A stretch of DNA of 64,000 bases from contig NZ_FOVR01000003.1 in the NCBI RefSeq assembly GCF_900115225.1, forward strand, positions 436,017 through 500,016. The letters are read 5' to 3'. Every line of letters begins with the position of its first letter. The first letter of the stretch is position 1. Below, piece after piece: positions 1 to 64,000 of the stretch. A model generated the notes under the pieces. It was not told the origin of the DNA. It did not search any database and saw nothing but the letters and a program-made list of their open reading frames with translations. The stretch comes from Cohaesibacter marisflavi. GTDB lineage: Bacteria; Pseudomonadota; Alphaproteobacteria; Rhizobiales; Cohaesibacteraceae. The position numbers were made by a program, and so were the translations under genes.

Positions 1-1
1 C

Positions 2-868
2 ACGGTTCCCCTGACCCATCTGGTCAACTATATCGATGACCGCTTGCGCACGGGACGCATCGTCAAACAGGCCCCGGTTTCCGGGCTTGAAGAGGTCACC
101 GAGCAGGCCGCCGTCAAGAATGCAGACGCGCGACCGACCTTCAAAGGCGGCAGCCTGAAGATCGACCACCTGACGATGGCTTATGGTGAGGTTGAAGTAT
201 TGAAGGATGTGACGCTGGAAGTACCCGCCGGGTCGGTTACTTGCGTGATCGGACCATCGGGCTCGGGTAAGTCCACCCTCTTGCGCGGCCTCAACCGATT
301 GGTTGAGCCAAAGGCGGGAGCGGTCACACTGGATGGCAGCGACGTGCTGACCATGCAACCGGAAACCCTCAGACGCCGCATTGGCATGGTGTTCCAGCAG
401 TTCAACCTGTTCCCGGACCATACTGCCTTGCAGAATGTCAGCCTTGCTCTTAACAAGGTCAAGAAAATGTCGACGGCCGAAGCCCGCAAACTGGCTGAGG
501 AACGTCTCACAGACGTAGGCCTTGCTTCGCGCATGAACCACCGTCCGGCCAACTTGTCTGGTGGGCAGCAGCAGCGTGTGGCCATTGCCCGTACATTGGC
601 CATGGAACCGGAAGTCATCCTGTTTGACGAAGTCACCAGCGCGCTCGACCCCGAGTTGGTCAAGGGTGTTCTTGAACTGATGACTGATCTCGGCAAGCGT
701 GGCATGACCATGGTTGTGGTCACCCACGAAATGGGCTTTGCCCGCAAGGTTGCAGATCAGGTGGTCTTCATGGATGAAGGCCGCATCATCGAGGCCGGTG
801 CCCCGCAGCAGATCTTCGACAATCCGAAGAACGAACGCCTCAAGCACTTCCTGCAAGAGGTGCTGTAA
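2..868 (+). CDS. Fused polar amino-acid ABC transporter permease/ATP-binding protein (3' part)
   Basis: The reading frame is open to the left edge of the window, so this is a partial gene with 288 residues visible. The first ~19 residues ([14 protein letters not shown]) read like the C-terminal end of a HisM/GltK-type permease. They continue without a stop into a short linker and then a complete PAAT-family ATPase: Walker [10 protein letters not shown] (about visible residues 84-92), Q-loop FQQFN, signature LSGGQQQR, Walker B ILFDE and the H-loop THEMGF. Permease-ATPase fusions of this kind are known in rhizobial amino-acid transporters. A TTG at 44 would give a stand-alone ATPase, but it has no ribosome-binding site and would leave the permease-like coding unexplained. 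The role is energising uptake of a polar amino acid at the inner membrane; the substrate cannot be told. A strong hairpin follows at 898-936. Confidence 0.85.
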
Positions 869-897
869 GCAGCGATCCTTTGCACAAATGTCAAACT

Positions 898-936
898 GAA
901 AAAGGCAGGATATCGGAAAGATATCCTGCCTTTTTC
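898..936. terminator. Bidirectional rho-independent terminator
   Basis: A perfect 17-bp inverted repeat (898-914 with 920-936) has a 5-nt loop. Each strand ends in a run of five T after the GC-rich part, so it can stop both the amino-acid transporter transcript and the convergent RTX transcript (stop at 969). Confidence 0.9.
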
Positions 937-968
937 AATCTCGATTGGCACATATAGCCGAACGCGCT

Positions 969-2654
969 CTAAAGCACGAAATCGCCTTCTACCAGCGTGG
1001 AGGTATTGACCATCTGGATCTCGAAATCAGCCACGGCGTCGCCATTCACATCGGCAAAGACCAGCAGATCCGATCCGTCCGTTTCCAGCCATACAGAATG
1101 CGCTGCTGCTGAGCTGCCCGCAAAGGCGAAAGCCTGATTGCCATTGGCTGCGCTGTTGGCATCAATTCCGGAGAGATCAAGCACATCTTCGCCGCTATCG
1201 AATTCGGCAATCTTGTCATGTGCCGCGCCAGCCGTGCTGTCGTTGACTGTGTTGAAAAGGAAGCGATCAACGGCATTATCAATGCCTGCAAACATGGTGT
1301 CGGCTCCGAATCCTCCCGTGAAGCTGTCCGCCCCGGCGCCACCAAAAAGCTTGTCCCAGCCGAGGGCGCCAATGAGAATGTCGTTACCGCCATGACCATT
1401 GAGGATATCGTTGCCGCCCCCGCCATTCAGGGTATCGTTGCCAAGGCCGCCATTGAGATTGTCTGCGCCTTCGTGGCCGTTCAGCTTGTCGTTGCCGTTG
1501 GACGCATAGAGCTTGTCATTGCCCTTGCCACCATTGAGGATATCGTCTCCGAACCCGCCATTGAGAATGTCATTGCCGAAGCCACCATTCAGCGTGTCGT
1601 TGCCACCGCGCCCTGTCAGCGTATCATTGCCGAACAGACCGCTCAGCACATTGTCTTTCATGTTGCCGGTGATGGCATTGCCCAAGCCGTTGCCCGTACC
1701 GTCAATGGCCTGATTGCCCAAAAGGGTCAGGGCTTCGATATTCTGACTGTGGGCCTTTAAGGAGAAGCTTACCGAGCTTTTGACCAGATCAATACCCTGG
1801 CCTGCCGCCTCACTGACCTTGTCTCCCACATTGTCAACGATATAGGTGTCGTTGCCGCGGTTGCCAGACATGGTATCGGCACCAATGCCACCATCGAGCA
1901 AATCATTGCCAAGACCGCCGATCAGCGTGTCACCATGCTGGTTGCCGAACAGACGGTCATTGCCAGCACCGCCGTTTAGCACATCCGCGCCAAGGCCGCC
2001 GAAGAGTTTGTCAGCGCCAGCCTGTCCGAAGAGTTTGTCAGATCCTGCACCGCCGTAAAGGAAATCACCATTGTTGCCAGCTTTGATGGTATCGTTTCCA
2101 AGGCCACCATAGAGCGTATCAACGCCATTGTAGGTCGTGATGATATCATTGCCGGCATAGCTGTAAAACGTCGTGCCCCAATCCCGGCTCACGCTTTCCT
2201 GATCCGAGACCGGTTGCTGCAATTCACCAATGTCGATAATATCATGGCCAGACAAAACTGATTTGACGTAAGCGTCGTCATCTTTTGTCGATGCGGTTTG
2301 CGCTATTGCATAAACATCCGAATACCGAACGGAGATACCGGATATCTTCAGCAATGTCTCGGTTGTCGCCTCCCCGAACTCTCTAACTCTGAAGTCTAAA
2401 AACTGCAGGGTACCATCTTCCAGAACGTTCCCCTGATAGACAAGATCTCTTCCCCCGATCGCGAGATATGCCGAATAGAGTTGTTCCCCGAGATAAGCTG
2501 AAGACGATACGGTTGCAAAATACTGATAGTAGGCTCCCTCAAAATAGTAATTGTTATAGACTTGAGGTGTGCTCGTATTGGCATCTGAAAAATTGTCACC
2601 CAACAATGTGTCAAGAGCGGCGAGACTTCCATACCCCATATATAGATAAACCAT
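969..2654 (-). CDS. RTX-type calcium-binding repeat exoprotein
   Basis: A protein of 561 aa without an N-terminal signal peptide. Residues ~1-160 match nothing I recognise. Then come two blocks of glycine/aspartate nonapeptides of the GGxGxDxLx type (about residues 165-270 and 330-455), which fold as a Ca2+-binding parallel beta-roll. The last ~100 residues resemble the C-terminal domain of serralysins, ending in an aliphatic VEGDFVL tail, as expected for type I (ABC/MFP/TolC) secretion. No catalytic domain such as the HExxH of M10 peptidases is visible, so this is more likely a structural, adhesive or S-layer-like exoprotein than a toxin. No secretion ABC/HlyD pair dedicated to it lies next door. 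The ATG at 2654 is preceded by GGAG 9 nt upstream. The gene converges on the terminator at 898-936. Confidence 0.85.
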
Positions 2655-3000
2655 TCATTTCTCTCCAGTTTTTAAATTCTATCAATATCGCAGGGCAAAT
2701 ACAGCCATTTTAGATAGGGCTGTTCGCTCAATTATTTCCATTTGTTTCATATTTTATAAGTGGAATCCAGTCGCTCAGATATCGATAGGACACGCCTCTC
2801 GAAATAAGGCACGCTATGGTTTACTTTGAACACAAATATCCCGCTTAAATTGAGTTTTATAAGTGCCAACTTTGGCATTTGAATGGCGACCAGAAAGAGT
2901 ATTTATGTAGATTTTGTTCAACAATGTTCAAATATTGATACTTTTACTTAGGTCATCCGTTCGAATTGTACAACTTTGGATTAAAGTGTATATAAGTGGT
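2655..3000. other. AT-rich intergenic region upstream of the RTX gene
   Basis: No gene is visible here. The stretch is distinctly AT-rich and should hold the RTX promoter on the minus strand, but no clear -35/-10 pair stands out. The far end holds a candidate plus-strand promoter (see the small RNA entry). Confidence 0.4.
2966..2994 (+). promoter_or_regulatory. Candidate sigma-70 promoter for a small RNA
   Basis: TTGTAC (2966-2971), 17-bp spacer, TATATA (2989-2994). The -35 match is only partial. The value lies in its position about 115 bp ahead of an orphan plus-strand terminator. Confidence 0.35.
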
Positions 3001-3114
3001 ATTTTATAACCTATTTTTGTGTTGAGGCTGTGATTTCCCTGTTTGTCATCAGCACGGATGAACGGGAAGTCCAATTTACAAGGGCTCCTCTGGCAACAGA
3101 GGAGCCTTTTTTTT
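3001..3114 (+). ncRNA. Candidate small non-coding RNA ending in an intrinsic terminator
   Basis: No plus-strand gene lies between the divergent RTX start (2654) and this point, yet there is a textbook intrinsic terminator: a 10-bp stem (3083-3092 with 3097-3106), GCAA tetraloop and eight T (3107-3114). With the weak promoter at 2966-2994 this predicts a transcript of roughly 110 nt. The stem carries CUCCUC, resembling anti-Shine-Dalgarno motifs of rhizobial trans-acting sRNAs. No convincing ORF with a ribosome-binding site lies inside. This is inferred from signals only; the family is unknown. Confidence 0.4.
3083..3114 (+). terminator. Intrinsic terminator (orphan, plus strand)
   Basis: GGCTCCTCTG / CAGAGGAGCC stem with a GCAA loop, followed by eight T. 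It ends the proposed small RNA; no coding gene precedes it on this strand. Confidence 0.8.
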
Positions 3115-3168
3115 ATGAAACCGCACCCGTTTGTGACGGCGCGAAAAGTCACGCCCCTTCAGAATCAG

Positions 3169-3202
3169 AAAACCCTCACGGCCTTAAGACCATGAGGGTT
3201 TC
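3169..3202 (-). terminator. Probable terminator of the glycosidase/ABC operon
   Basis: Inverted repeat AAACCCTCA (3170-3178) / TGAGGGTTT (3193-3201), about 60 bp after the stop codon of the minus-strand GH3 gene. The stem ends in a short T run on the minus strand. Confidence 0.6.
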
Positions 3203-3259
3203 GTTTGCAGGAACAAACAAGGGGCAGGCAATGCCCGCCTGCATCTGGTTCATGAAGTC

Positions 3260-5632
3260 TTAGCTGATCTCGGTCTTGCTCACCATACGCCAATCACGCG
3301 CAAGGGTATGGAGCGAACCTGTCAGGGCTACCTTTGTCTTGAGGCGGATATCACCGCTGGATGCGCCCACCATCAGTTCAAACTGTCCCGGCTCTACGAT
3401 CCTATGCCCTTGCGGACCGGTGAAGCAGAGCATGTCGGTTGGCACCACAAAGGTTACTTTACCCGTCTGACCGGCTTCCAGCGCGATGCGCGTGAAAGCC
3501 TTCAGTTCCTTGACGGGGCGAACGACACTGGCCAGCTCATCTCGCACATAAAGCTGAGGCACCGCAACGCCAGCCCGTTGCCCCGTATTGGTGATGGTGA
3601 AACTCAGGCGGATTTCACCGCTTTCGCAATCCACCTGATCCTCGGCAAGAGACAGGTTCGTGAATGCGAAATCGGTATAGCTCAAGCCGTGCCCGAAGGG
3701 GTAAGCCGAGCCGAAGTGGCGGGCGATCGGCGTGCCCGAACTTTTGAAATTGTGATTATAGAAGTAAGGCGCGGCCCCTGCACTCTTTGGAATGGACAGG
3801 GTCAGACGTCCAGATGGCTCCACCGCCCCGGTGAGGACATTGGCAAGAGCCGTGCCTCCCTGTTGTCCGGAGAAGAAGGTCATGACCTGCGCTGCAAGTT
3901 TGTCTTCAAGACCACCCAGATTGTAAGGGCGACCGGAGGACAGAACCACAATGACCGGCTTGCCTGTGGCAACCACCGCATCCAGCAGCTCTTGCTGCAC
4001 GGCGGGCAGCCTAAGGGTGTCGACATCGGAGCCTTCGCCCACGGTGCCGGTCTGGAAGATACCGGACAGGTCGCCCACGCAGACGATGGCCACATCAGCC
4101 TCCTCAGCGGCGGCTACCGCATCGGGGATCATGTCCAGCCGCGTTGACAGGCTTGAGGCCTGTTCCAGACTGGTGCTGTCGTCCACATCGCCGGGGAAGA
4201 CCGGCGCTCCGGCCTTGCGTTCATCAAGGATGTTGCAGCCGCGCGCATAGGTGATTTCCACCTTGTCACCAATGAGCTCCTTAAGCCCGGCAAGCGGGGT
4301 GATGACATTGCCGATTTCCTCTTCCTCGTCATTATGAATGAGGTGAACCGGGAAGCTATAGTCCCCCAGCAATGCCAATGGATCGTCCGCCGTCGGGCCG
4401 ATGACGGCAATTTTCTTCTGACCGCTGAGCGGCAGGATGCCATCATTGGACACAATGACGACCGACTGTTCGGCCACTTCACGAGCCACATCCACGGCCT
4501 TTTCGCTTTGCAGCGTAACCGCGCTGTCATCTGCGTAAGGTTTCTCGAACAAGCCGATGCGGAACTTCTCAACGAGAACCCGTTTCACTATTTCGTTGAT
4601 GGTCTCCTCGGTGAGGAGACCGCGTTTGACGGCATCTTCCAGATCTTTGGCGCAGTCATCCCCCGGCAGTTCGATGTCCAAACCGGCATTGAAGGACAAG
4701 GCTGCTGCTTCTGCTTCATCGCTTGCGACGCCATGATGCTGATACAGCAGAGAAACGCCCACATAGTCGGCCACGATCAGGCCATCAAAGCCCCAATCCT
4801 CGCGCAGCACCTTGGTCAGCAAATGACGGGAGGCATGCACCGGCTCATTGTCGATGTCATGATAGGCGGGCATGACCGAGCCTGCATTGGCCAGTTTCAC
4901 GGCCATTTCAAATGGCAGCAGGAACATGTCGTTGAGTTCGCGCCAGCCCATATGCACCGGGGCATGGTTGCGTCCGCCCTCACTGGCCGAATGGCCTGCA
5001 TAATGCTTCAGAGTGGCCAGCAGATCGCGCTTCTCGCCTTGCAGGCCCTTCACATAATGGGTCGCCATGAGCCCGCAGAGATAGGGGTCTTCGCCGAAAG
5101 TTTCTTCCGTACGACCCCAGCGGGCGTCGCGGGCCACATCCAGCACCGGAGCCAAGCCCTGATGGCAGCCCACGGCCCGGGCTTCCTCGCCGATCATCTT
5201 GCCTACTTCTTCGATGAGTTCCGGATTCCATGTCGCGCCATAGCCAAGCGCCGAGGGGAACAGGGTCGCGCCCTTGATCATCAGCCCCGAGAGGCATTCT
5301 TCATGCGACATCACCGGAATGCCGAGGCGGGTTTCCTCTAGCATGAATTTTTGCAATGCATTGAGCGCCCGGACGCCTTCTGCCGGGTCTATGCTGCGGG
5401 TGCCAAGCGGCCGGGTGATCTGGCCCAGTCCTCGCCCCAGCATCTGCCGCAGGGTGTCAGCATCGCTTTCGCCGGTGAACTGGTCACTACGCACATTATG
5501 TTCGCCATTCTCGTTGAGAAACAGCCAAACGGCGTGCATCTGCCCGATTTTCTCGTCCAGCGTCATACGGGATAACAGATCATCCGCACGCGCTTCTGGG
5601 CTTTGGGTTGCGTCTTTGAATATGTCAGTCAT
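3260..5632 (-). CDS. bglX: Glycoside hydrolase family 3 beta-glucosidase/beta-xylosidase
   Basis: This 790-aa enzyme should release terminal beta-linked glucose or xylose from oligosaccharides. The order is GH3 N-terminal barrel (about residues 20-330), GH3 C-terminal domain (about 370-600) and a fibronectin-III-like domain (about 670-745). The catalytic nucleophile is most likely Asp289 in GLIVADYVGV, and KHYAGH (about 209-214) is the conserved substrate-binding motif. There is no signal peptide, so it should act in the cytoplasm on sugars brought in by the ABC transporter just upstream. It is the last gene of a run ATPase/permeases/binding protein, 25 bp after the ATPase stop. Glucosidase and xylosidase cannot be told apart by eye in this subfamily. 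Confidence 0.9.
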   Translation of the reverse strand: MTDIFKDATQSPEARADDLLSRMTLDEKIGQMHAVWLFLNENGEHNVRSDQFTGESDADTLRQMLGRGLGQITRPLGTRSIDPAEGVRALNALQKFMLEETRLGIPVMSHEECLSGLMIKGATLFPSALGYGATWNPELIEEVGKMIGEEARAVGCHQGLAPVLDVARDARWGRTEETFGEDPYLCGLMATHYVKGLQGEKRDLLATLKHYAGHSASEGGRNHAPVHMGWRELNDMFLLPFEMAVKLANAGSVMPAYHDIDNEPVHASRHLLTKVLREDWGFDGLIVADYVGVSLLYQHHGVASDEAEAAALSFNAGLDIELPGDDCAKDLEDAVKRGLLTEETINEIVKRVLVEKFRIGLFEKPYADDSAVTLQSEKAVDVAREVAEQSVVIVSNDGILPLSGQKKIAVIGPTADDPLALLGDYSFPVHLIHNDEEEEIGNVITPLAGLKELIGDKVEITYARGCNILDERKAGAPVFPGDVDDSTSLEQASSLSTRLDMIPDAVAAAEEADVAIVCVGDLSGIFQTGTVGEGSDVDTLRLPAVQQELLDAVVATGKPVIVVLSSGRPYNLGGLEDKLAAQVMTFFSGQQGGTALANVLTGAVEPSGRLTLSIPKSAGAAPYFYNHNFKSSGTPIARHFGSAYPFGHGLSYTDFAFTNLSLAEDQVDCESGEIRLSFTITNTGQRAGVAVPQLYVRDELASVVRPVKELKAFTRIALEAGQTGKVTFVVPTDMLCFTGPQGHRIVEPGQFELMVGASSGDIRLKTKVALTGSLHTLARDWRMVSKTEIS

Positions 5633-5657
5633 TATGGTCAGTCCTTGAAAGCACGCA

Positions 5658-6818
5658 TCACAGCGAAAGAGCGTCGAAGCTGAGAGATTTGGGGGCGGGG
5701 TTGAGATGGGTCAGTGCTTCGCCTTCCCCGTCGAACAGATGGCAAAGCTCTGGACGCACATGGAAGCGAATGGCGCCGCGCACATTCACCACGGCTTCGT
5801 CGGAGACCTTGGCAATCATCGGCTGCTCGGCATTGCTCGAGAGATAAAGGAAGCTATATTCACCAAAATTCTCGACCGCGTTGAGGGGTCGGGAAAAGAC
5901 CTGCTCGCTCACGTCCTCACCAACGGGCAGCATATGCTCGGGGCGGATGCCAAGCGTCAGGGATGTACCCGCAGCCAGATGGCTGGCGGAAACAGGCACA
6001 AACAGCTCTTCGCCACTTTCCAGCTTGACCGTAGCCCCTTCACTGGACGCGCCTGTAAGAGTAACGGGTAGAAAATTCATGGAAGGGGAGCCGAGAAACC
6101 CTGCCACAAAGAGATTTTGCGGCCGGTGATACAGTTCGAGCGGCGAACCGATCTGGGCAATGGAGCCCTTCTTGATCACATCGTCCCCGGCCCGCAGCAA
6201 CACGATCTTGTCGGCCAACGCCATCGCTTCGGTCTGGTCGTGGGTCACATAGATCATGCTCGCTTCGGGGAATTTGCGATGCAGATTGGCAATCTCGGTG
6301 CGCATATGCACTCGCAGGGCGGCATCGAGGTTGGATAGAGGCTCATCGAACAGGAATACCGCAGGCTGACGCACGATGGCCCGACCAATGGCCACGCGCT
6401 GGCGCTGACCCCCGGACAGTTCCTTGGGCTTGCGCTCAAGCAGATTTTCAATTTGCAGGATGTGAGCTGCCTCATTGACCCGATTGGTGATTTCATCCTT
6501 TGGCGTCTTGGCCTGCTTGAGGCCGAAAGCCATATTCTCGAACACGCTCATATGGGGGTAGAGCGCATAATTCTGGAACACCATCGCCACACGGCGTTCG
6601 GCAGGCAAGGCCTCGTTCATGCGCTGGCCACCGATCTTCAGCTCGCCATCGGAGAGCGTCTCGATGCCGGCGATCATGCGCAAAAGGGTGGATTTGCCAC
6701 AGCCGGAAGGGCCAAGGAAGACGCAGAATTTGCCATCCTCGATGTCCAGATTGATGTCATTCAGCACGGTCACCCGGCCAAATCGTTTGGCTGCATTGTC
6801 TAGGGAAATGCTTGTCAT
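5658..6818 (-). CDS. CUT1 sugar ABC transporter ATPase (UgpC/MsmK type)
   Basis: A 386-aa nucleotide-binding subunit that powers sugar import. Visible motifs are Walker [10 protein letters not shown] (about 37-45), Q-loop [10 protein letters not shown], signature LSGGQRQR, Walker B VFLFDEP and the switch His in VTHDQTEAM. The C-terminal ~130 residues form the TOBE/MalK-type regulatory domain. It lies between the MalG-like permease gene (125-bp gap) and the GH3 gene in the same direction, so it very likely serves this transporter. Such ATPases are often shared between systems, and a second close relative lies at 26761-27843. Confidence 0.93.
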
Positions 6819-6943
6819 GACTGATGGATCCTCTTTGCAGAGATGTCTTTGGTACGCCGCGGCGCCTGCCCATCAAGGGGATGCGTCAAGCGGCGAGGGA
6901 AAAAGGCTTGGTTCAATTGGTTGGGTCGATGCTCTGCCATGGC

Positions 6944-7777
6944 CTATCCCTTCAAAGATCCGGCCATCATGCCGTTGACGATCTTTTCCTGACCGATGGC
7001 ATAGACGATGATCAATGGCAGGGTGCTGAGGGTGACCACGGCAAGGATCGCCGGGATATCGGCGGCATATTGCCCCTGAAAATCCCAAACGGCGAGCGGC
7101 AGGGTGCGTGTGCCGGGCGAGCTGGTCAGCACATAGGCAAAGACAAACTCGTTCCATAGCATGATGCCGTTATAAATGGCCACAGTGGAGATGCCCGGCC
7201 CCGACAGCGGGAAGAAGATCTTGAAGAAAATCTTGAACGGGCCACAGCCATCCAGAAAGGCGGCTTCCTCGAGCTCTTTGGGCACCTGCCGCATGAACTC
7301 GGTGAGAATGAACACCGAAATCGGCAGACTGCAAGCCACATAGGGACCGATGAGCGCAAACATGGTGTCATACAGGCCCATATTCTTGATCATCAGATAA
7401 ATGGGCACGAGTGTGACATGCAGCGGCACGATCATGCCTGCCACGATGAGGCCAAACAGCAGATTGTTGAAGCGGAATTTGAGCCGCGCCAGCGCATAGG
7501 CCGCCATGGAGCTGACAAGCACGATGAGAATGACAGAGACGGAGATTACAAAGATCGAGTTGCGCAGATAGGTCAAGAAGGATCCATTGAGCAACTGGAT
7601 GTAATTGTCAAAATTCCAATGCTCGGGCGGCATCCAGACCGCATTGGTGTAGGTCTCCTGCAAGCTCTTGAAGCTGGTGAAAGCCACGAAGATGAAGGGC
7701 AGCGTGGTGACCAGAAGCCAGAACAGGCCGAGCACGGGAAAGGCGATTTTCGAGAATTTGAACGGTTTCTTTTGCAT
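6944..7777 (-). CDS. CUT1 sugar ABC transporter permease, MalG-like
   Basis: 277 aa with six predicted membrane spans. The conserved EAA loop reads [20 protein letters not shown] (about residues 168-187), the site that docks to the ATPase. It follows the other permease gene with a 3-bp gap, and together they form the membrane channel. The substrate is unknown; the neighbouring GH3 enzyme argues for beta-linked oligosaccharides. Confidence 0.93.
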
Positions 7778-7780
7778 CGC

Positions 7781-8707
7781 TCAGACCTCCGTTTCAAAGC
7801 GTTTGGATAGACGCATGGAGATAGCGGCAATCACGGTGATGATGATGAACATCGCCGAGGCAATGGTGCTGCCATAGCCCATCTCAAAGGAGTTGAAGAC
7901 GGTGTGGTACATGTAGGTCGCCATCATTTCCGAGGAATGTTCAGGCCCACCGTCCGTCATCACATAGACAAGGTCGAAATAGCGCATGGACCCGATGACC
8001 GCGAGCAGCACCGCCGTACGGAACGTGCCTTGCAGATGGGGCAGCTTCAATCGCCAGAAGATGGTTGACTGGCTGGCGCCATCCAGATTGGCCGCTTCCA
8101 CAATCTCCCGGGGGAAGGAGGAAAGGGCAGCGAGGAATAGCACCATGTAGAATGGCACATTCTGCCAGCAGACAACGGCAATGACCGAGCCCAACGCCAG
8201 ATCCGGATCGCCCAGCCAGTCTTGTGTCCAGTCATATAGACCCAGTTCTGCAAGAATGGCGTTGATGGGGCCAAAGTTGGGATCAAAGATGTTCTTGAAC
8301 AGCACTCCCAGCGCCACGCTCGACATGAGCAGCGGGATGAAATAGAGGATCTTGAGTATCCGCGATCCCTTGGCCGCTTCATCCAGCACCACAGCCAGCA
8401 CCACCGCGATGGGCAGCTGGATCAGCACGGAGAAGACCGCCAGATAGATGTTGTTCAGCGCCGATTGCCAGAATATGGCATCGGAGAGCAGCCGCTCCCA
8501 ATTGTCCAGTCCGTTGAAGCGGGCACCATTGCCCAGCCCGTTCCAATCCAGGAACGACAGCTGGAAACTGTAGATCAACGGATAGAGGAGGAAGACCGAC
8601 AACAGGATGATTGCCGGAGCGAGGAAGACAAACGGGGCCAGCTTTTGCGCTCGCCGGTAGGATTGTCTTGAACGAAGTGTCATGGATTGTTGAGATCCAC
8701 CAGACAT
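7781..8707 (-). CDS. CUT1 sugar ABC transporter permease, MalF-like
   Basis: 308 aa with an N-terminal cytoplasmic segment, six membrane spans and the EAA loop VEAANLDGASQSTIFWRLKL. It is the first permease of the operon after the binding-protein gene, separated from it by a 100-bp spacer that contains hairpins (8738-8807). Confidence 0.93.
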   Translation of the reverse strand: MSGGSQQSMTLRSRQSYRRAQKLAPFVFLAPAIILLSVFLLYPLIYSFQLSFLDWNGLGNGARFNGLDNWERLLSDAIFWQSALNNIYLAVFSVLIQLPIAVVLAVVLDEAAKGSRILKILYFIPLLMSSVALGVLFKNIFDPNFGPINAILAELGLYDWTQDWLGDPDLALGSVIAVVCWQNVPFYMVLFLAALSSFPREIVEAANLDGASQSTIFWRLKLPHLQGTFRTAVLLAVIGSMRYFDLVYVMTDGGPEHSSEMMATYMYHTVFNSFEMGYGSTIASAMFIIITVIAAISMRLSKRFETEV

Positions 8708-8737
8708 GAGGAGTATCCCTTCATTTGGCCGCAGCCG

Positions 8738-8807
8738 ACCGTTGCCCCTGGAAGGCAGCGGCCGGAAAGATCGATCACAATGTCGACGGATTGTCTCTCA
8801 AGAGAGA
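8738..8807 (-). other. Intercistronic stem-loops after the sugar-binding-protein gene
   Basis: A small hairpin TCTCTC/GAGAGA (8794-8807) sits directly after the binding-protein stop codon. A second, GC-rich imperfect stem follows (CCGTTGCC 8738-8745 with GGCAGCGG near 8753-8760). Such structures usually protect the upstream message and give more binding protein than permease. Confidence 0.5.
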
Positions 8808-10100
8808 TTATTTGCCAGCGAGTTCCTTGGCAGCGGCTTCCATCTTGGCGGCCGCTTCTTCCGGAGTGATGGAGAGCCCCAGCAGTTGCTGTGTGGTATC
8901 CTTGTGGATTTCAGCCAGCGATGGTGCCAGTTCCTGATCATACCAGAGCTGGATGCTCGGAGCCTTGGCAACGGCATCCATAACCTCGGCGAGGTAGGGA
9001 TCTTCGACCTCGGCGTCCTTGATGGGCAAGATCTTGTTGTCTTCCATCTTCAGTTTGGCAGCCGTATCATCGGTCGAATACATCAGCAGTTCAAAGGCTT
9101 TATCCTGATAGGGGCAAGCGGAGTTGATGGAGATATAATTGTCTCCCATGGTGCCTATGGCATTGTTCGGATCGCCTTTGCCCCCTTCCACTGCCGGGAA
9201 GGTGAAGAAACCGACATTCTTGGCAAAGTCGGGATTTTCATTCTCGATAGAGCCGAATTCCCAGCTGCCCATCAGTTCCATGGCTGCACGGCCGGAATAA
9301 AGCAGACGACGCGAGCCGCCAATGTCATAATCGAGCCCGTTATAGCCGCGGGCAAAGCCGCCAGCCTTGACCAGATCCTGAAGCAACTTGCCGGCCTTGA
9401 TGAAGGTCGGATCTTCAAAGGAGCCACCCGGCTCGCGGTCGGCAGCTTTCTGGAACACGTCCGGACCACCGATGCGATCTGCCAGATAGACGAAGAACAT
9501 GGAGCCGGGCCACTTGGCCTTGTTGGCTAGCGCAAAGGGCGCGATCTTGTGCTCGTTGAGGGTTTCGACCACATCCATCAGTTCCGCCCAGGTCTTTGGC
9601 GGCTTGATGTCGAATTTCTCGAAGATGGCCTTGTTGTAGATGATCACCGCCACAGAGGTGCCCATCACGGGCAAGCCATAGACATCGCCATCATATTTGG
9701 CTGGCGAGAAACTGGCTGGCAGGAACCGGTCGGCGAATTCCTTGTTCTTTTGCAGATAGGGCGTCAGATTGGTCACGTTGCCTGCCTTGATATATTCACG
9801 CAGAGGGCCTCCACCCCAGCTGGTGAAGACACAAGGGGCTTCGTTTGCACCGAACGCGATTTTCAATTTGGTTTTATAGGCATCGTTTGCGATGTGCACA
9901 TCTTCGACCTTGAAGCCGGGATTGGCTGCTTCGAAACGGTCCGCTGCGTCGCGGATCGTGGCAACCGTACGTTCCTGCGTTTGCAAATCCCATGATGTGA
10001 TGATTTTTGTGTCGTCAGCCGATGCGCTCATTGGCAGAAGGCCTGCCATGGCAACACCGCACAGAAGACCGGCGATGCGCCCTGAAAGTTTTAGCTGCAT
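8808..10100 (-). CDS. CUT1 sugar ABC transporter substrate-binding protein
   Basis: 430 aa. A clear Sec signal peptide (basic start, hydrophobic residues ~8-24, cleavage after SASA near residue 28) sends it to the periplasm. The rest is a MalE-like type I extracellular solute-binding fold (ITSWDLQTQERTV start, PVMGTSVAVIIYNK hinge region). It is the first gene of the operon that continues through two permeases, the ATPase and the GH3 enzyme, so it probably binds a beta-oligosaccharide such as cellobiose. The promoter with its overlapping operator lies at 10166-10194. Confidence 0.93.
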   Translation of the reverse strand: MQLKLSGRIAGLLCGVAMAGLLPMSASADDTKIITSWDLQTQERTVATIRDAADRFEAANPGFKVEDVHIANDAYKTKLKIAFGANEAPCVFTSWGGGPLREYIKAGNVTNLTPYLQKNKEFADRFLPASFSPAKYDGDVYGLPVMGTSVAVIIYNKAIFEKFDIKPPKTWAELMDVVETLNEHKIAPFALANKAKWPGSMFFVYLADRIGGPDVFQKAADREPGGSFEDPTFIKAGKLLQDLVKAGGFARGYNGLDYDIGGSRRLLYSGRAAMELMGSWEFGSIENENPDFAKNVGFFTFPAVEGGKGDPNNAIGTMGDNYISINSACPYQDKAFELLMYSTDDTAAKLKMEDNKILPIKDAEVEDPYLAEVMDAVAKAPSIQLWYDQELAPSLAEIHKDTTQQLLGLSITPEEAAAKMEAAAKELAGK

Positions 10101-10165
10101 CCTTTCCTCCCATATTTCAAGAGTTGATCAGACCCGAGGCTTGATCCTTCAATCTTACAGATGTT

Positions 10166-10194
10166 ACGTTACCGGTAACGTTATTGCGTGTCAA
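10166..10194 (-). promoter_or_regulatory. Promoter with overlapping LacI-type operator for the GH3/ABC operon
   Basis: On the minus strand TTGACA (10194-10189) is followed after 17 bp by TAACGT (10171-10166). A perfect 16-bp palindrome, ACGTTACC/GGTAACGT (10166-10181), covers the spacer and -10 region, so a bound repressor would block RNA polymerase. The central CG and length fit LacI-family operators. The regulator is probably the divergent LacI-family protein at 10457. Confidence 0.75.
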
Positions 10195-10456
10195 TAAACT
10201 TGAAAAGAGTGCAAAAGCCTGTATGAAGGTCAAACCCTGCGACAAAAAGGCTGTTTTCTGCCGTTGTAGCCTGAAAATAGAGACTACAACCACAAAAAAC
10301 TATACAAAAGTCGAAGAGTGATCTGTCTGCAGGCTTCTGAGAAGCAAGCGGTGTAAGTATAAAGTCGCCTATCGGAGAAGGCTGTTGCGTTACACGATAG
10401 CGTTGTCTCTTGATCAATTTGCCAATTCGGGCTGAACTAGACGGTTACAAGTGAAG

Positions 10457-11464
10457 ATGCCAAAACCCACCCTCGCCGATGTTGCAAAAGTTGCAGGCGT
10501 TTCACGCATGACGGCGTCCCGTGCGCTCAATGACAAGCCGGGTGTTTCTGACAAGACGCGCGAAGATATCCAGCGCATTGCCAGTGAAATGGGCTATGTG
10601 GCCAACCCTCTGGCGCAGAAGCTTTCCAACGGTCGCACACATATCATCGGCGTCGTGGCACAGCTGCACACCTCTTTCACCGGCGAGATGGTTATGGGTA
10701 TAGGCACCACCATTCGCGGGGCGGGCTATGAGATGCTTGTCTATTCCCTGCCGGACAATGACACCCAGCCGCCTTCCAGCGTGGTCAACCTGTTGCAACA
10801 GGTCGCAGACGGCATCATTGTTCTGTTGCCCTATGAAGCCGATTATCTGGAAAAGCTGCGCGAAGCCTCCTTACCGGTGGTTACGGTGGAAACCGTTTTT
10901 GACGAACCCACCTTCCCTGCCGTGATTACCGATGGCTATCAGGGTGGCCGGCAGGCGATGACCCATTTGATCGAGTTGGGTCACAAGCGCATCGGCTTTA
11001 TCACCGGCAATCTCAAACTGCTTTCAGCACGCAGTCGATTAAAAGCCTATCAGGATATGGTCGCCCAGTATAATCTGGATACCGACCCCTCCCTGATCTG
11101 TGAGGGGGACTATATGCAGCTGGGGGGCTATGACGCAGCCAAACAGCTGCTGGCGCTCAAAGAGCGGCCTACTGCGATTTTCGCGTCCAACGACGTCAGC
11201 GCCCTAGGAGCCATGTCTGCCATTCGCGAAGCCGGTCTCTCAGTGCCTGAGGACATTTCCCTTGTCGGCTTTGACGATATTACCCTTTCCGAACAGATGC
11301 ATCCGGCCCTGACAACCGTGCACCAGCCACTGCAACAAATGGGTCGTTCGGCGGTCAACATGCTGATGGCCATGATCGCCGGTCTGGATGTCCCGTTCAA
11401 CCAGATCACGCTGCCAACGGAACTGGTGGTGCGAGACTCCACCAAGAGCCCGAAAAGCGAATAG
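10457..11464 (+). CDS. LacI-family transcriptional repressor of the GH3/ABC operon
   Basis: 335 aa from the ATG at 10457; a GTG two codons earlier (10451) is an alternative and neither has a strong ribosome-binding site. The N-terminal LacI helix-turn-helix is clear (TLADVAKVAGVSRMTASRAL), followed by the hinge and a periplasmic-binding-like sugar sensor domain (IIGVVAQLHTSFTGEM through SLVGFDDITLSEQMHPALTT). It is transcribed divergently from the sugar-binding-protein gene, with a 356-bp intergenic region holding one clear palindromic operator. Loss of DNA binding on sensing the imported sugar would be expected. Confidence 0.9.
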   Translation: MPKPTLADVAKVAGVSRMTASRALNDKPGVSDKTREDIQRIASEMGYVANPLAQKLSNGRTHIIGVVAQLHTSFTGEMVMGIGTTIRGAGYEMLVYSLPDNDTQPPSSVVNLLQQVADGIIVLLPYEADYLEKLREASLPVVTVETVFDEPTFPAVITDGYQGGRQAMTHLIELGHKRIGFITGNLKLLSARSRLKAYQDMVAQYNLDTDPSLICEGDYMQLGGYDAAKQLLALKERPTAIFASNDVSALGAMSAIREAGLSVPEDISLVGFDDITLSEQMHPALTTVHQPLQQMGRSAVNMLMAMIAGLDVPFNQITLPTELVVRDSTKSPKSE

Positions 11465-11551
11465 ACGCGTGCGCTACCATGCCCCAGCGCACCTCGCCCG
11501 CCTAACCCAATTTGCCCTCAGAAATCGACAGCCTAGCAACAGGATTTCACG

Positions 11552-12334
11552 ATGGACTTTCCCAGTACAGCAACCCCAACACACCGCGCCTTTATCCGGC
11601 AGGCGATAGAAACGCTCAGCGCTGATGCACGCATCGTTGGCCTGGCCTGCTCCGGCTCCTACAGCGAAGATGCCCTTGATGCATACAGCGATCTCGATTT
11701 TGTGGTTGCCATCGCTCCTGATTGCTATACCGCCGTTGAGAATGAACGGCTGGAGATTGTCGCCCGTCTAGGGGATCTCCTCTCCGCTTTCACAGGGGAG
11801 CATGTGGGCGAGCCAAGGCTGGTCATCGCGCTTTTTGGGCCGGACGGCCTGCATGTGGATTTCAAATTCGTCAAAGTTGCAGATGCCAGCAATCGTGTGG
11901 ACGAACCAACGGTCCTATGGGAAAGAGACAACCAGCTTTCCGACGCGCTCAAAAAGGGCGTTGGCGCCTATCCACGGCTTGATGAACAATGGGTCGAAGA
12001 CCGATTCTGGACATGGATTCATTACTGCGCTGGCAAAATAGGCCGCGGCGAATATTTCGAGGCAACGGATTTTCTAGGCTTTCTGAGAGGGCAGGTTTTG
12101 GGACCACTGGCGTTGCAGCAGGCCGGTTTTGAAGCCAGAGGTGTCAGAAAAATCGAGCTTCTGCTGCCTGATTTTGCAGACCGGCTCCGTGAGACGGTAG
12201 CCCAACCGGAAAAAGTGCCACTACTGTCCGCCACCGAACATGCCATCGTGCTTTACAAAGCCATAAGAAGCCCGGATGTGACGGCCCGCAAGAGAGCCGA
12301 GCAAGTTGCTCTCAAGGCGCTGCGAACCATCTAA
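11552..12334 (+). CDS. Nucleotidyltransferase-fold protein
   Basis: 260 aa. The N-terminal part carries the nucleotidyltransferase signature GS-x9-DxD (CSGSYSEDALDAYSDLDF, about residues 34-51) that binds Mg-NTP in the polymerase-beta superfamily. The C-terminal half is helical and resembles that of aminoglycoside adenylyltransferase-like proteins. The reaction cannot be named: antibiotic adenylylation is one option, an unknown small-molecule transfer another. It has its own spacing (88 bp after lacI) and no obvious operon partner. The last ~35 bp of the gene and the following ~20 bp recur in degenerate form at 22143-22212. Confidence 0.75.
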   Translation: MDFPSTATPTHRAFIRQAIETLSADARIVGLACSGSYSEDALDAYSDLDFVVAIAPDCYTAVENERLEIVARLGDLLSAFTGEHVGEPRLVIALFGPDGLHVDFKFVKVADASNRVDEPTVLWERDNQLSDALKKGVGAYPRLDEQWVEDRFWTWIHYCAGKIGRGEYFEATDFLGFLRGQVLGPLALQQAGFEARGVRKIELLLPDFADRLRETVAQPEKVPLLSATEHAIVLYKAIRSPDVTARKRAEQVALKALRTI

Positions 12335-12480
12335 TCCGGTTCGGAGTGGCTTTATTATCCTTTTTCTGTCTTGAGCAACACCTATGCGACGCGCTCTGAG
12401 CGCGATTTGCGTTTCAAACCTCAAAACAAACAAAATCACATATACATTCTAGGTTCTCTGAAGACATTCCGGATATTCAA

Positions 12481-13098
12481 ATGCGCCAAATCCTTAAGCT
12501 TTCCATCAAACCTGCATCCATGGTGCTATCCTTGGCGACCATCGTAGCTTCAGTCTGGGTTGCCTATGACGCAACTGGAAGCCTGTTTAGCACAGTCAGG
12601 GTTTCTGCACTCAGGGGCTATGGCGCGACAACTTTTGCAGATATTGCAAATCTTGAACTATGGCGATTGATTACTGCCCAGCTCATTCATGTTAAACAAG
12701 GCCATATGCTCTATAATGCGGTTTGTCTTTTGCTTGTTGGCAGTCTGGTTGAGAGCAAGTTAGGCTCACTGCGGACACTCGCTATTTGGCTATTTGCAGG
12801 AGGACTGGCCACATATGTCAGCCCGATTGGGATAAAGGCGCCCTGGGACGCGGGAACCGGAGCCTCTCAAGCCGTCTTTGCGTTGGCTGCTGTTGCTCTC
12901 GTTTTGATCTTTCAGCGCAACGTCAATCGGATGCGCGGGGCTGTTTTGGTCGCCTTTTCGTTGGTTCCCGGATTGGCGCTTGATTTCATGACCGCGGGTT
13001 ACCCTAAGCCCGGGCATGCGGTGGCGCTTTTTCTGGGTGGTCTGTTGGGCTTGATTTTTCATGTCCGCACATGCCCAGAGGATCGAGAGCCGAGATAA
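12481..13098 (+). CDS. Rhomboid-family intramembrane protein (possible serine protease)
   Basis: 205 aa with about six membrane spans. Rhomboid hallmarks are present: HVKQGHMLYN (His70, His75, Asn79), the GxS serine motif as GTGASQAVFAL (Ser129) and the catalytic His in GHAVALFLGGLLG (His179). The residue after the serine is Gln instead of the usual Gly (GxSG becomes GASQ), so activity may be altered. Its length matches the compact rhombosortase/GlpG-like core. Rhombosortases cut C-terminal tails of exported proteins; no such substrate is visible nearby. The gene has no same-strand operon partner. Confidence 0.75.
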   Translation: MRQILKLSIKPASMVLSLATIVASVWVAYDATGSLFSTVRVSALRGYGATTFADIANLELWRLITAQLIHVKQGHMLYNAVCLLLVGSLVESKLGSLRTLAIWLFAGGLATYVSPIGIKAPWDAGTGASQAVFALAAVALVLIFQRNVNRMRGAVLVAFSLVPGLALDFMTAGYPKPGHAVALFLGGLLGLIFHVRTCPEDREPR

Positions 13099-13342
13099 AA
13101 CTCCAAGAGACAACGCACATTGTCTCAAGGCGTCAATCATCTCTGCGAGCAATTCGATAGGAGACGCAGCCTGAATGGCCACGCTCTTTGCTGCAGATGC
13201 GCCGAGAGGCGATCCCTTTATTAAACCAGCATACCATTCCAATTATTGATACAATATCATCATATTTAATCACTTATTCTCATTATTAACTCGTGCTATC
13301 ATGTCGAGAAATTTTAGACACAATGACACTGCTTGCAGATCG

Positions 13343-13352
13343 CCCCCCCCCC
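13343..13352 (+). repeat. Poly-C tract (10 C) at the start of the LysR gene
   Basis: Ten consecutive C lie between an upstream ATG (13323) and the LysR coding region. With nine C the ATG would be in frame with the regulator; with ten it runs into a TAG after 15 codons. Confidence 0.85.
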
Positions 13353-13383
13353 AAGCAGTCGACACGATAGGACATCGCACGCC

Positions 13384-14295
13384 TTGATTACCTTCAAGCA
13401 GCTGGAAGCAATCTATTGGATCGCTGAACTTGGAAGCTTTGCCGCTGCGGCGGACAAGTTGAACACCACGCAGTCTGCTGTCTCGAAACGGGTTCAGGAT
13501 TTCGAGCTGCTTTTCAATGTGGCGATTTTTGACCGGAGCAAGCGGTCTGCACGCCTCACCGAAAAGGGGGCCGAAGCGCTGGATTATGCCAGAGGGTTGC
13601 TGGAAGGGCGAGACACGTTCATAGAACGGATCAGCTCGCAGGATGTTCTCATCCGCCAATTTCGTCTTGGCGTAACCGAATTGACGGCAATGACCTGGTT
13701 GCCCAATCTGGTCAAGAGCATCAAGGCAGACTATTCCGGCATCAACATCGAGCCTGTTGTCGAATCCAGTTCAGCTCTGTTTGACAGACTTATGGAAGAC
13801 ACGATCGACATGATCGTCATTCCCGATGTCTTCAACGATTCCCGATGCGTTTCAGAGCCTCTGGGGCTGGTTGAAAATGCATGGATGTGCTCTCCCGATC
13901 TGGATGACTCCGACACCCCTCTCTCTTTGTCGGATCTGGCCAATTTCACGATGCTCGTCCAGGGCAACAAATCCGGAACCGGGCTTGTTTATGGCAGGTG
14001 GCTCTCAAGTCAGGGTATCACACCCTCCAAGACCATCAACTGCGAAAGCCTGTTGGCACAAATCGGCTTCACGATGTCCGGTCTGGGGGTGAGTTATCTA
14101 CCGATCGCTGCTGTGCGCTCTCTCATTCAGGCTGGAAGTCTGAGGCGCTTGGTCATGCAATCGCAGATGCCACATGTACGCTATGCCCTGCTCTATCGGC
14201 ATGACCGTCTGTCGCAATTCAAACTGCGAGTTGTGGAGTTGGCACAGGCCCATTGCGATTTCACTGTCTCGCCGATCTATGGCGCAACGATCTGA
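13384..14295 (+). CDS. LysR-family regulator, probably of the TRAP/pxp cluster
   Basis: 303 aa from the TTG at 13384. The frame is open upstream to 13333 and, if the poly-C tract were one base shorter, to an ATG at 13323. The winged helix-turn-helix begins right away (ITFKQLEAIYWIAELGSFAA... TTQSAVSKRVQDFE), followed by a LysR effector domain of normal length. It converges on the TRAP permease gene with a shared terminator at 14322-14355. Its likely target is the divergent promoter region 17281-17617, a common arrangement that remains inference here. Confidence 0.85.
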   Translation: MITFKQLEAIYWIAELGSFAAAADKLNTTQSAVSKRVQDFELLFNVAIFDRSKRSARLTEKGAEALDYARGLLEGRDTFIERISSQDVLIRQFRLGVTELTAMTWLPNLVKSIKADYSGINIEPVVESSSALFDRLMEDTIDMIVIPDVFNDSRCVSEPLGLVENAWMCSPDLDDSDTPLSLSDLANFTMLVQGNKSGTGLVYGRWLSSQGITPSKTINCESLLAQIGFTMSGLGVSYLPIAAVRSLIQAGSLRRLVMQSQMPHVRYALLYRHDRLSQFKLRVVELAQAHCDFTVSPIYGATI

Positions 14296-14321
14296 GCTGC
14301 CTATAGCCATTTATTCAAAAC

Positions 14322-14355
14322 AAAAGGGTGAGCCGACAATCGGCCCACCCTTTTT
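14322..14355. terminator. Bidirectional terminator between lysR and TRAP permease
   Basis: AAAAGGGTG-A-GCCGA / TCGGC-C-CACCCTTTT stem with one mismatch and a 3-nt loop, and T runs on both strands. It lies between convergent stops at 14295 and 14393. Confidence 0.85.
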
Positions 14356-14392
14356 GCATTGCTTACCCATTTTGGATTGTTCAGCGCCTTCT

Positions 14393-15697
14393 TCAGGCCA
14401 TCACCAGATTGGGCAGGAAGCTGATAATTTGCGGGAATAGGGCCAGCAGCAAAACAAAAGCCATCATGATCAGGAAGAATGGCAATGCCGCTTTCACCAC
14501 TTCACCAAGTGGCTTTTTGGTGATGCCTTGCAACACGAACAGGTTCATGCCTACAGGTGGAGAGATCTGGGCCAGTTCCACCATGATCACAAGGAAAATA
14601 CCAAACCAGATCTTGTCATAGCCTGCTGACTGCACCAGAGGGAGCACGATTGGAATGGTCATGACGATCATGGACATCCCTTCAAGGAAGGTTCCAAGGA
14701 TCATGTAGATGACGATCAGCAGCAGGATCAAGGCAAATGGAGCAAGATCCATCTGTGTCACGATACGTGAAATCGTGGTGGGAATCGCCAGAAAGCCCAT
14801 AGCTACAGAGAGGAAGGAAGCCGCTGCGACGATCAACCCCAACATGGAGACCGTGCGAGAGGTGCCAATTGCTGCATCCTTGAGGTTGGCAATGGTCAGG
14901 GAGCGCTCAAATGCCATGATAACGACGGTTGCTACCACAGCAAAAGCTGCCGCTTCTGTCGGGCTGGCAAGGCCGCCATACATGGAGCCAAGAACAGCCG
15001 CGATCAGCAAAAGAAAGGGCAACAACAGCGGAAGCTGCTTGAAACGCGCACGCCACAAGTCCGGCTTGCTCATTGGCTCAGCCTTGCCAACCATGCCCGG
15101 ATTCAACTTGGTGACGATTGCAACATAGCCCATGAACGCAACACAGAGAAAGATGCCGGGAATGATGCCTGCAGCAAACAGCTTGAGCACCGATGTGCGC
15201 GACAGCACGCCATAAATAATCATGACGATGGACGGCGGAATGAGAAATCCGAGCGTACCGGCTCCGGCCAGTGTGCCGATAGTCATGCGTTCATCATAAC
15301 CACGCTGGCGCAATTCGCCGACGGTGATCCGGCCGATGGAGCTGGTAGTGGCAGCAGAGGAGCCCGAAATCAGCGCAAACAGGGCACAGCCGATAATGTT
15401 GGTATGCAACAGGCCACCGGGCAGATTGCGCAACCAGGGTTCGAGAGCACCAAAAACGCCATCGATAAACTTGGAGCGATAGATTAGCTCGGCCATCAGA
15501 ATGAAGAGAGGCAGGGCCAGCAATTCAGCCGAGGACAGGCCGTTCCAGATGGATTGAGAAAAGAGCTTGTCAACGGGCACATTGCGGAAGACCTCAAGGC
15601 TAATCAGGCCGATTCCGGCAAGACCAAGGCCAATCCAGACGCCAGACCCCAGAATAACAACAAGCAGAACGAGAGGGAGAATAACAGAAGCGGGCAT
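14393..15697 (-). CDS. dctM: TRAP transporter large permease, DctM family
   Basis: 434 aa with about 12 membrane spans and typical DctM motifs (FILMAELIYRS, LISGSSAATTSSIGRITVGELRQRGY, GTLGFLIPPSIVMIIYGVLS). It couples Na+ or H+ flow to import of the acid captured by the binding protein. I chose the ATG at 15697, 7 bp after the small-permease stop and preceded by GAAGAG; the frame extends to 15772, but that part overlaps dctQ. Confidence 0.93.
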   Translation of the reverse strand: MPASVILPLVLLVVILGSGVWIGLGLAGIGLISLEVFRNVPVDKLFSQSIWNGLSSAELLALPLFILMAELIYRSKFIDGVFGALEPWLRNLPGGLLHTNIIGCALFALISGSSAATTSSIGRITVGELRQRGYDERMTIGTLAGAGTLGFLIPPSIVMIIYGVLSRTSVLKLFAAGIIPGIFLCVAFMGYVAIVTKLNPGMVGKAEPMSKPDLWRARFKQLPLLLPFLLLIAAVLGSMYGGLASPTEAAAFAVVATVVIMAFERSLTIANLKDAAIGTSRTVSMLGLIVAAASFLSVAMGFLAIPTTISRIVTQMDLAPFALILLLIVIYMILGTFLEGMSMIVMTIPIVLPLVQSAGYDKIWFGIFLVIMVELAQISPPVGMNLFVLQGITKKPLGEVVKAALPFFLIMMAFVLLLALFPQIISFLPNLVMA

Positions 15698-15704
15698 GGG
15701 CTCT

Positions 15705-16223
15705 TCAATCCATAATCGGGGCTGGGGCGTCTTCGCCTGTCGTATCAAGATCAGGCGCTTCGCCAAGGACAAGCCGCAGGGCGCGCAGGAGAATCTGCAG
15801 CGTCATCATGGAGGCTCCGAAGGCGATGATCGTGGCGGGGATTGCAAGCGGGGTATCAGTCACTGAACCGCTCGTCCGGCCGCTGGCATAATAGCTCCAT
15901 GCCAGTTTGATGAGAGCACTGCTCATATAGGCTGAGATGGCAAGGCCGAACAATGTTGCAACCCATTCCCCCAATCGCGGCAACTTGCCCAGCAACAGGG
16001 TAACGCGGATATGCCCTCCGGTGCGCAAGGTCCAGCCAGCGCCCAGAAAGACTGCCGCCATATGGGCAAAGACGCTCACTTCCCAGACATAGTGCAAGCT
16101 GATGTCTGCAAATTTACGCAGAAAGATTTCGGCAACGATCAGCAGGGCCATGCATCCGAGCATAATGCCGGACAAAAGCGAAAGCCCCATGGAAAACCGA
16201 TCTATGGCTCTCAAGATTTTCAC
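15705..16223 (-). CDS. dctQ: TRAP transporter small permease, DctQ family
   Basis: 172 aa, four membrane spans, with the DctQ motif region VWEVSVFAHMAAVFLGAGWTLRTGGHIRV. A GTG start at 16223 with GGGAG 6 nt upstream gives the usual DctQ length; the open frame runs to 16358 but would cross the hairpin at 16258-16289. It partners the DctM gene directly downstream. Confidence 0.88.
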   Translation of the reverse strand: MKILRAIDRFSMGLSLLSGIMLGCMALLIVAEIFLRKFADISLHYVWEVSVFAHMAAVFLGAGWTLRTGGHIRVTLLLGKLPRLGEWVATLFGLAISAYMSSALIKLAWSYYASGRTSGSVTDTPLAIPATIIAFGASMMTLQILLRALRLVLGEAPDLDTTGEDAPAPIMD

Positions 16224-16257
16224 AATGCTACTCCCGGTGTGAGAGTGTTTTATAAGG

Positions 16258-16289
16258 ATTGAGGCGAATGACAGAGCACTCGCCTCAAT
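16258..16289 (-). other. Intercistronic stem-loop after dctP
   Basis: A perfect 10-bp inverted repeat ATTGAGGCGA (16258-16267) / TCGCCTCAAT (16280-16289) lies between the dctP stop and the dctQ start, without a T run. It probably acts as a processing or stability element that favours dctP mRNA. Confidence 0.7.
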
Positions 16290-16314
16290 TGGCTGGTTTA
16301 TTGTTGCCGGGCTT

Positions 16315-17280
16315 TTATTTAGCTTTGAAACCTTCGACAACGTCCTTGGCTTTTGCACCCATCTTTTCGATTGCAGCGGCGCGCAGTGGTTCTGCCCGTT
16401 CGGTCAGGATTGCACGCAACTCATCAGAGATCGGAGCAAGGGTCATGCCCTGTTCTGCGAGGATTTTCATGTTTTTAGTGTCTTCATCCTGCGCAGACTG
16501 CCAAAGAGCTGGCTGCATTTCGTTTGCGATGGATGTCAGAGCCTTCTGGTCTTCATCGCTCAACCCGTTCCAGCTGTCCATGTTTACCGTCATGGCATTC
16601 ATGTTCCAGGTCTGGCGTGTCGGGAAGCCATAGTCCAGGAATTCCCAGAAGGAACCGTCTACAGCAGACGGAGACGAGGTTGCCACAGCGTTGATGGTGC
16701 CTGCTGCGAGAGACGGAATAACTTCCCCCCAAGGCAGCTGAACCGGAGTCATGTCAGCGGAGGCGAACACGTCGGTGGAAGAGCGGTCATAAGAGCGGAT
16801 CTTCATATCCTTGATGGATGCCAGATCGGTCACTTCGCTTTTGGTCCAGATCTGCTGCTGTGGCCAAGGAATGGTGTAGAGCAGTTTTTGGTTGTTTTTC
16901 GCAAAGATGTCTTCCAGGTCGGCGCGGAAATATTTCTCAAAAGCCTGCAATTCTTCAAACGAAGACAGGAAGTAAGGCAGAGACGTCAGGCCGAGCATTG
17001 GCTCATCACCGATCTGCTGGTTCATCAGCATGTCGCCGATCGGCACAAGGCCATCGCGCACAGCACCCAGCATTTCCGGGCCCTTGAAGCCAAGGGAGCC
17101 ACCGGTGTGCAAGGTGATGTCGACGCGCCCTTCGGTTTCTTCGCGAACGCGGTCTGCGAAGGACTGAGCGCCTACGCTGATATAGTTGTCGGCAGGCCAT
17201 GCCAGAGGCAGATCCCAATTGTCTGCCAGAGCGGGAGAAGTGGCCAGGAGCAAAAATGCCAAACTACTGCGGGTAATCAT
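16315..17280 (-). CDS. dctP: TRAP transporter substrate-binding protein, DctP family
   Basis: 321 aa with a Sec signal peptide (cleavage after SPALA near residue 19). The DctP fold is seen in VRDGLVPIGDMLMNQ and in the ligand-clamping arginine of DMKIRSYDRSS, which normally binds a carboxylate. The region usually reading RxPxN is SYDRSS here, so it belongs to a divergent DctP branch and the ligand may not be a C4-dicarboxylate. It is divergent from the aminotransferase-pxp operon, which suggests co-regulation and a ligand containing a carboxylate and a lactam or amino group. Confidence 0.92.
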   Translation of the reverse strand: MITRSSLAFLLLATSPALADNWDLPLAWPADNYISVGAQSFADRVREETEGRVDITLHTGGSLGFKGPEMLGAVRDGLVPIGDMLMNQQIGDEPMLGLTSLPYFLSSFEELQAFEKYFRADLEDIFAKNNQKLLYTIPWPQQQIWTKSEVTDLASIKDMKIRSYDRSSTDVFASADMTPVQLPWGEVIPSLAAGTINAVATSSPSAVDGSFWEFLDYGFPTRQTWNMNAMTVNMDSWNGLSDEDQKALTSIANEMQPALWQSAQDEDTKNMKILAEQGMTLAPISDELRAILTERAEPLRAAAIEKMGAKAKDVVEGFKAK

Positions 17281-17617
17281 AGGAGTGTCTCCTCAGGTGC
17301 TGGTGTTATTTTGACTTGATCACATACTTGCCACATTGAGCAACAAAAGAAAGCGAATTAAATTCGGCTCTTCTCATGAGAAAAAGGAATTGATAGTGAG
17401 AAAATTACTGATCTATCACTTTTCTACTGAAGCGAGAACAACAACGACATAGACAACGCAATCCATAAGTCTTTCCACATCCTACCTTTTTAAACAACAG
17501 ATCCGCAATTCTCCTATGCATTCCCAAAATTGATCCTTTCGAATAATTTTAATTCGCTTTTTTTGCTGAGACTTGCCGCCTACCTTCTTGGCAAATTTGT
17601 CTAAGAGGTCTAATCGC
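17281..17617. promoter_or_regulatory. Divergent control region between dctP and the aminotransferase operon
   Basis: No gene in 337 bp. It holds a perfect 12-bp palindrome TTCTCATGAGAA (17371-17382), a plausible LysR or other dimeric-regulator site, and AT-rich sequence between 17400 and 17560. AGAGG lies about 8 nt before the aminotransferase ATG. Confidence 0.45.
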
Positions 17618-18859
17618 ATGTCGATCACAATTTCGCAAAAAGTTCGCAAGCTGCGACCTTCCGCGAGCATTGCTGCCAAACAAAAAGTGGATGAGCTGCG
17701 CGCTCAGGGTGTCGAAATTCTGGACTTTTGCCTTGGCGAACCAGACTTTGACACGCCCGCACATATTATCGAAGCAGCTCATCAGTCGATGCTGTCTGGA
17801 GACACCCACTATACGGGGTCGCAAGGAACTCCGGCACTGCGGCAAGCTATTGCCGACAAGCTCAAGCGGGACAATGGTATCAACGTTCCGGCGAGCCAAA
17901 TTGTGGTGGCAAATGGCGCAAAACAGCTGATTTTCGACATTTTTTCTGCCACTCTTGATCCAGGCGACGAGGTGATTATCCCTGCGCCCTACTGGGTGAG
18001 CTATCCGGACATTGTTTCTCTTAACGGTGGTGAGCCGAAGATCGTCGCTTGTGGCCCGGAAACGGGTTTCAAGCTGACGCCGGATATGCTCGAGGGACTG
18101 ATTACCAGCCGCACCCGCTGGTTGATCATCAACTCGCCGTCAAACCCGACCGGTGCCGTTTATACCCGCGAGGAATGGCTCGACTTGATCGAGGTGCTCA
18201 AAAAGCATCCGCAGGTCGGCATAATGACTGACGAAATCTATGAGCATATCGCTTTCGAGGGCGTAAAAAACCATTCCCCGATGGCAGTTGATCCTTCGGT
18301 CGCTGACCGTTGCGTCATTGTGAATGGTATGTCCAAGGCCTATGCCATGACTGGATGGCGCATAGGCTACGCCGTCTGCCCGCCTGAACTGGTCAAGGCA
18401 GTCGTCAAGCTGCTTGGACAGAGCACCACTTGCGCTTGCTCCTTCTCTCAATCGGCAGCAACGGTCGCGCTAAACGCCGATCAATCCTGTGTTGACGATA
18501 TGGTGGTGCTCTATACAAAGCGACGCGCAGCCATTGTCGATGGCCTCAACGCAGTCCCCGGCATCCGCTGCAAGGCACCGGATGCAGCTTTCTATGTGTT
18601 CCCGGATGTTCGCGCCCTTCTGGGCAGCAAGACGGCTGCCGGAGAACGGATTGAAACAGATCTGGACCTGGTCAACTACCTTCTTGAAGAGGCCCATGTC
18701 GCCCTCATGGACGGCACATCCTATGGCCTTCCCGGCTTCCTGCGTCTCAGCTTCGCGGCCTCAGAAAAGGTCATCGCCGAGGGCATGACTGCCATTTCCA
18801 AGGCCGTGTCAAAACTACAGTTGGCTGACAACCCGACAAATCAGGAGGCGGCCCAATGA
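17618..18859 (+). CDS. Class I pyridoxal-phosphate aminotransferase (aspartate aminotransferase-like)
   Basis: 413 aa. PLP-binding features are visible: SPSNPTGAVY (N176), DEIYEH (D205, Y208) and the Schiff-base lysine K240 in GMSKAYAMTGWRIGY; the substrate-carboxylate Arg is in PGFLRLSF. It resembles the alphaproteobacterial I-gamma aspartate/glutamate aminotransferases. First gene of a five-gene operon that overlaps the RraA-like gene by 4 bp (ATGA). In this setting it probably removes the amino group from a glutamate analogue released by PxpABC, producing a 2-oxo acid for the RraA-like enzyme. A housekeeping aspartate transaminase is less likely given the operon. Confidence 0.9.
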   Translation: MSITISQKVRKLRPSASIAAKQKVDELRAQGVEILDFCLGEPDFDTPAHIIEAAHQSMLSGDTHYTGSQGTPALRQAIADKLKRDNGINVPASQIVVANGAKQLIFDIFSATLDPGDEVIIPAPYWVSYPDIVSLNGGEPKIVACGPETGFKLTPDMLEGLITSRTRWLIINSPSNPTGAVYTREEWLDLIEVLKKHPQVGIMTDEIYEHIAFEGVKNHSPMAVDPSVADRCVIVNGMSKAYAMTGWRIGYAVCPPELVKAVVKLLGQSTTCACSFSQSAATVALNADQSCVDDMVVLYTKRRAAIVDGLNAVPGIRCKAPDAAFYVFPDVRALLGSKTAAGERIETDLDLVNYLLEEAHVALMDGTSYGLPGFLRLSFAASEKVIAEGMTAISKAVSKLQLADNPTNQEAAQ

Positions 18860-19497
18860 CCGCGTTGAGCAAGACCAAAATGGTCCCGAGTGAAGACAAA
18901 CTGGATCACCTCATTGCCGAGTTTGCAACCTGTGCTGTCGCCAATGTCAGCGACAATCTGGACCGTCTGAGAGGCGCCAAGGGCATCAAGCCGTTCCATC
19001 GGGCTGGCGTCATGGTCGGCCGTGCGCTTACAATCAAGGTTGTGCCGGGCAGCAATGGCTTCATCCATCGAGCACTGGACATTGTAAAACCGGGCGAAAT
19101 TCTCGTTGTCGATGGTGGCGGCTATTGCGACCGGGCTCTCATCGGCGAAATCATGGTGGCCATTGCCAAGTCGCGTGGGGCTGCGGGCTATGTGATTGAT
19201 GGTGCGATCCGCGACATTGACAATATTTCGAGCAATGACTTTCCGGTGTTCGCGCGTGATTTTATCCATATGGGCCCCTACAAAGACGGTCCGGGAGCCA
19301 TCAACATTCCGGTCAGCATCGGCGGCATGATGGTGCATCCGGGTGATATCATCATGGGGGATGCCGATGGCGTCGTAGCCATTGCGCCGCAAGAAGCCGA
19401 AACCCTTCTGGCCAATACGCGCGCCCAGCAGAAAAAGGAGGAAGAAATTCTTGCTTCCGTGGCTGCAGGCACGTACACCGGAGCCTATGCAAAGTAG
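18856..19497 (+). CDS. RraA-family protein, probable 4-hydroxy-4-methyl-2-oxoglutarate (HMG) aldolase
   Basis: 213 aa. The RraA/HMG-aldolase fold is clear, with the metal/substrate pair Arg119-Asp120 in VIDGAIRDID and a GDADGVVAI C-terminal motif. Family members from Pseudomonas and Sphingomonas split 4-hydroxy-4-methyl-2-oxoglutarate or 4-carboxy-4-hydroxy-2-oxoadipate to pyruvate and also decarboxylate oxaloacetate. The RNase E inhibitor RraA itself is shorter (~160 aa) and would not sit in a catabolic operon, so the aldolase role is preferred. It is translationally coupled to the aminotransferase. Confidence 0.85.
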   Translation: MTALSKTKMVPSEDKLDHLIAEFATCAVANVSDNLDRLRGAKGIKPFHRAGVMVGRALTIKVVPGSNGFIHRALDIVKPGEILVVDGGGYCDRALIGEIMVAIAKSRGAAGYVIDGAIRDIDNISSNDFPVFARDFIHMGPYKDGPGAINIPVSIGGMMVHPGDIIMGDADGVVAIAPQEAETLLANTRAQQKKEEEILASVAAGTYTGAYAK

Positions 19498-19618
19498 GGA
19501 AAGTCACTAAGATTCCTTGGTAAAGCTCTCAATCAATGGGTTCCCCAATAGCGCGTTTGTGCCTGACAGACACGGGCACAGACGTCCAAGCCGAAAGCCA
19601 CCTTCTGTGAAAGAAACA

Positions 19619-20278
19619 ATGCCGTCCTCCGTATCCATAAGCATCTCCCATATGGGGGCCACCGCTTTGCTGGTGCAGTCAGGCGGCCCTCTTTCGGTTG
19701 ATGTACAAAGCCGCTATTGGGCGTATGATCAAGCCTGCAAAGCGCTTGAAGGCGTGGTTGAGACCGTATTGGGCATGCATTCCCTTCTGGTCTATCTGAC
19801 ACCCGACTGCGACCCGATGCGCATGAAGGTTGAGCTTGAACAGCTTTGGCAGCGGACAAAGCCGCGCCAGATCGAAGGGCGCCTTGTCGAAATCCCGGTT
19901 ATCTATGGCGGTGAGACGGGCATGGATCTGAGCGAACTGGCAGACTCTTGCAGCCTCAGTGTTGATGAGGTCGTCGCCCTACACTCGGAACCGGACTATG
20001 TCGCCTTTGCCCTCGGTAGCCAGCCCGGATTTGCCTATCTTGGTGGCATGAATTCGAGATTAACCACGCCTCGCCGTGCCCAGCCCCGTTTGAGTGTGCA
20101 AGAAGGCAGTGTGGTGATCGGGGGCGCTCAGGCCGGCGTCATCGCCAAGACATCTCCTTCCGGATGGCATGTTATCGGCAAGACGGAGCTTTCCTTCTTT
20201 GACGAAACCAAACAGAGCCCTTCCCTCATCATGCCCGGGGACAGGATCCGGTTCGTTGTTCAGGAGTTGATAGCATGA
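19619..20278 (+). CDS. pxpB: 5-oxoprolinase subunit PxpB (KipI-like)
   Basis: 219 aa from the ATG at 19619; the frame is open to 19517, but that extension has no family resemblance. KipI/PxpB motifs include the PVIYGGETGMDL segment and ALGSQPGFAYLGGM. Together with PxpC and PxpA it forms the ATP-dependent prokaryotic 5-oxoprolinase that opens the pyroglutamate lactam ring. It overlaps pxpC by 4 bp (ATGA). Confidence 0.93.
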   Translation: MPSSVSISISHMGATALLVQSGGPLSVDVQSRYWAYDQACKALEGVVETVLGMHSLLVYLTPDCDPMRMKVELEQLWQRTKPRQIEGRLVEIPVIYGGETGMDLSELADSCSLSVDEVVALHSEPDYVAFALGSQPGFAYLGGMNSRLTTPRRAQPRLSVQEGSVVIGGAQAGVIAKTSPSGWHVIGKTELSFFDETKQSPSLIMPGDRIRFVVQELIA

Positions 20279-21243
20279 TCGAGATCTCTGCGCCGGGTCT
20301 GCTGGCAACCATACAGGATCTCGGACGCCCCGGCTTCGGATCACTCGGTGTTGGCCGCAGCGGTGCGATGGATGCATTGGCGTTGCGTATTGCCAACGCC
20401 ATGTTGAGCAACGAAGAAACCGCCGCAGGCATAGAGATCACCTTGGGTGGATTTGAATGTCGCATTCTGGAACCGGTTGACATCTGCCTAGCCGGAGCCG
20501 ACTGCAAGGCCATGCTGGATGGCAAGCCGTTGCCGCGCTGGTGGGTGCAAAGCCTGCGCCCCGGCCAGACCCTCAAGATGGGCTTCTGCACCAGTGGCAT
20601 GCGCAGCTATCTGGCTGTGCGGGGCGGGTTGAATGTTCCTGAAATCCTAGGTTCACGCGCAACTGATATGAAAGGCGGCTTTGGCGGTCTTGAGGGGCGA
20701 GCCCTGCAAAGGGGAGACCGCCTCGCAGCGCTCCACAAGGCCACTCTTTCGCCTCCCCTTGCCTTTGGCTTGAGCCCGACTATCTGGCAATCCTTGTTTG
20801 AAAGCACGGCTATTCCTCAGCCCCTACACTTCATTCCGGCAGCAGAATGGGGAGATTATGACCGGGAAAACCAGACGCTGTTTACAGAGCAGGCCTGGCA
20901 GATTTCACAGGACAGCAACCGCATTGGCTATCGGCTCGAAGGGGAAGAAATCATCCCCATGGAGCGCAAGGAATTGTTGTCACACGGTATCTTGCCCGGC
21001 ACCATTCAGCTTCCTTCTTCCGGCAAGCCTGTCATTCAGCTGGCTGATGCCAATACAGCGGGTGGATACCCCAAACTGGGTGTCGTGATTGAAGCAGACC
21101 TGCCACTTCTGGCACAGGCAAGGCTTGGCAGCACAGTGCGCTTTGTGCCTTGCGCTTTGGAGGAAGCAAAGGCGGCAACCGAAAAGCAAAATCGGATGCT
21201 GGATGAAATCAGGACCTGCGCAGCATTCCATTTGGCGCCCTAA
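20275..21243 (+). CDS. pxpC: 5-oxoprolinase subunit PxpC (KipA-like)
   Basis: 322 aa of the biotin-dependent-carboxylase-like AHS2 domain family. The typical start IQDLGRPGFGSLGVGRSGAM and the SHGILPGTIQLPSSGKP motif near residue 235 are present. Partner of PxpB. It is followed by a hairpin (21264-21305) and a 135-bp gap before pxpA. Confidence 0.93.
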   Translation: MIEISAPGLLATIQDLGRPGFGSLGVGRSGAMDALALRIANAMLSNEETAAGIEITLGGFECRILEPVDICLAGADCKAMLDGKPLPRWWVQSLRPGQTLKMGFCTSGMRSYLAVRGGLNVPEILGSRATDMKGGFGGLEGRALQRGDRLAALHKATLSPPLAFGLSPTIWQSLFESTAIPQPLHFIPAAEWGDYDRENQTLFTEQAWQISQDSNRIGYRLEGEEIIPMERKELLSHGILPGTIQLPSSGKPVIQLADANTAGGYPKLGVVIEADLPLLAQARLGSTVRFVPCALEEAKAATEKQNRMLDEIRTCAAFHLAP

Positions 21244-21263
21244 CCAACGGGCTCTTTGTCTTC

Positions 21264-21305
21264 AAGAGTGGCTTGTGCAGCTTTGGTCGGTTCTGCACCA
21301 CTCTT
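21264..21305 (+). other. Hairpin between pxpC and pxpA
   Basis: AAGAGTG...GTGCAG (21264-21280, with a 4-nt bulge) pairs with CTGCACCACTCTT (21293-21305) around a 12-nt loop and is followed by only a short T run. It could be a partial terminator or processing site inside the operon. Confidence 0.5.
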
Positions 21306-21378
21306 TACTACCATATAGACCAGCCCCGGGTATCTGGAATAAACAAACAACACCCCGCCTTCACTAGGGAGAGTTCTG

Positions 21379-22140
21379 ATGAAAAGCATTGATGTCAATT
21401 CCGATCTTGGTGAAGGATTCGGTCCTTACCGTATTGCGCCAGATGCCGATCTGATGCCGTTGATCACATCGGCCAATATTGCCTGCGGTGCCCACGCTGG
21501 CGATCCCCTGATCATGGATGAAACCGTTTCCCTTGCGCAAACAAACAAGGTGCGGGTCGGGGCTCATATTGGCTATCCAGATCGAGAGAATTTCGGCCGC
21601 CGGATGATGACAATGACGCTCAAAGAACTTGAGTTGATGACCGTCACCCAGCTTGGTGCACTTGCAGCCATTGCCGCACACCGCGGTGCACAGCTCACCC
21701 ATGCCAATTTCCATGGGGCACTGGGGAACTTGTCCTTTGCGGACGCCGATGTTGCGCGGACACTCATCAAGGCCATGAAGTCCTTCGATCCCTCCCTCAA
21801 ATTTATCGGGCTGGGCGACACCGAGGCCTCTCGCATAGCCGAGGAAGAGGGAATAGAGGTTGTCTACTCCTTCCTGGCTGATCGGGGTTATTCTGCTCCG
21901 GGCCGTCTGGCACCGCGTGGCACAGCTGGTGCATTGCTGCATGAGCCTGAAGATATCCGCCTCAGAGTTGCCGAAACCCTGTCATCAGGCAAGCTGAAGC
22001 TCACGACGGGGGAAGTCATTCCTGTCAAGATCGATTCCATTCTGGTCCATAGCGATACGCCCAATGCCCTGAAACTGGCCCATGCCATTCGTCAGGGTAT
22101 CGCAGATGCCGCCTTCGAAATCGCCTCCTACGCGATCTGA
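21379..22140 (+). CDS. pxpA: 5-oxoprolinase subunit PxpA (LamB/YcsF family)
   Basis: 253 aa. Family hallmarks are the N-terminal DVNSDLGEGFG, the ANIACGAHAGDP loop and the C-terminal ILVHSDTPNA. The fold is a deacetylase-like TIM barrel that works with PxpBC. AGGGAGAG lies about 10 nt before the ATG. Last intact gene of the operon; the 22141-22257 tail holds a decayed copy of unrelated coding sequence. Confidence 0.93.
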   Translation: MKSIDVNSDLGEGFGPYRIAPDADLMPLITSANIACGAHAGDPLIMDETVSLAQTNKVRVGAHIGYPDRENFGRRMMTMTLKELELMTVTQLGALAAIAAHRGAQLTHANFHGALGNLSFADADVARTLIKAMKSFDPSLKFIGLGDTEASRIAEEEGIEVVYSFLADRGYSAPGRLAPRGTAGALLHEPEDIRLRVAETLSSGKLKLTTGEVIPVKIDSILVHSDTPNALKLAHAIRQGIADAAFEIASYAI

Positions 22141-22142
22141 TC

Positions 22143-22212
22143 GCCCGAAAGATCAATGCCGAGAAGGTTGCTCTCAAGGCGCTATAGCATCTAGTCCGGG
22201 TCGGAAGGTCTT
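22143..22212 (+). pseudogene. Remnant of a nucleotidyltransferase-gene 3' end
   Basis: This stretch closely repeats 12284-12354, the end and 3' flank of the nucleotidyltransferase gene. In frame it reads AEKVALKAL-stop against AEQVALKALRTI-stop, and the non-coding flank (CATCTAGTCCGGGTCGGA against CATCTAATCCGGTTCGGA) is also alike. The rest of the gene is absent, so this is either the scar of a lost paralogue or a dispersed repeat that happens to overlap a coding end. Confidence 0.65.
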
Positions 22213-22257
22213 TCCATCAGCCTCTCCCGGCTCCTCAGTCTATGGGGCCAAAGGCTT

Positions 22258-23304
22258 TTACAGATCGGAGGCCTGCATTCGCGCTTTGGCTGTTGAGGCG
22301 CGCAAAACCACTTGCGAAGGCAAGACAAGCCGCTTTTGCGGTATCGTCTCACCCTTCAACCGTTTGACCATAAGGTCCGCTGCAAGCCGGCCCTGATGGT
22401 CCGCATTCATTTTTACGGTCGTCAAGGGGGGCGAGATGAAGCCCGAGAAGGGCAGATCATCATAGCCAACAACGGATACATCGCCGGGCACCGACAACCC
22501 AAGGCTATTGAGCGCCCCGATCACGCCCAGCGCGATGGTGTCATTGCCTGCAAATATGGCCGTCAATCGTGGCTGCCGCTTCATCAGGCGCAGGGTTGCG
22601 TTATAGCCGCTCTCTGCACTGAAATCGCCGAACTCGATGCAATCGGCGTCGAGCATTATCCCGCTTTTTAAAAGCTCTTGGCGCAGCTCCTCCAAACGGG
22701 AATCGGTCGCGGAAAAGCCCGAGGGCGAAAAGGGAACGCTGCCGATATTCCGGTGTCCCAAATCCACGATATGGCGCACTGCCTCCGTTGTGCTGTCACT
22801 GGTGCAGGTCGTCACACTCAGCTCTTCCGGATGTCCGATCGAGCCGATCTGCACAACGGGAAAGCCGCTATCCAGCAAGGCATGAAGATCCTTGTCTTCG
22901 ACATGAGGGCTGAGCACCATCAGCCCGTCTATGCGATGGGAAAAGACCAGATCCGTATAGGGATTGACGCCCTTCTTCCGTTCGAAGGTCTCCAATAGCA
23001 GGCTGTAACCCGCCTCTTTCAGAACATCGGCAATCGCGTAATGCAATATGGGGATATAGGCATCCACACGGATGGAGCGCGTTTCCGTGATCACCAGTCC
23101 GATCGTATCCGTTCGCCCCTTGCGCAGCATGAGCGCCGCAGAATTGGGACGATAGCCCAGAATGCGCGCTGCTTCACGCACGCGCTCCTTGGTTTCTTCG
23201 CTGAGACTGACGGCATTTGAACCGTTCAGAACCAGAGACACGGTCGAACGGGAAACGCCGGCCAGTTTGGCCACATCATGGCTGGTGACAGATTTTGCTT
23301 TCAT
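22258..23304 (-). CDS. LacI-family repressor of the alpha-galactoside operon
   Basis: 348 aa. The helix-turn-helix is at the N-terminus (TSHDVAKLAGVSRSTVSLVL), followed by a sugar-binding effector domain ending in SVVGYDDLPFSGFISPPLTT. It is divergent from the CUT1 transporter/alpha-galactosidase operon, and two matching palindromes lie in the 147-bp intergenic space, so it should repress both directions and respond to an alpha-galactoside or its breakdown product. Confidence 0.92.
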   Translation of the reverse strand: MKAKSVTSHDVAKLAGVSRSTVSLVLNGSNAVSLSEETKERVREAARILGYRPNSAALMLRKGRTDTIGLVITETRSIRVDAYIPILHYAIADVLKEAGYSLLLETFERKKGVNPYTDLVFSHRIDGLMVLSPHVEDKDLHALLDSGFPVVQIGSIGHPEELSVTTCTSDSTTEAVRHIVDLGHRNIGSVPFSPSGFSATDSRLEELRQELLKSGIMLDADCIEFGDFSAESGYNATLRLMKRQPRLTAIFAGNDTIALGVIGALNSLGLSVPGDVSVVGYDDLPFSGFISPPLTTVKMNADHQGRLAADLMVKRLKGETIPQKRLVLPSQVVLRASTAKARMQASDL

Positions 23305-23320
23305 TCCAACTGGATACCAT

Positions 23321-23336
23321 ACTAACGCGTGTTAGT
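23321..23336. promoter_or_regulatory. LacI operator 1
   Basis: ACTAACGCGTGTTAGT, a 16-bp palindrome with one mismatch, 16 bp upstream of the lacI start codon. Its centre is 54 bp from operator 2, about five helical turns, suitable for DNA looping. Confidence 0.85.
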
Positions 23337-23349
23337 CGAACTTTTTTCA

Positions 23350-23390
23350 TTGACAGATGCAAATTCAAAACTACACTAACACGTGTTAGT
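23350..23390 (+). promoter_or_regulatory. Promoter with LacI operator 2 for the alpha-galactoside operon
   Basis: TTGACA (23350-23355), 16-bp spacer, TACACT (23372-23377). The perfect 16-bp palindrome ACTAACACGTGTTAGT (23375-23390) overlaps the -10 box and start site, as for a blocking operator. Confidence 0.85.
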
Positions 23391-23451
23391 ATGGCTTGGC
23401 TGGGGATAGAGGAACCCTACAATCCAGCTCAGCATTCAAGATGGGAGGAGC

Positions 23452-24390
23452 ATGATGACCCGACGAAGTACCGATAAAACGGTCAACGCGGACAAAGAAT
23501 CAGGTCTGTTTGGAAACAGGCTGCGCAGGAAGGAAGCCCTGACGGGCTATCTTTTCATTTTGCCAGCCCTTATCGGCCTGATTGCCTTTTTTGCTTTTCC
23601 TACCATCCGGGCCGCGCAAATCAGTCTGACCAACTGGAACCTGATGCGCCCGGCGCACTGGATCGGGTTTGATAACTACGGCAAACTCTGGGCCGATGGG
23701 AAATTCTGGGACTCCATGCAGATCACGTTGCTCTATGTGATCTACAATATCCCCTTGCAAACAGCGCTTGGCCTGATCATTGCCGTGCTCGCAGACAGGC
23801 TTGCCAAGTCGGTTCTGTTCCGGGCCGTGATCATAGCGCCCTATCTCATTTCCAACGTGGTGGCCGGTCTTGTCTGGCTGCTCATGCTGGACCCGCTAAT
23901 CGGCCTGACCAACACTTTTCTTACCGGCATCGGCATCCCACCACAATCCTTTCTCAGTTCACCCGATCAGGCGCTCATTTCTGTCGCCGGCATCTCGATC
24001 TGGCGCCATGTGGGCTTCACTGCCCTGCTCTTCTATGCCGGTCTTCAGTCAATCCCACGCGATCTCTATGAAGCGGCGCGGCTGGATGGTGCCAGCGAAA
24101 GTGCCATGTTCCGCATGATCACGCTGCCGCTGTTGCGCCCCGTCATGGTGTTTGTGCTGGTGACCAGCGTGGTCGGGTCTTTCCAGGTGTTCGATGTGAT
24201 CGCCGTGACCACGCAAGGGGGGCCTGCCAACTCCACCCGCGCCGTGCTCTGGTACATCTATGAGAATGCCTTCCAGTTCAGCCGCATGGGCTATGCCTCA
24301 GCCATGTCCATGGTGCTGTTTGTCTTCCTCATTTTGGTAACGCTGTTGCAGATGCGCCTGCTGCATGCTGACCGTTCGGATCTGGGATAG
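23452..24390 (+). CDS. CUT1 ABC transporter permease, MalF-like (alpha-galactoside)
   Basis: 312 aa, six membrane spans after a short polar N-terminus; EAA loop YEAARLDGASESAMFRMITL. The ATG at 23452 follows GGGAGGAG closely; the next codon is also ATG. It is the first gene of the operon ending in a GH36 alpha-galactosidase. Confidence 0.93.
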   Translation: MMTRRSTDKTVNADKESGLFGNRLRRKEALTGYLFILPALIGLIAFFAFPTIRAAQISLTNWNLMRPAHWIGFDNYGKLWADGKFWDSMQITLLYVIYNIPLQTALGLIIAVLADRLAKSVLFRAVIIAPYLISNVVAGLVWLLMLDPLIGLTNTFLTGIGIPPQSFLSSPDQALISVAGISIWRHVGFTALLFYAGLQSIPRDLYEAARLDGASESAMFRMITLPLLRPVMVFVLVTSVVGSFQVFDVIAVTTQGGPANSTRAVLWYIYENAFQFSRMGYASAMSMVLFVFLILVTLLQMRLLHADRSDLG

Positions 24391-24401
24391 GGAGAAGCCT
24401 C

Positions 24402-25277
24402 ATGTCAAAGAAACTCAACCTGCCCAAATTGTTCGGCTATGCGGGCCTTGCCATTTTCTGCATCATCTCACTGTTGCCCATCTGGATGGCGCTCAAAACA
24501 GCGATCACCATGCCCTCAGATGTCTTTTCCACGGCGAATAGTCTATGGGTCAACAATCCGGTCTTCGGCAATTTCCTGCGCGTTTTGGGCCTGCCCAGTG
24601 ATGTACCGCCGCCTGCCAACTCAGGATCGCCAATCAACTTCATGATCGCCCTTCGAAACAGCGTGGTCTATACCGGCCTTCTTGTCACCGGTCAGCTCTT
24701 CTTTTCGTCACTGGCCGCCTATGCCTTTGCACGTCTGCGCTTTCCCGGACGGGATGCGCTCTTCTACAGTTTCATCGCGGCGACGATGATCCCTTCGATC
24801 GTGCTGTTCATTCCCAATTTCATCCTGATCCGCCAGTTGGGCCTGCTCAACAGCTTTGCGGGCATGGTGGCTCCCAACATCCTGATGCTGCCTTTCGCAG
24901 TCTTTTTCCTGCGTCAGTTCTTCCTTTCAACCCCCAAGGAGCTGGAAGAAGCAGCGCGGCTGGATGGCCTGAGCTGGTTCAAGGTCTATTGGCATATCGC
25001 CCTGCCGCTACAGCGCGGACCGCTGGCCACACTGGCCATCCTGCTTTCCATTCAGGCCTGGAATGACTTCTTCTGGCCGTTCCTCGTGGGCCAGAAAGAA
25101 AATGTACAGGTGATGGCCGTTGCCCTCGCCAACTATCAAAGCCAGACCGGACAAGGTCAGCCGGATTGGACCGGCCTGATGGCCGCCGTGATGCTATCGA
25201 TCATTCCGGTGCTGATCCTGCTCGTTTTCTTTGGTCGCCGTATCGTGGAATCCTTGCAAACAAGCGGCATGAAATAG
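24402..25277 (+). CDS. CUT1 ABC transporter permease, MalG-like (alpha-galactoside)
   Basis: 291 aa, six membrane spans, EAA loop EEAARLDGLSWFKVYWHIAL. A GGGAGAAG ribosome site lies in the 11-bp gap after the first permease. It pairs with that permease to form the channel. Confidence 0.93.
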   Translation: MSKKLNLPKLFGYAGLAIFCIISLLPIWMALKTAITMPSDVFSTANSLWVNNPVFGNFLRVLGLPSDVPPPANSGSPINFMIALRNSVVYTGLLVTGQLFFSSLAAYAFARLRFPGRDALFYSFIAATMIPSIVLFIPNFILIRQLGLLNSFAGMVAPNILMLPFAVFFLRQFFLSTPKELEEAARLDGLSWFKVYWHIALPLQRGPLATLAILLSIQAWNDFFWPFLVGQKENVQVMAVALANYQSQTGQGQPDWTGLMAAVMLSIIPVLILLVFFGRRIVESLQTSGMK

Positions 25278-25310
25278 GCCGATATTCGAATTTTCTAGGG
25301 AGAGAGAATT

Positions 25311-26612
25311 ATGAAGAACCTAACGAACTATCTTCTTGTGTCCGCAGCCATTCTGGCTCCGACAACCGTTTTTGCGCAAGACACCGTGCGCTACTGGATG
25401 TGGGATGGGCAACAGGCACCTGTCTATCAGCAGTGCGCGAATGACTTCGAGGCACTGAACAGCGACATCCATATCGAGATCACGCAAACGGGCTGGGATC
25501 AATATTGGACGAACCTGACGACCAGCTTCATTTCCGGTGATGCCCCTGACGTTTTCGTCAATCACCTGATGCGCCTGCCAGAATTTGCCGCCAACCAGAT
25601 GATCGAGGATCTCACTCCGCTTCTTGCTGACGCCTCCTATGATACATCGGGCTATCTGCCGGGCTTGCTGGAGAACTGGTCCAAGGATGGCGCAATCTAC
25701 GGTCTTCCCAAAGACTGGGCAACCGTCGCTGTCGCCTATGACCGGGACAAATTGAAGGCTGCCGGTCTTCAGCCATCTGATCTGGCTGACATGAACTGGA
25801 ACCCAGAAGATGGGGGCAGCTTCCAGAAGATCATCGCACATCTCACCGTCGACACCAACGGCAAGCGCGGAGATGAAGAGGGCTTTGACCCCAATTCCAT
25901 TGCCACCTTTGGCCTCGTTCTCAACCCGCTCAGCCCGCAAGGGGAAACCGAATGGGCCTATCTGGCAGCCAGCACGGGCTGGAGATTCATCGATGAGCCA
26001 TGGTCGACCCACTATAATTTCGATGATCCCCGCCTCGCCAAAACCCTGACATGGATTAGGGATCTTGCTCGCGTTCACCACCTGATGCCGACAGTGGAGC
26101 AGACGGGACGCCTGGGGGCAGAAACGCTGATGTTCTCCGACAAGGGAGCCATGACAGTGACCGGTTCGTGGCTTGTGGGCCTCTACCACCAGTCAAAGCC
26201 ATCGGTTGCCTTTGCCCCCATTCCTGCCGGGCCACAAGGGCGCAAAACCATGTTCAACGGGCTGGCGGATTCCATCTGGACGGGCAGCCCAGTCAAGGAT
26301 GCCGCATGGAAGTGGGTGCAATATCTCGGCTCTGATGCGTGTCAGACAACCGTTGCCAAAGCGGGCGTGGTCTTCCCTGCCCAGCAGGACCAGATAGAGA
26401 CTACCGTCAAGGCCTTCGAGGACAAGGGCGTCGATGTCTCTGCCTTCACCAAGGTTGCCACTGAAGAGACCACGTTTGCTCCGCCGATTACCGACTATGG
26501 CAACGAGATTTCCTCCATCGTGAAAGCAGCCCTCGAAAGTGTCATGCTGGGGCGGGAAAATCCCGAAGAAATCCTTACCGATGCCAATGAAGAGATTAAC
26601 AGCCTTTTCTGA
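25311..26612 (+). CDS. CUT1 ABC transporter substrate-binding protein (alpha-galactoside)
   Basis: 433 aa with a Sec signal peptide (cleavage after TTVFA near residue 22) and a MalE-type fold (RYWMWDGQQAPVYQQC start). GGGAGAGAG precedes the ATG. Unlike the first CUT1 operon, the binding protein is the third gene. It probably captures melibiose, raffinose or similar, as judged from the downstream alpha-galactosidase. Two stem-loops follow before the ATPase gene. Confidence 0.93.
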   Translation: MKNLTNYLLVSAAILAPTTVFAQDTVRYWMWDGQQAPVYQQCANDFEALNSDIHIEITQTGWDQYWTNLTTSFISGDAPDVFVNHLMRLPEFAANQMIEDLTPLLADASYDTSGYLPGLLENWSKDGAIYGLPKDWATVAVAYDRDKLKAAGLQPSDLADMNWNPEDGGSFQKIIAHLTVDTNGKRGDEEGFDPNSIATFGLVLNPLSPQGETEWAYLAASTGWRFIDEPWSTHYNFDDPRLAKTLTWIRDLARVHHLMPTVEQTGRLGAETLMFSDKGAMTVTGSWLVGLYHQSKPSVAFAPIPAGPQGRKTMFNGLADSIWTGSPVKDAAWKWVQYLGSDACQTTVAKAGVVFPAQQDQIETTVKAFEDKGVDVSAFTKVATEETTFAPPITDYGNEISSIVKAALESVMLGRENPEEILTDANEEINSLF

Positions 26613-26645
26613 TCGTTCGATCTTTGCAGGGAGCAGCATCGTCTG

Positions 26646-26691
26646 GGGGCGGCGCTGCGCCCCATCGCGGCCGGATAGCCTTCTGTCCGGC
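26646..26691 (+). other. Two intercistronic stem-loops after the binding-protein gene
   Basis: GGGGCG/CGCCCC (26646-26663, 6-nt loop) and GCCGGA/TCCGGC (26670-26691, 10-nt loop) lie in the 148-bp gap between binding protein and ATPase, without T runs. Confidence 0.6.
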
Positions 26692-26760
26692 GGCACCCAG
26701 CCCCATTATTTCAGCCGGAGCCCGAAGTGCAATCCGGTCAGGCCAACCCGGGAGGAGAGC

Positions 26761-27843
26761 ATGTCCAGTCTGGAACTCAAGGATGTCAACAAACGCTATG
26801 GCGAAGCCCATATCATTCACGACGTCAACCTGAAAATCGAAGCCGGAGAGTTCTGCGTTTTCGTTGGACCTTCGGGCTGTGGCAAGTCAACATTGCTACG
26901 TATGATCGCTGGCCTTGAAGACATTTCAAGCGGTTCACTGGCCATCGGTGGTGAGCCAATGAATGATGTGGATCCGGCCAAGCGCGGTGTCGCCATGGTG
27001 TTCCAGAGCTATGCGCTTTATCCCCACATGACGGTGCGCGAAAATATGGGCTTTGGTCTGCGATTTGACAAAACCCCCAAGGAAGAAATCACTCGCCGGG
27101 TCAATGAAGCTGCCGATGTGCTCGAACTGGATGGCCTGCTGGACCGAAAGCCGAAGGCCTTGTCCGGCGGTCAGCGTCAGCGCGTTGCCATCGGTCGCGC
27201 CATTGTGCGCAAGCCCAATGTCTTCCTGTTCGATGAACCCCTTTCCAACCTTGATGCGGAATTGCGGGTCAATATGCGTGTCGAGATCGCCCGCCTGCAT
27301 CAAGAGCTGGGCACGACAATCATCTATGTCACCCATGATCAGGTGGAAGCCATGACATTGGCAGACAAGATCGTTGTTTTGCGCGCGGGCTGTATTGAGC
27401 AGGTCGGAGCCCCCCTCACCCTGTATGATGATCCGGACAATCTTTTCATTGCCGGTTTCATAGGTTCGCCCAAGATGAACTTTCTTGAAGCCACGGTGCA
27501 GGCCGTGACGAGCCAGCGTGTAACGCTTCACCTTGATGGGGTCGAGGCGACGCCTTTCACCATGGAACTTAAAGGGGCTTTGCCTGCTGAGGGAGACAAG
27601 CTGACCGTTGGTGTCCGGCCTGAGTTTCTTTCTCCGGAAGGGTCCGTGCAGCTAAAGCTCACCACAGACATCGTCGAGCATCTGGGCGGTGAATCCTACA
27701 TTTACGCCCGTACGCAGACCGGTCAGCGCATCGTCATGAAGCTGGCCGATGCCCGCCAGTTCAAAACGGGTGAAGCCATAGTGGCAGCCTTCGATGAGGA
27801 AAAGGCCTTCCTGTTCGACGCTGCGGGCATGCGCCTGCGCTAG
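26761..27843 (+). CDS. CUT1 sugar ABC transporter ATPase (UgpC/MsmK type, alpha-galactoside)
   Basis: 360 aa from the ATG at 26761, preceded by GGGAGGAG; the frame runs back to 26539 but overlaps the binding-protein gene. Walker [10 protein letters not shown], signature LSGGQRQR, Walker B VFLFDEP and His-loop VTHDQVEAM are intact, with a C-terminal TOBE domain. It is a close relative of the ATPase at 5658-6818. Confidence 0.93.
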   Translation: MSSLELKDVNKRYGEAHIIHDVNLKIEAGEFCVFVGPSGCGKSTLLRMIAGLEDISSGSLAIGGEPMNDVDPAKRGVAMVFQSYALYPHMTVRENMGFGLRFDKTPKEEITRRVNEAADVLELDGLLDRKPKALSGGQRQRVAIGRAIVRKPNVFLFDEPLSNLDAELRVNMRVEIARLHQELGTTIIYVTHDQVEAMTLADKIVVLRAGCIEQVGAPLTLYDDPDNLFIAGFIGSPKMNFLEATVQAVTSQRVTLHLDGVEATPFTMELKGALPAEGDKLTVGVRPEFLSPEGSVQLKLTTDIVEHLGGESYIYARTQTGQRIVMKLADARQFKTGEAIVAAFDEEKAFLFDAAGMRLR

Positions 27844-27898
27844 CTGCCAACACGCCCTGACAACCCGATACTCAAGAGCAACCAAAGCGGACTGATCC

Positions 27899-29971
27899 AT
27901 GACTTCCATCCATCATAGACTGGATACGCCAACCCAAACCCTTGTCCTGCGTATAGAAGATAACCGTATGGCAGAGGCCATTTATTGGGGGGAGCGCCTG
28001 CCCGACGCAGAGGATCTGGCACAATTGTCAAAGGCCCATGCGATTGATCTGGGCGGTGGCATGCTGGATGCAACCATTCCACTTTCCATCTGCCCGGAAG
28101 CCAGAGCTCCTTTTCCCGGTCAGGTCGGGCTTTCTCTCTCAAGCGGAGAAAAGACCATTCTGCCTCGCTTCAGGTTTGAAAAGGCCGAGCGCGGCGAAGG
28201 GTTACAGCTCTTCTTTTCTGACGCCATACATGGGTTGCGCTATGTCGCGCAGTTTGCACCGATTGGCGATGTCATCATTGCTTCGGCCGCTCTCTCGTCA
28301 GACGCCCCTGTTCTCTGCCACTGGCTGGCTGCGCCGGTTCTGCCAGCGCCACATATGTCTGATGACATCCTCGACTGGCATGGAACATGGCTCAAGGAAT
28401 TCCAGCGCCAGAAGACGCCCTGGTCGGCAGGCATCCGTATGCGAGAGGCCCGAACGGGCCGCTCAGGCCATGAGCATCCACCAGTTGCCATGATCCCGCT
28501 TCGTGGCGCCACCAGAACACAAGGCCATGTTCTCGCTCTACAACTTGCCTGGTCCGGAGGGCATCGCTTCATTGCCGAGGAACTCCCTGACGGGCGGCGG
28601 CAACTTCAGATGGGCCGAACCTGGGACTCAGAAGGATATGGCACCCAGTTTCACTCATCCGAGCTGATCCTTGCCTGCTCCAGCGAAGGAGAAGCCGGCA
28701 TAGCCCGCGCCTATCAACGCTATATTCGGGATCATGTGGTGACATGGCCAGACCCGGACCGCCCTCGCCCGGTGCATTATAACTGCTGGGAAGCGATCTA
28801 TTTCGAGCATTCCCTTGAAGCCCTGTCCCAGATTGCCGAGCGTGCTGCGGCGCTGGGGGCCGAACGCTTCGTGCTCGATGATGGCTGGTTCGGCCAGAGG
28901 GATGATGACACCAGCTCGCTGGGAGACTGGACGATCGACACCAGAAAATGGCCAGATGGTCTTACTCCGCTCATCGACAAGGTGCATGCCGAAGGCATGG
29001 CTTTTGGCCTGTGGGTGGAGCCGGAAATGGTCAATATGGACAGCGATCTTTATCGCGCCCATCCGGACTGGCTGCTTGGTCCGGCTGATCAGCTGACCGG
29101 ACGTTTCCAGCATCTGCTCGATCTTTCCAAACCAGCGGTCCGCGACTATCTGTTTTCTGCACTCAGTGATCTTCTGGAAGCGTACGAAATCGATTATCTC
29201 AAATGGGACCACAATCGGCTGTTACCCGTGGTGACATCTGCCCAGACCGAAGGGGTCTATGCCCTTCTTGATCAGCTTCGGGCTGCTCACCCCATGGTGG
29301 AGATAGAAAGCTGTGCGTCAGGCGGCGGTCGCATCGATGCAGGCATTCTCGCGCGCACCCATCGGGTATGGCTATCCGATTCCAACGATGCTGTTGAACG
29401 CCTGCGCATCCAGCATGAGGCCGCCCTCTTCATTCCTCCCGCGGTAACCGGAAGCCACGTCGGCCCGCGTAAATGCCACTCTTCGGGACGGATCTTGCCG
29501 ATGTCTTTCCGGGCATGGGTGGCCGCCGAGCGCCATATGGGCTTCGAAATGGATCCAAGGGAGCTGACAGACGAAGAATTTACCATTCTACAGCGCGTCA
29601 CCAACTGGTGGAAGGCAACGCGCGACTGGCGCATGAAAGGGTATGTGCTCCCGCTTGAAAGCGACGATGACTCCGTCATTTCAGAGCTTCAGATGGCCAA
29701 TGACGGAACGCGTTTTGTCCTTTTCGCGGGCCGCTTTGCGACGCCGCGTCACACTTTGCCACTTGCCCAGAGGCTGGCTGGCCTTGACCCTGATGCCCTC
29801 TATCGGGTGCGCCTCATCAACCCGGAAGACCGGCCGCCACAATCACGCGGACACACAGCTCTGGTTGATGGCGCGTTGGTCCTTTCCGGCACCGCCCTGA
29901 TGACTCACGGCCTCAACCTACCTCTCTCCTGGCCAGCAACCATGTGGGTGGTTGAGGGAGAAAAAATCTAG
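27899..29971 (+). CDS. GH36 alpha-galactosidase
   Basis: 690 aa with no signal peptide, so cytoplasmic. GH36 signatures are all present: LDDGWFGQRDDD, the nucleophile Asp437 in YLKWDHNR, CASGGGRIDAGIL and the acid/base Asp494 in WLSDSNDAVER. It hydrolyses terminal alpha-1,6-galactose from melibiose, raffinose or stachyose brought in by the four transporter genes upstream. Last gene of the operon, followed by a hairpin at 29987-30026. Confidence 0.95.
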   Translation: MTSIHHRLDTPTQTLVLRIEDNRMAEAIYWGERLPDAEDLAQLSKAHAIDLGGGMLDATIPLSICPEARAPFPGQVGLSLSSGEKTILPRFRFEKAERGEGLQLFFSDAIHGLRYVAQFAPIGDVIIASAALSSDAPVLCHWLAAPVLPAPHMSDDILDWHGTWLKEFQRQKTPWSAGIRMREARTGRSGHEHPPVAMIPLRGATRTQGHVLALQLAWSGGHRFIAEELPDGRRQLQMGRTWDSEGYGTQFHSSELILACSSEGEAGIARAYQRYIRDHVVTWPDPDRPRPVHYNCWEAIYFEHSLEALSQIAERAAALGAERFVLDDGWFGQRDDDTSSLGDWTIDTRKWPDGLTPLIDKVHAEGMAFGLWVEPEMVNMDSDLYRAHPDWLLGPADQLTGRFQHLLDLSKPAVRDYLFSALSDLLEAYEIDYLKWDHNRLLPVVTSAQTEGVYALLDQLRAAHPMVEIESCASGGGRIDAGILARTHRVWLSDSNDAVERLRIQHEAALFIPPAVTGSHVGPRKCHSSGRILPMSFRAWVAAERHMGFEMDPRELTDEEFTILQRVTNWWKATRDWRMKGYVLPLESDDDSVISELQMANDGTRFVLFAGRFATPRHTLPLAQRLAGLDPDALYRVRLINPEDRPPQSRGHTALVDGALVLSGTALMTHGLNLPLSWPATMWVVEGEKI

Positions 29972-29986
29972 ATCCCGGACATAACT

Positions 29987-30026
29987 AGCCCCTGTGGCTT
30001 CCACCAAACCGGAAGCCACAGGGGCT
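29987..30026. terminator. Terminator-like hairpin between convergent genes
   Basis: A perfect 16-bp inverted repeat (29987-30002 with 30011-30026) with an 8-nt loop, between the alpha-galactosidase stop and the convergent reductase stop. The T run is weak, but the stem is strong. Confidence 0.75.
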
Positions 30027-30098
30027 GTCTGTTTGTGAGCTTGCTCGTTTGCCAGAGTATCAGGCAACGCAGCCAAGTTCCCCGGCAAGCCCATGAAT

Positions 30099-30680
30099 TC
30101 AGGCTGTTTTCGCTGACTTTTCAACCAGTTTTTCAAGCATGGTTGTCAGCATACTGTCGGCAAATGGCACCTTCAGTTCGCCCTCTTCATCAAAGGCTTC
30201 ATGGGCGGAGGCAATAGAAACCATTTCCGGCAAGACATGAGCTCCAACACCGAGTTCAAGGAAGCCACGCAGAGCCATCAGACCGCGATAGCCCCCGAAA
30301 CCGCCCGGAGAAGCGCTACTGATGGCGTAGACCTTGTTGCCAAAGATGGCAGCCTTGCCGCCATTTTCAGGAACACGAGACAACCAGTTCAGTGTGTTGA
30401 CCAGAAGCGGGCCAATGCTTGAATTGAATTCCGGGCTCGTAACAACAACGCCATCATGATCAGCAATGATCTTGTGCAGTTTTCTGGCCGCTTCCGGCAC
30501 ACCCTGCTGTTCCTCGATATCGCCGCAATAGATGGGCAATTCATAATCTTTTAGATCGACACGGGTGACAATGGCACCATTCGCTTCAAGACGCTTTTGC
30601 GCCAGGTTGGCCAGTTTAGCATTGAAAGAGCCAGTTCGAACGGAACCGGCAAAAACGACTATCTTCACTTGTGACATCAA
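30099..30680 (-). CDS. NADPH-dependent FMN reductase (ChrR/YieF-like)
   Basis: 193 aa flavodoxin-fold enzyme. The flavin phosphate-binding loop FAGSVRTGSFNAKLA is at the N-terminus and SPEFNSSIGPLLVNTLNWLSR follows near residue 79. Such proteins reduce quinones, chromate or azo compounds with NAD(P)H and protect from redox stress. It lies 96 bp downstream of the emrB stop on the same strand, separated by a hairpin, so it could be part of the same drug/quinone defence unit, but this is not certain. Confidence 0.88.
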   Translation of the reverse strand: MMSQVKIVVFAGSVRTGSFNAKLANLAQKRLEANGAIVTRVDLKDYELPIYCGDIEEQQGVPEAARKLHKIIADHDGVVVTSPEFNSSIGPLLVNTLNWLSRVPENGGKAAIFGNKVYAISSASPGGFGGYRGLMALRGFLELGVGAHVLPEMVSIASAHEAFDEEGELKVPFADSMLTTMLEKLVEKSAKTA

Positions 30681-30693
30681 TTACTCCGTTCAA

Positions 30694-30730
30694 CCGAAGC
30701 AGATTGCATCTCTTCGAGACATTGCTTCGG
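30694..30730 (-). other. Hairpin between emrB and the FMN reductase gene
   Basis: CCGAAGCA (30694-30701) / TGCTTCGG (30723-30730) with an inner TCTC/GAGA stem. No T run on the minus strand, so it may be a weak terminator or processing site. Confidence 0.4.
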
Positions 30731-30776
30731 GCTTTACATTTCAGAAGGCGCCCTGAGGAGCACCCTTTATATCGTC

Positions 30777-32363
30777 TCAATGCCCGCCAGACACGGCCGC
30801 TCTTGGTTTGGCCAAAAGAAAGGTCAAGGGCATGATAAGGATGAAAATGGCCGCTAAGAGCAGGAACACATCGTTCCAGGCCATAATGGATGCCTGTTGC
30901 TGTATCTGAAGAGTTAGCTGACGGAAAGCGGCTTCTTGAGCTGTTCCACCGATGGTTGGAAATTGTGCAAAATATCGCGTCATATTTTGCATTTGGCTCA
31001 CGAAAAGCTGGTTCGTATCGGACATCTTCTCGACGATCCACCAATAATGCCGGTCATAGCGCCCATCCCACTGTGTGTTGATGAGAGCAAGCCCCACCGC
31101 TCCCCCCATATTGCGGAAGACATTGAACAAGCTGGAGCCCATATTGACGAGATGTCTGGGTAAGGTGCCCAAGGCCACGGCGGTAATGGTAACCAGATTG
31201 AGTACCAGCCCGAAGCCTCTTGTGGCCTGCGGCAAGACAAGCTGGTCAAAGCCAACCTCGGTGGTCATGTGGCTGTTGAGATAGAGACCACAGCTGACAA
31301 TAGCGAATCCGACCAGCAGGATCTTGCGCGGATCGACTGTGTGCCCGATCTTGCCTGCAATAGGAGCCCCGATGAACATAACGGTTCCGGTTACAGCCAT
31401 GACCTCTCCCACTTGCAGAGAGCTGTAGCCACGGACATGGGAAAGGAACTGGGGCAGCATGTAGGTTTGCCCGATCAGGCACATGCCCAACACAAAGGAC
31501 AGAATGCAGCCAATGGTGAAATTCCGGTTTCCAAATGTCCTCAGCTCTATGACCGGATGCTCGATGGATGTCTCCCGCCAAATCAACAGGATGCCGGACA
31601 CGGCCGATAGAATGGAAAAGCCCACGATCATCCGGCTTTCGAACCAGTCATTGCGCGCCCCTTCATCAAGGACAAATTCCAACGCGCCCAGAAATCCGGC
31701 CACAAGCAAAATGCCGATGAAGTCGATCTTGTAGACAAGGCGCCAATTGGGCCGATCAAAATCGACAATGATCGGCACGAGAATGGTGATCAGGATCCCC
31801 GGCCCAACATTGGCCAGAAACAGCCAATGCCATGAAAACATGTCGGTCAGATAGCCGCCAAGCGTTGGTCCCAGTGCGGGTGCAACAGAGGCCGTCAATC
31901 CGGTCACAACCGTCCCCATGATGCGTTTTTCGGGTGGCAACAGCTTGTAAATGGAGGCGAACACAGTCGGAATCATGGCGCCTCCCAGAAATCCCTGCAT
32001 CGCTCTGAAAACAAGCATTGATGAAGTATCCCACGCCATGGCGCAAGCAAGGCTCATGATGGTAAAGCCGGCTGACGAGGCCGCAAAAAGCCAGCGCGAA
32101 GACATCACCCGGGCCAACCAGCCCGAGAGCGGAATCATGACCACTTCGGCCACCAGATAGGCTGTCTGCACCCAGGTAATTTCATCGGCCGAGGCGGAAA
32201 TGCCCGCCTGAATTTGCGGCAGCGAGCTGGCCACCACCTGAATATCCAAAATCGCCATGAACATGCCGATCACCATCAGGAAAAAGCCAAATAGCCCTCC
32301 CTTTGGTTCCATATCGTCATGCGGGGCGGGAGATGGAGCCGCCTTGTCTGCAGTCTTGGCCAT
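30777..32363 (-). CDS. emrB: DHA2-family MFS multidrug efflux permease, EmrB type
   Basis: 528 aa with 14 membrane spans. DHA2 motifs: LDIQVVASSLPQIQ near residue 40, WVQTAYLVAEVVMIPLSGWL and GAMIPTVFASIYKL. It exports hydrophobic toxic compounds across the inner membrane with proton import, working with the EmrA-like adaptor and an outer-membrane TolC. The start overlaps the emrA stop by 1 bp (TGATG), so the two are translationally coupled. Confidence 0.93.
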   Translation of the reverse strand: MAKTADKAAPSPAPHDDMEPKGGLFGFFLMVIGMFMAILDIQVVASSLPQIQAGISASADEITWVQTAYLVAEVVMIPLSGWLARVMSSRWLFAASSAGFTIMSLACAMAWDTSSMLVFRAMQGFLGGAMIPTVFASIYKLLPPEKRIMGTVVTGLTASVAPALGPTLGGYLTDMFSWHWLFLANVGPGILITILVPIIVDFDRPNWRLVYKIDFIGILLVAGFLGALEFVLDEGARNDWFESRMIVGFSILSAVSGILLIWRETSIEHPVIELRTFGNRNFTIGCILSFVLGMCLIGQTYMLPQFLSHVRGYSSLQVGEVMAVTGTVMFIGAPIAGKIGHTVDPRKILLVGFAIVSCGLYLNSHMTTEVGFDQLVLPQATRGFGLVLNLVTITAVALGTLPRHLVNMGSSLFNVFRNMGGAVGLALINTQWDGRYDRHYWWIVEKMSDTNQLFVSQMQNMTRYFAQFPTIGGTAQEAAFRQLTLQIQQQASIMAWNDVFLLLAAIFILIMPLTFLLAKPRAAVSGGH

Positions 32364-33475
32364 CAGTCCTCATCCTGATGGGTGTCGACCTCAACCACCA
32401 CGGAGGTTCCCGGACGTAAGGCAGGGGCCTCGCCTGTATCCGGTGTGTCGATGAGGATCTTAACGGGAATACGCTGAACGATCTTGGTGAAATTGCCGGT
32501 CGCATTTTGTGGCGCCATAAGCGCGAATTCCGAACCGGTTGCAGGAGAAAGGCTATCGATATGCCCTTTCAACTCGATGCCTCCCAACATGTCCGCGCTA
32601 ACAGAAACCTTCATGCCTTCTCGGAAATGACGCACCTGAGTTTCCTTGAAATTGGCCTCAACATAGATATCCTGCAAGGGAACCAGACTGAGCAGCCTGG
32701 TGCCCGTGGTTACATATTCCCCCTGATCAATCCCCCTGTTGCCAATCACGCCGTCATACCCGGCCCGGATTTCGACATGGGCCAGATCGTTTTTGGCAAG
32801 CTTGAGTGTCGCCTGGGCATCGGAAACAGACGCCAGCCTTTGTTGGCGCTGGCTAGCGAGCACATCAAATTGCCCCTTGGCCAACTTGAGCGCTGCGGAG
32901 GCTTTGTTGAAGGCGGCTTCAGCAGCTTCCAGATTCATGTCATTCTGCTCGACAGTCACCCGGGTCGCAGATCCTTTGGCCAGCAGTCTGCGTCCACGCT
33001 CAGCATTCGCTCTTGCAAAGGTGAGCTGCGCCTTTGCCGATGAGAGGTCCGCCTCGGCAGACATCACTTGTGTATGTTGCAACCCGATCTGTTCATCGAG
33101 ATTGGCCAGCGCAGCCTCTGCCGATGCCAGACCCGCCTTCGCCTGATCCTGTTTTGCCAGATAGGCCGTGTCATCAATCCGCACCAGAAGATCTCCCTTC
33201 TTCACGGGGCGGTTATCCTCGATGGGAATGGACTGGACGGAGCCAGATACCTCAGCCGAATAGGTGATGATATCAGCGCGCACATAGGCGTCATCCGTGC
33301 TTTCGACAAAACGGCCGACCGTCCACCATTCATATCCCAGCCAAGCGGCAACCACGAGGACAGCAAGGCCGATGACCTTGAAAATTGTTCGTCGCTTGGC
33401 CCCGGGCCTTGATTGCCCTGAAGGGGCGCGTTCTTCGCGTTGTGCCGGATCGGCGGGGGACTTTTCTGCGCTCAT
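32363..33475 (-). CDS. emrA: HlyD/EmrA-type membrane fusion protein
   Basis: 370 aa with one N-terminal membrane anchor (FKVIGLAVLVVAAWLGYEWW), a split biotinyl-lipoyl domain (VDGS-like edges around residues 55-95 and 215-260) separated by a long alpha-helical hairpin rich in Ala, and a C-terminal beta-barrel. It links EmrB to an outer-membrane channel. It lies 97 bp downstream of the tetR stop and is probably co-transcribed with it. Confidence 0.93.
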   Translation of the reverse strand: MSAEKSPADPAQREERAPSGQSRPGAKRRTIFKVIGLAVLVVAAWLGYEWWTVGRFVESTDDAYVRADIITYSAEVSGSVQSIPIEDNRPVKKGDLLVRIDDTAYLAKQDQAKAGLASAEAALANLDEQIGLQHTQVMSAEADLSSAKAQLTFARANAERGRRLLAKGSATRVTVEQNDMNLEAAEAAFNKASAALKLAKGQFDVLASQRQQRLASVSDAQATLKLAKNDLAHVEIRAGYDGVIGNRGIDQGEYVTTGTRLLSLVPLQDIYVEANFKETQVRHFREGMKVSVSADMLGGIELKGHIDSLSPATGSEFALMAPQNATGNFTKIVQRIPVKILIDTPDTGEAPALRPGTSVVVEVDTHQDED

Positions 33476-33572
33476 TTTTCCAGCTTCCTTATCCGTCGGA
33501 GAAGAGGCATCTCGGTCATGCTTTTATGCCTTCATCCTCTCGTGAATTTTCCGACCACCAGCCCTCAGGCCC

Positions 33573-34241
33573 TTATATCGCGTGCATTTCGCCTTCCGCC
33601 CTCAGAGCATCAAGAATAGCTTTGCAATGGGCTTGCAGCGTTTGTTCAATGCTGGCAGCATAATCTTCAGTGATCGCATTCCATCCCATGATGCGCAGAG
33701 CACTTTGGCGGGAAACCCGGAACATCAACCCCTGACCGAACATCAACAAAAAGCGCATGCGAGCTTGCTCGTCACTGATTGCACCGTTCGAGATGCGCGT
33801 AATCAATGCAATAATCCGGTCCGCAATGGGCCGGAAGGTTCGCTCGTAGAGAATGTCAAACGCTTCTGTCGGTTGCATTTGCTCGCGCATGACAAACAGC
33901 GACATGGCATCACTATCGGGGGAAAGAAAATACCGCAGATAGGTGACAAGAATCGTTTCCAGCTCTCTGCATGCCGCATCAACCGTCAAATCGGTCGCTG
34001 GAACCGCGCCCGTAAGAGCGGCACTCAGCCTTTCACCGATAATCGACCCGGCATATTCTGCGGTTGCCAGATACAGGCCAAGTTTACCACCATAATGATA
34101 GTCGATTGCAGACACGCTACTGCTGGCGGCCTTGGAAAGAGAGCGGATGGAAACCCCTTGGAATCCATTTTCGCCAAACTGCCTAAGCGCCACCTGCAAC
34201 AGGCGTGCTTCGGTCTTTTCTGCTTCATGGTCATCGGGCAT
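33573..34241 (-). CDS. TetR-family repressor of the emrAB operon
   Basis: 222 aa from the ATG at 34241, which has AGGA about 7 nt upstream; a TTG at 34259 is an alternative. The TetR helix-turn-helix (RLLQVALRQFGENGFQGVSI... AIDYHYGGKLGLY) is followed by a ligand-binding domain of the CecR/DUF1956 type. It heads the emrAB genes on the same strand, and a pair of dyad operators lies just upstream, so autoregulation with drug-induced release is expected. Confidence 0.9.
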   Translation of the reverse strand: MPDDHEAEKTEARLLQVALRQFGENGFQGVSIRSLSKAASSSVSAIDYHYGGKLGLYLATAEYAGSIIGERLSAALTGAVPATDLTVDAACRELETILVTYLRYFLSPDSDAMSLFVMREQMQPTEAFDILYERTFRPIADRIIALITRISNGAISDEQARMRFLLMFGQGLMFRVSRQSALRIMGWNAITEDYAASIEQTLQAHCKAILDALRAEGEMHAI

Positions 34242-34260
34242 CTGGTTTCCTACACGCAAT

Positions 34261-34308
34261 TAGATCGTTCGTTCTAATTTTTAGACATAAATTAGAACGA
34301 ACGATCTA
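34261..34308. promoter_or_regulatory. TetR operator pair
   Basis: A perfect 20-bp inverted repeat (34261-34280 with 34289-34308, 8-bp centre). Each arm is itself a near-palindrome TAGATCGTTCGTTCTA, so the region can hold two TetR dimers 28 bp apart. Confidence 0.85.
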
Positions 34309-34452
34309 GTCAATAAATTCTATTGCGCTTAGAAGCATTTCTGCCGGGAAAGAAACGGAAAAGGCAGGAATGGCCCTTCCAATAGAATGGCCTCGCAGCT
34401 TATTCCTAAGAAATGGCGATAAGAGAATGATGCTGCCTTGCCACTCCAGACC

Positions 34453-34908
34453 TCAGTGCTTATGTGCCCATGGCAAAGCCTCGGTCGCTCCTTCAGGAGC
34501 ATCAATCATCGGGACATAGATCTTGATATCAAGCAGCGGCGTGCCATCGATGCAATCAAGCCCACTGACCGTCAGTTTCGTGCCTTCAATCGCGAGGATC
34601 TTGACGGCACTCAGAGCAATCGGGTTGGGCCGATGGGGCGAACGTGTGGCAAAAACACCATATTGCTTTTCAGCATTGGGCGGAGTCGTCTGCAATTTTG
34701 TTCTATCGGCCTTGTCGAACCAATAGAGCACGGCAATATGGCGCCCGACCTCAAGACCCAGAAAGGCATCGGCAAAAGCAGGATCGACCTCGATCACGCT
34801 TTCACTCTCGTTAAAGCGGCTGTTGCGCGGGCATTCTTCGCGACTTTTGAAGCCGGTCCATATTTTGCCAATCGGTTGCAGGGTGAATGGGGGGAGCTGT
34901 TCTGACAT
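34453..34908 (-). CDS. trmO: TrmO-type tRNA(Thr) m6t6A37 methyltransferase (TsaA domain)
   Basis: 151 aa. The single-domain TrmO/YaeB beta-barrel is recognised from PIGKIWTGFKSREECPRNSR, FATRSPHRPNPIALS (SAM-binding) and LDIKIYVP near the end. Family members methylate t6A37 in tRNA-Thr(GGU). In E. coli the protein is longer (235 aa); short forms like this are common. It lies 42 bp downstream of the btuD-like gene on the same strand and may be read through from it. Confidence 0.85.
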   Translation of the reverse strand: MSEQLPPFTLQPIGKIWTGFKSREECPRNSRFNESESVIEVDPAFADAFLGLEVGRHIAVLYWFDKADRTKLQTTPPNAEKQYGVFATRSPHRPNPIALSAVKILAIEGTKLTVSGLDCIDGTPLLDIKIYVPMIDAPEGATEALPWAHKH

Positions 34909-34950
34909 GGTTCTCTTCCTTTCTTTCCATCAAACTTTCACATAACGGCG

Positions 34951-35745
34951 TCACTCAGCCAAAATGGTTGGCCTTGTGGCTGTAGGGGTTTCTGTCGGTT
35001 TTGGCACGACGACGGGAGCACCATCGATGGTGTGAATGCTAACCGGGATATCGTAGGTCGCCTCGATGAGCTTTGGAGAAATCTCCTCGACGGCCCCGCG
35101 CGCCAGAACGCGCCCGTCTTTGAGAAGCAGGAATTCATCTGCAAAGCGAAGGGCCGTGTTGAGATCATGCATTGTTACAACGGTGGCCGTTTTGCGCTCT
35201 CTCACAACAGAAAACAGGAGCGACAAGAGCTCGAACTGATTGCGCATATCAAGCGCGCTGGTTGGCTCGTCTAGCAACAGCAGGCGCGGTTGCTGAACAA
35301 AGGCTCTGGCGATTGAGACCTTTTGCAACTCTCCCCCTGAAAGCTCATCGAGATAGCGTAAACTCAGCGCCTCAAGGCCCAGACGCGCAATGGTCTCTCC
35401 CACGATAGCGAGATCATGATCCTTCACGCGCCAGCCCATATGCGGCTTGCGCCCCATCAGCACGGCATCAAACACCGTAAGACGGGCAGTTTGCGATTTC
35501 TGCGCCACATAGCCCACCTTTGCGGCCAATTGTGGTGGCGTCAGCGAAAGCAGATTTTCGCTATCGAGCAAAACGCTTCCAGCTTTGGGCTTCTGGATTG
35601 CATTAAGGCACTTGAGCAAGGTCGTCTTGCCCACGCCATTGGGACCGAGAATGACAAGAATGCGGCCGGGCTTGAGGTCAAAGGCGATGTCATTGAGAAT
35701 GGCTCTGTTGCGATAGGCAAAATGGATATCCTGAACGTCGAGCAT
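34951..35745 (-). CDS. btuD: FecCD-type ABC transporter ATPase, probable cobalamin importer
   Basis: 264 aa from the ATG at 35745, which overlaps the permease stop by 1 bp (TGATG). Walker A GPNGVGKTT, signature LSGGELQK and Walker B LLLLDEPTSALD are visible. This class energises uptake of B12, haem or siderophores. The riboswitch ahead of the operon points to a corrinoid. Confidence 0.88.
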   Translation of the reverse strand: MLDVQDIHFAYRNRAILNDIAFDLKPGRILVILGPNGVGKTTLLKCLNAIQKPKAGSVLLDSENLLSLTPPQLAAKVGYVAQKSQTARLTVFDAVLMGRKPHMGWRVKDHDLAIVGETIARLGLEALSLRYLDELSGGELQKVSIARAFVQQPRLLLLDEPTSALDMRNQFELLSLLFSVVRERKTATVVTMHDLNTALRFADEFLLLKDGRVLARGAVEEISPKLIEATYDIPVSIHTIDGAPVVVPKPTETPTATRPTILAE

Positions 35746-36818
35746 CAATGTCGTCCTCCGCGTAAAATGAGCCATAGAAACACCGGCACGCCGAGAAAGG
35801 AGGTTAACACAGACACCGGCAGAACATTGGGCGACAGCACCAGACGCGCGGCCGTATCGGCAACCAGCAACAAGAGCGCTCCGCCAATCAGGCTGGCGGG
35901 CAAAAGAAAGCGATGATCCGCTCCGATGACCCTGCGCACCATATGAGGCACCACGAGACCGACAAAGCCGATGATACCGAGAAACGAGATAGACACTGCG
36001 GTCAGAAGGGAGGCGGCAAACATGCTGACAAGGCGCAAGCGTTCCACTCTCACGCCCAGCCCTTGCGCAGTCTCATCTCCGGCATCAATGGCATTATAGT
36101 TCCAGCATTGCGCGATAAAATAGATTGAGACCGGTAAAGTGACAGCGGCTATCAATCCGATGTCTCGCCAGGTGGCACGGGCCGTGTCGCCAAAGGTCCA
36201 AAAGACCATGGCTGCCAATTGCACATCATCTGCAAAGAATTGCAGGAACATGGTGCCCGCCGTAAAGAGCGAGCCCAGAGCCACCCCCGTCAGCACCATG
36301 ACCTCGGGTGACGCCCCCCTCACCCGAGCAATCAGAGTGATGAGTGCCGCTGCAAGCAGGCTGAAACCGAAGGCAGATAGCGTAACGGCCACCGGATTAT
36401 AAACCGCAACCGCGCCTCCCTCCGCCGATGGGATCTCCATGGCTCCAACAGCCATAACACTCAAAGCGGCCCCGAAGGCCGCTGCGTGAGAAATGCCCAA
36501 AGTGAAGGGAGAGCCAAGCGGGTTGCGCAGAACCGACTGCATGGCAGCGCCGGACACAGCCAATCCAGCTCCGGCAAGCATGGCCGCCACAGCCTGCGGC
36601 AGCCGAATGCTCCAGACAATGATGTCGCTTCGACGCGGGGCGTCAGCCCCGATAAGGGACAAGACCACATCTTTGATTGGCACTGCTGCCGCCCCCAAAG
36701 AGAGGGCCGCAATCAGCGCAGGCACGAGCGCCAACAATAGAACGGCAATCACCAAAGCCTTGCGACGAATATAAAGGGCATAGCCACCCAAGTTGGTATC
36801 ACAGGCCTTCAGCATCAT
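35745..36818 (-). CDS. btuC: FecCD-type ABC transporter permease, probable cobalamin importer
   Basis: 357 aa with about ten membrane spans; RLPQAVAAMLAGAGLAVSGA and GFVGLVVPHMVRRVIG are the FecCD family hallmarks. It overlaps the binding-protein gene by 4 bp. There is no stem-loop between it and the binding-protein gene, unlike the sugar and TRAP operons here. Confidence 0.9.
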   Translation of the reverse strand: MMLKACDTNLGGYALYIRRKALVIAVLLLALVPALIAALSLGAAAVPIKDVVLSLIGADAPRRSDIIVWSIRLPQAVAAMLAGAGLAVSGAAMQSVLRNPLGSPFTLGISHAAAFGAALSVMAVGAMEIPSAEGGAVAVYNPVAVTLSAFGFSLLAAALITLIARVRGASPEVMVLTGVALGSLFTAGTMFLQFFADDVQLAAMVFWTFGDTARATWRDIGLIAAVTLPVSIYFIAQCWNYNAIDAGDETAQGLGVRVERLRLVSMFAASLLTAVSISFLGIIGFVGLVVPHMVRRVIGADHRFLLPASLIGGALLLLVADTAARLVLSPNVLPVSVLTSFLGVPVFLWLILRGGRH

Positions 36819-37909
36819 TGGACTGGCACCTGACGGAAAACCAGGTCATCGAATATGCGATTCATTTCGTCAAACACAGGCTTACCGAACAGGAAGCTGT
36901 ATATCTCATCCGCCTTAGAGACAGGATCGATGTCCGCGAAGCTATCTGGATAGACCAGCTTGCCGAGAAAATAAGCATCAGCAAGAATGGAGCCATAATT
37001 CTTGGTATAAAGCGCATAAGGCAGTGTGCCCCAAACCTGCCCCTTCTCTCTGGCGGAGAGAATTTGATAGGCAGGATCATTCATCAGTTCAGCCTGCCCA
37101 CCGGCATCGGGACCAAGCTGTAGGGTTGCAAGATCAAGCAGAATGATCTCCGGATCCCATTCGATCAGCTTTTCCTTTGCAATGGTGGTGGCGTGCCCCC
37201 CACTCGCTTTCGCCTTGGATGCGGCAAGATTTTGAAGCCCCAGAGCAGCAAAGGGCGCATAAACCGGATCGGTGGATGCAAGCCCGCGCGACCCGCGGTA
37301 GGAGATGCCCCCGACATAGATGCTCGGAGCTTCCTTCTCAGACGCAGAGGCCCGCGCCTCAAGATCGGATCTTGTGTCCTTAAAGAAGGAGACCAGTTCG
37401 GCCGCTCTCTCTTTGCGGTCGAGCGAGTCTCCCATAATTTCCAGTGCCTGATAGAATTGCTCACTCTGACTATCAAGATCGCCATATTCCACGGCAATCA
37501 CGGGAATATGCGTCTTCTGCTGGAGCACTTCCGGTTTCAGCCCAGAAGAGCCAACGGTCTTGAAGATGACCTGAGGAGCAGGATCGAGCGCCATGATCAG
37601 CTCCGGATTGTCCCGTCCCAGATGTTGCCCGAAAAGAGGCAAGCTCTTATAGGCTGGGGTCACCAGTGCGTAGGGACGCGAGTCAAAAGGCGATTTCCGT
37701 TTCTCCATTCCGTCGACCCCGACAACACGATCTTCAACGCCGAGATAAGTGAGAAGCCGCAAGCAGCCTGCGCCGGAGCAGATCACATGATCTACTTTGT
37801 CTGGAATATCATGCACGACCCCCAAGGTATCTTTGACGATACGTGCAGAAGCAGGAAGACTGAAAGACATAAGCGCCAAGGCGCAAGCAAATAGATATCG
37901 AATTTTCAT
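36815..37909 (-). CDS. btuF: Periplasmic substrate-binding protein of a cobalamin-type ABC transporter
   Basis: 364 aa, signal peptide (cleavage after LPASA near residue 22), then a type III (FecB/BtuF) binding fold joined by one long helix. It binds a corrinoid or metal chelate and hands it to the FecCD permease. First gene of a tight three-gene operon about 200 nt downstream of a cobalamin riboswitch. It is longer than E. coli BtuF (~266 aa), so the ligand could also be another riboswitch-controlled compound such as a B12 precursor. Confidence 0.88.
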   Translation of the reverse strand: MKIRYLFACALALMSFSLPASARIVKDTLGVVHDIPDKVDHVICSGAGCLRLLTYLGVEDRVVGVDGMEKRKSPFDSRPYALVTPAYKSLPLFGQHLGRDNPELIMALDPAPQVIFKTVGSSGLKPEVLQQKTHIPVIAVEYGDLDSQSEQFYQALEIMGDSLDRKERAAELVSFFKDTRSDLEARASASEKEAPSIYVGGISYRGSRGLASTDPVYAPFAALGLQNLAASKAKASGGHATTIAKEKLIEWDPEIILLDLATLQLGPDAGGQAELMNDPAYQILSAREKGQVWGTLPYALYTKNYGSILADAYFLGKLVYPDSFADIDPVSKADEIYSFLFGKPVFDEMNRIFDDLVFRQVPVQ

Positions 37910-38112
37910 AACATGGCCATTTTCAAGGAATGGAGGGAAGAAAATTCACGCAGATCCCAAAGTGGACCAAAGCCTTTGGCCACGGGGTGGTGCGAGCGCA
38001 CAGCAAGCAGTCCTTGGCAGCAAGCAAGCCAAAAACGACACCAGTTTGAAAAAAGGAATACAAAAAAGACCTTCCTTCTGGAGCACCCCGCCCAGATCTG
38101 AATGAGTGGCAT

Positions 38113-38292
38113 GTCGGCAGGTCTCCTGGCTCACAGGTCAATATGCTTTTCTACCTTCCCGGCTCAAACCAGTGGCAAAAGAGAAAAGCATTCTCTGTTT
38201 ACAGTTGCGGGGGCAGCTCCGGATTCACGACAAGACACACGTCTTGCCACGCACCGGATTCCCTTTTCATTCCTTTTGGAAACCGACACCCA
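38113..38292 (-). ncRNA. Cobalamin (B12) riboswitch
   Basis: Read on the minus strand, the aptamer landmarks occur in order: GGGAATCCGGTGCG, GAATCCGGAGCTGCCCCCGC with AACTGT, GCCACTGG and the 3' box GAGCCAGGAGACCTGCC. This is the classic B12-element. It precedes the btuF-like gene by about 200 nt, in which no clean intrinsic terminator is seen, so control may act on translation. High adenosylcobalamin should shut off the importer. Confidence 0.95.
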
Positions 38293-38315
38293 ATTTCTGT
38301 TGCAATTGCCTTGAC

Positions 38316-38329
38316 CTGTCAATTGACAG
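38316..38329. promoter_or_regulatory. 14-bp palindrome upstream of the riboswitch
   Basis: CTGTCAATTGACAG is a perfect palindrome; the minus strand reads TTGACA here, a possible -35 box, but no convincing -10 follows. Confidence 0.35.
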
Positions 38330-38374
38330 ATCAGCGCAGTCTCTCCTCACCGCACAAGCCATCAATAATAAAGG

Positions 38375-38638
38375 TCAAGGATCGTCTTTCACGTTCCTCT
38401 CACTATTTGTGGGAAGAGGATCGGTGTTGAAGATGACTGGCCTTGCGGAACAGGAAGGACATCCATTGCCGGAGTTGGAAGGGCATCCATCACATACCCC
38501 GCGTTTTCGCCAGAGTTTGACATAGAGATATGCGATGGCTGCAACCACACAAAGGCCAAGCAGCAGAGCGTCCCATGAAAAAATATCGGTGCTTTCCAGT
38601 AGTCGGGAAGCTGCGCCCTCCGTCTGTTCCTGCATCAT
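38375..38638 (-). CDS. FeoB-associated Cys-rich membrane protein
   Basis: 87 aa with one membrane span (about residues 22-42) followed by a short Cys-rich tail CDGCPSNSGNGCPSC. The layout matches small FeoB-associated proteins that replace FeoC in many bacteria. It overlaps the feoB stop by 4 bp (ATGA). The four Cys could bind iron or a cluster and gate FeoB; this is inference. Confidence 0.8.
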   Translation of the reverse strand: MMQEQTEGAASRLLESTDIFSWDALLLGLCVVAAIAYLYVKLWRKRGVCDGCPSNSGNGCPSCSARPVIFNTDPLPTNSERNVKDDP

Positions 38639-41148
38639 CCTGCTCCTGTCTGAATGACCGATTTGCGATCAAAGCGAGCGTCTCGCCTTTCTCCCAAAAC
38701 GCCCACCAGAATCAACAAAGCAAGAGCGGCAAGATATATTCCTGTCATCATCTGGATACCGGAGATGTTCATCCATGTCCCCAGTGTGAAAACAAGGCTT
38801 GAAACCGTCAGCCCCAACACGGTGGGAAACAGAATTGAGAACAGCATCCATAAATAAGATCCGGTCTGGACCCTCACCATGACGGTCGTTGCCAGACAGG
38901 GGGGATAGAGGGCAAAGAACAGGATCATCGAGGCAGCCAGCAAAGCCGTTGCCCCTCCCGCCTTGGTCTCCTGCCCCATGCGCTGTTCCAGAGAGGCATT
39001 CTGATCTTCATCTTGCTGAAAGAGCACACCAAGTGTGGCAACCGAACTTTCACGCGCAGCAAAAGAGGACAGGAGCGCTACATTGATCTTCCAGTCGAAG
39101 CCGGCAAACTGTGTCACAGATTCCATTGACCGCCCGATAGCACCGAGGAAAGACCTCGTAATACGTTCTTCCTTCATTTCCCGCCGCAATGACTTGCGCG
39201 CATTGACCAGCCTTTTAAGCGCTCGACCGCCGGCCTTGGCGTCCTGATCTCCTTTCGGGGGTCTCACAAGAGGGTAAAAGTCTGCATTGCGCTTTTTAAA
39301 CGCATCATTGACAGCCTTTGACCCAGCCGCCCCGCTCGCATTCAGCTTGGCGCGTTTATAGTCATTGTAATAGTTGACCAGAGCGACAAGATTTTCATCA
39401 CTGGACAGGGCTTTGTAGGCGTTGTCCGCCATGTTTTCCTGAAAGCCGATGATGGCTCCCAAGCCTTCGGCTTTGAAATGCGCCATGCGGTCCTGCGACA
39501 ATCCGGGAAACTGCAAAAGGGTGAAAACAACGATAGCCACCGCGATAACAATGGTTCCCACCTTCTTGATGTAGATCCAGGTGCGTTCCAGTGAGCGCTG
39601 GACGACGCCCCAAGCCGTGGGCGCATGATAGGCAGGCAACTCCATAACAAAAGGTGAGGTTTCATGCCCTTTAAGAACCGTCGTTGTCAGGAGTTTGGAA
39701 ACAAGAAGCGCAAAGATGACCGTCATGGTTGAGATGTAAAACATCATCAGCGACTTGTGTTCGACGAAGAAAATGCTCAGCAGCAACGTATAGAGCGGCA
39801 CCTTGGCCAAACAATTCATGAATGGTACGGCAAAAATTGTCGCCATACGCGCCCGATTATCCGGAATCCCCTTGGTTGCCATCACACCGGGTACGGCGCA
39901 TCCCCCGGCAAAAACCCCACCAAGGATCAGCGGCAGCGTGCTTTGGCCATGCAATCCAAAGCGATGCAGCACCTTGTCGAGAATAAAGGCAATCCGCGCC
40001 ATATAGCCGGAATCTTCCAGAATGGCGATCAATGCAAACAGGATCAGGAAAATAGGGACATAGTTGAGCAAGGTGTTGGCAGAATCAACCAGCCACAAGC
40101 CCAAGGCCCGCACATAAGGATCTTCAAGAAAGCCCGCGCTTGGGAGCAATCCGGCAACCAGCTCACGAAACCGCGCCAAATAGGGCCAGGTGTAGTTGGT
40201 CAGTTCATATCCCCAGACAATGGAGATCTGATAGATGAGATAAACAGTCAGGATGAGAAAGAGCGGCGCCGCCCACCGATTCAATACAACGCGATCTATG
40301 CGGCTTGTCAGGGACTCCTTGCCGCTTTCGTTCAAAACAACAACACCATCCAGCAGTTCGGCGATATGAGAATCTCGACTTGCAACAATATGGTCCGAGA
40401 CGCTGATGCCCTTTGTCGTCTCAAACCTTTCCGACAGGGCTTGGGCAAAGCCCAGAATCTCCTCGCTTGCTGAGGCTTCTGCGTTCTCCTCAATCAAAAT
40501 CCGAGCCTGACTGTCCTGCTCCAACAGCTTCAGGGCGAGCCATCGAACAGGAACCCTCCACTCGTCAACCTGCCTTTCCAAGTAGGCAGCAAGCTCGGAA
40601 ATGGGGGCTTCAAGAGCTTCGTAGTCCACGGGGACATCAGGCAGTTGGACATTGGCCGCGCGCACCAGAACCGCATCACGCAGCGCGTCACGCCCTCGTC
40701 CACGGCTGCCAATTGTTTCGATCACCGGCTGCCCCAAACGCTCTTCAAGCGCATCTGTATCGATTGTCACTCCTCGGTCTGTTGCCACATCCATCATGTT
40801 GAGCACCAGCACGAGGGGAAGCCCCATCTCCAGAAGCTGAATAGTGAGATGGAGCGAGCGTTGCAGATTGGAGGCATCCACAATATTGACCGCGACATCT
40901 GGTCGCTCCCGCAAAAGATAGTCCCGCGCAACCCTTTCCTCGAGCGAAAAAGAGGTGAGGCTATAGGTCCCGGGCAGGTCTACGGCGACCACTGAAACGC
41001 CCTTGTAAACATACCGCCCGTATTTCTTGTCGACCGTCACACCGGGATAGTTTGCAACATGCTGGCGCGCGCCTGTCAGGCTATTGAAAAGCGTCGATTT
41101 TCCCGCATTTTGCTGCCCAGTCAAGGCAATGGTGATCTCACTGGTCAT
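38635..41148 (-). CDS. feoB: Ferrous iron transporter FeoB
   Basis: 837 aa from the ATG at 41148; the frame extends to 41271, but that part lies inside feoA. Cytoplasmic GTPase: G1 GQQNAGKS (11-18), G2 GVTVDKK, G3 DLPG (57-60), G4 NMMD (117-120), then the helical GDI domain and two Gate domains. A soluble, charged insertion of roughly 100 residues sits between membrane segments (after LLQFPGLSQDRM), which makes it longer than E. coli FeoB (773 aa). It imports Fe2+ across the inner membrane. It overlaps feoA by 11 bp. Confidence 0.95.
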   Translation of the reverse strand: MTSEITIALTGQQNAGKSTLFNSLTGARQHVANYPGVTVDKKYGRYVYKGVSVVAVDLPGTYSLTSFSLEERVARDYLLRERPDVAVNIVDASNLQRSLHLTIQLLEMGLPLVLVLNMMDVATDRGVTIDTDALEERLGQPVIETIGSRGRGRDALRDAVLVRAANVQLPDVPVDYEALEAPISELAAYLERQVDEWRVPVRWLALKLLEQDSQARILIEENAEASASEEILGFAQALSERFETTKGISVSDHIVASRDSHIAELLDGVVVLNESGKESLTSRIDRVVLNRWAAPLFLILTVYLIYQISIVWGYELTNYTWPYLARFRELVAGLLPSAGFLEDPYVRALGLWLVDSANTLLNYVPIFLILFALIAILEDSGYMARIAFILDKVLHRFGLHGQSTLPLILGGVFAGGCAVPGVMATKGIPDNRARMATIFAVPFMNCLAKVPLYTLLLSIFFVEHKSLMMFYISTMTVIFALLVSKLLTTTVLKGHETSPFVMELPAYHAPTAWGVVQRSLERTWIYIKKVGTIVIAVAIVVFTLLQFPGLSQDRMAHFKAEGLGAIIGFQENMADNAYKALSSDENLVALVNYYNDYKRAKLNASGAAGSKAVNDAFKKRNADFYPLVRPPKGDQDAKAGGRALKRLVNARKSLRREMKEERITRSFLGAIGRSMESVTQFAGFDWKINVALLSSFAARESSVATLGVLFQQDEDQNASLEQRMGQETKAGGATALLAASMILFFALYPPCLATTVMVRVQTGSYLWMLFSILFPTVLGLTVSSLVFTLGTWMNISGIQMMTGIYLAALALLILVGVLGERRDARFDRKSVIQTGAG

Positions 41149-41413
41149 TGGCATCCTCACAGACTTCAATTGTGGCAGCTTCGCGTCTGCGCAGGGTGAT
41201 GTCTGTGGCACCAAGACGGAGCTCGATGGGATCGTTGAGCGGGGCAGCCCGCACGACCTGTACTTTGGCATTTGGCATCAAGCCAAGGTCCAAAAAGCGC
41301 TGTCGCACCGCGCCGGTGGCATTGTGGCGCCGGATCAGCACCAGTTCGCCAGGCAATATATCGTTTAGAGACAAGTATTTGGATAGGTTTTTAAGAGACG
41401 TATTAACGGTCAT
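41138..41413 (-). CDS. feoA: Ferrous iron transport protein FeoA
   Basis: 91 aa from the ATG at 41413; an in-frame ATG at 41446 is also possible, and neither has a strong ribosome site. SH3-like FeoA fold: LSLNDILPGELVLIRRH, QRFLDLGLMPNAKVQVV and DPIELRLGATDITLRRREA. It binds and tunes FeoB. First gene of feoA-feoB-feoB-associated, with a Fur-like box upstream. Confidence 0.92.
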   Translation of the reverse strand: MTVNTSLKNLSKYLSLNDILPGELVLIRRHNATGAVRQRFLDLGLMPNAKVQVVRAAPLNDPIELRLGATDITLRRREAATIEVCEDANDQ

Positions 41414-41495
41414 GTCGAGGCACCAACTTGTAGGAATAGACCCCATATTGGCAGGCCATCCGATCCGGTCACTTCGGCGGGTCCGCTATGAGATT

Positions 41496-41514
41496 GCGAA
41501 TGATTACTATTTAC
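41496..41514 (-). promoter_or_regulatory. Fur/Mur-like box upstream of feoA
   Basis: Read on the minus strand, GTAAATAGTAATCATTCGC matches 13 of 19 positions of the E. coli Fur consensus, including the run TAATCATT. Its place about 80 bp before feoA fits iron repression. The divergent small secreted protein gene starts about 160 bp on the other side. Confidence 0.55.
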
Positions 41515-41675
41515 AACAAGGCCTCACCCGAATAAAGTAAAAATTGAAAGAAAAACTCAACTTTTCTTTCAAATAACAGAATAGAACGATTCAAAAGAAG
41601 CGCCGGGCAAATACTTTTGAATATTTCTATATTTTTATTCTGCGTCAAACTGCCACAGTTACGGAATTTACTGAC

Positions 41676-41990
41676 ATGAAACAACTCACCGCGTTTTCTG
41701 CTCTGGCATTTCTTGCCATGACCAGTGTTTCTTTTGCCCATACGCCCCTTTGCTCTTGCTACGACAACGGAGACGGGACCGTGTTGTGTGAAGGCGGCTT
41801 TTCGGATGGCTCTTCAGCTTCGGGCGTGACCATGAAGGTGCTCGACAGTTCCGAGGCGCCTATCTTCGAAGGCAAGATGGACGAGAATAGCGAATTCGAG
41901 TTCGACAAACCCGATGGAGAATACAAGGTTCTGTTCGATGCGGGTCCGGGACACGCAATCGAAATCGACGGAAATGATATCGTCGAATAA
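41676..41990 (+). CDS. Small secreted protein, possible periplasmic metal-binding partner of Feo
   Basis: 104 aa with a Sec signal peptide; predicted cleavage after SFA leaves a mature chain starting HTPLCSC, with Cys at LCSCY and VLCEG. The rest is acidic and beta-rich with a VTMKVLDSSEAPIFEGKM stretch like carboxypeptidase-regulatory or Cna-B folds. I do not recognise a named family. It is divergent from feoA and followed 238 bp later by a DUF4198 protein, which also starts with His once processed. A periplasmic metal chaperone or sensor role is inferred from this context. Confidence 0.7.
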   Translation: MKQLTAFSALAFLAMTSVSFAHTPLCSCYDNGDGTVLCEGGFSDGSSASGVTMKVLDSSEAPIFEGKMDENSEFEFDKPDGEYKVLFDAGPGHAIEIDGNDIVE

Positions 41991-42227
41991 AGCCCCACTG
42001 CCTCGATAAGACATCCGCCAACCCGGGCTGCGATCACCCAAGAAAATCTGACTATCTTCAATGGCTCTCGGCATTTCCAAGAGAGCCAACCGGATTTGTG
42101 CGCCTATGCAACACAGTCTGGAGTGTCGCTTGAGTGTGGTCCAGCCCCACCGGCCTTATACCGGCAAATCCGGCTTTCCGGGCAGCATCGATGTCTTCAA
42201 CTCCCTTTCTCAAAGGAGCAAACACAT

Positions 42228-43013
42228 ATGAACAAGATATTTCTCAGCATGGCCATCGCCACCTTTGCGCTTTCCTCCACAGCACAGGCCCATTTCCAAC
42301 TGCTCTACACACCAAAGACAATGCTGGAAAATCCGGAAGAAATTCCCATCAAACTCGTTTTCGGGCACCCTATGGAGAATGGCCACACCATGGACATGGG
42401 GCAACCAGAAGCATTTGATGTCTATTTCAAAGGAAAGAAGACCGATCTGCTCCCCACGCTGTCTCCCATAGAATGGAGAGGTGCGCACAATGAAGCCAAG
42501 GCCTACGAGAGCAGCTATGCCATCAAGCGAAACGGCGACTATATTTTCGCCCTGACGCCTGCGCCCTATTATGAGGAAAGCGAAGACATCTATATCCAGC
42601 AGATCACCAAAAGCTATGTCAACAAGGCCATGCCAACGGACTGGAACGAACCTTTAGGGCTTGCCACCGAAATCGTGCCCCTGAACAAACCCTATCAGAA
42701 TTTTGTTGGCGGCACCTTTAGCGGTCAACTTCTCTCACAGGGAAAGCCCGCCGCCGGGGTGGAGTGTGAAATAGAATATATCAATCCCGAAGTCGATATC
42801 GAGCAGAATGCCTTTTCCGAAAATGCAAACGGCCCAGTTCCGGCAAGTGCTCTCGTGGCGATGACAGGCCCCAATGGCGTCTTTACTTTCGGACTACCCT
42901 ATGCCGGAAAATGGGGTTTTGCCTGCCTCGGCTCAGGTCCGGAAACCGAGCACGAAGGCAAGGAACTTTCACAAGACGCAGTGCTCTGGATCGACGTGAA
43001 AGAATTCAAATAG
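42228..43013 (+). CDS. DUF4198 (NikK-like) periplasmic protein
   Basis: 261 aa with GGAG about 10 nt before the ATG at 42228. A Sec signal peptide ends in AQA and leaves the mature N-terminus HFQLLY. DUF4198 features are the GHPMENGHTMDM segment near residue 50 and a C-terminal beta-domain (AGVECEIEYINPEVDIEQNA). NikK-type relatives bind Ni2+ using the N-terminal His and deliver metal to an importer. Beside feoAB the cargo may be Fe2+; Ni2+ or Co2+ cannot be excluded. Confidence 0.78.
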   Translation: MNKIFLSMAIATFALSSTAQAHFQLLYTPKTMLENPEEIPIKLVFGHPMENGHTMDMGQPEAFDVYFKGKKTDLLPTLSPIEWRGAHNEAKAYESSYAIKRNGDYIFALTPAPYYEESEDIYIQQITKSYVNKAMPTDWNEPLGLATEIVPLNKPYQNFVGGTFSGQLLSQGKPAAGVECEIEYINPEVDIEQNAFSENANGPVPASALVAMTGPNGVFTFGLPYAGKWGFACLGSGPETEHEGKELSQDAVLWIDVKEFK

Positions 43014-43080
43014 AAACCAGCTCTGGTTTTGCGACCGTCGGGCCCATCGAAAAACGGTTGAAGGCGCTTGTCTGATCTCA

Positions 43081-43117
43081 CCATTTGCAACGCAGACCCG
43101 TGCTGCGCTGCAAATGG
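43081..43117. terminator. Hairpin between the DUF4198 and AraC genes
   Basis: CCATTTGCA-A-CGCAG pairs with CTGCG-C-TGCAAATGG around a 7-nt loop, between convergent stops. No T run, so terminator strength is uncertain. Confidence 0.55.
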
Positions 43118-43164
43118 ACTGATGAAAATTGCTCGATTGCCAAAGGTGAACGCCGTCCAAGGCT

Positions 43165-44025
43165 CTATCTTCTTTTCCGCCACTCCGTTGGAGACATCCC
43201 TTTTTCTTTGCTGAAAAACTTCGAGAAATGGAATGTATTGGCAAAGCCGAGAAGAGAGGAAATTTCCTTGATCGACTTGTCGGTATTGATCAGGAAATCG
43301 CAGCCTCTCTGAAGCCGGATATTGAGTTGGAACTGCTTGATTGATACACCGGTCTGCTCACGGAACAACCGTCTCAGATAGGAATAGCTGATGCCGAAAT
43401 GGCGAGCCAGCTCATCCATATCCAACACTTGTGTGTGGTGCTCAAGCAGATACATCCGCACCGCGTCGACGATTTGTTCGTATTTGCGCGACACCTCCTC
43501 GCGAGGACGCGCCAACAACGACAGAAGCGAAAGCGCCAGCGTGGACAAAAGCGCCTGATTGTCTGTTGCCCCTTCCAGGGCCAGTTGATGAATTCGCACG
43601 AAAAGGTCTGAAATGTGCCCATTGCTATGCATCACGGGACGATCGGGCGATAACAGCCCTTTCTCCGTCAAGCTATCATAAGCTGCGCTCTTGCATTCAA
43701 TCCAGTTTTCAGTCCAGCCCGTGGTCGGGTCAGGCTCATAGCGATGCCACTCCCCGGGGAAGAGCACAAATATATCTCCCGTCTGGATCGCCACTCTAGT
43801 GTGCTCGGGCCCATATTCAAAGGTTCCCTGCCCTGCGCTGATATAGACGATCTGATAGGCCTGCAAAATACGCCCGTTACGCCAATCAAGATGATGATCA
43901 TCGGGGTGCCTGCGCGGCGGATAGATGCTGCCGGGTGGAATGACCGTGTGCCCCATGGAGATCGCGGTGCATCGCCATGCATCGCACAATCCATTGTCCG
44001 GCAAATAGACAAAATAGTTCCGCAT
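43165..44025 (-). CDS. AraC-family regulator, probable activator of the rhaT-rhaM-isomerase operon
   Basis: 286 aa: N-terminal cupin sugar-binding domain (QIVYISAGQGTFEYGPE... GDIFVLFPGEWHRYEPD) and C-terminal double helix-turn-helix (MDELARHFGISYSYLRRLFREQTG; ISSLLGFANTFHFSKFFSKEKGMSPTEWR). It is divergent from rhaT, and two direct repeats 21 bp apart precede its own start. Probably senses the 6-deoxyhexose brought in by the RhaT-type porter. Confidence 0.88.
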   Translation of the reverse strand: MRNYFVYLPDNGLCDAWRCTAISMGHTVIPPGSIYPPRRHPDDHHLDWRNGRILQAYQIVYISAGQGTFEYGPEHTRVAIQTGDIFVLFPGEWHRYEPDPTTGWTENWIECKSAAYDSLTEKGLLSPDRPVMHSNGHISDLFVRIHQLALEGATDNQALLSTLALSLLSLLARPREEVSRKYEQIVDAVRMYLLEHHTQVLDMDELARHFGISYSYLRRLFREQTGVSIKQFQLNIRLQRGCDFLINTDKSIKEISSLLGFANTFHFSKFFSKEKGMSPTEWRKRR

Positions 44026-44451
44026 CGATCCTCCCCAAAATCATTTTTGATATCATATGGATCATTTTGGAAAACATAACTAGTAGTAATACTTATTATT
44101 CCGGAGCATCGAGATGCGTAAGCTTTACCCAGCTCGCAGTTTGGGAATGGAGTTCTGCGAGCTATCAAAAATAGATGCGATACAGTTCGTGGGAGGAACT
44201 TAGCAGAATGAAATCTGGCGTGATTTAATCCGGCAGCCGCACGTCATAAAGGCAGACGGGCTTGTGCAAACACAGGCACCAACAGGGAAGTCTTGTCTTT
44301 TGGCCAGTCGGCCGCAGCAATAAATCGCAGAAAGCAACCATCCTAAAGGCCCATTCTTGTATTTGCGGCTTTTCGGAAAGCGTGGATGCTATGTCCGTCT
44401 GCTAATCCCTTGTCTCTGCGACCCTGTCATATGTTGCGAGGAAAATGGGAA
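44026..44451. promoter_or_regulatory. Divergent control region of araC and rhaT with direct repeats
   Basis: No gene in 426 bp. ATCATTTTTG (44040-44049) and ATCATTTTGG (44061-44070) form direct repeats exactly 21 bp apart, typical of AraC-family half-sites on one DNA face. The remaining sequence shows no clear promoter for rhaT. Confidence 0.5.
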
Positions 44452-45477
44452 ATGGAATACTCGGCTAATCTGGGGATATTCTATCACTTGCTGGGAGCCC
44501 TGGCGGCTTCCTCATTCTACATTCCGATCTCTCTGGTCAGAAACTGGGAGTGGGAAGCCTCTTGGTTTCTCAATGGCATAGCATCCTGGATCATCATGCC
44601 AATTTTGATATCTAGCCTGCTTTTGCCAGACTTGGGAGCCTTTTATGCGGCCATTCCAGCCAGCGTTTTGATCAAGACCTATCTTCTGGGTGCGCTGTGG
44701 GGCATTGGTGGCCTGACCTTCGGCATGACCATGCGATATCTGGGCCTGTCGGTCGGCTATGGCGTGGCTATCGGCATTACGCTTGTTGTCGGAACCCTCA
44801 TGCCCCCCATCGTCGATGGTCAAATCGGGCATTTTGTCTCGACAACCTCAGGCTTGATCGCTCTGGGCGGTGTTCTTCTGGCCGTGGTCGGCATCTTCGT
44901 ATGCTCTCAGGCTGGACGACGCAAGGAAGCGGAAACCGGCGAGAAAAGCGACGAATTCAACCTCAAGAAGGGCATCATTATCGCAGTTATCTGCGGTGTG
45001 CTGAGTGCCTTCATGGCCTTTGCCATCGAAGCAGGCCAGCCGATGCAGAATCTGGCGGTCGAACTGGGTGTCGATCCGCTTTACCAGATCATGCCAAGTT
45101 ACGTGATCATTATGCTGGGCGGCTTCACCACCAACGCCGTTTACTGCATCTACAAGGCCCGCCAGAACAATACGGTCCAGAAAATCCGAAACGACCATAG
45201 CCAATTCGTTCGCAACACCCTTCTGTCCATGGCTGGCGGCGTGATCTGGTACTTGCAGTTCTTCTTCTATGGTTGGGGGCACGTCCAGATGGTCGGCTCG
45301 AATCTCGGCTTCATCAGCTGGACCCTTCATATGTCCCTTCTCGTCTTCTGCGGCGGCCTGTTCGGCTTCCTGATGAAAGAATGGGTCGGCAGCAGCGCAA
45401 TCACCCGGCGTGTCCAGTATGCAGGCATGGGGGTCATCATCTGCTCCACCATCGTTATCGGCATTGCGGCCAACTAG
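44452..45477 (+). CDS. rhaT: L-rhamnose/proton symporter RhaT
   Basis: 341 aa from the ATG at 44452, matching the E. coli length (344); the frame extends to 44386. Ten membrane spans; the start MEYSANLGIFYHLLGALAAS, the GMTMRYLGLSVGYGVAIGIT and WYLQFFFYGWGH segments align with E. coli RhaT by eye. It brings L-rhamnose (or a similar 6-deoxysugar) in with H+. The mutarotase gene follows after 9 bp, and a divergent AraC gene lies upstream. Confidence 0.92.
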   Translation: MEYSANLGIFYHLLGALAASSFYIPISLVRNWEWEASWFLNGIASWIIMPILISSLLLPDLGAFYAAIPASVLIKTYLLGALWGIGGLTFGMTMRYLGLSVGYGVAIGITLVVGTLMPPIVDGQIGHFVSTTSGLIALGGVLLAVVGIFVCSQAGRRKEAETGEKSDEFNLKKGIIIAVICGVLSAFMAFAIEAGQPMQNLAVELGVDPLYQIMPSYVIIMLGGFTTNAVYCIYKARQNNTVQKIRNDHSQFVRNTLLSMAGGVIWYLQFFFYGWGHVQMVGSNLGFISWTLHMSLLVFCGGLFGFLMKEWVGSSAITRRVQYAGMGVIICSTIVIGIAAN

Positions 45478-45486
45478 GAGGATCTC

Positions 45487-45801
45487 ATGAAACGCGAAGC
45501 ATTCAAGATGAAGCTGATTGGCGATGTTGCCAAGGACTATCAGCGCCGCCACGCAGAGATCTGGCCAGAGCTGGTCAAACTGCTCAAGGACGCAGGCATC
45601 TCCGACTACGCCATCTATTTCGACGAAACGACCAACGAACTGTTCGCGGTTCAGAAGGTCTCCGGCGAGGCTGGAGCCGCTGATCTCGGGGCAGAGGAAA
45701 TCGTTCAGAAATGGTGGAGCTATATGGCCGATATCATGGAAACCAACCCCGATGACTCGCCGGTTTGCATCCCGCTCACTGAGGTCTTCTACCTCGCCTA
45801 A
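45487..45801 (+). CDS. rhaM: L-rhamnose mutarotase RhaM
   Basis: 104 aa, the exact family length. Typical YQRRHAEIWPEL (catalytic His22), YAIYFDE, KWWSYMADIMETNPDDSPV and the EVFYL end are present. It interconverts the anomers of L-rhamnose so the isomerase gets the right form. An AGGAG site overlaps the rhaT stop region. Confidence 0.95.
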   Translation: MKREAFKMKLIGDVAKDYQRRHAEIWPELVKLLKDAGISDYAIYFDETTNELFAVQKVSGEAGAADLGAEEIVQKWWSYMADIMETNPDDSPVCIPLTEVFYLA

Positions 45802-45881
45802 GTCCCGCGCCAAGGAGACGGTCGCAGTATCAGGGCCGTCTCTGCTCATAGCAAAGCAATTAATTATCTGGAGAATTTCAC

Positions 45882-47303
45882 ATGACAAACCTCAAGCTAG
45901 GCGTATTCGGTATTGGCCTCGATACCTACTGGCCCCAGTTTGACGGCCTCAAGGCACAACTGGAAGGCTATCTCGATCAGGTTGGCCAGAATATCGCCAA
46001 ATCCGGCGTGGAAATTGTCAATGGAGGTCTGGTTGACAGCGTAGAAATGAGCGAAGGCGTGGAAGACCAGTTTCGTAACGCGTCCGTCGATGCCCTTGTG
46101 CTTTATATCACGACCTACGCGAAAAGCGGCTCCATCCTGCCGCTGGTGCAGCATATCGCCAAACCGGTTCTTGTTCTTGCCTTGCAGCCGCAAACCCGCG
46201 TTCCAGTCAATGAAATCAATAGTGTGGAAGATCGCGGCATCCGCACGGGTCAATGGCTTGCCCATTGTCAGGCTTGCACGGCACCAGAACTGGCCAATGT
46301 CTTCAATCGCGCAGCCATTCCATATGAAATGGTGGTGGGCTATCTTGATGATGAAGCAAGCTGGAACGAGATCTATGCCTATATCTCTGCGCTCAAGACG
46401 GTAAAGGCTCTTGGCACCACCAATGTCGGCATTCTGGGGCATAATTTCCAAGGCATGTATGACACCTATTCGGACGTCACCAACCTATCTTCCCGCCTTG
46501 GCATCCGCTTTGACATTCTGGAAATGTGCGAGTTGCTCGAATATCGCAACGCCGTAACGCCAGAACAGAAGAAAGCCAAGGTTGAAGAGCTGCACGCAGT
46601 GATGAAGGTCGAGGATAGCTGCGATCCTGCCGAAGTGGACCGCGCCGTCGTTACGTCCTGCGCGCTTGATCGGCTGGTTAACGAACATGGACTGGGGGCC
46701 ATGGCCTACTATTATGAAGGCCGCCCGGCATCGCCTGAAGAGAATATCATCACCTCGGTCATTCTGGGCAACACCCTGCTCACGGCCCGCAATGTGCCAG
46801 TTGCCGGAGAAGGCGAGATCAAGAATGTTCTGGCGATGAAGATCATGAGCCTTCTCGGTGCAGGTGGCTCCTTCTCAGAGCCCTATGGCATGAATTTCGA
46901 CGAAGATCTGGTGCAGTGGGGCCATGATGGTCCGGCACATCCGAAAATCGCCGAAGGAGAGGTCAAGCTGGTCGAGCTTCCGGTCTATCACGGCAAGCCG
47001 GGCAAGGGTGTTTCCATTCAGATGTCCGTTGCCAATGGGCCGGTCACCTTCCTGTCCGTGGTGGAGAAGCGCACAGGAGAAGTGGTGCTGCAATATGCTG
47101 AAGGGCAGTCGGTTGCCGGTGACGTGCTGGATATAGGCAACACCAATTCCAACTACAGCTTCCCCATCGGGGCAAAGGCCTTCACGAAGACCTGGAGCCT
47201 TGGCGGCCCGGCGCACCATTGCGCTATCGGGGTCGGCCACAAGGGAGCCGAGATCGAAGCGATTGCCCAGATCCTCGGGATCGAGACCAACCGCATCTGC
47301 TAG
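45882..47303 (+). CDS. L-fucose/L-arabinose isomerase-fold protein, candidate 6-deoxyhexose isomerase
   Basis: 473 aa with an AraA/FucI-type fold. The Mn2+-site residues expected for this superfamily are visible: Glu310 in VAGEGEIKN, Glu333 in FSEPYGMNF, His348 in QWGHDGPAH and His445/446 in GGPAHHC. It is not RhaA (a TIM-barrel enzyme of ~420 aa), yet it sits third in an operon after RhaT and RhaM. Hence it may take over the rhamnose-to-rhamnulose step or act on another 6-deoxyhexose such as L-fucose. Followed by a terminator at 47330. Confidence 0.82.
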
Positions 47304-47329
47304 GTATCAGAAGCAACAAAGAACATCTT

Positions 47330-47365
47330 CCCGTTGCAACCAGACTTTTGCAACGGGGATTTTTG
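47330..47365 (+). terminator. Intrinsic terminator of the rhaT operon
   Basis: CCCGTTGCAA (47330-47339) / TTGCAACGGG (47348-47357), 8-nt loop, then GGATTTTT. It lies 27 bp after the isomerase stop. Confidence 0.88.
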
Positions 47366-47456
47366 GCAGAAATACCATAGAGCCGGGACCTGAGTGAGGC
47401 CCATCAGAGCACCAGACTGACAATCGGAATGCCGCAAATAGCAAGAATGCCGGAGC

Positions 47457-48107
47457 CTAAAGCCCCAGCGCCCGATGCAGCGCAGCTGTCAGATGCTTCT
47501 CGATAGCAGAGGCAGCGGCGTCAGGGTCGTGGCTTTCCAGCGCTTCAATAATGGCCATATGCTCGGTCATCACCTGACGGAAGGTGCCCGGTGTTATGAG
47601 CGTCAGATGTCCGTGGGCCAGCCGGATCAACTGGATGCGCTGATTATTCATCGCATAAAGCCAGTCGACCAACTCATTGCCGAGCGAAGACACAATGGTG
47701 TCGTGAAGGCTGTCATCTATGCCTTGCGCATCTTTCAAAAGATTATCGCTGGGCCCCACCTCATCGACGCGTGCAATAACCGACCTATGAACCTCACGCA
47801 GCTGGCTGATCATGGCTTCGCTGGCGTTGCCTGCGAATTTGGCGGCCGCTTCCTTCTCGATCATCATGCGTAACTGATAGGTGTCGCGAATGAACCGCAA
47901 GCTCACTTCGACGATCTGGATGCCACGCTGCGGAGCGATCTGGACAACCCCTTCCAGCTCTAGGCGCAACAAAGCCTCCCGCACAGGCGCAAGAGGGACA
48001 CCGGTCATTGTCGCCAGTTCGCGTTGCGAAATGAACTGGCCGGGTTTTAGGTCCCCCATCATCAGATGGTGTTTGAATTTTTCGTAGGCTTTGTCACTAA
48101 GCTTCAT
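47457..48107 (-). CDS. GntR-family (FadR/FCD) regulator
   Basis: 216 aa. Winged helix at the N-terminus (LKPGQFISQRELATMTGVPLAPVREALLRLELEG) and an all-helical FCD effector domain with Asp/His positions typical of Zn2+-dependent acid sensing (D131, H135 region; TEHMAIIEAL; EKHL). It lies downstream of a TRAP operon on the same strand and most probably controls it in response to the imported sugar acid. Confidence 0.9.
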   Translation of the reverse strand: MKLSDKAYEKFKHHLMMGDLKPGQFISQRELATMTGVPLAPVREALLRLELEGVVQIAPQRGIQIVEVSLRFIRDTYQLRMMIEKEAAAKFAGNASEAMISQLREVHRSVIARVDEVGPSDNLLKDAQGIDDSLHDTIVSSLGNELVDWLYAMNNQRIQLIRLAHGHLTLITPGTFRQVMTEHMAIIEALESHDPDAAASAIEKHLTAALHRALGL

Positions 48108-48251
48108 GGTCTGCTTGTTCCGGGACCCTGACGCACCATTTCAGATTCTTAGCAGAGGAGCATGAAGGCCAAACATCATTGGGTCATTCGCGTATCTAGT
48201 TACCCATTCGAAACAGCCGGGTCAATCCCGACAGGCGGGGACATCATGAGC

Positions 48252-48281
48252 CGCCAGACCAAAGCATGACAAGGTCTGGCG
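48252..48281 (-). other. Hairpin between TRAP dctM and gntR
   Basis: CGCCAGACC (48252-48260) / GGTCTGGCG (48273-48281), 12-nt loop, no T run. Possible processing site or weak terminator. Confidence 0.5.
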
Positions 48282-48296
48282 ACAAGGTTCGAAAGC

Positions 48297-49586
48297 CTAG
48301 CCCCCCAACCCCAGAAGATGGGGCAACCAGGTTGTGAGGCTCGGAATGCAGGTAACCGCCCCCAGAACCACGATCAGAGGGATCAGGAACGGGATCATCG
48401 CCCGGATAGCCCGCTCAGGCGGCACATCAGCAATTGATGCGGTCAGAAACAGCACGACCCCCACCGGTGGCGTGATTGTGCCGATCATCAGATTGAGCAC
48501 GAACAGCACCCCGAACTGGGTCGGGTCGATGCCATTGGCCATGGCCACAGGCACGAAGATCGGGATGAGGATCAGCATCGCCGCGATAGCTTCCATGAAA
48601 AGCCCGACAACCAGCAATGAGATGTTGACGATCAAAAGGAAGATCAATGGGTTATGCGAAATATCCGCCAACAGAGAACCGACCATGAAGGGAATGCGCG
48701 CAACCGAAAGTGCCCAACCGAGCAGACCGGCAGTCATCACCAGCGCCATCACCAGACCGGTGGTCTGAACCGTGCTGAGAATAACCTGAGGCAGATCGGA
48801 AAGGCTGAAATCGCGATAGACGAGGCCACCGACCACCAGCGCGTAGGCTGCCGCAACAACCGCGGCCTCGGTTGGGGTGAAGACACCCGACATGATGCCG
48901 CCGAGCAGAATAACCGGCGTCATCAAGGCAAAGAAGGCATCACAGAAGGCCCGGCCAACCTCACACAGCCCGGGGAACTTGTCCCGAGGCAGATTATGAC
49001 GTTTGGCAATAGCCCGAACCGTCACCATCAGCGCCAGCGCCATCAAAAGGCCTGGCACGATAGCGCCAACGAACAGCGACCCGATCGAGGCTTCTGCCGT
49101 CACACCATAGATCACCATGGGCAGACTTGGCGGAAGAATCGGCCCGATGGTGGCCGAAGCAGACGTAACGGCAACCGCCAGATCAGAGCGATAGCCGGCA
49201 TCCTTCATCGCCTTGATTTCGAGCGCGCCCAGCCCGCCAGCATCGGCAACCGCAGATCCGCTCATACCGGCGAACACCACACTGGCGATAATGTTGGCGT
49301 GCGCGAGCCCGCCCCGCATCCAGCTCGAAATAACCGAGACGAAGCGGAAAAGACGGGTCGTGACACCAGAATAGTTCATCACATTGCCCATCAAAATAAA
49401 GAAAGGCGCAGCCAGAAGCGGGAAGGAATTGGCAGCCATGACGATTTTCTGTGGCACGGCAAGCGCGGGAATCCCATTGATGACAATGAAGGCCGTACCG
49501 GCCAGACTGATGGCAAGATAGAGCGGGACGCCGATGATGATGGCGATGAACCAGATCGGCAGGATCATGAACATGGTTTCAGTCAT
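48297..49586 (-). CDS. dctM: TRAP transporter large permease, DctM family (second system)
   Basis: 429 aa, about 12 spans, with DctM motifs GMSGSAVADAGGLGALEIKAMKDAGY, IGPILPPSLPMVIYGV and GTITPPVGVVLFL. It overlaps the small permease by 4 bp (ATGA). These motifs are closer to sugar-acid/uronate TRAPs than those of the first system. Confidence 0.94.
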   Translation of the reverse strand: MTETMFMILPIWFIAIIIGVPLYLAISLAGTAFIVINGIPALAVPQKIVMAANSFPLLAAPFFILMGNVMNYSGVTTRLFRFVSVISSWMRGGLAHANIIASVVFAGMSGSAVADAGGLGALEIKAMKDAGYRSDLAVAVTSASATIGPILPPSLPMVIYGVTAEASIGSLFVGAIVPGLLMALALMVTVRAIAKRHNLPRDKFPGLCEVGRAFCDAFFALMTPVILLGGIMSGVFTPTEAAVVAAAYALVVGGLVYRDFSLSDLPQVILSTVQTTGLVMALVMTAGLLGWALSVARIPFMVGSLLADISHNPLIFLLIVNISLLVVGLFMEAIAAMLILIPIFVPVAMANGIDPTQFGVLFVLNLMIGTITPPVGVVLFLTASIADVPPERAIRAMIPFLIPLIVVLGAVTCIPSLTTWLPHLLGLGG

Positions 49587-50095
49587 GAGCGCGCCTCCCC
49601 GTTCTCTGAAGCCTCTTGGGCTGCTTCAGGTACAAATAGGTCGAGTATCTTGACCAGAGAAACCAGAATGGCCACAGCGGCGAAAACCGGTACGATGGCG
49701 TAGACCACGGCAAAAGGGAAAAACAGGCTTGCCGTGCTCACCGTGACGTTGCGCAAGGTGATGGCATAGCCCTCATAGAGCATGACGCAAGAGAAGATGA
49801 TCGCCGCAATTTCGATGAAGAACAGCATGATCTTGCGGTTGCTTTCCGAAAGCCGCCCGATCACGGTGGTAATCACGATATGCTGATTGTTGCGGCTCGC
49901 CATCAGCCAGCCGATGAAGCACAGCCAGATAAAGGCATATTGTGCAAATTCATCACTCCAGACGAGCGGAGAGTTGAAGAGATAGCGGAGAATAATCTGC
50001 GTCATGACAACCACGAACAACAAGGTGAACAGCACGATGGCAAAACCGCTGAGAACCTTGAAAATGGCATCGACGAGACGGCGTAGAGAAAACAA
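49583..50095 (-). CDS. dctQ: TRAP transporter small permease, DctQ family (second system)
   Basis: 170 aa, four spans, with the conserved WSDEFAQYAFIWLCFIGWLMASRNNQHI segment in spans 2-3. It lies 190 bp after dctP; the gap includes a hairpin at 50245. Confidence 0.93.
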   Translation of the reverse strand: MFSLRRLVDAIFKVLSGFAIVLFTLLFVVVMTQIILRYLFNSPLVWSDEFAQYAFIWLCFIGWLMASRNNQHIVITTVIGRLSESNRKIMLFFIEIAAIIFSCVMLYEGYAITLRNVTVSTASLFFPFAVVYAIVPVFAAVAILVSLVKILDLFVPEAAQEASENGEARS

Positions 50096-50244
50096 GATGG
50101 CCTCCTCGGATCCGGCGCATATCCTTCAGCATCAGACTGACGGGGCGACTGACTGGCAGCCAATGGAACACGCCACATTTTTCAACCGGATGCGCCATCC
50201 CGCGAAATGATAGGGGCGTGTGTCCGGTATTGTCTTGAAGAGGA

Positions 50245-50266
50245 CGGGCGCTCAACTGAACGCCCG
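50245..50266 (-). other. Intercistronic stem-loop after the second dctP
   Basis: CGGGCGCTCA / TGAACGCCCG; the single C-A mismatch on the plus strand is a G-U pair in the minus-strand RNA. It starts 20 nt after the dctP stop. Confidence 0.65.
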
Positions 50267-50285
50267 ACCGGAGAATGAAGGGGGA

Positions 50286-51281
50286 TTACTCCATATTCTG
50301 GAGTTTTTCGTAGGTGCCTTCACCCCAAACTTCTGTGAAGAGCGGCGGGACCGCATCAACCGTAGCCTTGCGGAAGCTCTCAACGTCCGGCTCGATCACG
50401 GTGACGCCACCGGCCTTGAATTCGCTGATCAGACTGTCTTCCTGCTTCATGATTTCTTCGTTGGCCCAGGTGCTGGCTTCCTTGACTGCATCAGTGATGA
50501 TGGTGCGGTCTTCTTCGCTAAGGCCCATCCAGAAATCATTGTTGACGACGACCATACGCGGCGTGCGGATATGGCCGGTCAGGATGATGTATTTCTGCAC
50601 TTCGTTCAGCTTGCCGGACTTGATGGTCGGCAGCGGGTTTTCCTGACCATCGACAAGTCCCTGCTGCAGAGCAAGATACAACTCATTGAAGTTGATCGGC
50701 GTCGGCTTGGCACCCCATGCCTTGGCCATGGCCACAAACACATCATTCTGCGGTACGCGAATCTTGAAGCCTTCCATGTCAGCAACGGTCTTGATTTCCT
50801 TGTCGCTGGTGGTCAGGTGGCGCGTACCGTAATAGAGCGCGGAAATGGCATGCATACCCGCTGGAGCGAGCTGTGCGTTGATTTCATCAAGCATTTCGCC
50901 ATTGAGAACAGAGATCATCTGCTCTGGTGTCTTCCAGATGAAAGGCGCTTCGACGACAGAAATCCATGGCACCCACTGGCCGAAGTTGGCGGCCCCTTCG
51001 GTTACAATATGCTGCACGCCGGAGCTGACGGCTTCGATCATGTCGCGGGAGCCACCGAGCTGACCACCCGGGAAGGACTGGATCTCGATCCGGCCATCAC
51101 TCTTCTTGGAAACGATGTCTGCAACCTTGTCGATCATCATCACCTGAGGATGCGATCCGCCAACGACGTCACCCCAACGGATGGTCACATCGGCCGCATT
51201 TGCAGGCATGGTTGCAGAGACACAAAGCGTCATTGCCGCAGCAGCCACAAGGCTGGCGGGTGAAAAAATCGAGGGCTTCAT
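50286..51281 (-). CDS. dctP: TRAP transporter substrate-binding protein, DctP family (second system)
   Basis: 331 aa with a Sec signal peptide (cleavage after PANA near residue 29). Ligand-site arginine in FKIRVPQNDVF and the GQENPLPTI motif typical of sugar-acid DctP proteins (galacturonate, glucuronate, diketogulonate type) are present. The exact ligand is unknown. First gene of a TRAP operon with a trailing GntR gene. Confidence 0.93.
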   Translation of the reverse strand: MKPSIFSPASLVAAAAMTLCVSATMPANAADVTIRWGDVVGGSHPQVMMIDKVADIVSKKSDGRIEIQSFPGGQLGGSRDMIEAVSSGVQHIVTEGAANFGQWVPWISVVEAPFIWKTPEQMISVLNGEMLDEINAQLAPAGMHAISALYYGTRHLTTSDKEIKTVADMEGFKIRVPQNDVFVAMAKAWGAKPTPINFNELYLALQQGLVDGQENPLPTIKSGKLNEVQKYIILTGHIRTPRMVVVNNDFWMGLSEEDRTIITDAVKEASTWANEEIMKQEDSLISEFKAGGVTVIEPDVESFRKATVDAVPPLFTEVWGEGTYEKLQNME

Positions 51282-51898
51282 TATTTCCTCCCAGAACTAA
51301 TTACCTCTAAGCGCAATCGCATGGGGCGACCGCGTGTATGGACTCGACCCGACAATTCCTCCACGAGCCGATCTGGCCACTATAGACATGATCAAATCAC
51401 TCATTCAAGAGCAAAAGTACCACTGATCTACTACTGATATATTGTTTCTCGAAAGGCCCTACCTGCATCGTTTCAACTCCGTTGAAAGCCGCGAGGTATC
51501 CCAGCCGTTGCGTGGAAAATGGTAAAAATGGGCAAAGCTGCTCTTGGGGAAAACGGATTTCCCCAACAACCTTGCTGGCAGACTATGAATGTCTGCACGC
51601 GCATCTTGAAACTGCCACGAACCGGAGTATTAATCGCGCCAGTCGGGTTGGCAGGGTAAAAGCAGAAAACAAGCCAACTCAGAAAACAAGCCAACTCTGG
51701 CGATCCGATCCCGGATCGACTCGCCTTCGATAGTCCCTTCATGACATGATCAAGAAGACACCTTGATCTTCCCATCAGAAGAGTAACACGGTTCGCTTTC
51801 CTAAGGCCCGTATAGCCAGCCTTTCACGGTCTCCCTGCCTGCAGACCAGCGTGAGGGTTTATCGGTGATTGGCCTGGCCGAACTTGAGGAGCAGGGCG
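51282..51898. other. Intergenic region between dctP and the DMT gene
   Basis: 617 bp with no supported gene; a 100-codon minus-strand frame (51473-51775) lacks any ribosome site or family resemblance. Only a small tandem repeat (51664-51697) stands out. Promoters for the divergent genes should lie here, but I cannot place them. Confidence 0.5.
51664..51697. repeat. Tandem 17-bp direct repeat
   Basis: AGAAAACAAGCCAACTC occurs twice head-to-tail with no mismatch. Its function is unknown; it may be a recent slippage duplication. Confidence 0.8.
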
Positions 51899-52936
51899 AT
51901 GACGCTCACAAAGAACACCCCAGAGGCCAACGGCACTGCAATTTCCGTTGAACAAGACACATCCGCGGCAAATAACACCAATCAATCGATGACGGTTGCG
52001 GCTCCGGTGCTGGGCATTGGTCTCAAACTGGCTTCCACTCTGGTGTTCAGCATCATGACCGTCACACTCAAGATCGCCTCGGAAACGGTGCCGGTCGGCG
52101 AAATTGTCTTCGCCCGCAACTTCATCGGCCTGTGGCCCGTGTTACTGATGGTCGCCTTGCGGGGAGAACTGGGCGTTGCCTTCAAAACCGATCACCCATT
52201 GGGGCATCTGGGCCGATCAGGTATCGGCATCATCTCGATGATGTTCTCTTTCACCGCCTATGCCCTGCTGCCTCTTCCTGATGCCACCGCCATCGGCTTC
52301 GCTTCACCGCTCTTCGTCATCATATTGGCCTTCTTCATTCTTAAGGAAAAGGTCCGGATCTATCGCTGGGGAGCCGTCGGGGTAGGGTTTCTCGGCATCA
52401 TCATCATCCTTTCGCCTCACATGGGCGCAGGAGAGATGGATAGCAATGCGTTCATAGGCTCCATGTGCGCGGCAACATCGGCCTTCCTTGGGGGCCTTGC
52501 GATGATTTTCGTACGCAAGCTTTGCGAGACAGAACGAACTTCAACCATAGTTGTCTGGTTCCATGGGGCGGGCACAGGGCTCGCCCTCTTCTCAATCCCC
52601 ATCGGCTTTATATGGACAGACTGGGCCTGGGTCGTGCCGGACATAAAAAGCCTGATGTTGCTGGTCATAGTTGGTATTTCCGGTGGCATCGGACAAATTC
52701 TGATGACCCAGAGCTATCGGTATGCAGACGCTTCAACGATCGCCCCATTTGACTATACCAGCATGATCTGGGCCGTGCTTTTCGGTTATCTTCTATTTTC
52801 CGATGTGCCGCTGCCACAGGTTCTCATTGGTGCCGTTGTGGTGATCTGTGCTGGCATTTTTGTCATTTTCCGCGAACATGCCTTGGGACTGGATCGGACA
52901 AAAGCCCGCAGGGCCTCCACTCCATCCAAATCATAA
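51899..52936 (+). CDS. DMT-superfamily (EamA) transporter
   Basis: 345 aa from the ATG at 51899 (GAGGAG about 12 nt upstream; a TTG at 51869 is an alternative). Two EamA repeats give ten membrane spans (LKLASTLVFSIMTVTLKIAS; SGGIGQILMTQSYRYAD). Usually a metabolite exporter or S-adenosylmethionine/riboflavin-like porter. It is divergent from the TRAP operon and has no enzyme partner, so the substrate is unknown. Confidence 0.88.
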   Translation: MTLTKNTPEANGTAISVEQDTSAANNTNQSMTVAAPVLGIGLKLASTLVFSIMTVTLKIASETVPVGEIVFARNFIGLWPVLLMVALRGELGVAFKTDHPLGHLGRSGIGIISMMFSFTAYALLPLPDATAIGFASPLFVIILAFFILKEKVRIYRWGAVGVGFLGIIIILSPHMGAGEMDSNAFIGSMCAATSAFLGGLAMIFVRKLCETERTSTIVVWFHGAGTGLALFSIPIGFIWTDWAWVVPDIKSLMLLVIVGISGGIGQILMTQSYRYADASTIAPFDYTSMIWAVLFGYLLFSDVPLPQVLIGAVVVICAGIFVIFREHALGLDRTKARRASTPSKS

Positions 52937-53137
52937 CATCCGTGACGACAAGGAGAGCTGCGGCTCATGCTTAAAGGAGGTCCGGGCCTTAACGCAGGTC
53001 CGGATCATCCTGCAGAGAAACAAGATCCCTCCCCTTCCAACGCAATGGTCTATCCCCTTTGGCGCATTCCCTCCTGCATGAGGTGATTGGCAGCCAGGTT
53101 GACCACGGTATAAAACCGGAATGATCAGATGCGCAGC

Positions 53138-54193
53138 TTAGTCGGCCAGTTTGACGCTTTTGCGGATAACAAGATCTCCGGACAACAGCACTTTGACCGG
53201 AGGCTGCTTTTCGTTGGCGACAATCAAATCATCCAGAAAGCGAATAGCCATGGCACCAATGCGCTGCTTGGGCACATTGAGAGACGTGAGCGGCGGGTCA
53301 AACATGCTTGCCATCGGCAGATTATCAAACCCTACGACGGAAATATCGCCGGGCACAGAATAACCAAGTTCACGCAATGCCCGAATGAAGCCGAAGGCGA
53401 TCACATCATTGGCACAAAAATAGGCGTCTGAAAGTTTCTTGATGTTGGAGAGCTGCTTGATGGAATCTTCGTAGGCTTCCTCTATGGTGGCGCAGACCGA
53501 AAGAATATTCTCCTCTTCAATCTCCAACCCATGCGCGTTCATGGCCCGCATATAGGCTTCATGGCGGAGCTTGAAATTATTCACCTCAGAGTAGCTGCTC
53601 ACAAGACCAATCCGCCTAAATCCGTTGGAGGCGAGGTGCGCCAGCGCAAGATGCACCAGTTGTTCATTGTCCATGTCGATGAAATTGCCATCAACGAAGG
53701 GACGATATGTATCGATGATGACATTGGGGACGCCGCAGTCATTGATCAGATGTATATCTTCGTCGCTCAACTCGGTTCCCAAAGCGACGATACCGCGCAG
53801 ATCTGATTTGGCAATTTCCTCGATTATCGATGCAACATCCACTGCTTCATGCGAGACAACCTGAAGCGAATAATCGCGCCTGGTGGCTTCATAGGACATG
53901 CCGTCAATATAGTCGGATATGAAGACGTTGTGATCTCGGTTCAGGGTCTGTCCATGGCGCACGATCTTGAGAAAGCGGACGGCATTCTGCGCATCAGAAG
54001 CATCAGAATCCGCATTGCTGCGCTCTCCACGCGGAGTGTAATTCAATTCGGCCATGGCACGCAGCACATTCGCGCGCGTATTCTCTGAAATTTCACCTTT
54101 ACGATTAAGGACAAGAGACGCGGTGGTAACCGAAACACCTGCATGTTCAGCAACCTGCCGCAAAGTTGGGTTTTGTTTAGGCCCAGCAGCCAT
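53138..54193 (-). CDS. LacI-family regulator of the aldolase/TTT/Dha-kinase cluster
   Basis: 351 aa: helix-turn-helix TLRQVAEHAGVSVTTASLVL at the N-terminus and a sugar-sensor domain ending in SVVGFDNLPMASMFDPPLTS. It follows the aldolase gene on the same strand with a 331-bp gap holding its own promoter region. A 17-bp sequence there is repeated upstream of dhaK, which argues that this repressor controls both. Confidence 0.92.
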   Translation of the reverse strand: MAAGPKQNPTLRQVAEHAGVSVTTASLVLNRKGEISENTRANVLRAMAELNYTPRGERSNADSDASDAQNAVRFLKIVRHGQTLNRDHNVFISDYIDGMSYEATRRDYSLQVVSHEAVDVASIIEEIAKSDLRGIVALGTELSDEDIHLINDCGVPNVIIDTYRPFVDGNFIDMDNEQLVHLALAHLASNGFRRIGLVSSYSEVNNFKLRHEAYMRAMNAHGLEIEEENILSVCATIEEAYEDSIKQLSNIKKLSDAYFCANDVIAFGFIRALRELGYSVPGDISVVGFDNLPMASMFDPPLTSLNVPKQRIGAMAIRFLDDLIVANEKQPPVKVLLSGDLVIRKSVKLAD

Positions 54194-54524
54194 TCGCGTT
54201 TTTCCTCTCTCGCTTTGCCCTCTTTGACCGAATTATAATGTTATTTAATGCATCTGGTTTCTATGAGCAAATATTTAAATTATTGAACATCACTAAACAA
54301 AAACATGTAATTTCTACTAATTTTTCATGCTATTCACTAAATTTTCAGATACTCATCAATCGCCGGTTTGACGGCATAATCTTTTTGTCTCCGCCATGCA
54401 TTTGCCAAACACTACAGACAGGGCAGGAACCCCTTCCAAACAGGGTCTGGAGGGGCTTTCGTAAATGTCCTTGCCAGCATCCGTCGGGAAGACCGGCACG
54501 GCATCATATGGCCAGAGATGAAGA
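54194..54524. promoter_or_regulatory. lacI control region with operator motif
   Basis: No gene in 331 bp. TATTGAACATCACTAAA (54281-54297) is identical, in inverse orientation, to 60802-60818 upstream of dhaK. A second half-site TTCACTAAA (54333-54341) also has a twin at 60758-60766. The end near the aldolase holds an imperfect CCCCTTCCA/TGGAGGGG hairpin (54430-54456) that may terminate the aldolase transcript. Confidence 0.7.
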
Positions 54525-55289
54525 TCAACCGACCTCGTTTTTCATCTCTTCATTGGCAGCTTTTGCTGCTTCCATGAACAGCCCGATATCTCCCGGGCCA
54601 GCAAGAAAGTTATGGCCACGCCCCTTCAACTCGGCGAAGCTCCAGCGAGGACGCTTGACTGTGCCCATATATTTGCCGGCAGCCTTGATTTTCTCTTCAG
54701 CTTCGGCGGCAAGAGCCTCGGCATCATCTTCACCCAGTTGCTCCAGAAGACCGATGGTGCCAGCGAGATCGTTCGGCCCGATAAAAAGCATTTCAATACC
54801 GTCCACCTCGGCGATTTCGGCAATATTGGGCAGCGCATCCTTATGCTCGATCTGACCGATGACAAAAACCTCTTCATCAGACGTTTTCAGATAGTCGGTC
54901 TTGGCCCCATAGTGAGAAGCCCGCCCGCATGGTGCGGCATATCCACGGGTGCCGGTTGGAGGATAGTGTGTCGCTGCCGCAGCTGCCTCTGCAGAAGCCT
55001 TGTCGCAGATCATCGGGATCATCAGGGACTTGATGCCAAGCTCGAGAATCCGTTTCAGGTAAACCTGATCATTCCAAGGAACACGCACGACAGCGTGACC
55101 GCCAGCGGCTTCAACGGCCCGAACCATGTTGACGGTCGCTTCCAGATCCGCCGGTCCGTGTTCGTTGTCGATGAGAACACAGTCCCATCCCGCCCAAACG
55201 GCAGCTTCGGCCAGTGCCGGAGAGGCCAGTTCCAGCCAGATACAGCGCACGCAGCGCCCGGTTTTCAATTGTTCTCGCAACCAGTTCAT
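54525..55289 (-). CDS. HpcH/HpaI-family class II 2-keto-acid aldolase
   Basis: 254 aa from the ATG at 55289 with GAAGGT upstream; the frame extends to 55334. Catalytic features of the HpaI/YfaU family are visible: His in LIDNEHGPADLE, Arg in VVRVPWND, QIEHKDALPNI (metal-binding Glu) and IGPNDLAGTIG (metal-binding Asp). Such enzymes split 4-hydroxy-2-keto acids (for example KDG, 2-keto-3-deoxy-L-rhamnonate) to pyruvate plus an aldehyde. Last gene of the dhaK-dhaL-tctC-tctB-tctA-aldolase run. Confidence 0.9.
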   Translation of the reverse strand: MNWLREQLKTGRCVRCIWLELASPALAEAAVWAGWDCVLIDNEHGPADLEATVNMVRAVEAAGGHAVVRVPWNDQVYLKRILELGIKSLMIPMICDKASAEAAAAATHYPPTGTRGYAAPCGRASHYGAKTDYLKTSDEEVFVIGQIEHKDALPNIAEIAEVDGIEMLFIGPNDLAGTIGLLEQLGEDDAEALAAEAEEKIKAAGKYMGTVKRPRWSFAELKGRGHNFLAGPGDIGLFMEAAKAANEEMKNEVG

Positions 55290-55388
55290 TTTGTACCTTC
55301 TTTCAGTTACTGGCACTCGGTTTTTGGCTCTCAACCCGTACCAAAAGTCTCAATTCAGCAACGTGTCCTTTACGAACCCGTCTGGATT

Positions 55389-56912
55389 TCATTTTTCGGA
55401 CGGCACCGAGCCGTTCGCCCGATATCCTCCGGAAACCATCTCGCGTACGGCTCTCGCGATGAGCAAAAGCCAAATGATCAATGTTACGATCCCCAGCACC
55501 AATGCGTAGGAGCGATCAAAGAATGTCAGAAAATTTCCTTGCGCCTTGATCATCGAAACCATGAAATTATCCTCGATGATCTTGCCAAGCACGATACCCA
55601 GAATCGCCGGTGCCAACGGGATCTCAACTTTAGCCATGAGGTACCCCATCAAGCCGAGCACCAGAACGATCCAGATGGCCGTGACGCTCCCAGAAATGGC
55701 ATAGGCACCAACCATGGAAAAGAGCAGGATAACGGGGGCCATAACCGCGCGCGGTACCTTCAGAATGTAGGTCGAGCAGAAGATAGCCAGCATCCCCATG
55801 GGGATCATCATGATATTGGCAACAAGAAAAGAGCCAAACAGGGCAGAGGTCAGTTCCGGCTGGTCAATGAAAATGCGCGGTCCCGGCGTCATGCCCTTGA
55901 GCAGTAACACACCGATGGCGATGGCGGTAACAGAATCACCGGGAATCCCGAACACCAATGCTGGTGTCCATGCGCCGCTGATGGCCGCATTGTTTGACGA
56001 CCCGCCAGCGGCAATACCATCCATGCTGCCTTTTCCGAATGTTTGAGGCTCTTTGGATGTGCGCCTTGCCAGCGCATAGCAGATCCAGGCGGCAATATCT
56101 GCGCCTGCACCGGGCAGAGCACCGACCACCGTTCCGATTACGGAAGACCGCAACACCGTTATTGCAAAGCGACGAATGGCGTTCACGGCTCCCTTCAAAG
56201 CAGCCCAGAAAGGCTCGGTGATCGTTTGCAATTGCGTCTCTTCTTTTCGCAGAGACTGGACCGTGCGCAACACTTCTGAAAAGGCGAAGATACCGATCAT
56301 GGCCGGAATGAACGTGATGCCGTCCATCAGATCATCAACCCCGAAGGTGAAACGGGGATAGCCAACCGCCACATCGATGCCGACACAGGCAATGGCCAGA
56401 CCGATAAACAGACTGGCAAAGTTTTTGGGCACCGATCCGCCACCCACGAACACGGCACAGCTCAGCCCGAGACAGGCCAGCCAGAAAGTTTCATAACTTG
56501 AAAAGCTGATGGCAATATGGGCCAACTGCGGAGCAATCAACATCAGGATGATTACACCGATCACGCCACCAATCGAAGCAGTCAGAAGAGAGATCAGAAG
56601 CGTTGTCCGCGGTTTGCCATTGCGGGAAATGGTATGAGCATCATCGACATAGGCAGCAGACGCGGGCGTACCGGGTATCCGCAGCAGGGTTCCGGAGATA
56701 TCACCTGCGAAAATGGCCGTCGTCGTCGTTGCGACAATGGCGCTAATAGCCGGAATGGGATCGAGAAAGAATGTAAAAGGCACCAGCAAGGCCACGGCCA
56801 TTGTTGCTGTCAGTCCGGGAACTGCCCCGATAAAACAGCCATAGATCGTTGTCAGGCCAATGATCAGAAGATTATCGGGTGCCAACACCGTTAATAGAAC
56901 ATTTGTCAACAT
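55389..56912 (-). CDS. tctA: Tripartite tricarboxylate transporter large permease TctA
   Basis: 507 aa from the ATG at 56912, 8 bp after the tctB stop; the frame extends to 56963. About 11-12 spans; family motifs GCFIGAVPGLTATMAVALLVPF, GIAAGGSSNNAAISGAWTPALVFGIPGD and VGALPGAGADIAAWICYAL. It imports a carboxylated substrate by ion symport, together with TctB and the binding protein TctC. Confidence 0.95.
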   Translation of the reverse strand: MLTNVLLTVLAPDNLLIIGLTTIYGCFIGAVPGLTATMAVALLVPFTFFLDPIPAISAIVATTTTAIFAGDISGTLLRIPGTPASAAYVDDAHTISRNGKPRTTLLISLLTASIGGVIGVIILMLIAPQLAHIAISFSSYETFWLACLGLSCAVFVGGGSVPKNFASLFIGLAIACVGIDVAVGYPRFTFGVDDLMDGITFIPAMIGIFAFSEVLRTVQSLRKEETQLQTITEPFWAALKGAVNAIRRFAITVLRSSVIGTVVGALPGAGADIAAWICYALARRTSKEPQTFGKGSMDGIAAGGSSNNAAISGAWTPALVFGIPGDSVTAIAIGVLLLKGMTPGPRIFIDQPELTSALFGSFLVANIMMIPMGMLAIFCSTYILKVPRAVMAPVILLFSMVGAYAISGSVTAIWIVLVLGLMGYLMAKVEIPLAPAILGIVLGKIIEDNFMVSMIKAQGNFLTFFDRSYALVLGIVTLIIWLLLIARAVREMVSGGYRANGSVPSEK

Positions 56913-56919
56913 AGTGGCC

Positions 56920-57405
56920 TCACCAAGCATACGGTTCCAGCCATCCCCACGGCAGGGGAACATGCAGGAATGAATAGAACAGGAAATGGACGAGCATGGT
57001 TACGCCGAGCGCCAGCACGATTGCCTTCCACCATTTGGTGCCATAGAGCAGCAGCAGGCAAAGCATCAGCGGAAAAGCCAACAGGTGAAAGCCGACGGTA
57101 TCGAGAAATTCTGCAAACAGAATGACCCCGAGCACCAGCGCGATGGAATTGATCCAGGCTTTGGGGGAAAGGCTTGAAACCGCGTCGGTCTCGCCACCAT
57201 CGTTGGCTTCTGCCCTTCTTACGGACATGATACCGGTGATCAGGACCAGTAGCCCACAGATTGCCAGTCCCGTTCCGGCAATTGTAGGGAAAAGGCCCGG
57301 ACCGAACTTCATGCCGCCAAGCAGCGGAAAGCTTTGTGCTTGCCAGGCAATCCAGCCGCCTGAGCAGGACAGGATGATCCCTGTCAAAATATCCTTGTTA
57401 AACAT
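56920..57405 (-). CDS. tctB: Tripartite tricarboxylate transporter small permease TctB
   Basis: 161 aa with four spans from the ATG at 57405; a longer frame back to 57639 has no family resemblance. Typical DUF1468/TctB layout: ILTGIILSCSGGWIAWQAQSFP, then GPGLFPTIAGTGLAICGLLVLI. It lies 236 bp after tctC, and the gap holds a long hairpin. Confidence 0.92.
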   Translation of the reverse strand: MFNKDILTGIILSCSGGWIAWQAQSFPLLGGMKFGPGLFPTIAGTGLAICGLLVLITGIMSVRRAEANDGGETDAVSSLSPKAWINSIALVLGVILFAEFLDTVGFHLLAFPLMLCLLLLYGTKWWKAIVLALGVTMLVHFLFYSFLHVPLPWGWLEPYAW

Positions 57406-57564
57406 GAGATAACTCGCATTCTCCAACCTCTCGTCACGATGCGCGAGGTCATCATCAACGCAGCATAGCCGCACTGGCGAACGGTAACGCGCCTTAAAGG
57501 ACGCCCCTTCCGACACAGGTGGATATGCCCGGATATATGGCATGCTCCCGCACCTTTCCGAACT

Positions 57565-57612
57565 GACGCGCAGCCGTCCCTTCTCACGAAGAGATGAGTG
57601 AGGCTGCGCGTC
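57565..57612 (-). other. Intercistronic stem-loop after tctC
   Basis: GACGCGCAGCC (57565-57575) / GGCTGCGCGTC (57602-57612), a perfect 11-bp stem with an inner CTCAC/GTGAG stem, starting 30 nt after the tctC stop. No T run. Confidence 0.75.
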
Positions 57613-57641
57613 GGCTTCGGAATATGGATTATGGAACAAGG

Positions 57642-58628
57642 CTACTTGGCCAGGCCGATTGCCTTGATGGTGTCTCCGAGATTTTTGTCGGTTTTGGCAA
57701 TAAGACTACCAACTTCATCAGCTCCCATGATCACGACATCTGCGCCGCGGCTCGCTTTAAAGTCGGCCCATTCCTTGGTTTTCAAAACCTTGAGCACGGC
57801 TTTTTCATAGGAGCAGGCAATCTCTTTGTCCATTCCGGCAGGGCCAGTGAGAGCCTGATAGGAAGAAAGCGTCCAGCCAGAATCCAGCTGTTCGACTGTG
57901 GTAGGAATATCGGGCAAAGACGGCATGCGCTCGTCGTTCATATAGGCAAGGCCCTTGAGTTCACCTTGCTCGATGAGCGACTTGACCTCGGACTGAGCAA
58001 CGGTGATGACATTAACGCCCCCGGCCATCAGTTCCTTGATTGCAGGTGCAGCGCCCTTGGAGGGAATCCAGCGAATGGATGCAGGGTCCATACCTTCAGC
58101 ATTCAACAGGCCAGCAAGGGCCAGATGCCAGATACCGCCCTGGGACGTACCCGATGCCGTGATTTTTCCCGGATTGGCTTTTGCCTCTGCCAGCACTTCC
58201 GCAAGGCTATTGTAAGGAGAGTCCGCAGCGACCGTAAAGCCAGCAGGAACCAGATCCAACAAGGCGATCGGCGTCAATTGCTCATAATTGATATCTGTAA
58301 GGCCGATCCAATGCATCGTGTTGATCTCGGTCGTGGATGAACCGATTGTATAGCCATCCGGCTTGGCACGAATAATGGCAGAGTGCCCTGTGACACCATT
58401 ACCTCCCGTCCGGTTCACCACATTGAAGGGCTGCCCCATTTCCTCGCTCAGCAGGCTCGAAAGCATACGCGCATTCGCATCGGTGCCACCGCCTGCACCC
58501 CAAGGAACAATATAGGTGACTGCACGTTTCGGTTTCCAGTCACATTCGGCCGAAGCGACCGAGCTTGCGAGCGTTCCAAGGCCCAAAATTGTTGCCCCCA
58601 AAAGGGCTTTCATCAGATTCTTCGTCAT
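57642..58628 (-). CDS. tctC: TTT-family substrate-binding protein TctC (Bug type)
   Basis: 328 aa with a Sec signal peptide (cleavage after SVASA near residue 27). Bug-family motifs: YIVPWGAGGGTDANARMLSSLL and VVNRTGGNGVTGHSAI near the N-terminus. It delivers an organic acid to TctAB. Bug proteins bind ligands ranging from citrate to glutamate and terephthalate, so the substrate is open. Confidence 0.94.
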   Translation of the reverse strand: MTKNLMKALLGATILGLGTLASSVASAECDWKPKRAVTYIVPWGAGGGTDANARMLSSLLSEEMGQPFNVVNRTGGNGVTGHSAIIRAKPDGYTIGSSTTEINTMHWIGLTDINYEQLTPIALLDLVPAGFTVAADSPYNSLAEVLAEAKANPGKITASGTSQGGIWHLALAGLLNAEGMDPASIRWIPSKGAAPAIKELMAGGVNVITVAQSEVKSLIEQGELKGLAYMNDERMPSLPDIPTTVEQLDSGWTLSSYQALTGPAGMDKEIACSYEKAVLKVLKTKEWADFKASRGADVVIMGADEVGSLIAKTDKNLGDTIKAIGLAK

Positions 58629-58731
58629 GGTGTCCTCCCACCTGATAGTTTTGAATTACGAATCCTTGCGGATTCACCGCTCCTCTCGCGGTCGATCCTC
58701 CTCCAACAGGGGTCGAGCGCGATGGTCGGCA

Positions 58732-58770
58732 TTTCCTGCGCGCAAATGGCTCAGCATGACGCGCAGGAAA
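58732..58770 (-). other. Intercistronic stem-loop between dhaL and tctC
   Basis: TTTCCTGCGCG (58732-58742) / CGCGCAGGAAA (58760-58770) with a 17-nt loop, in the 157-bp gap between dhaL and tctC. Possible processing or attenuation site that separates kinase from transporter expression. Confidence 0.65.
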
Positions 58771-58785
58771 AGGGTTTGGAACGGA

Positions 58786-59433
58786 TCAGCTTGCCGCTGC
58801 GGCTTTCATAAATCCGTTCAATTCATCAGCCAGAATGCAAGCAACGGTGCCGCCAGCATCTTGCAACCCGCGTGACTTTTCCTGGAAAGCGGCGGCCTTG
58901 CCATGCTGGGCAACCAGAAGCTTGGTTGCTTCAAGAGCCTCATCGGCAGCCTTTGCAGCCGCCTCGCAGGCCACCTCCAGTGGTGCGCCCTTTTCAGCTT
59001 CGGCTTTGAAACAGCGTGCGATCGGGTCCAGCACATCAAGCACGGTTTTGTCCCCGAGTGCTGCTTTGCCGCGCATGGCAACGCCGTTTGCATAAGCGTC
59101 CCAAAAGCTTGCCAACCCGGCAACATCCAGCGCGGCGGCACCGTCAAGCGCCTTTGAGCCACGCAGGAACCCGGTTGCCATCAGCGTGCCCATCGTCGAA
59201 GGGGCCGCCTTGGCAATCGCCGCACCGGCAGTCTTCATCTGAGTGGCCAGATCGGGCGCATCCAATGCCCCGACAGCATCGCTGGCGGCTCGGAAGGCTT
59301 TCGCCATCGTCAATCCCAGATCGCTATCACCAACCTTGCTATCAAGTTCAATCAGAGCCTCCCGCTCCTTTTCGAACCTGTCGGCAAAGCGTGGAAAGAG
59401 ACCGGCAACGGATTTTGCATCAAGAGTTTGCAT
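58786..59433 (-). CDS. dhaL: Dihydroxyacetone kinase-type subunit DhaL
   Basis: 215 aa, the nucleotide-binding domain. The Mg-ADP binding Asp triad lies in ELDSKVGDSDLGLTM (D31, D36, D38). Together with DhaK it phosphorylates a short ketose or keto-sugar. No DhaM phospho-carrier gene lies in the window, so phosphate probably comes from ATP rather than the PTS, or from a remote DhaM. It lies 11 bp downstream of dhaK. Confidence 0.93.
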   Translation of the reverse strand: MQTLDAKSVAGLFPRFADRFEKEREALIELDSKVGDSDLGLTMAKAFRAASDAVGALDAPDLATQMKTAGAAIAKAAPSTMGTLMATGFLRGSKALDGAAALDVAGLASFWDAYANGVAMRGKAALGDKTVLDVLDPIARCFKAEAEKGAPLEVACEAAAKAADEALEATKLLVAQHGKAAAFQEKSRGLQDAGGTVACILADELNGFMKAAAAS

Positions 59434-59444
59434 GTCTCCCTCCC

Positions 59445-60446
59445 TTAGCCCGCGAAATGCTTGAAGAAAGGCGTGTCGACCTCTGCTGCGACCAGCGGTT
59501 CCAACTCGTCATCAAGCTTCATGATGGAGATCGAGAAGCCGGCCATTTCCATGGAAGTAGCGAATTCTCCCAGCCACACATGGCGGATCTTGACCTCTTT
59601 TTCATCCAGCAACTGACCAAGACGCCGGTAAGCGATATAGAGTTCTTCCAGTGGCGTGGCGCCAAGCCCGTTCATGAGAATGGCCACTTCGTCTCCCTTT
59701 TCGTAAGATTGTTCGGCAAAAATCTTGCTGGCCATTTCCTCGACCACAGCATCCACCGGCTCAAGCGCCTTGCGCGAGATGCCCGGCTCACCATGGATGC
59801 CCATGCCGATTTCCATTTCGTCATCACCGATCTGGAAGCTTGGCTTGCCGACTTCAGGCACAATGCATGGAGACAGGGCAACACCCATTGTCCTCACCTG
59901 GCTTTTGGCCTTTTCAGTGAGCCGTTTGACCTCAGCCAGAGGCTTCATCTGGGCCGCAGCTGCACCGGCGACCTTGTAGAGAAAGAAAATGCCAGCAACG
60001 CCGCGCCGCTTATGCTCTTCGCCAACAACAGATGAGGCTACATCGTCATTGCCAACAACCGTTGCGGTTTCGATGTCATCCAGTTCGGCAAGTTCTCCGG
60101 CCATGTCGAAATTCATGATATCGCCGGTATAATTGCCATAGAGATAGAGAACACCTGCGCCCTGATCGACATATTTGGTAACGTTGAGCAATTGATCCGA
60201 GCTTGGAGACTGGAAGACGCCTCCGACGCCAGCGCCATCCAACATGTTTTTGCCCACATATCCAAGAAACAAAGGCAGATGACCTGATCCGCCACCCGTC
60301 ACGATGCCCACTTTTCCGGGCACAGGTTTGGCCGTTACAAAACACCGCATATCACCATCAGTGAAGGTCACTTCCGGATGCGCGCGATAGATGCCTTCCA
60401 GCATCTCATCGACGAAATCTTCAGGTTTGTTCAGGAACTTTTTCAT
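59445..60446 (-). CDS. dhaK: Dihydroxyacetone kinase-type subunit DhaK
   Basis: 333 aa. GIVTGGGSGHLPLFLGYVGK (residues ~47-66) is the substrate-binding loop, and the substrate-bonding His218 sits in GMGIHGEPGI. The family forms a hemiaminal with dihydroxyacetone or a similar C3-C4 ketose. First gene of a six-gene run (dhaK, dhaL, tctC, tctB, tctA, aldolase). Operator-like repeats lie upstream at 60758-60818. Relatives also act on erythrulose or apulose, so the sugar need not be dihydroxyacetone. Confidence 0.94.
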   Translation of the reverse strand: MKKFLNKPEDFVDEMLEGIYRAHPEVTFTDGDMRCFVTAKPVPGKVGIVTGGGSGHLPLFLGYVGKNMLDGAGVGGVFQSPSSDQLLNVTKYVDQGAGVLYLYGNYTGDIMNFDMAGELAELDDIETATVVGNDDVASSVVGEEHKRRGVAGIFFLYKVAGAAAAQMKPLAEVKRLTEKAKSQVRTMGVALSPCIVPEVGKPSFQIGDDEMEIGMGIHGEPGISRKALEPVDAVVEEMASKIFAEQSYEKGDEVAILMNGLGATPLEELYIAYRRLGQLLDEKEVKIRHVWLGEFATSMEMAGFSISIMKLDDELEPLVAAEVDTPFFKHFAG

Positions 60447-61175
60447 TGGTCAGATTCTCTTCCAGCCGCGTGAAGCGCAACAGGCAGGCCACATCGCAAC
60501 AGCCGAATTGCGCGATTTTGTTACCCACAAAAGTGATGTAATCGAGAAATTTTAGTAAATCTAAGAAGAACAAGTTTGCAAAAATCACGCTTCAGGGCTG
60601 CTATTAGGCGACCCTAAACTGGATAAATCTTGTCCATCTTTGATTATTTTCGGGAGATTTTTTGACTTTTTTGTCAAATCTCACAGGTCATAAGCGAAGA
60701 AGGGCGAAATCTGTGCCTGAATCGGAATAAATTAGAACGCATTAACTATCCTCCACTTTTAGTGAACATATCTGTTCAATTAGTGAATTGATACCATAAT
60801 ATTTAGTGATGTTCAATAATTTTATATCCTGATGTTTGGTTAGCCTCAAAGCCTATGGACAGATTGAGGTGTTTTGCGCGGGACGAATTTGGCGCGCCGC
60901 AGCTCCCCTCATGGACGCAAAGAGAGACCGGTTCATCACGTAGCAGGCTTCAAAGGCAAAAGAAGTGGCCGTAAAGATCTGCAGCAGAAGAGAAAATCCA
61001 CATCAGGGTGAACAGCTTGCGGGGTTCTCTCCTGCACATGTTGGCCTCGCAGGTTTTGACTATATTGAAATGACCTGCAACCAGGAGTAATTTATATTGC
61101 CCTCAAAATTGGGCAGAGCAATGCCAGTCGGGCAGCAAATCATATCGGTTTACGCCCTCCATAAGGGATGAAAAA
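60447..61175. promoter_or_regulatory. dhaK control region with clustered operator motifs, and 5' region of the MBL-fold gene
   Basis: 729 bp without a gene. On the dhaK side there are TTTAGTGAA (60758-60766), the palindrome TGAACATATCTGTTCA (60763-60778), CAATTAGTGAATTG (60777-60790) and TTTAGTGATGTTCAATA (60802-60818, the inverse of 54281-54297). They lie 310-370 bp before the dhaK start, so the leader may be long or the promoter distant. From 60840 to 61175 no clear signal is seen except AAGGG before the MBL-fold gene. Confidence 0.6.
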
Positions 61176-62243
61176 ATGCGGAAATTCGGTATGTTTTTGG
61201 CAACGTTACTGGCGGCACTCAGCCTCCTCTTGCCGAGTGCGCAGTCGTCAGAAGGGTTTGCCATCTCCGAAAGCATCACAATAACGCCGATAACGCAGAA
61301 CGCCTTCGTTCATTCTTCCGATAACAATAACGGCCTCATCTATATCAGTGGGGACGAGGCTCTCATTGTTTCGACACCGCAGACAGACAGGCAAACGCAG
61401 GATCTGATTGACTGGGTCACACAGGAAAAGCACTTGAAGATCGTTGGCTATGTCATCGACAGGTGGCATCCAGATGCCATGGGAGGATTGGCTGCCGTCC
61501 ATGCCAACGACATTCCGTCTTATGCTTACTTGCGCACCCAACAGATAGCCAGACAGAAGGGACTGCCGGTTCCGCACCATGCGATGGATGAGAGAACCAT
61601 CATTCATGTTGGCGATCAGACGGTTGAATGCGCTTTCCTCGGGAAGGCCCATACCGAAGATGGCATCGTCGTCTGGCTTCCGAAAGAGCAGGTCTTGTTC
61701 GGCGGAAACGAGATCCGGAATTACAACGGGTGGGTTGGTAATATCGCAGATGCAAATCTGAAGGACTGGGCATCAACTGCGCGCCGGATTAAAGATCTTT
61801 ATGGAACAGCCCGGATTGTCATTCCAGGGCACGGACCATTCGGCGGCGCTGAGCTCATCGATTACACAATCGACTTGTTTACCCCCTTCTCTCAGCAGAT
61901 CAAAAACGCCCTTCATCCAGATTTGTCCTATCTCCTTGACCAGCGTCCCGTCATAGTGGTGAAGGCGTCGGAAAGCTCTAAGGAAGGCGACACAAAGATC
62001 TTCAAAGAGGCGACAATCCTTTCTTCTGATGCAACAAAGTATGTGCGAATAGACGCGCCTATCGTCCGATGGAATATCAAGAACAACCGCATCGATTCCG
62101 CTGAGGGACATCTTGCAATTTTCGATAAGACGGCAGGTGGAGCAGAACTGAGAGCCTCTGCAGCCTATACCAAACTGATTGTCATTCCTGTCAATGAGCA
62201 GGTCGGACTGGCGGTCATTGTCAAGGCAATGACACCAGACTAG
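61176..62243 (+). CDS. Secreted metallo-beta-lactamase-fold protein with altered metal ligands
   Basis: 355 aa, Sec signal peptide (cleavage near SAQSS, residue ~24). It is closest in pattern to subclass B1 enzymes: DRWHPDAMGG (expected HxHxDxxGG; first His is Arg96, His98 and Asp100 kept), GKAHTEDGIVVWLP (His159), LFGGNEIRN (Asn178 in place of the Zn2 Cys) and VIPGHGPFGG (His219). Two of six ligands are thus changed, and about 110 extra C-terminal residues follow the usual end of the fold. Activity on beta-lactams is doubtful; another hydrolase role is possible. It stands alone between dhaK and an AraC gene. Confidence 0.8.
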   Translation: MRKFGMFLATLLAALSLLLPSAQSSEGFAISESITITPITQNAFVHSSDNNNGLIYISGDEALIVSTPQTDRQTQDLIDWVTQEKHLKIVGYVIDRWHPDAMGGLAAVHANDIPSYAYLRTQQIARQKGLPVPHHAMDERTIIHVGDQTVECAFLGKAHTEDGIVVWLPKEQVLFGGNEIRNYNGWVGNIADANLKDWASTARRIKDLYGTARIVIPGHGPFGGAELIDYTIDLFTPFSQQIKNALHPDLSYLLDQRPVIVVKASESSKEGDTKIFKEATILSSDATKYVRIDAPIVRWNIKNNRIDSAEGHLAIFDKTAGGAELRASAAYTKLIVIPVNEQVGLAVIVKAMTPD

Positions 62244-62452
62244 TCGGCCATATGCACAAGATGCCCGCAAGCTGAATAAAGAAAGACGAGACTTATCGGC
62301 CTCCAAATGGAGCCAGTTCAGCCCGGAGCATCGGGAGACCCCGCCCGTACAACCAGTTGAACTCCTCATATATATTGGGTAAAATGTCCCGTCAGGTCGT
62401 TTGGCAATTGTAAGTATCAGCCTTATACCGCTTACCCCAACAAGGTCATGAT

Positions 62453-63400
62453 ATGTTATCGCCCCTCCAACTCGACATTGCCCTTGCAAAGCAGATCACC
62501 AAGGTCACACGCTCGCGCTATTTTCATAATCTCTGGCTGCCGATCCAAATTTCCAGAAGAGACCCACAGCCGCATTTTCCCCTTCACAACCACGATTTTG
62601 ATGAAGTCGCCTATATCATCAAAGGCCACGGCATCACTTTCATGGGCGATCGGTTCCAGCTTCTCCTGCCCGGCAATGTGACCTATCTGCGCGCCGAAGA
62701 TACCCATGCCTACCCCATGGTCGACTCGTTACGACTGCTCAATATCTTCTTTCTGCATGACCGCCTCATCGAGAATTTCCCAAAGCTGAGAAGCCTCGTT
62801 GAAGACTTCCATGCGCTGCAGTCTTCCAATAGCCAGTTATTTACCGACTACACCGCTTATGCGCGCCTCAAAAGTCTGGCCGACCTGCTGGACGTTGAGA
62901 CATTCTGCTCCGATGACTATTCGGAATATACCGCCATGGCGCATCTTGTCGAATTCTTTGTCCTGATATTGCGCCAATATCGGCGGCAGGAAGACTTTAC
63001 GCTCACCGATCCGGACCAATTGGCGCGCAACAAGATTTTGAAACTTTTCGCCGACCCGGCGCTGGCTGAGGGCAAATGTCGGAAGGACCTAGAAGACCTT
63101 GTTCTATGCCACGCGCTGTCATGGAGAAGCTTCGAGCGTATTTTGCCGGAGATGAGCGGCCTGACACCCCATGAATTGGCAATCTGCAATCGATTCATCT
63201 CCTTTCTCAATCTTCTTCTGGACCAACCGGAACAAACACTGGAAGACGTCTGTATCACGGCCGGCTTCTCCGATTATCGGTCCATGTCGAGAAATTGCCG
63301 CCAGTTTCTCAAGCTGTCCCCCAAGCAGGTTCAGAATATGGTCGCCCATTTCATCGCAAATCCCCCCACGACATCAGATCTGGAAATTACACCCTCATAA
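62453..63400 (+). CDS. AraC-family regulator next to the rhamnulokinase-like gene
   Basis: 315 aa. Cupin sensor part (QPHFPLHNHDFDEVAYIIKGHGITF... NVTYLRAEDTHAY), long linker, then a C-terminal helix-turn-helix (LEDVCITAGFSDYRSMSRNCRQFLKLSPKQV). The layout resembles RhaS/RhaR. The FGGY kinase gene lies 396 bp downstream on the same strand, so it is the most likely target. Confidence 0.88.
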   Translation: MLSPLQLDIALAKQITKVTRSRYFHNLWLPIQISRRDPQPHFPLHNHDFDEVAYIIKGHGITFMGDRFQLLLPGNVTYLRAEDTHAYPMVDSLRLLNIFFLHDRLIENFPKLRSLVEDFHALQSSNSQLFTDYTAYARLKSLADLLDVETFCSDDYSEYTAMAHLVEFFVLILRQYRRQEDFTLTDPDQLARNKILKLFADPALAEGKCRKDLEDLVLCHALSWRSFERILPEMSGLTPHELAICNRFISFLNLLLDQPEQTLEDVCITAGFSDYRSMSRNCRQFLKLSPKQVQNMVAHFIANPPTTSDLEITPS

Positions 63401-63796
63401 GGACGAAATGCACCTCATCCATGTAAGCCATTGCATTGGCGTACATTCTTCTGAAGAGACTGCCTTCGTGAGACCATATTTCTCTCAAACCGAAAGCAAA
63501 AGCCTTCAATATTATCTTTTGTATTTTTGACCATTACCAATCAAAAAATTTAATGCCCCCAAAAGCCAGTAACCATGCCTTATAGAGAGATTTTTATACT
63601 TTAGTAGAAATAAATTTTAAGACATTGATTAGTAATAAAAATTCTTAGAACCAGTCATTTCTCGCCAACATATAGTAAAAAGTTTGATTTTTTGCCCTGT
63701 CCGGAATTTGAAGCCAGTGGCTAACTAAATGCGTAGCGCTCGATCGAAGGATCATCTTTGGGAGAGGCAAAGGCGTTGCACATTTAGGAGGAGATC
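63401..63796. other. AT-rich region upstream of the FGGY kinase
   Basis: 396 bp without a supported gene. It is strongly AT-rich between 63530 and 63690 and probably holds the kinase promoter with AraC-type sites; I find no clear direct repeat. AGGAGGAG lies directly before the kinase ATG. Confidence 0.5.
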
Positions 63797-64000
63797 ATGG
63801 TCACCAAGGCCGTTGTTGCGGTGGATCTGGGGGCGTCATCGGGGCGCGTACTCAAGATTGCGCTGTCTGATGGACAGCTCTCTTTGCAAGAGATCAATCG
63901 CTTTCCTCATGGCCCCAAGTCAATTGATGGTCGCCTTTGCTGGGATCTTGACTATCTCTGGGGTGGCATCCGGCAAGGCATTGGTAAGGCCTTCGCCTCA
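63797..64000 (+). CDS. rhaB: FGGY carbohydrate kinase, probable L-rhamnulokinase (5' part)
   Basis: 68 residues are visible and the frame runs off the right edge. The start AVVAVDLGASSGRVLKIAL followed by INRFPHGPKSIDGRLCWDLDYLW matches the rhamnulokinase subgroup of FGGY kinases (phosphate-binding DLGASSGR loop; E. coli RhaB begins VAVDLGASSGRVMLA). It would phosphorylate L-rhamnulose and pairs logically with RhaT/RhaM at 44-46 kb and the AraC regulator upstream. Confidence 0.85.
   Translation, partial: MVTKAVVAVDLGASSGRVLKIALSDGQLSLQEINRFPHGPKSIDGRLCWDLDYLWGGIRQGIGKAFAS

Follow-up and report, generated by a model that had tools for sequence, protein, structure and literature searches.

A LysR-linked gene cluster of Cohaesibacter marisflavi that may degrade lactams of 4-hydroxylated glutamates

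Gene content of the locus

The stretch of Cohaesibacter marisflavi DNA analyzed here (64 kb, referred to as the window) carries a TRAP importer that is transcribed divergently from genes for an aminotransferase (AT), an RraA-like protein and PxpB, PxpC and PxpA. All eight genes named in an earlier note on this DNA were found, in the order that it had given. The features are:

13333–14295, plus strand: LysR-type regulator (Pfam HTH_1 and LysR_substrate)
14393–15703, minus strand: DctM, large TRAP permease (PF06808; TIGR00786 above cut-off)
15705–16328, minus strand: DctQ, small TRAP permease (PF04290; no match in the NCBIfam scan)
16315–17280, minus strand: DctP, solute-binding protein of the pyroglutamate-binding kind (PF03480; sequence and Foldseek matches)
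17281–17617, no strand: divergent intergenic region with candidate operators
17618–18859, plus strand: class I/II AT, aspartate-transaminase-like (PF00155; K240)
18856–19497, plus strand: RraA-like protein, proposed class II pyruvate aldolase (PF03737; NF004850 above cut-off)
19517–20278, plus strand: PxpB (PF02682; TIGR00370 above cut-off)
20275–21243, plus strand: PxpC (PF02626; TIGR00724 above cut-off)
21379–22140, plus strand: PxpA (PF03746; subfamily models NF003814 and NF003816 above cut-off)

The gene overlaps reported previously are 4 bp long and lie at the AT/RraA and PxpB/PxpC junctions, and the highlighted residues, K240 of the AT and R119-D120 of the RraA-like protein, occupy the positions claimed. 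For PxpB, an ATG at 19619 suits the homologues of about 224 residues better than the start at 19517. A recent foreign origin of the cluster was rejected on compositional grounds, its G+C content (54.5%) being near that of the window (54.0%).

We count the LysR gene as a cluster member and probable regulator, because it accompanies the cluster in genomes G239 and G635 and because LysR genes 36–44% identical to it adjoin AT-RraA pairs in G632, G633, Hoeflea, Microvirga and Haematobacter. The divergent intergenic region contains a facing pair of motifs, GCGAATTAAA (17353–17362, plus strand) and TTTAATTCGC (17548–17557), which are candidate operators. They are the sole two exact copies within the window; both recur in G239 and G634, and one in G635. 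Across four genomes, the two ends of the region are conserved and its middle is variable. A longer version of the pattern, searched with two mismatches allowed, was not more frequent than expected by chance.

Conservation in the genus and a second, diverged kit

The window arrangement occurs in four of 18 genomes of the genus. Gene set and order are kept in three further species, with 84–99% identity to the window proteins for DctP, AT, RraA and PxpA, and 70–97% for PxpB and PxpC. A second, diverged kit is present in six of the 18 genomes, including that of C. marisflavi itself; compared to the window, its DctP is 41%, its AT 48%, its RraA 34% and its PxpA 49% identical. Overall, the TRAP, AT, RraA and Pxp parts of the two arrangements share only 34–51% identity. 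The association is more than chance, because set and order persist in three further species and a differently arranged version of the kit exists; with one kit or the other in at least nine of the 18 genomes, chance adjacency was rejected. The earlier note had listed lack of conservation among the results that would refute its proposal; the neighbourhood is conserved within the genus, in two arrangements. Genes in the relatives' loci were named by their BLAST matches to window proteins and to those of C21, L008, L019 and L021; in the high-GC relatives the reading frames were called mechanically and include spurious antisense frames.

Biotin carboxylase (BC) is frequent in the second kit, where separate BC and BCCP genes adjoin PxpBCA, and G629 retains a biotin carboxylase remnant. 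The presence of this enzyme, which also passes the BC models of acetyl-CoA carboxylase, suggests a urea-carboxylase-like lactam opening. The window cluster encodes, side by side, the three subunits of a putative PxpABC 5-oxoprolinase, of which PxpB passes TIGR00370. PxpC passes TIGR00724, scores 319 in the PxpC equivalog NF045499 (cut-off 500) and reaches 175 bits, far under the cut-off, in the urea carboxylase model TIGR02712. PxpA passes NF003814 and NF003816 and stays below three PxpA equivalogs.

The AT-RraA and TRAP-Pxp parts occur apart

In G632 and G633 (17.5 and 3.2 kb read, respectively), LysR, AT and RraA stand together without Pxp or TRAP genes, and G197 has an AT-RraA pair of 42% and 34% identity. 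Moreover, in Hoeflea olei, Microvirga lupini, Haematobacter massiliensis, G207 and G600 the AT-RraA pair is accompanied by an ABC importer for polar amino acids, and tblastn detected no Pxp in these five cases. In Haematobacter, the pair is followed by a gene for a Glu/Leu/Phe/Val dehydrogenase, which could regenerate the 2-oxoglutarate acceptor. Given that the pair occurs with an ABC importer where Pxp was undetected, AT and aldolase form a separable module, which supports the logic of the earlier note. TRAP and Pxp look like the lactam entry to this module.

TRAP and Pxp genes are likewise found without RraA. The C28 locus of C. marisflavi combines a TRAP importer and PxpABC with GntR regulators and peptidases, and is a better candidate for plain 5-oxoproline use than the window cluster. 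G375 has a TRAP-AT-BCCP-BC-PxpBCA locus resembling the second kit; it lacks RraA and, according to a family scan, carries a gene of the PEP-mutase/isocitrate-lyase superfamily behind LysR. This superfamily includes pyruvate-forming C-C lyases.

At the order level, 16 of the 20 RraA neighbourhoods that were read were free of Pxp and AT (one 27%-identical AT being left uncounted). A class-level RraA survey of 385 genomes yielded 14 places outside the own genome, all of them read, of which one (G600) was AT-linked and none Pxp-linked, the neighbourhoods in G477 and G451 ending at contig ends. The association is therefore not general for the RraA family. The corresponding PxpC survey gave 18 places, two of which outside the own genome (G375 and G587) were read.

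The solute-binding protein and the two enzymes

DctP has its best sequence matches and its lowest-E Foldseek matches (ranks 1–3 by E-value) in 6wgm, 2pfy and 2pfz, whose titles name bound pyroglutamate or pyroglutamic acid, that is, the unsubstituted compound. It is 24–30% identical to these proteins, the marine 6wgm and Bordetella DctP7 (2pfy) and DctP6 (2pfz), and R162 is invariant in nine of nine aligned sequences. With these nearest relatives and the selectivity arginine, its sequence places DctP in the pyroglutamate-binding subfamily, whereas by TM-score other TRAP receptors are equally close or closer (4n4u and 2cey, 0.82 each, vs 0.75–0.77). The same kind of DctP (45–46%) adjoins Pxp without RraA elsewhere in the genome and is thus not a marker of the RraA kit.

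In the RraA-like protein, N67, H71, R119, D120, K143 and E195 align to N71, H75, R123, D124, K147 and E199 of the Pseudomonas putida HMG/CHA aldolase (3noj), which are catalytic or pocket residues there. Other positions differ: the residue at 102 (D in 3noj) corresponds to E98, T145 to P141 and R195 to Q191; R40 is not kept, and D70 is replaced by S66 in the four window-type proteins only. In the second-kit protein, H71 is a glutamine. The window protein falls below both CHA-aldolase equivalogs (NF006731, the CHA aldolase/oxaloacetate decarboxylase model, 133.8 vs 179; TIGR02798, the stricter LigK model, 118.9 vs 304.5), and the second-kit protein passes the former (229.5) and fails the latter (209.1). 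The earlier assignment as HMG-type aldolase thus stands in part, backed by the retained key residues and by the second kit passing NF006731, but not by the window protein's own equivalog scores. In the RraA tree, a supported group (96/94) comprises 14 rows, four linked to AT and Pxp, five to AT, three to Pxp and two others.

The nearest relatives of the window AT are aspartate transaminases. It scores 525.9 bits, below the cut-off of 617, in the aspartate transaminase model NF004769 (PRK06107), which the second-kit AT passes with 655.3 bits. K102 is a candidate for the lysine contacting the distal carboxylate, which we presume by analogy to the thermophilic AspAT.

A possible route for 4-hydroxylated pyroglutamates

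What we infer from these genes is each individual reaction, the sequence in which the reactions follow one another and the kind of substrate. By a narrow margin, we favour the view that the cluster is under LysR control and serves to degrade the lactam of a glutamate that is hydroxylated at position 4 and probably carries a further substituent there. DctPQM would import the lactam, a substituted pyroglutamate, and PxpABC would use ATP to open the ring, giving the free amino acid, which the AT would convert to a 4-hydroxy-2-oxo-dicarboxylate. The RraA-type enzyme would then split this product in a retro-aldol reaction into pyruvate and a second 2-oxo acid, which should be pyruvate, glyoxylate or oxaloacetate if the 4-substituent is methyl, hydrogen or carboxymethyl, respectively. 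The specific substrate 4-hydroxy-4-methyl-5-oxoproline, the lactam of transaminated parapyruvate, is one guess among the 4-hydroxylated pyroglutamates and a long shot. The gene combination looks like a catabolic route so far undescribed.

A broader reading, doubtful when taken as a whole, sees in these loci a family of modular gene sets for the breakdown of 4-hydroxylated pyroglutamates and similar acids, with the second kit encoding a biotin-dependent lactamase. Entry would be provided by TRAP and Pxp, by TRAP and HyuAB, or by an amino-acid ABC importer. The 2-oxo acid would be formed by an AT or, in relatives, by oxidation via a 2-hydroxyacid or FMN dehydrogenase. An RraA-type retro-aldolase would be the usual end, replaced in G375 perhaps by a PEP-mutase/isocitrate-lyase-type lyase. 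In the second kit, BC, the carrier and PxpBC would carboxylate the lactam nitrogen, much as urea carboxylase acts on urea, and PxpA would then hydrolyze it.

Plain 5-oxoproline assimilation is a serious though rather unlikely competitor. Here, DctPQM would take up 5-oxoproline, PxpABC would yield glutamate and the AT 2-oxoglutarate with oxaloacetate as acceptor, the RraA-like protein being only an oxaloacetate decarboxylase or a side activity that keeps oxaloacetate and pyruvate in balance. The unsubstituted ligand of the nearest receptor structures and the aspartate transaminase family of the AT fit this scheme, as do the TRAP-Pxp loci without RraA in G375 and at C28. Oxaloacetate decarboxylation is known for HMG/CHA aldolases, according to an excerpt of PMC5065237, and the equivalog passed by the second-kit RraA bears both activities in its name. 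However, such decarboxylation would remove the acceptor of the AT, AT-RraA pairs exist where no Pxp was detected, and the host already owns a TRAP-PxpABC locus without RraA. Moreover, the Corynebacterium glutamicum system is described, in the excerpted account, as pxpTABC plus PxpR, without AT or RraA partners (PMC13274462).

The aspartate-like AT and the decarboxylase activity in the RraA family would also suit an aspartate-type route from amino acid via oxaloacetate to pyruvate and CO2, with TRAP and Pxp representing loosely co-regulated scavenging of acidic amino acids; the ABC importers and amino-acid dehydrogenase of other species point the same way. We consider this quite improbable, as a five-membered pyroglutamate-type lactam opens to glutamate rather than aspartate, and all four functions co-occur in two deeply diverged clusters of different order. 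Finally, we count among the rejected readings, as very improbable, that the RraA-like protein is no aldolase but, for example, a regulator like Escherichia coli RraA. The family name and several solved relatives titled regulators of ribonuclease activity speak for it, but the RraA equivalogs stay under cut-off (NF006875, 85 vs 136; TIGR02998, 56.4 vs 241) and the key aldolase residues are retained.

If the favoured route for 4-hydroxylated pyroglutamates is correct, bacteria would possess a dedicated pathway that takes lactams of branched, hydroxylated glutamates down to pyruvate. RraA-like aldolases would gain a metabolic role beyond aromatic catabolism, and so would a subset of the pyroglutamate-type TRAP receptors and the additional copies of PxpABC. 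Parapyruvate (HMG) arises chemically from pyruvate, including in bacterial cultures (PMC11951559, in excerpt), so that scavenging of the compound formed from it by transamination and cyclisation is conceivable. The variant with biotin carboxylase offers a testable link between 5-oxoprolinase and urea carboxylase.

Comparison with known systems

The C. glutamicum pxpTABC/pxpR system likewise unites PxpA, PxpB and PxpC with a dedicated importer and a regulator; as far as the excerpt of PMC13274462 goes, the window differs in having TRAP instead of PxpT, LysR instead of GntR, and an additional AT and RraA-type aldolase. Set against this system, the window PxpC also falls under the PxpC equivalog cut-off. 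Window DctP shares best matches, lowest-E structures and selectivity arginine with the known pyroglutamate-binding subfamily and differs in having Pxp, AT and RraA genes as neighbours; for B. pertussis, a 5-oxoprolinase of the eukaryotic type is reported in the vicinity (PMC13274462, same excerpt). The RraA-like protein has its family and six key residues in common with the P. putida HMG/CHA aldolase (3noj; PMC5065237, in excerpt). Unlike in protocatechuate/gallate 4,5-cleavage, we propose that transamination supplies its 2-oxo acid, and there is no aromatic-pathway gene among those annotated here. One part of urea carboxylase is homologous to PxpC, and the caprolactamase CapAB opens its lactam in an ATP-driven reaction that requires bicarbonate (PMC8453981, in excerpt). 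Compared to both, the second kit is predicted to encode BC and BCCP as separate proteins, with their genes beside PxpBCA.

Organization of the cluster and candidate pathway

All eight genes that an earlier note had assembled into a pathway of lactam import, Pxp ring opening, transamination and RraA retro-aldol cleavage are present, each with a Pfam match and all except DctQ with an NCBIfam match. A LysR gene outside the range of that note, matched in both databases, accompanies them:

13333-14295, LysR regulator
17280 down to 14393, leftward, TRAP transporter genes DctP, DctQ and DctM
17618-22140, rightward, aminotransferase (AT), RraA-like protein, PxpB, PxpC and PxpA

The AT and RraA genes overlap by 4 bp, as do PxpB and PxpC, and both K240 as the PLP lysine of AT and R119-D120 of RraA were confirmed. 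The divergent intergenic region, both ends of which are kept across four genomes, contains GCGAATTAAA twice in facing orientation, at 17353 and 17548, and these are the sole two exact copies in the 64 kb. Because a degenerate version of this motif is not above chance, the pair is only suggested as a candidate operator. Directly downstream of the cluster lies an ordinary sugar locus (22258-29971: LacI regulator, sugar-type ABC transporter genes, GH36 melibiase-family gene); FecCD-type ABC uptake genes and FeoB, for iron uptake, occupy 34951-41271.

In the candidate pathway, Pxp, which is expected to open five-membered lactams and should accordingly yield a glutamate, would act first; AT would transaminate this amino acid to a 4-hydroxy-2-oxo acid, on which RraA would act as a class II pyruvate aldolase.

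Conservation within the genus

Searching 18 genus genomes with the window RraA (E up to 1e-20) gave matches in 17, and reading of the neighbourhoods located window-type clusters in four: the window's own genome, G239, G635 and G634, where the contig ends before the LysR position. A diverged second kit lies on contig C21 of the own genome, in the order HADH - AT - DctM - DctQ - DctP - SDR, divergent from LysR - RraA - BCCP - BC - PxpB - PxpC - BCCP-like - PxpA (BC, biotin carboxylase; BCCP, its carrier). Identity to the window counterparts is 34-51% for its TRAP, AT, RraA and Pxp proteins and only 23% for its LysR. Twelve further RraA neighbourhoods were read for this kit and five were positive, which places it in six of the 18 genomes (own, G629, G219, G175, G638, G084); among the other seven, G197 has an AT (42%)-RraA (34%) pair beside a TctA-type transporter. 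Neighbourhood conservation, which the earlier note had set as a test, was borne out, with TRAP, AT, RraA and PxpBCA together in at least nine of the 18 genus genomes.

In the G629 kit, BC is down to an 81-residue remnant and the gene of the first carrier has decayed, and in the G084 kit the first carrier is a remnant and BC was not found; both keep TRAP, AT, RraA and Pxp. Neither BC nor BCCP was detected by tblastn in the window-type clusters (window 8001-30000 and loci L052, L095 and L096). G632 (17.5 kb read) and G633 (a 3.2-kb contig) carry LysR-AT-RraA only, tblastn detecting neither Pxp nor TRAP in these stretches.

Partial combinations outside the genus

Hoeflea olei and Microvirga lupini combine LysR, AT (54 and 52%) and RraA (60 and 63%) with a polar amino-acid ABC importer. 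Plasmid pOT1-2 of Haematobacter massiliensis has LysR, AT, RraA, a Glu/Leu/Phe/Val dehydrogenase and an amino-acid ABC importer, whose solute-binding protein (SBP) has glutamine-type SBPs among its best solved matches, and G207 and G600 group LysR, RraA, AT and an ABC importer. No Pxp was detected by tblastn at any of these five loci. As AT and RraA thus travel together without Pxp, the two probably share as substrate an amino acid whose transamination product can be taken up by a class II pyruvate aldolase. The reverse pairing also occurs: RraA stands with PxpB/PxpC, BC, BCCP, PxpA, SDR and a branched-chain-type ABC importer in Mesorhizobium sp. AR02, with PxpB, PxpC, PxpA, BC and BCCP in G105, and with PxpB and PxpC in G087, and tblastn detected no AT at these three loci.

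RraA further accompanies HyuA/HyuB, another type of ATP-dependent lactamase. In Nitratireductor aquimarinus, both occur with dehydrogenases and a related TRAP importer, and Bradyrhizobium plasmids from peanut (L076, L077) carry a HyuA-HyuB-DUF4286-MFS-RraA-cupin-hydrolase cluster. Peanut contains 4-methyleneglutamine and HMG-type acids (HMG, 4-hydroxy-4-methyl-2-oxoglutarate), so that a plant-derived substrate is thinkable here. The plasmid survey comprised eight regions read among 102 records with an RraA match; those of Bosea, P. syringae, Azospirillum and R. leguminosarum show LysR-RraA with other partners.

The order-level survey gave 48 places beyond the own genome, and the neighbourhoods of 20 were read: one held the full kit, two RraA with Pxp, one AT, RraA and ABC genes, and 16 none of these, not counting a single AT of 27% identity among the 16. 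At class level, AT, RraA and ABC genes occurred in one of 14 places (G600) and Pxp in none. These counts weigh against a general RraA-AT-Pxp association.

G375 has a cluster like the second kit (LysR, SDR, TRAP, AT, BCCP, BC, PxpB, PxpC, PxpA), and RraA is absent across its whole 15.7-kb contig. Behind LysR (L116; contig C39, 2049-2912) lies a gene of the PEP-mutase/isocitrate-lyase superfamily, with methylisocitrate lyase as best NCBIfam match, far below cut-off. Since this superfamily includes pyruvate-forming C-C lyases and oxaloacetate decarboxylases, the gene may be a non-homologous stand-in for RraA, a guess from one genome.

Biotin-linked Pxp and phylogeny

PxpB, PxpC and PxpA adjoin BC at L009/L100 (C21), L073, L053, L083 and L084, with a biotin carrier at all of these except L084, where none was detected; C21 adds a second carrier-like domain lacking the biotin-lysine motif. 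Such Pxp could possibly open lactams in a biotin-dependent, urea-carboxylase-like manner. In trees of 12-13 rows, some on long branches, the PxpB of the window falls into one group (98/97) with its counterparts from four biotin-linked loci (C21, G375, G105, Mesorhizobium) and from G087, where no BC was seen; the E. coli and L008 proteins stand apart, and biotin-linked G587 falls outside on a very long branch. The window PxpA joins the C21 and G375 copies (99/99), apart from biotin-linked G105 and Mesorhizobium, and the PxpC tree gives no resolution on this grouping. From the PxpB and PxpA groupings, the window Pxp may descend from biotin-linked stock.

In a tree of 52 RraA proteins, chosen by likeness to the window RraA and labelled by hand from the stretches read, a supported group (96/94) of 14 unites all four AT- and Pxp-linked rows, all from one genus, with five of seven AT-linked rows, three of four Pxp-linked rows and two others. 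The fourth Pxp-linked row, very distant, is the RraA of C21; the AT that goes with it is on the next stretch.

Substrate of the cluster

The host has five PxpA and three PxpB genes. Its third TRAP+PxpABC locus, on contig C28 (L008/L115, about 65.8-76.9 kb), comprises PxpA, PxpB, PxpC, two peptidase-like genes, GntR regulators and an L-PSP family protein. Its class I/II and class III aminotransferases belong to subfamilies other than that of the window AT, which shares 23% identity with the class I/II enzyme, and no RraA was detected by tblastn in the DNA read. The C28 locus looks like a plain 5-oxoproline locus, and this cuts both ways. Taken as such, it would leave the host no need of the window cluster for plain 5-oxoproline. 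Its TRAP importer, about 5 kb from PxpC, is of the same kind as the kit importers (DctP 45-46%, DctM 54-56%), so this kind of DctP is not special to RraA kits. Near two further PxpA genes (L006, L007; 16 kb read), neither PxpB nor PxpC was detected. The host also has five RraA-like genes, two of which (L101 on C19, L102 on C28) have a 2-hydroxyacid dehydrogenase and TctA-type transporters, not Pxp, as neighbours.

Assimilation of plain 5-oxoproline by the window cluster would account for TRAP and Pxp but demands a side role for RraA, and we regard it as rather unlikely. A lactam of a 4-hydroxylated glutamate would explain all parts, and we lean slightly towards it as the imported substrate. 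The 4-hydroxy-4-methyl form favoured earlier is sensible but unproven: parapyruvate (HMG) is described, in the accessible part of one report, as arising chemically from pyruvate and occurring in bacterial cultures (PMC11951559), which makes its transaminated lactam a sensible candidate. In the second kit, the best match of the 2-hydroxyacid dehydrogenase is glyoxylate reductase, far below cut-off, and such an enzyme would fit a product like glyoxylate equally well.

Comparison with known systems

Searches of open-access literature, outside which most subscription papers lie, turned up no description of the joint cluster; each of its enzyme families is already known. For the window DctP model (pLDDT 75.7; residues 61-76 and 80-94 below 50), the three lowest-E Foldseek matches are 2pfy, 6wgm and 2pfz, whose titles state binding of pyroglutamic acid or specificity for pyroglutamate; some other TRAP receptors come closer when judged by TM-score.

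The C21 RraA matches the P. putida HMG/CHA aldolase structure 3noj (E 7e-53) and passes the cut-off of NF006731 (CHA aldolase/oxaloacetate decarboxylase; 229.5 vs 179), staying below that of TIGR02798 LigK (209.1 vs 304.5). HMG/CHA aldolases also decarboxylate oxaloacetate, so sequence does not tell aldolase from decarboxylase use. Relative to the P. putida enzyme, the window RraA has P141 for T145, Q191 for R195 and S66 for D70, the serine occurring only in window-type proteins, and R40 is not kept. D102, presumably with a role in the enzyme, corresponds to E98, and 50 of 52 rows have one of these two acidic residues (E or D) there. In the accessible part of the work on the P. putida aldolase (PMC5065237), activity depends critically on R123, kcat drops more than 1000-fold with either N71A or K147A, the metal is bound by D124 and E199, and H75A has a small effect. 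By phmmer alignment to 3noj, H75 corresponds to H71 of the window RraA, which is not invariant when the window protein is aligned with 12 relatives, whereas the counterparts of N71, R123, D124, K147 and E199, namely N67, R119, D120, K143 and E195, are invariant in all 13.
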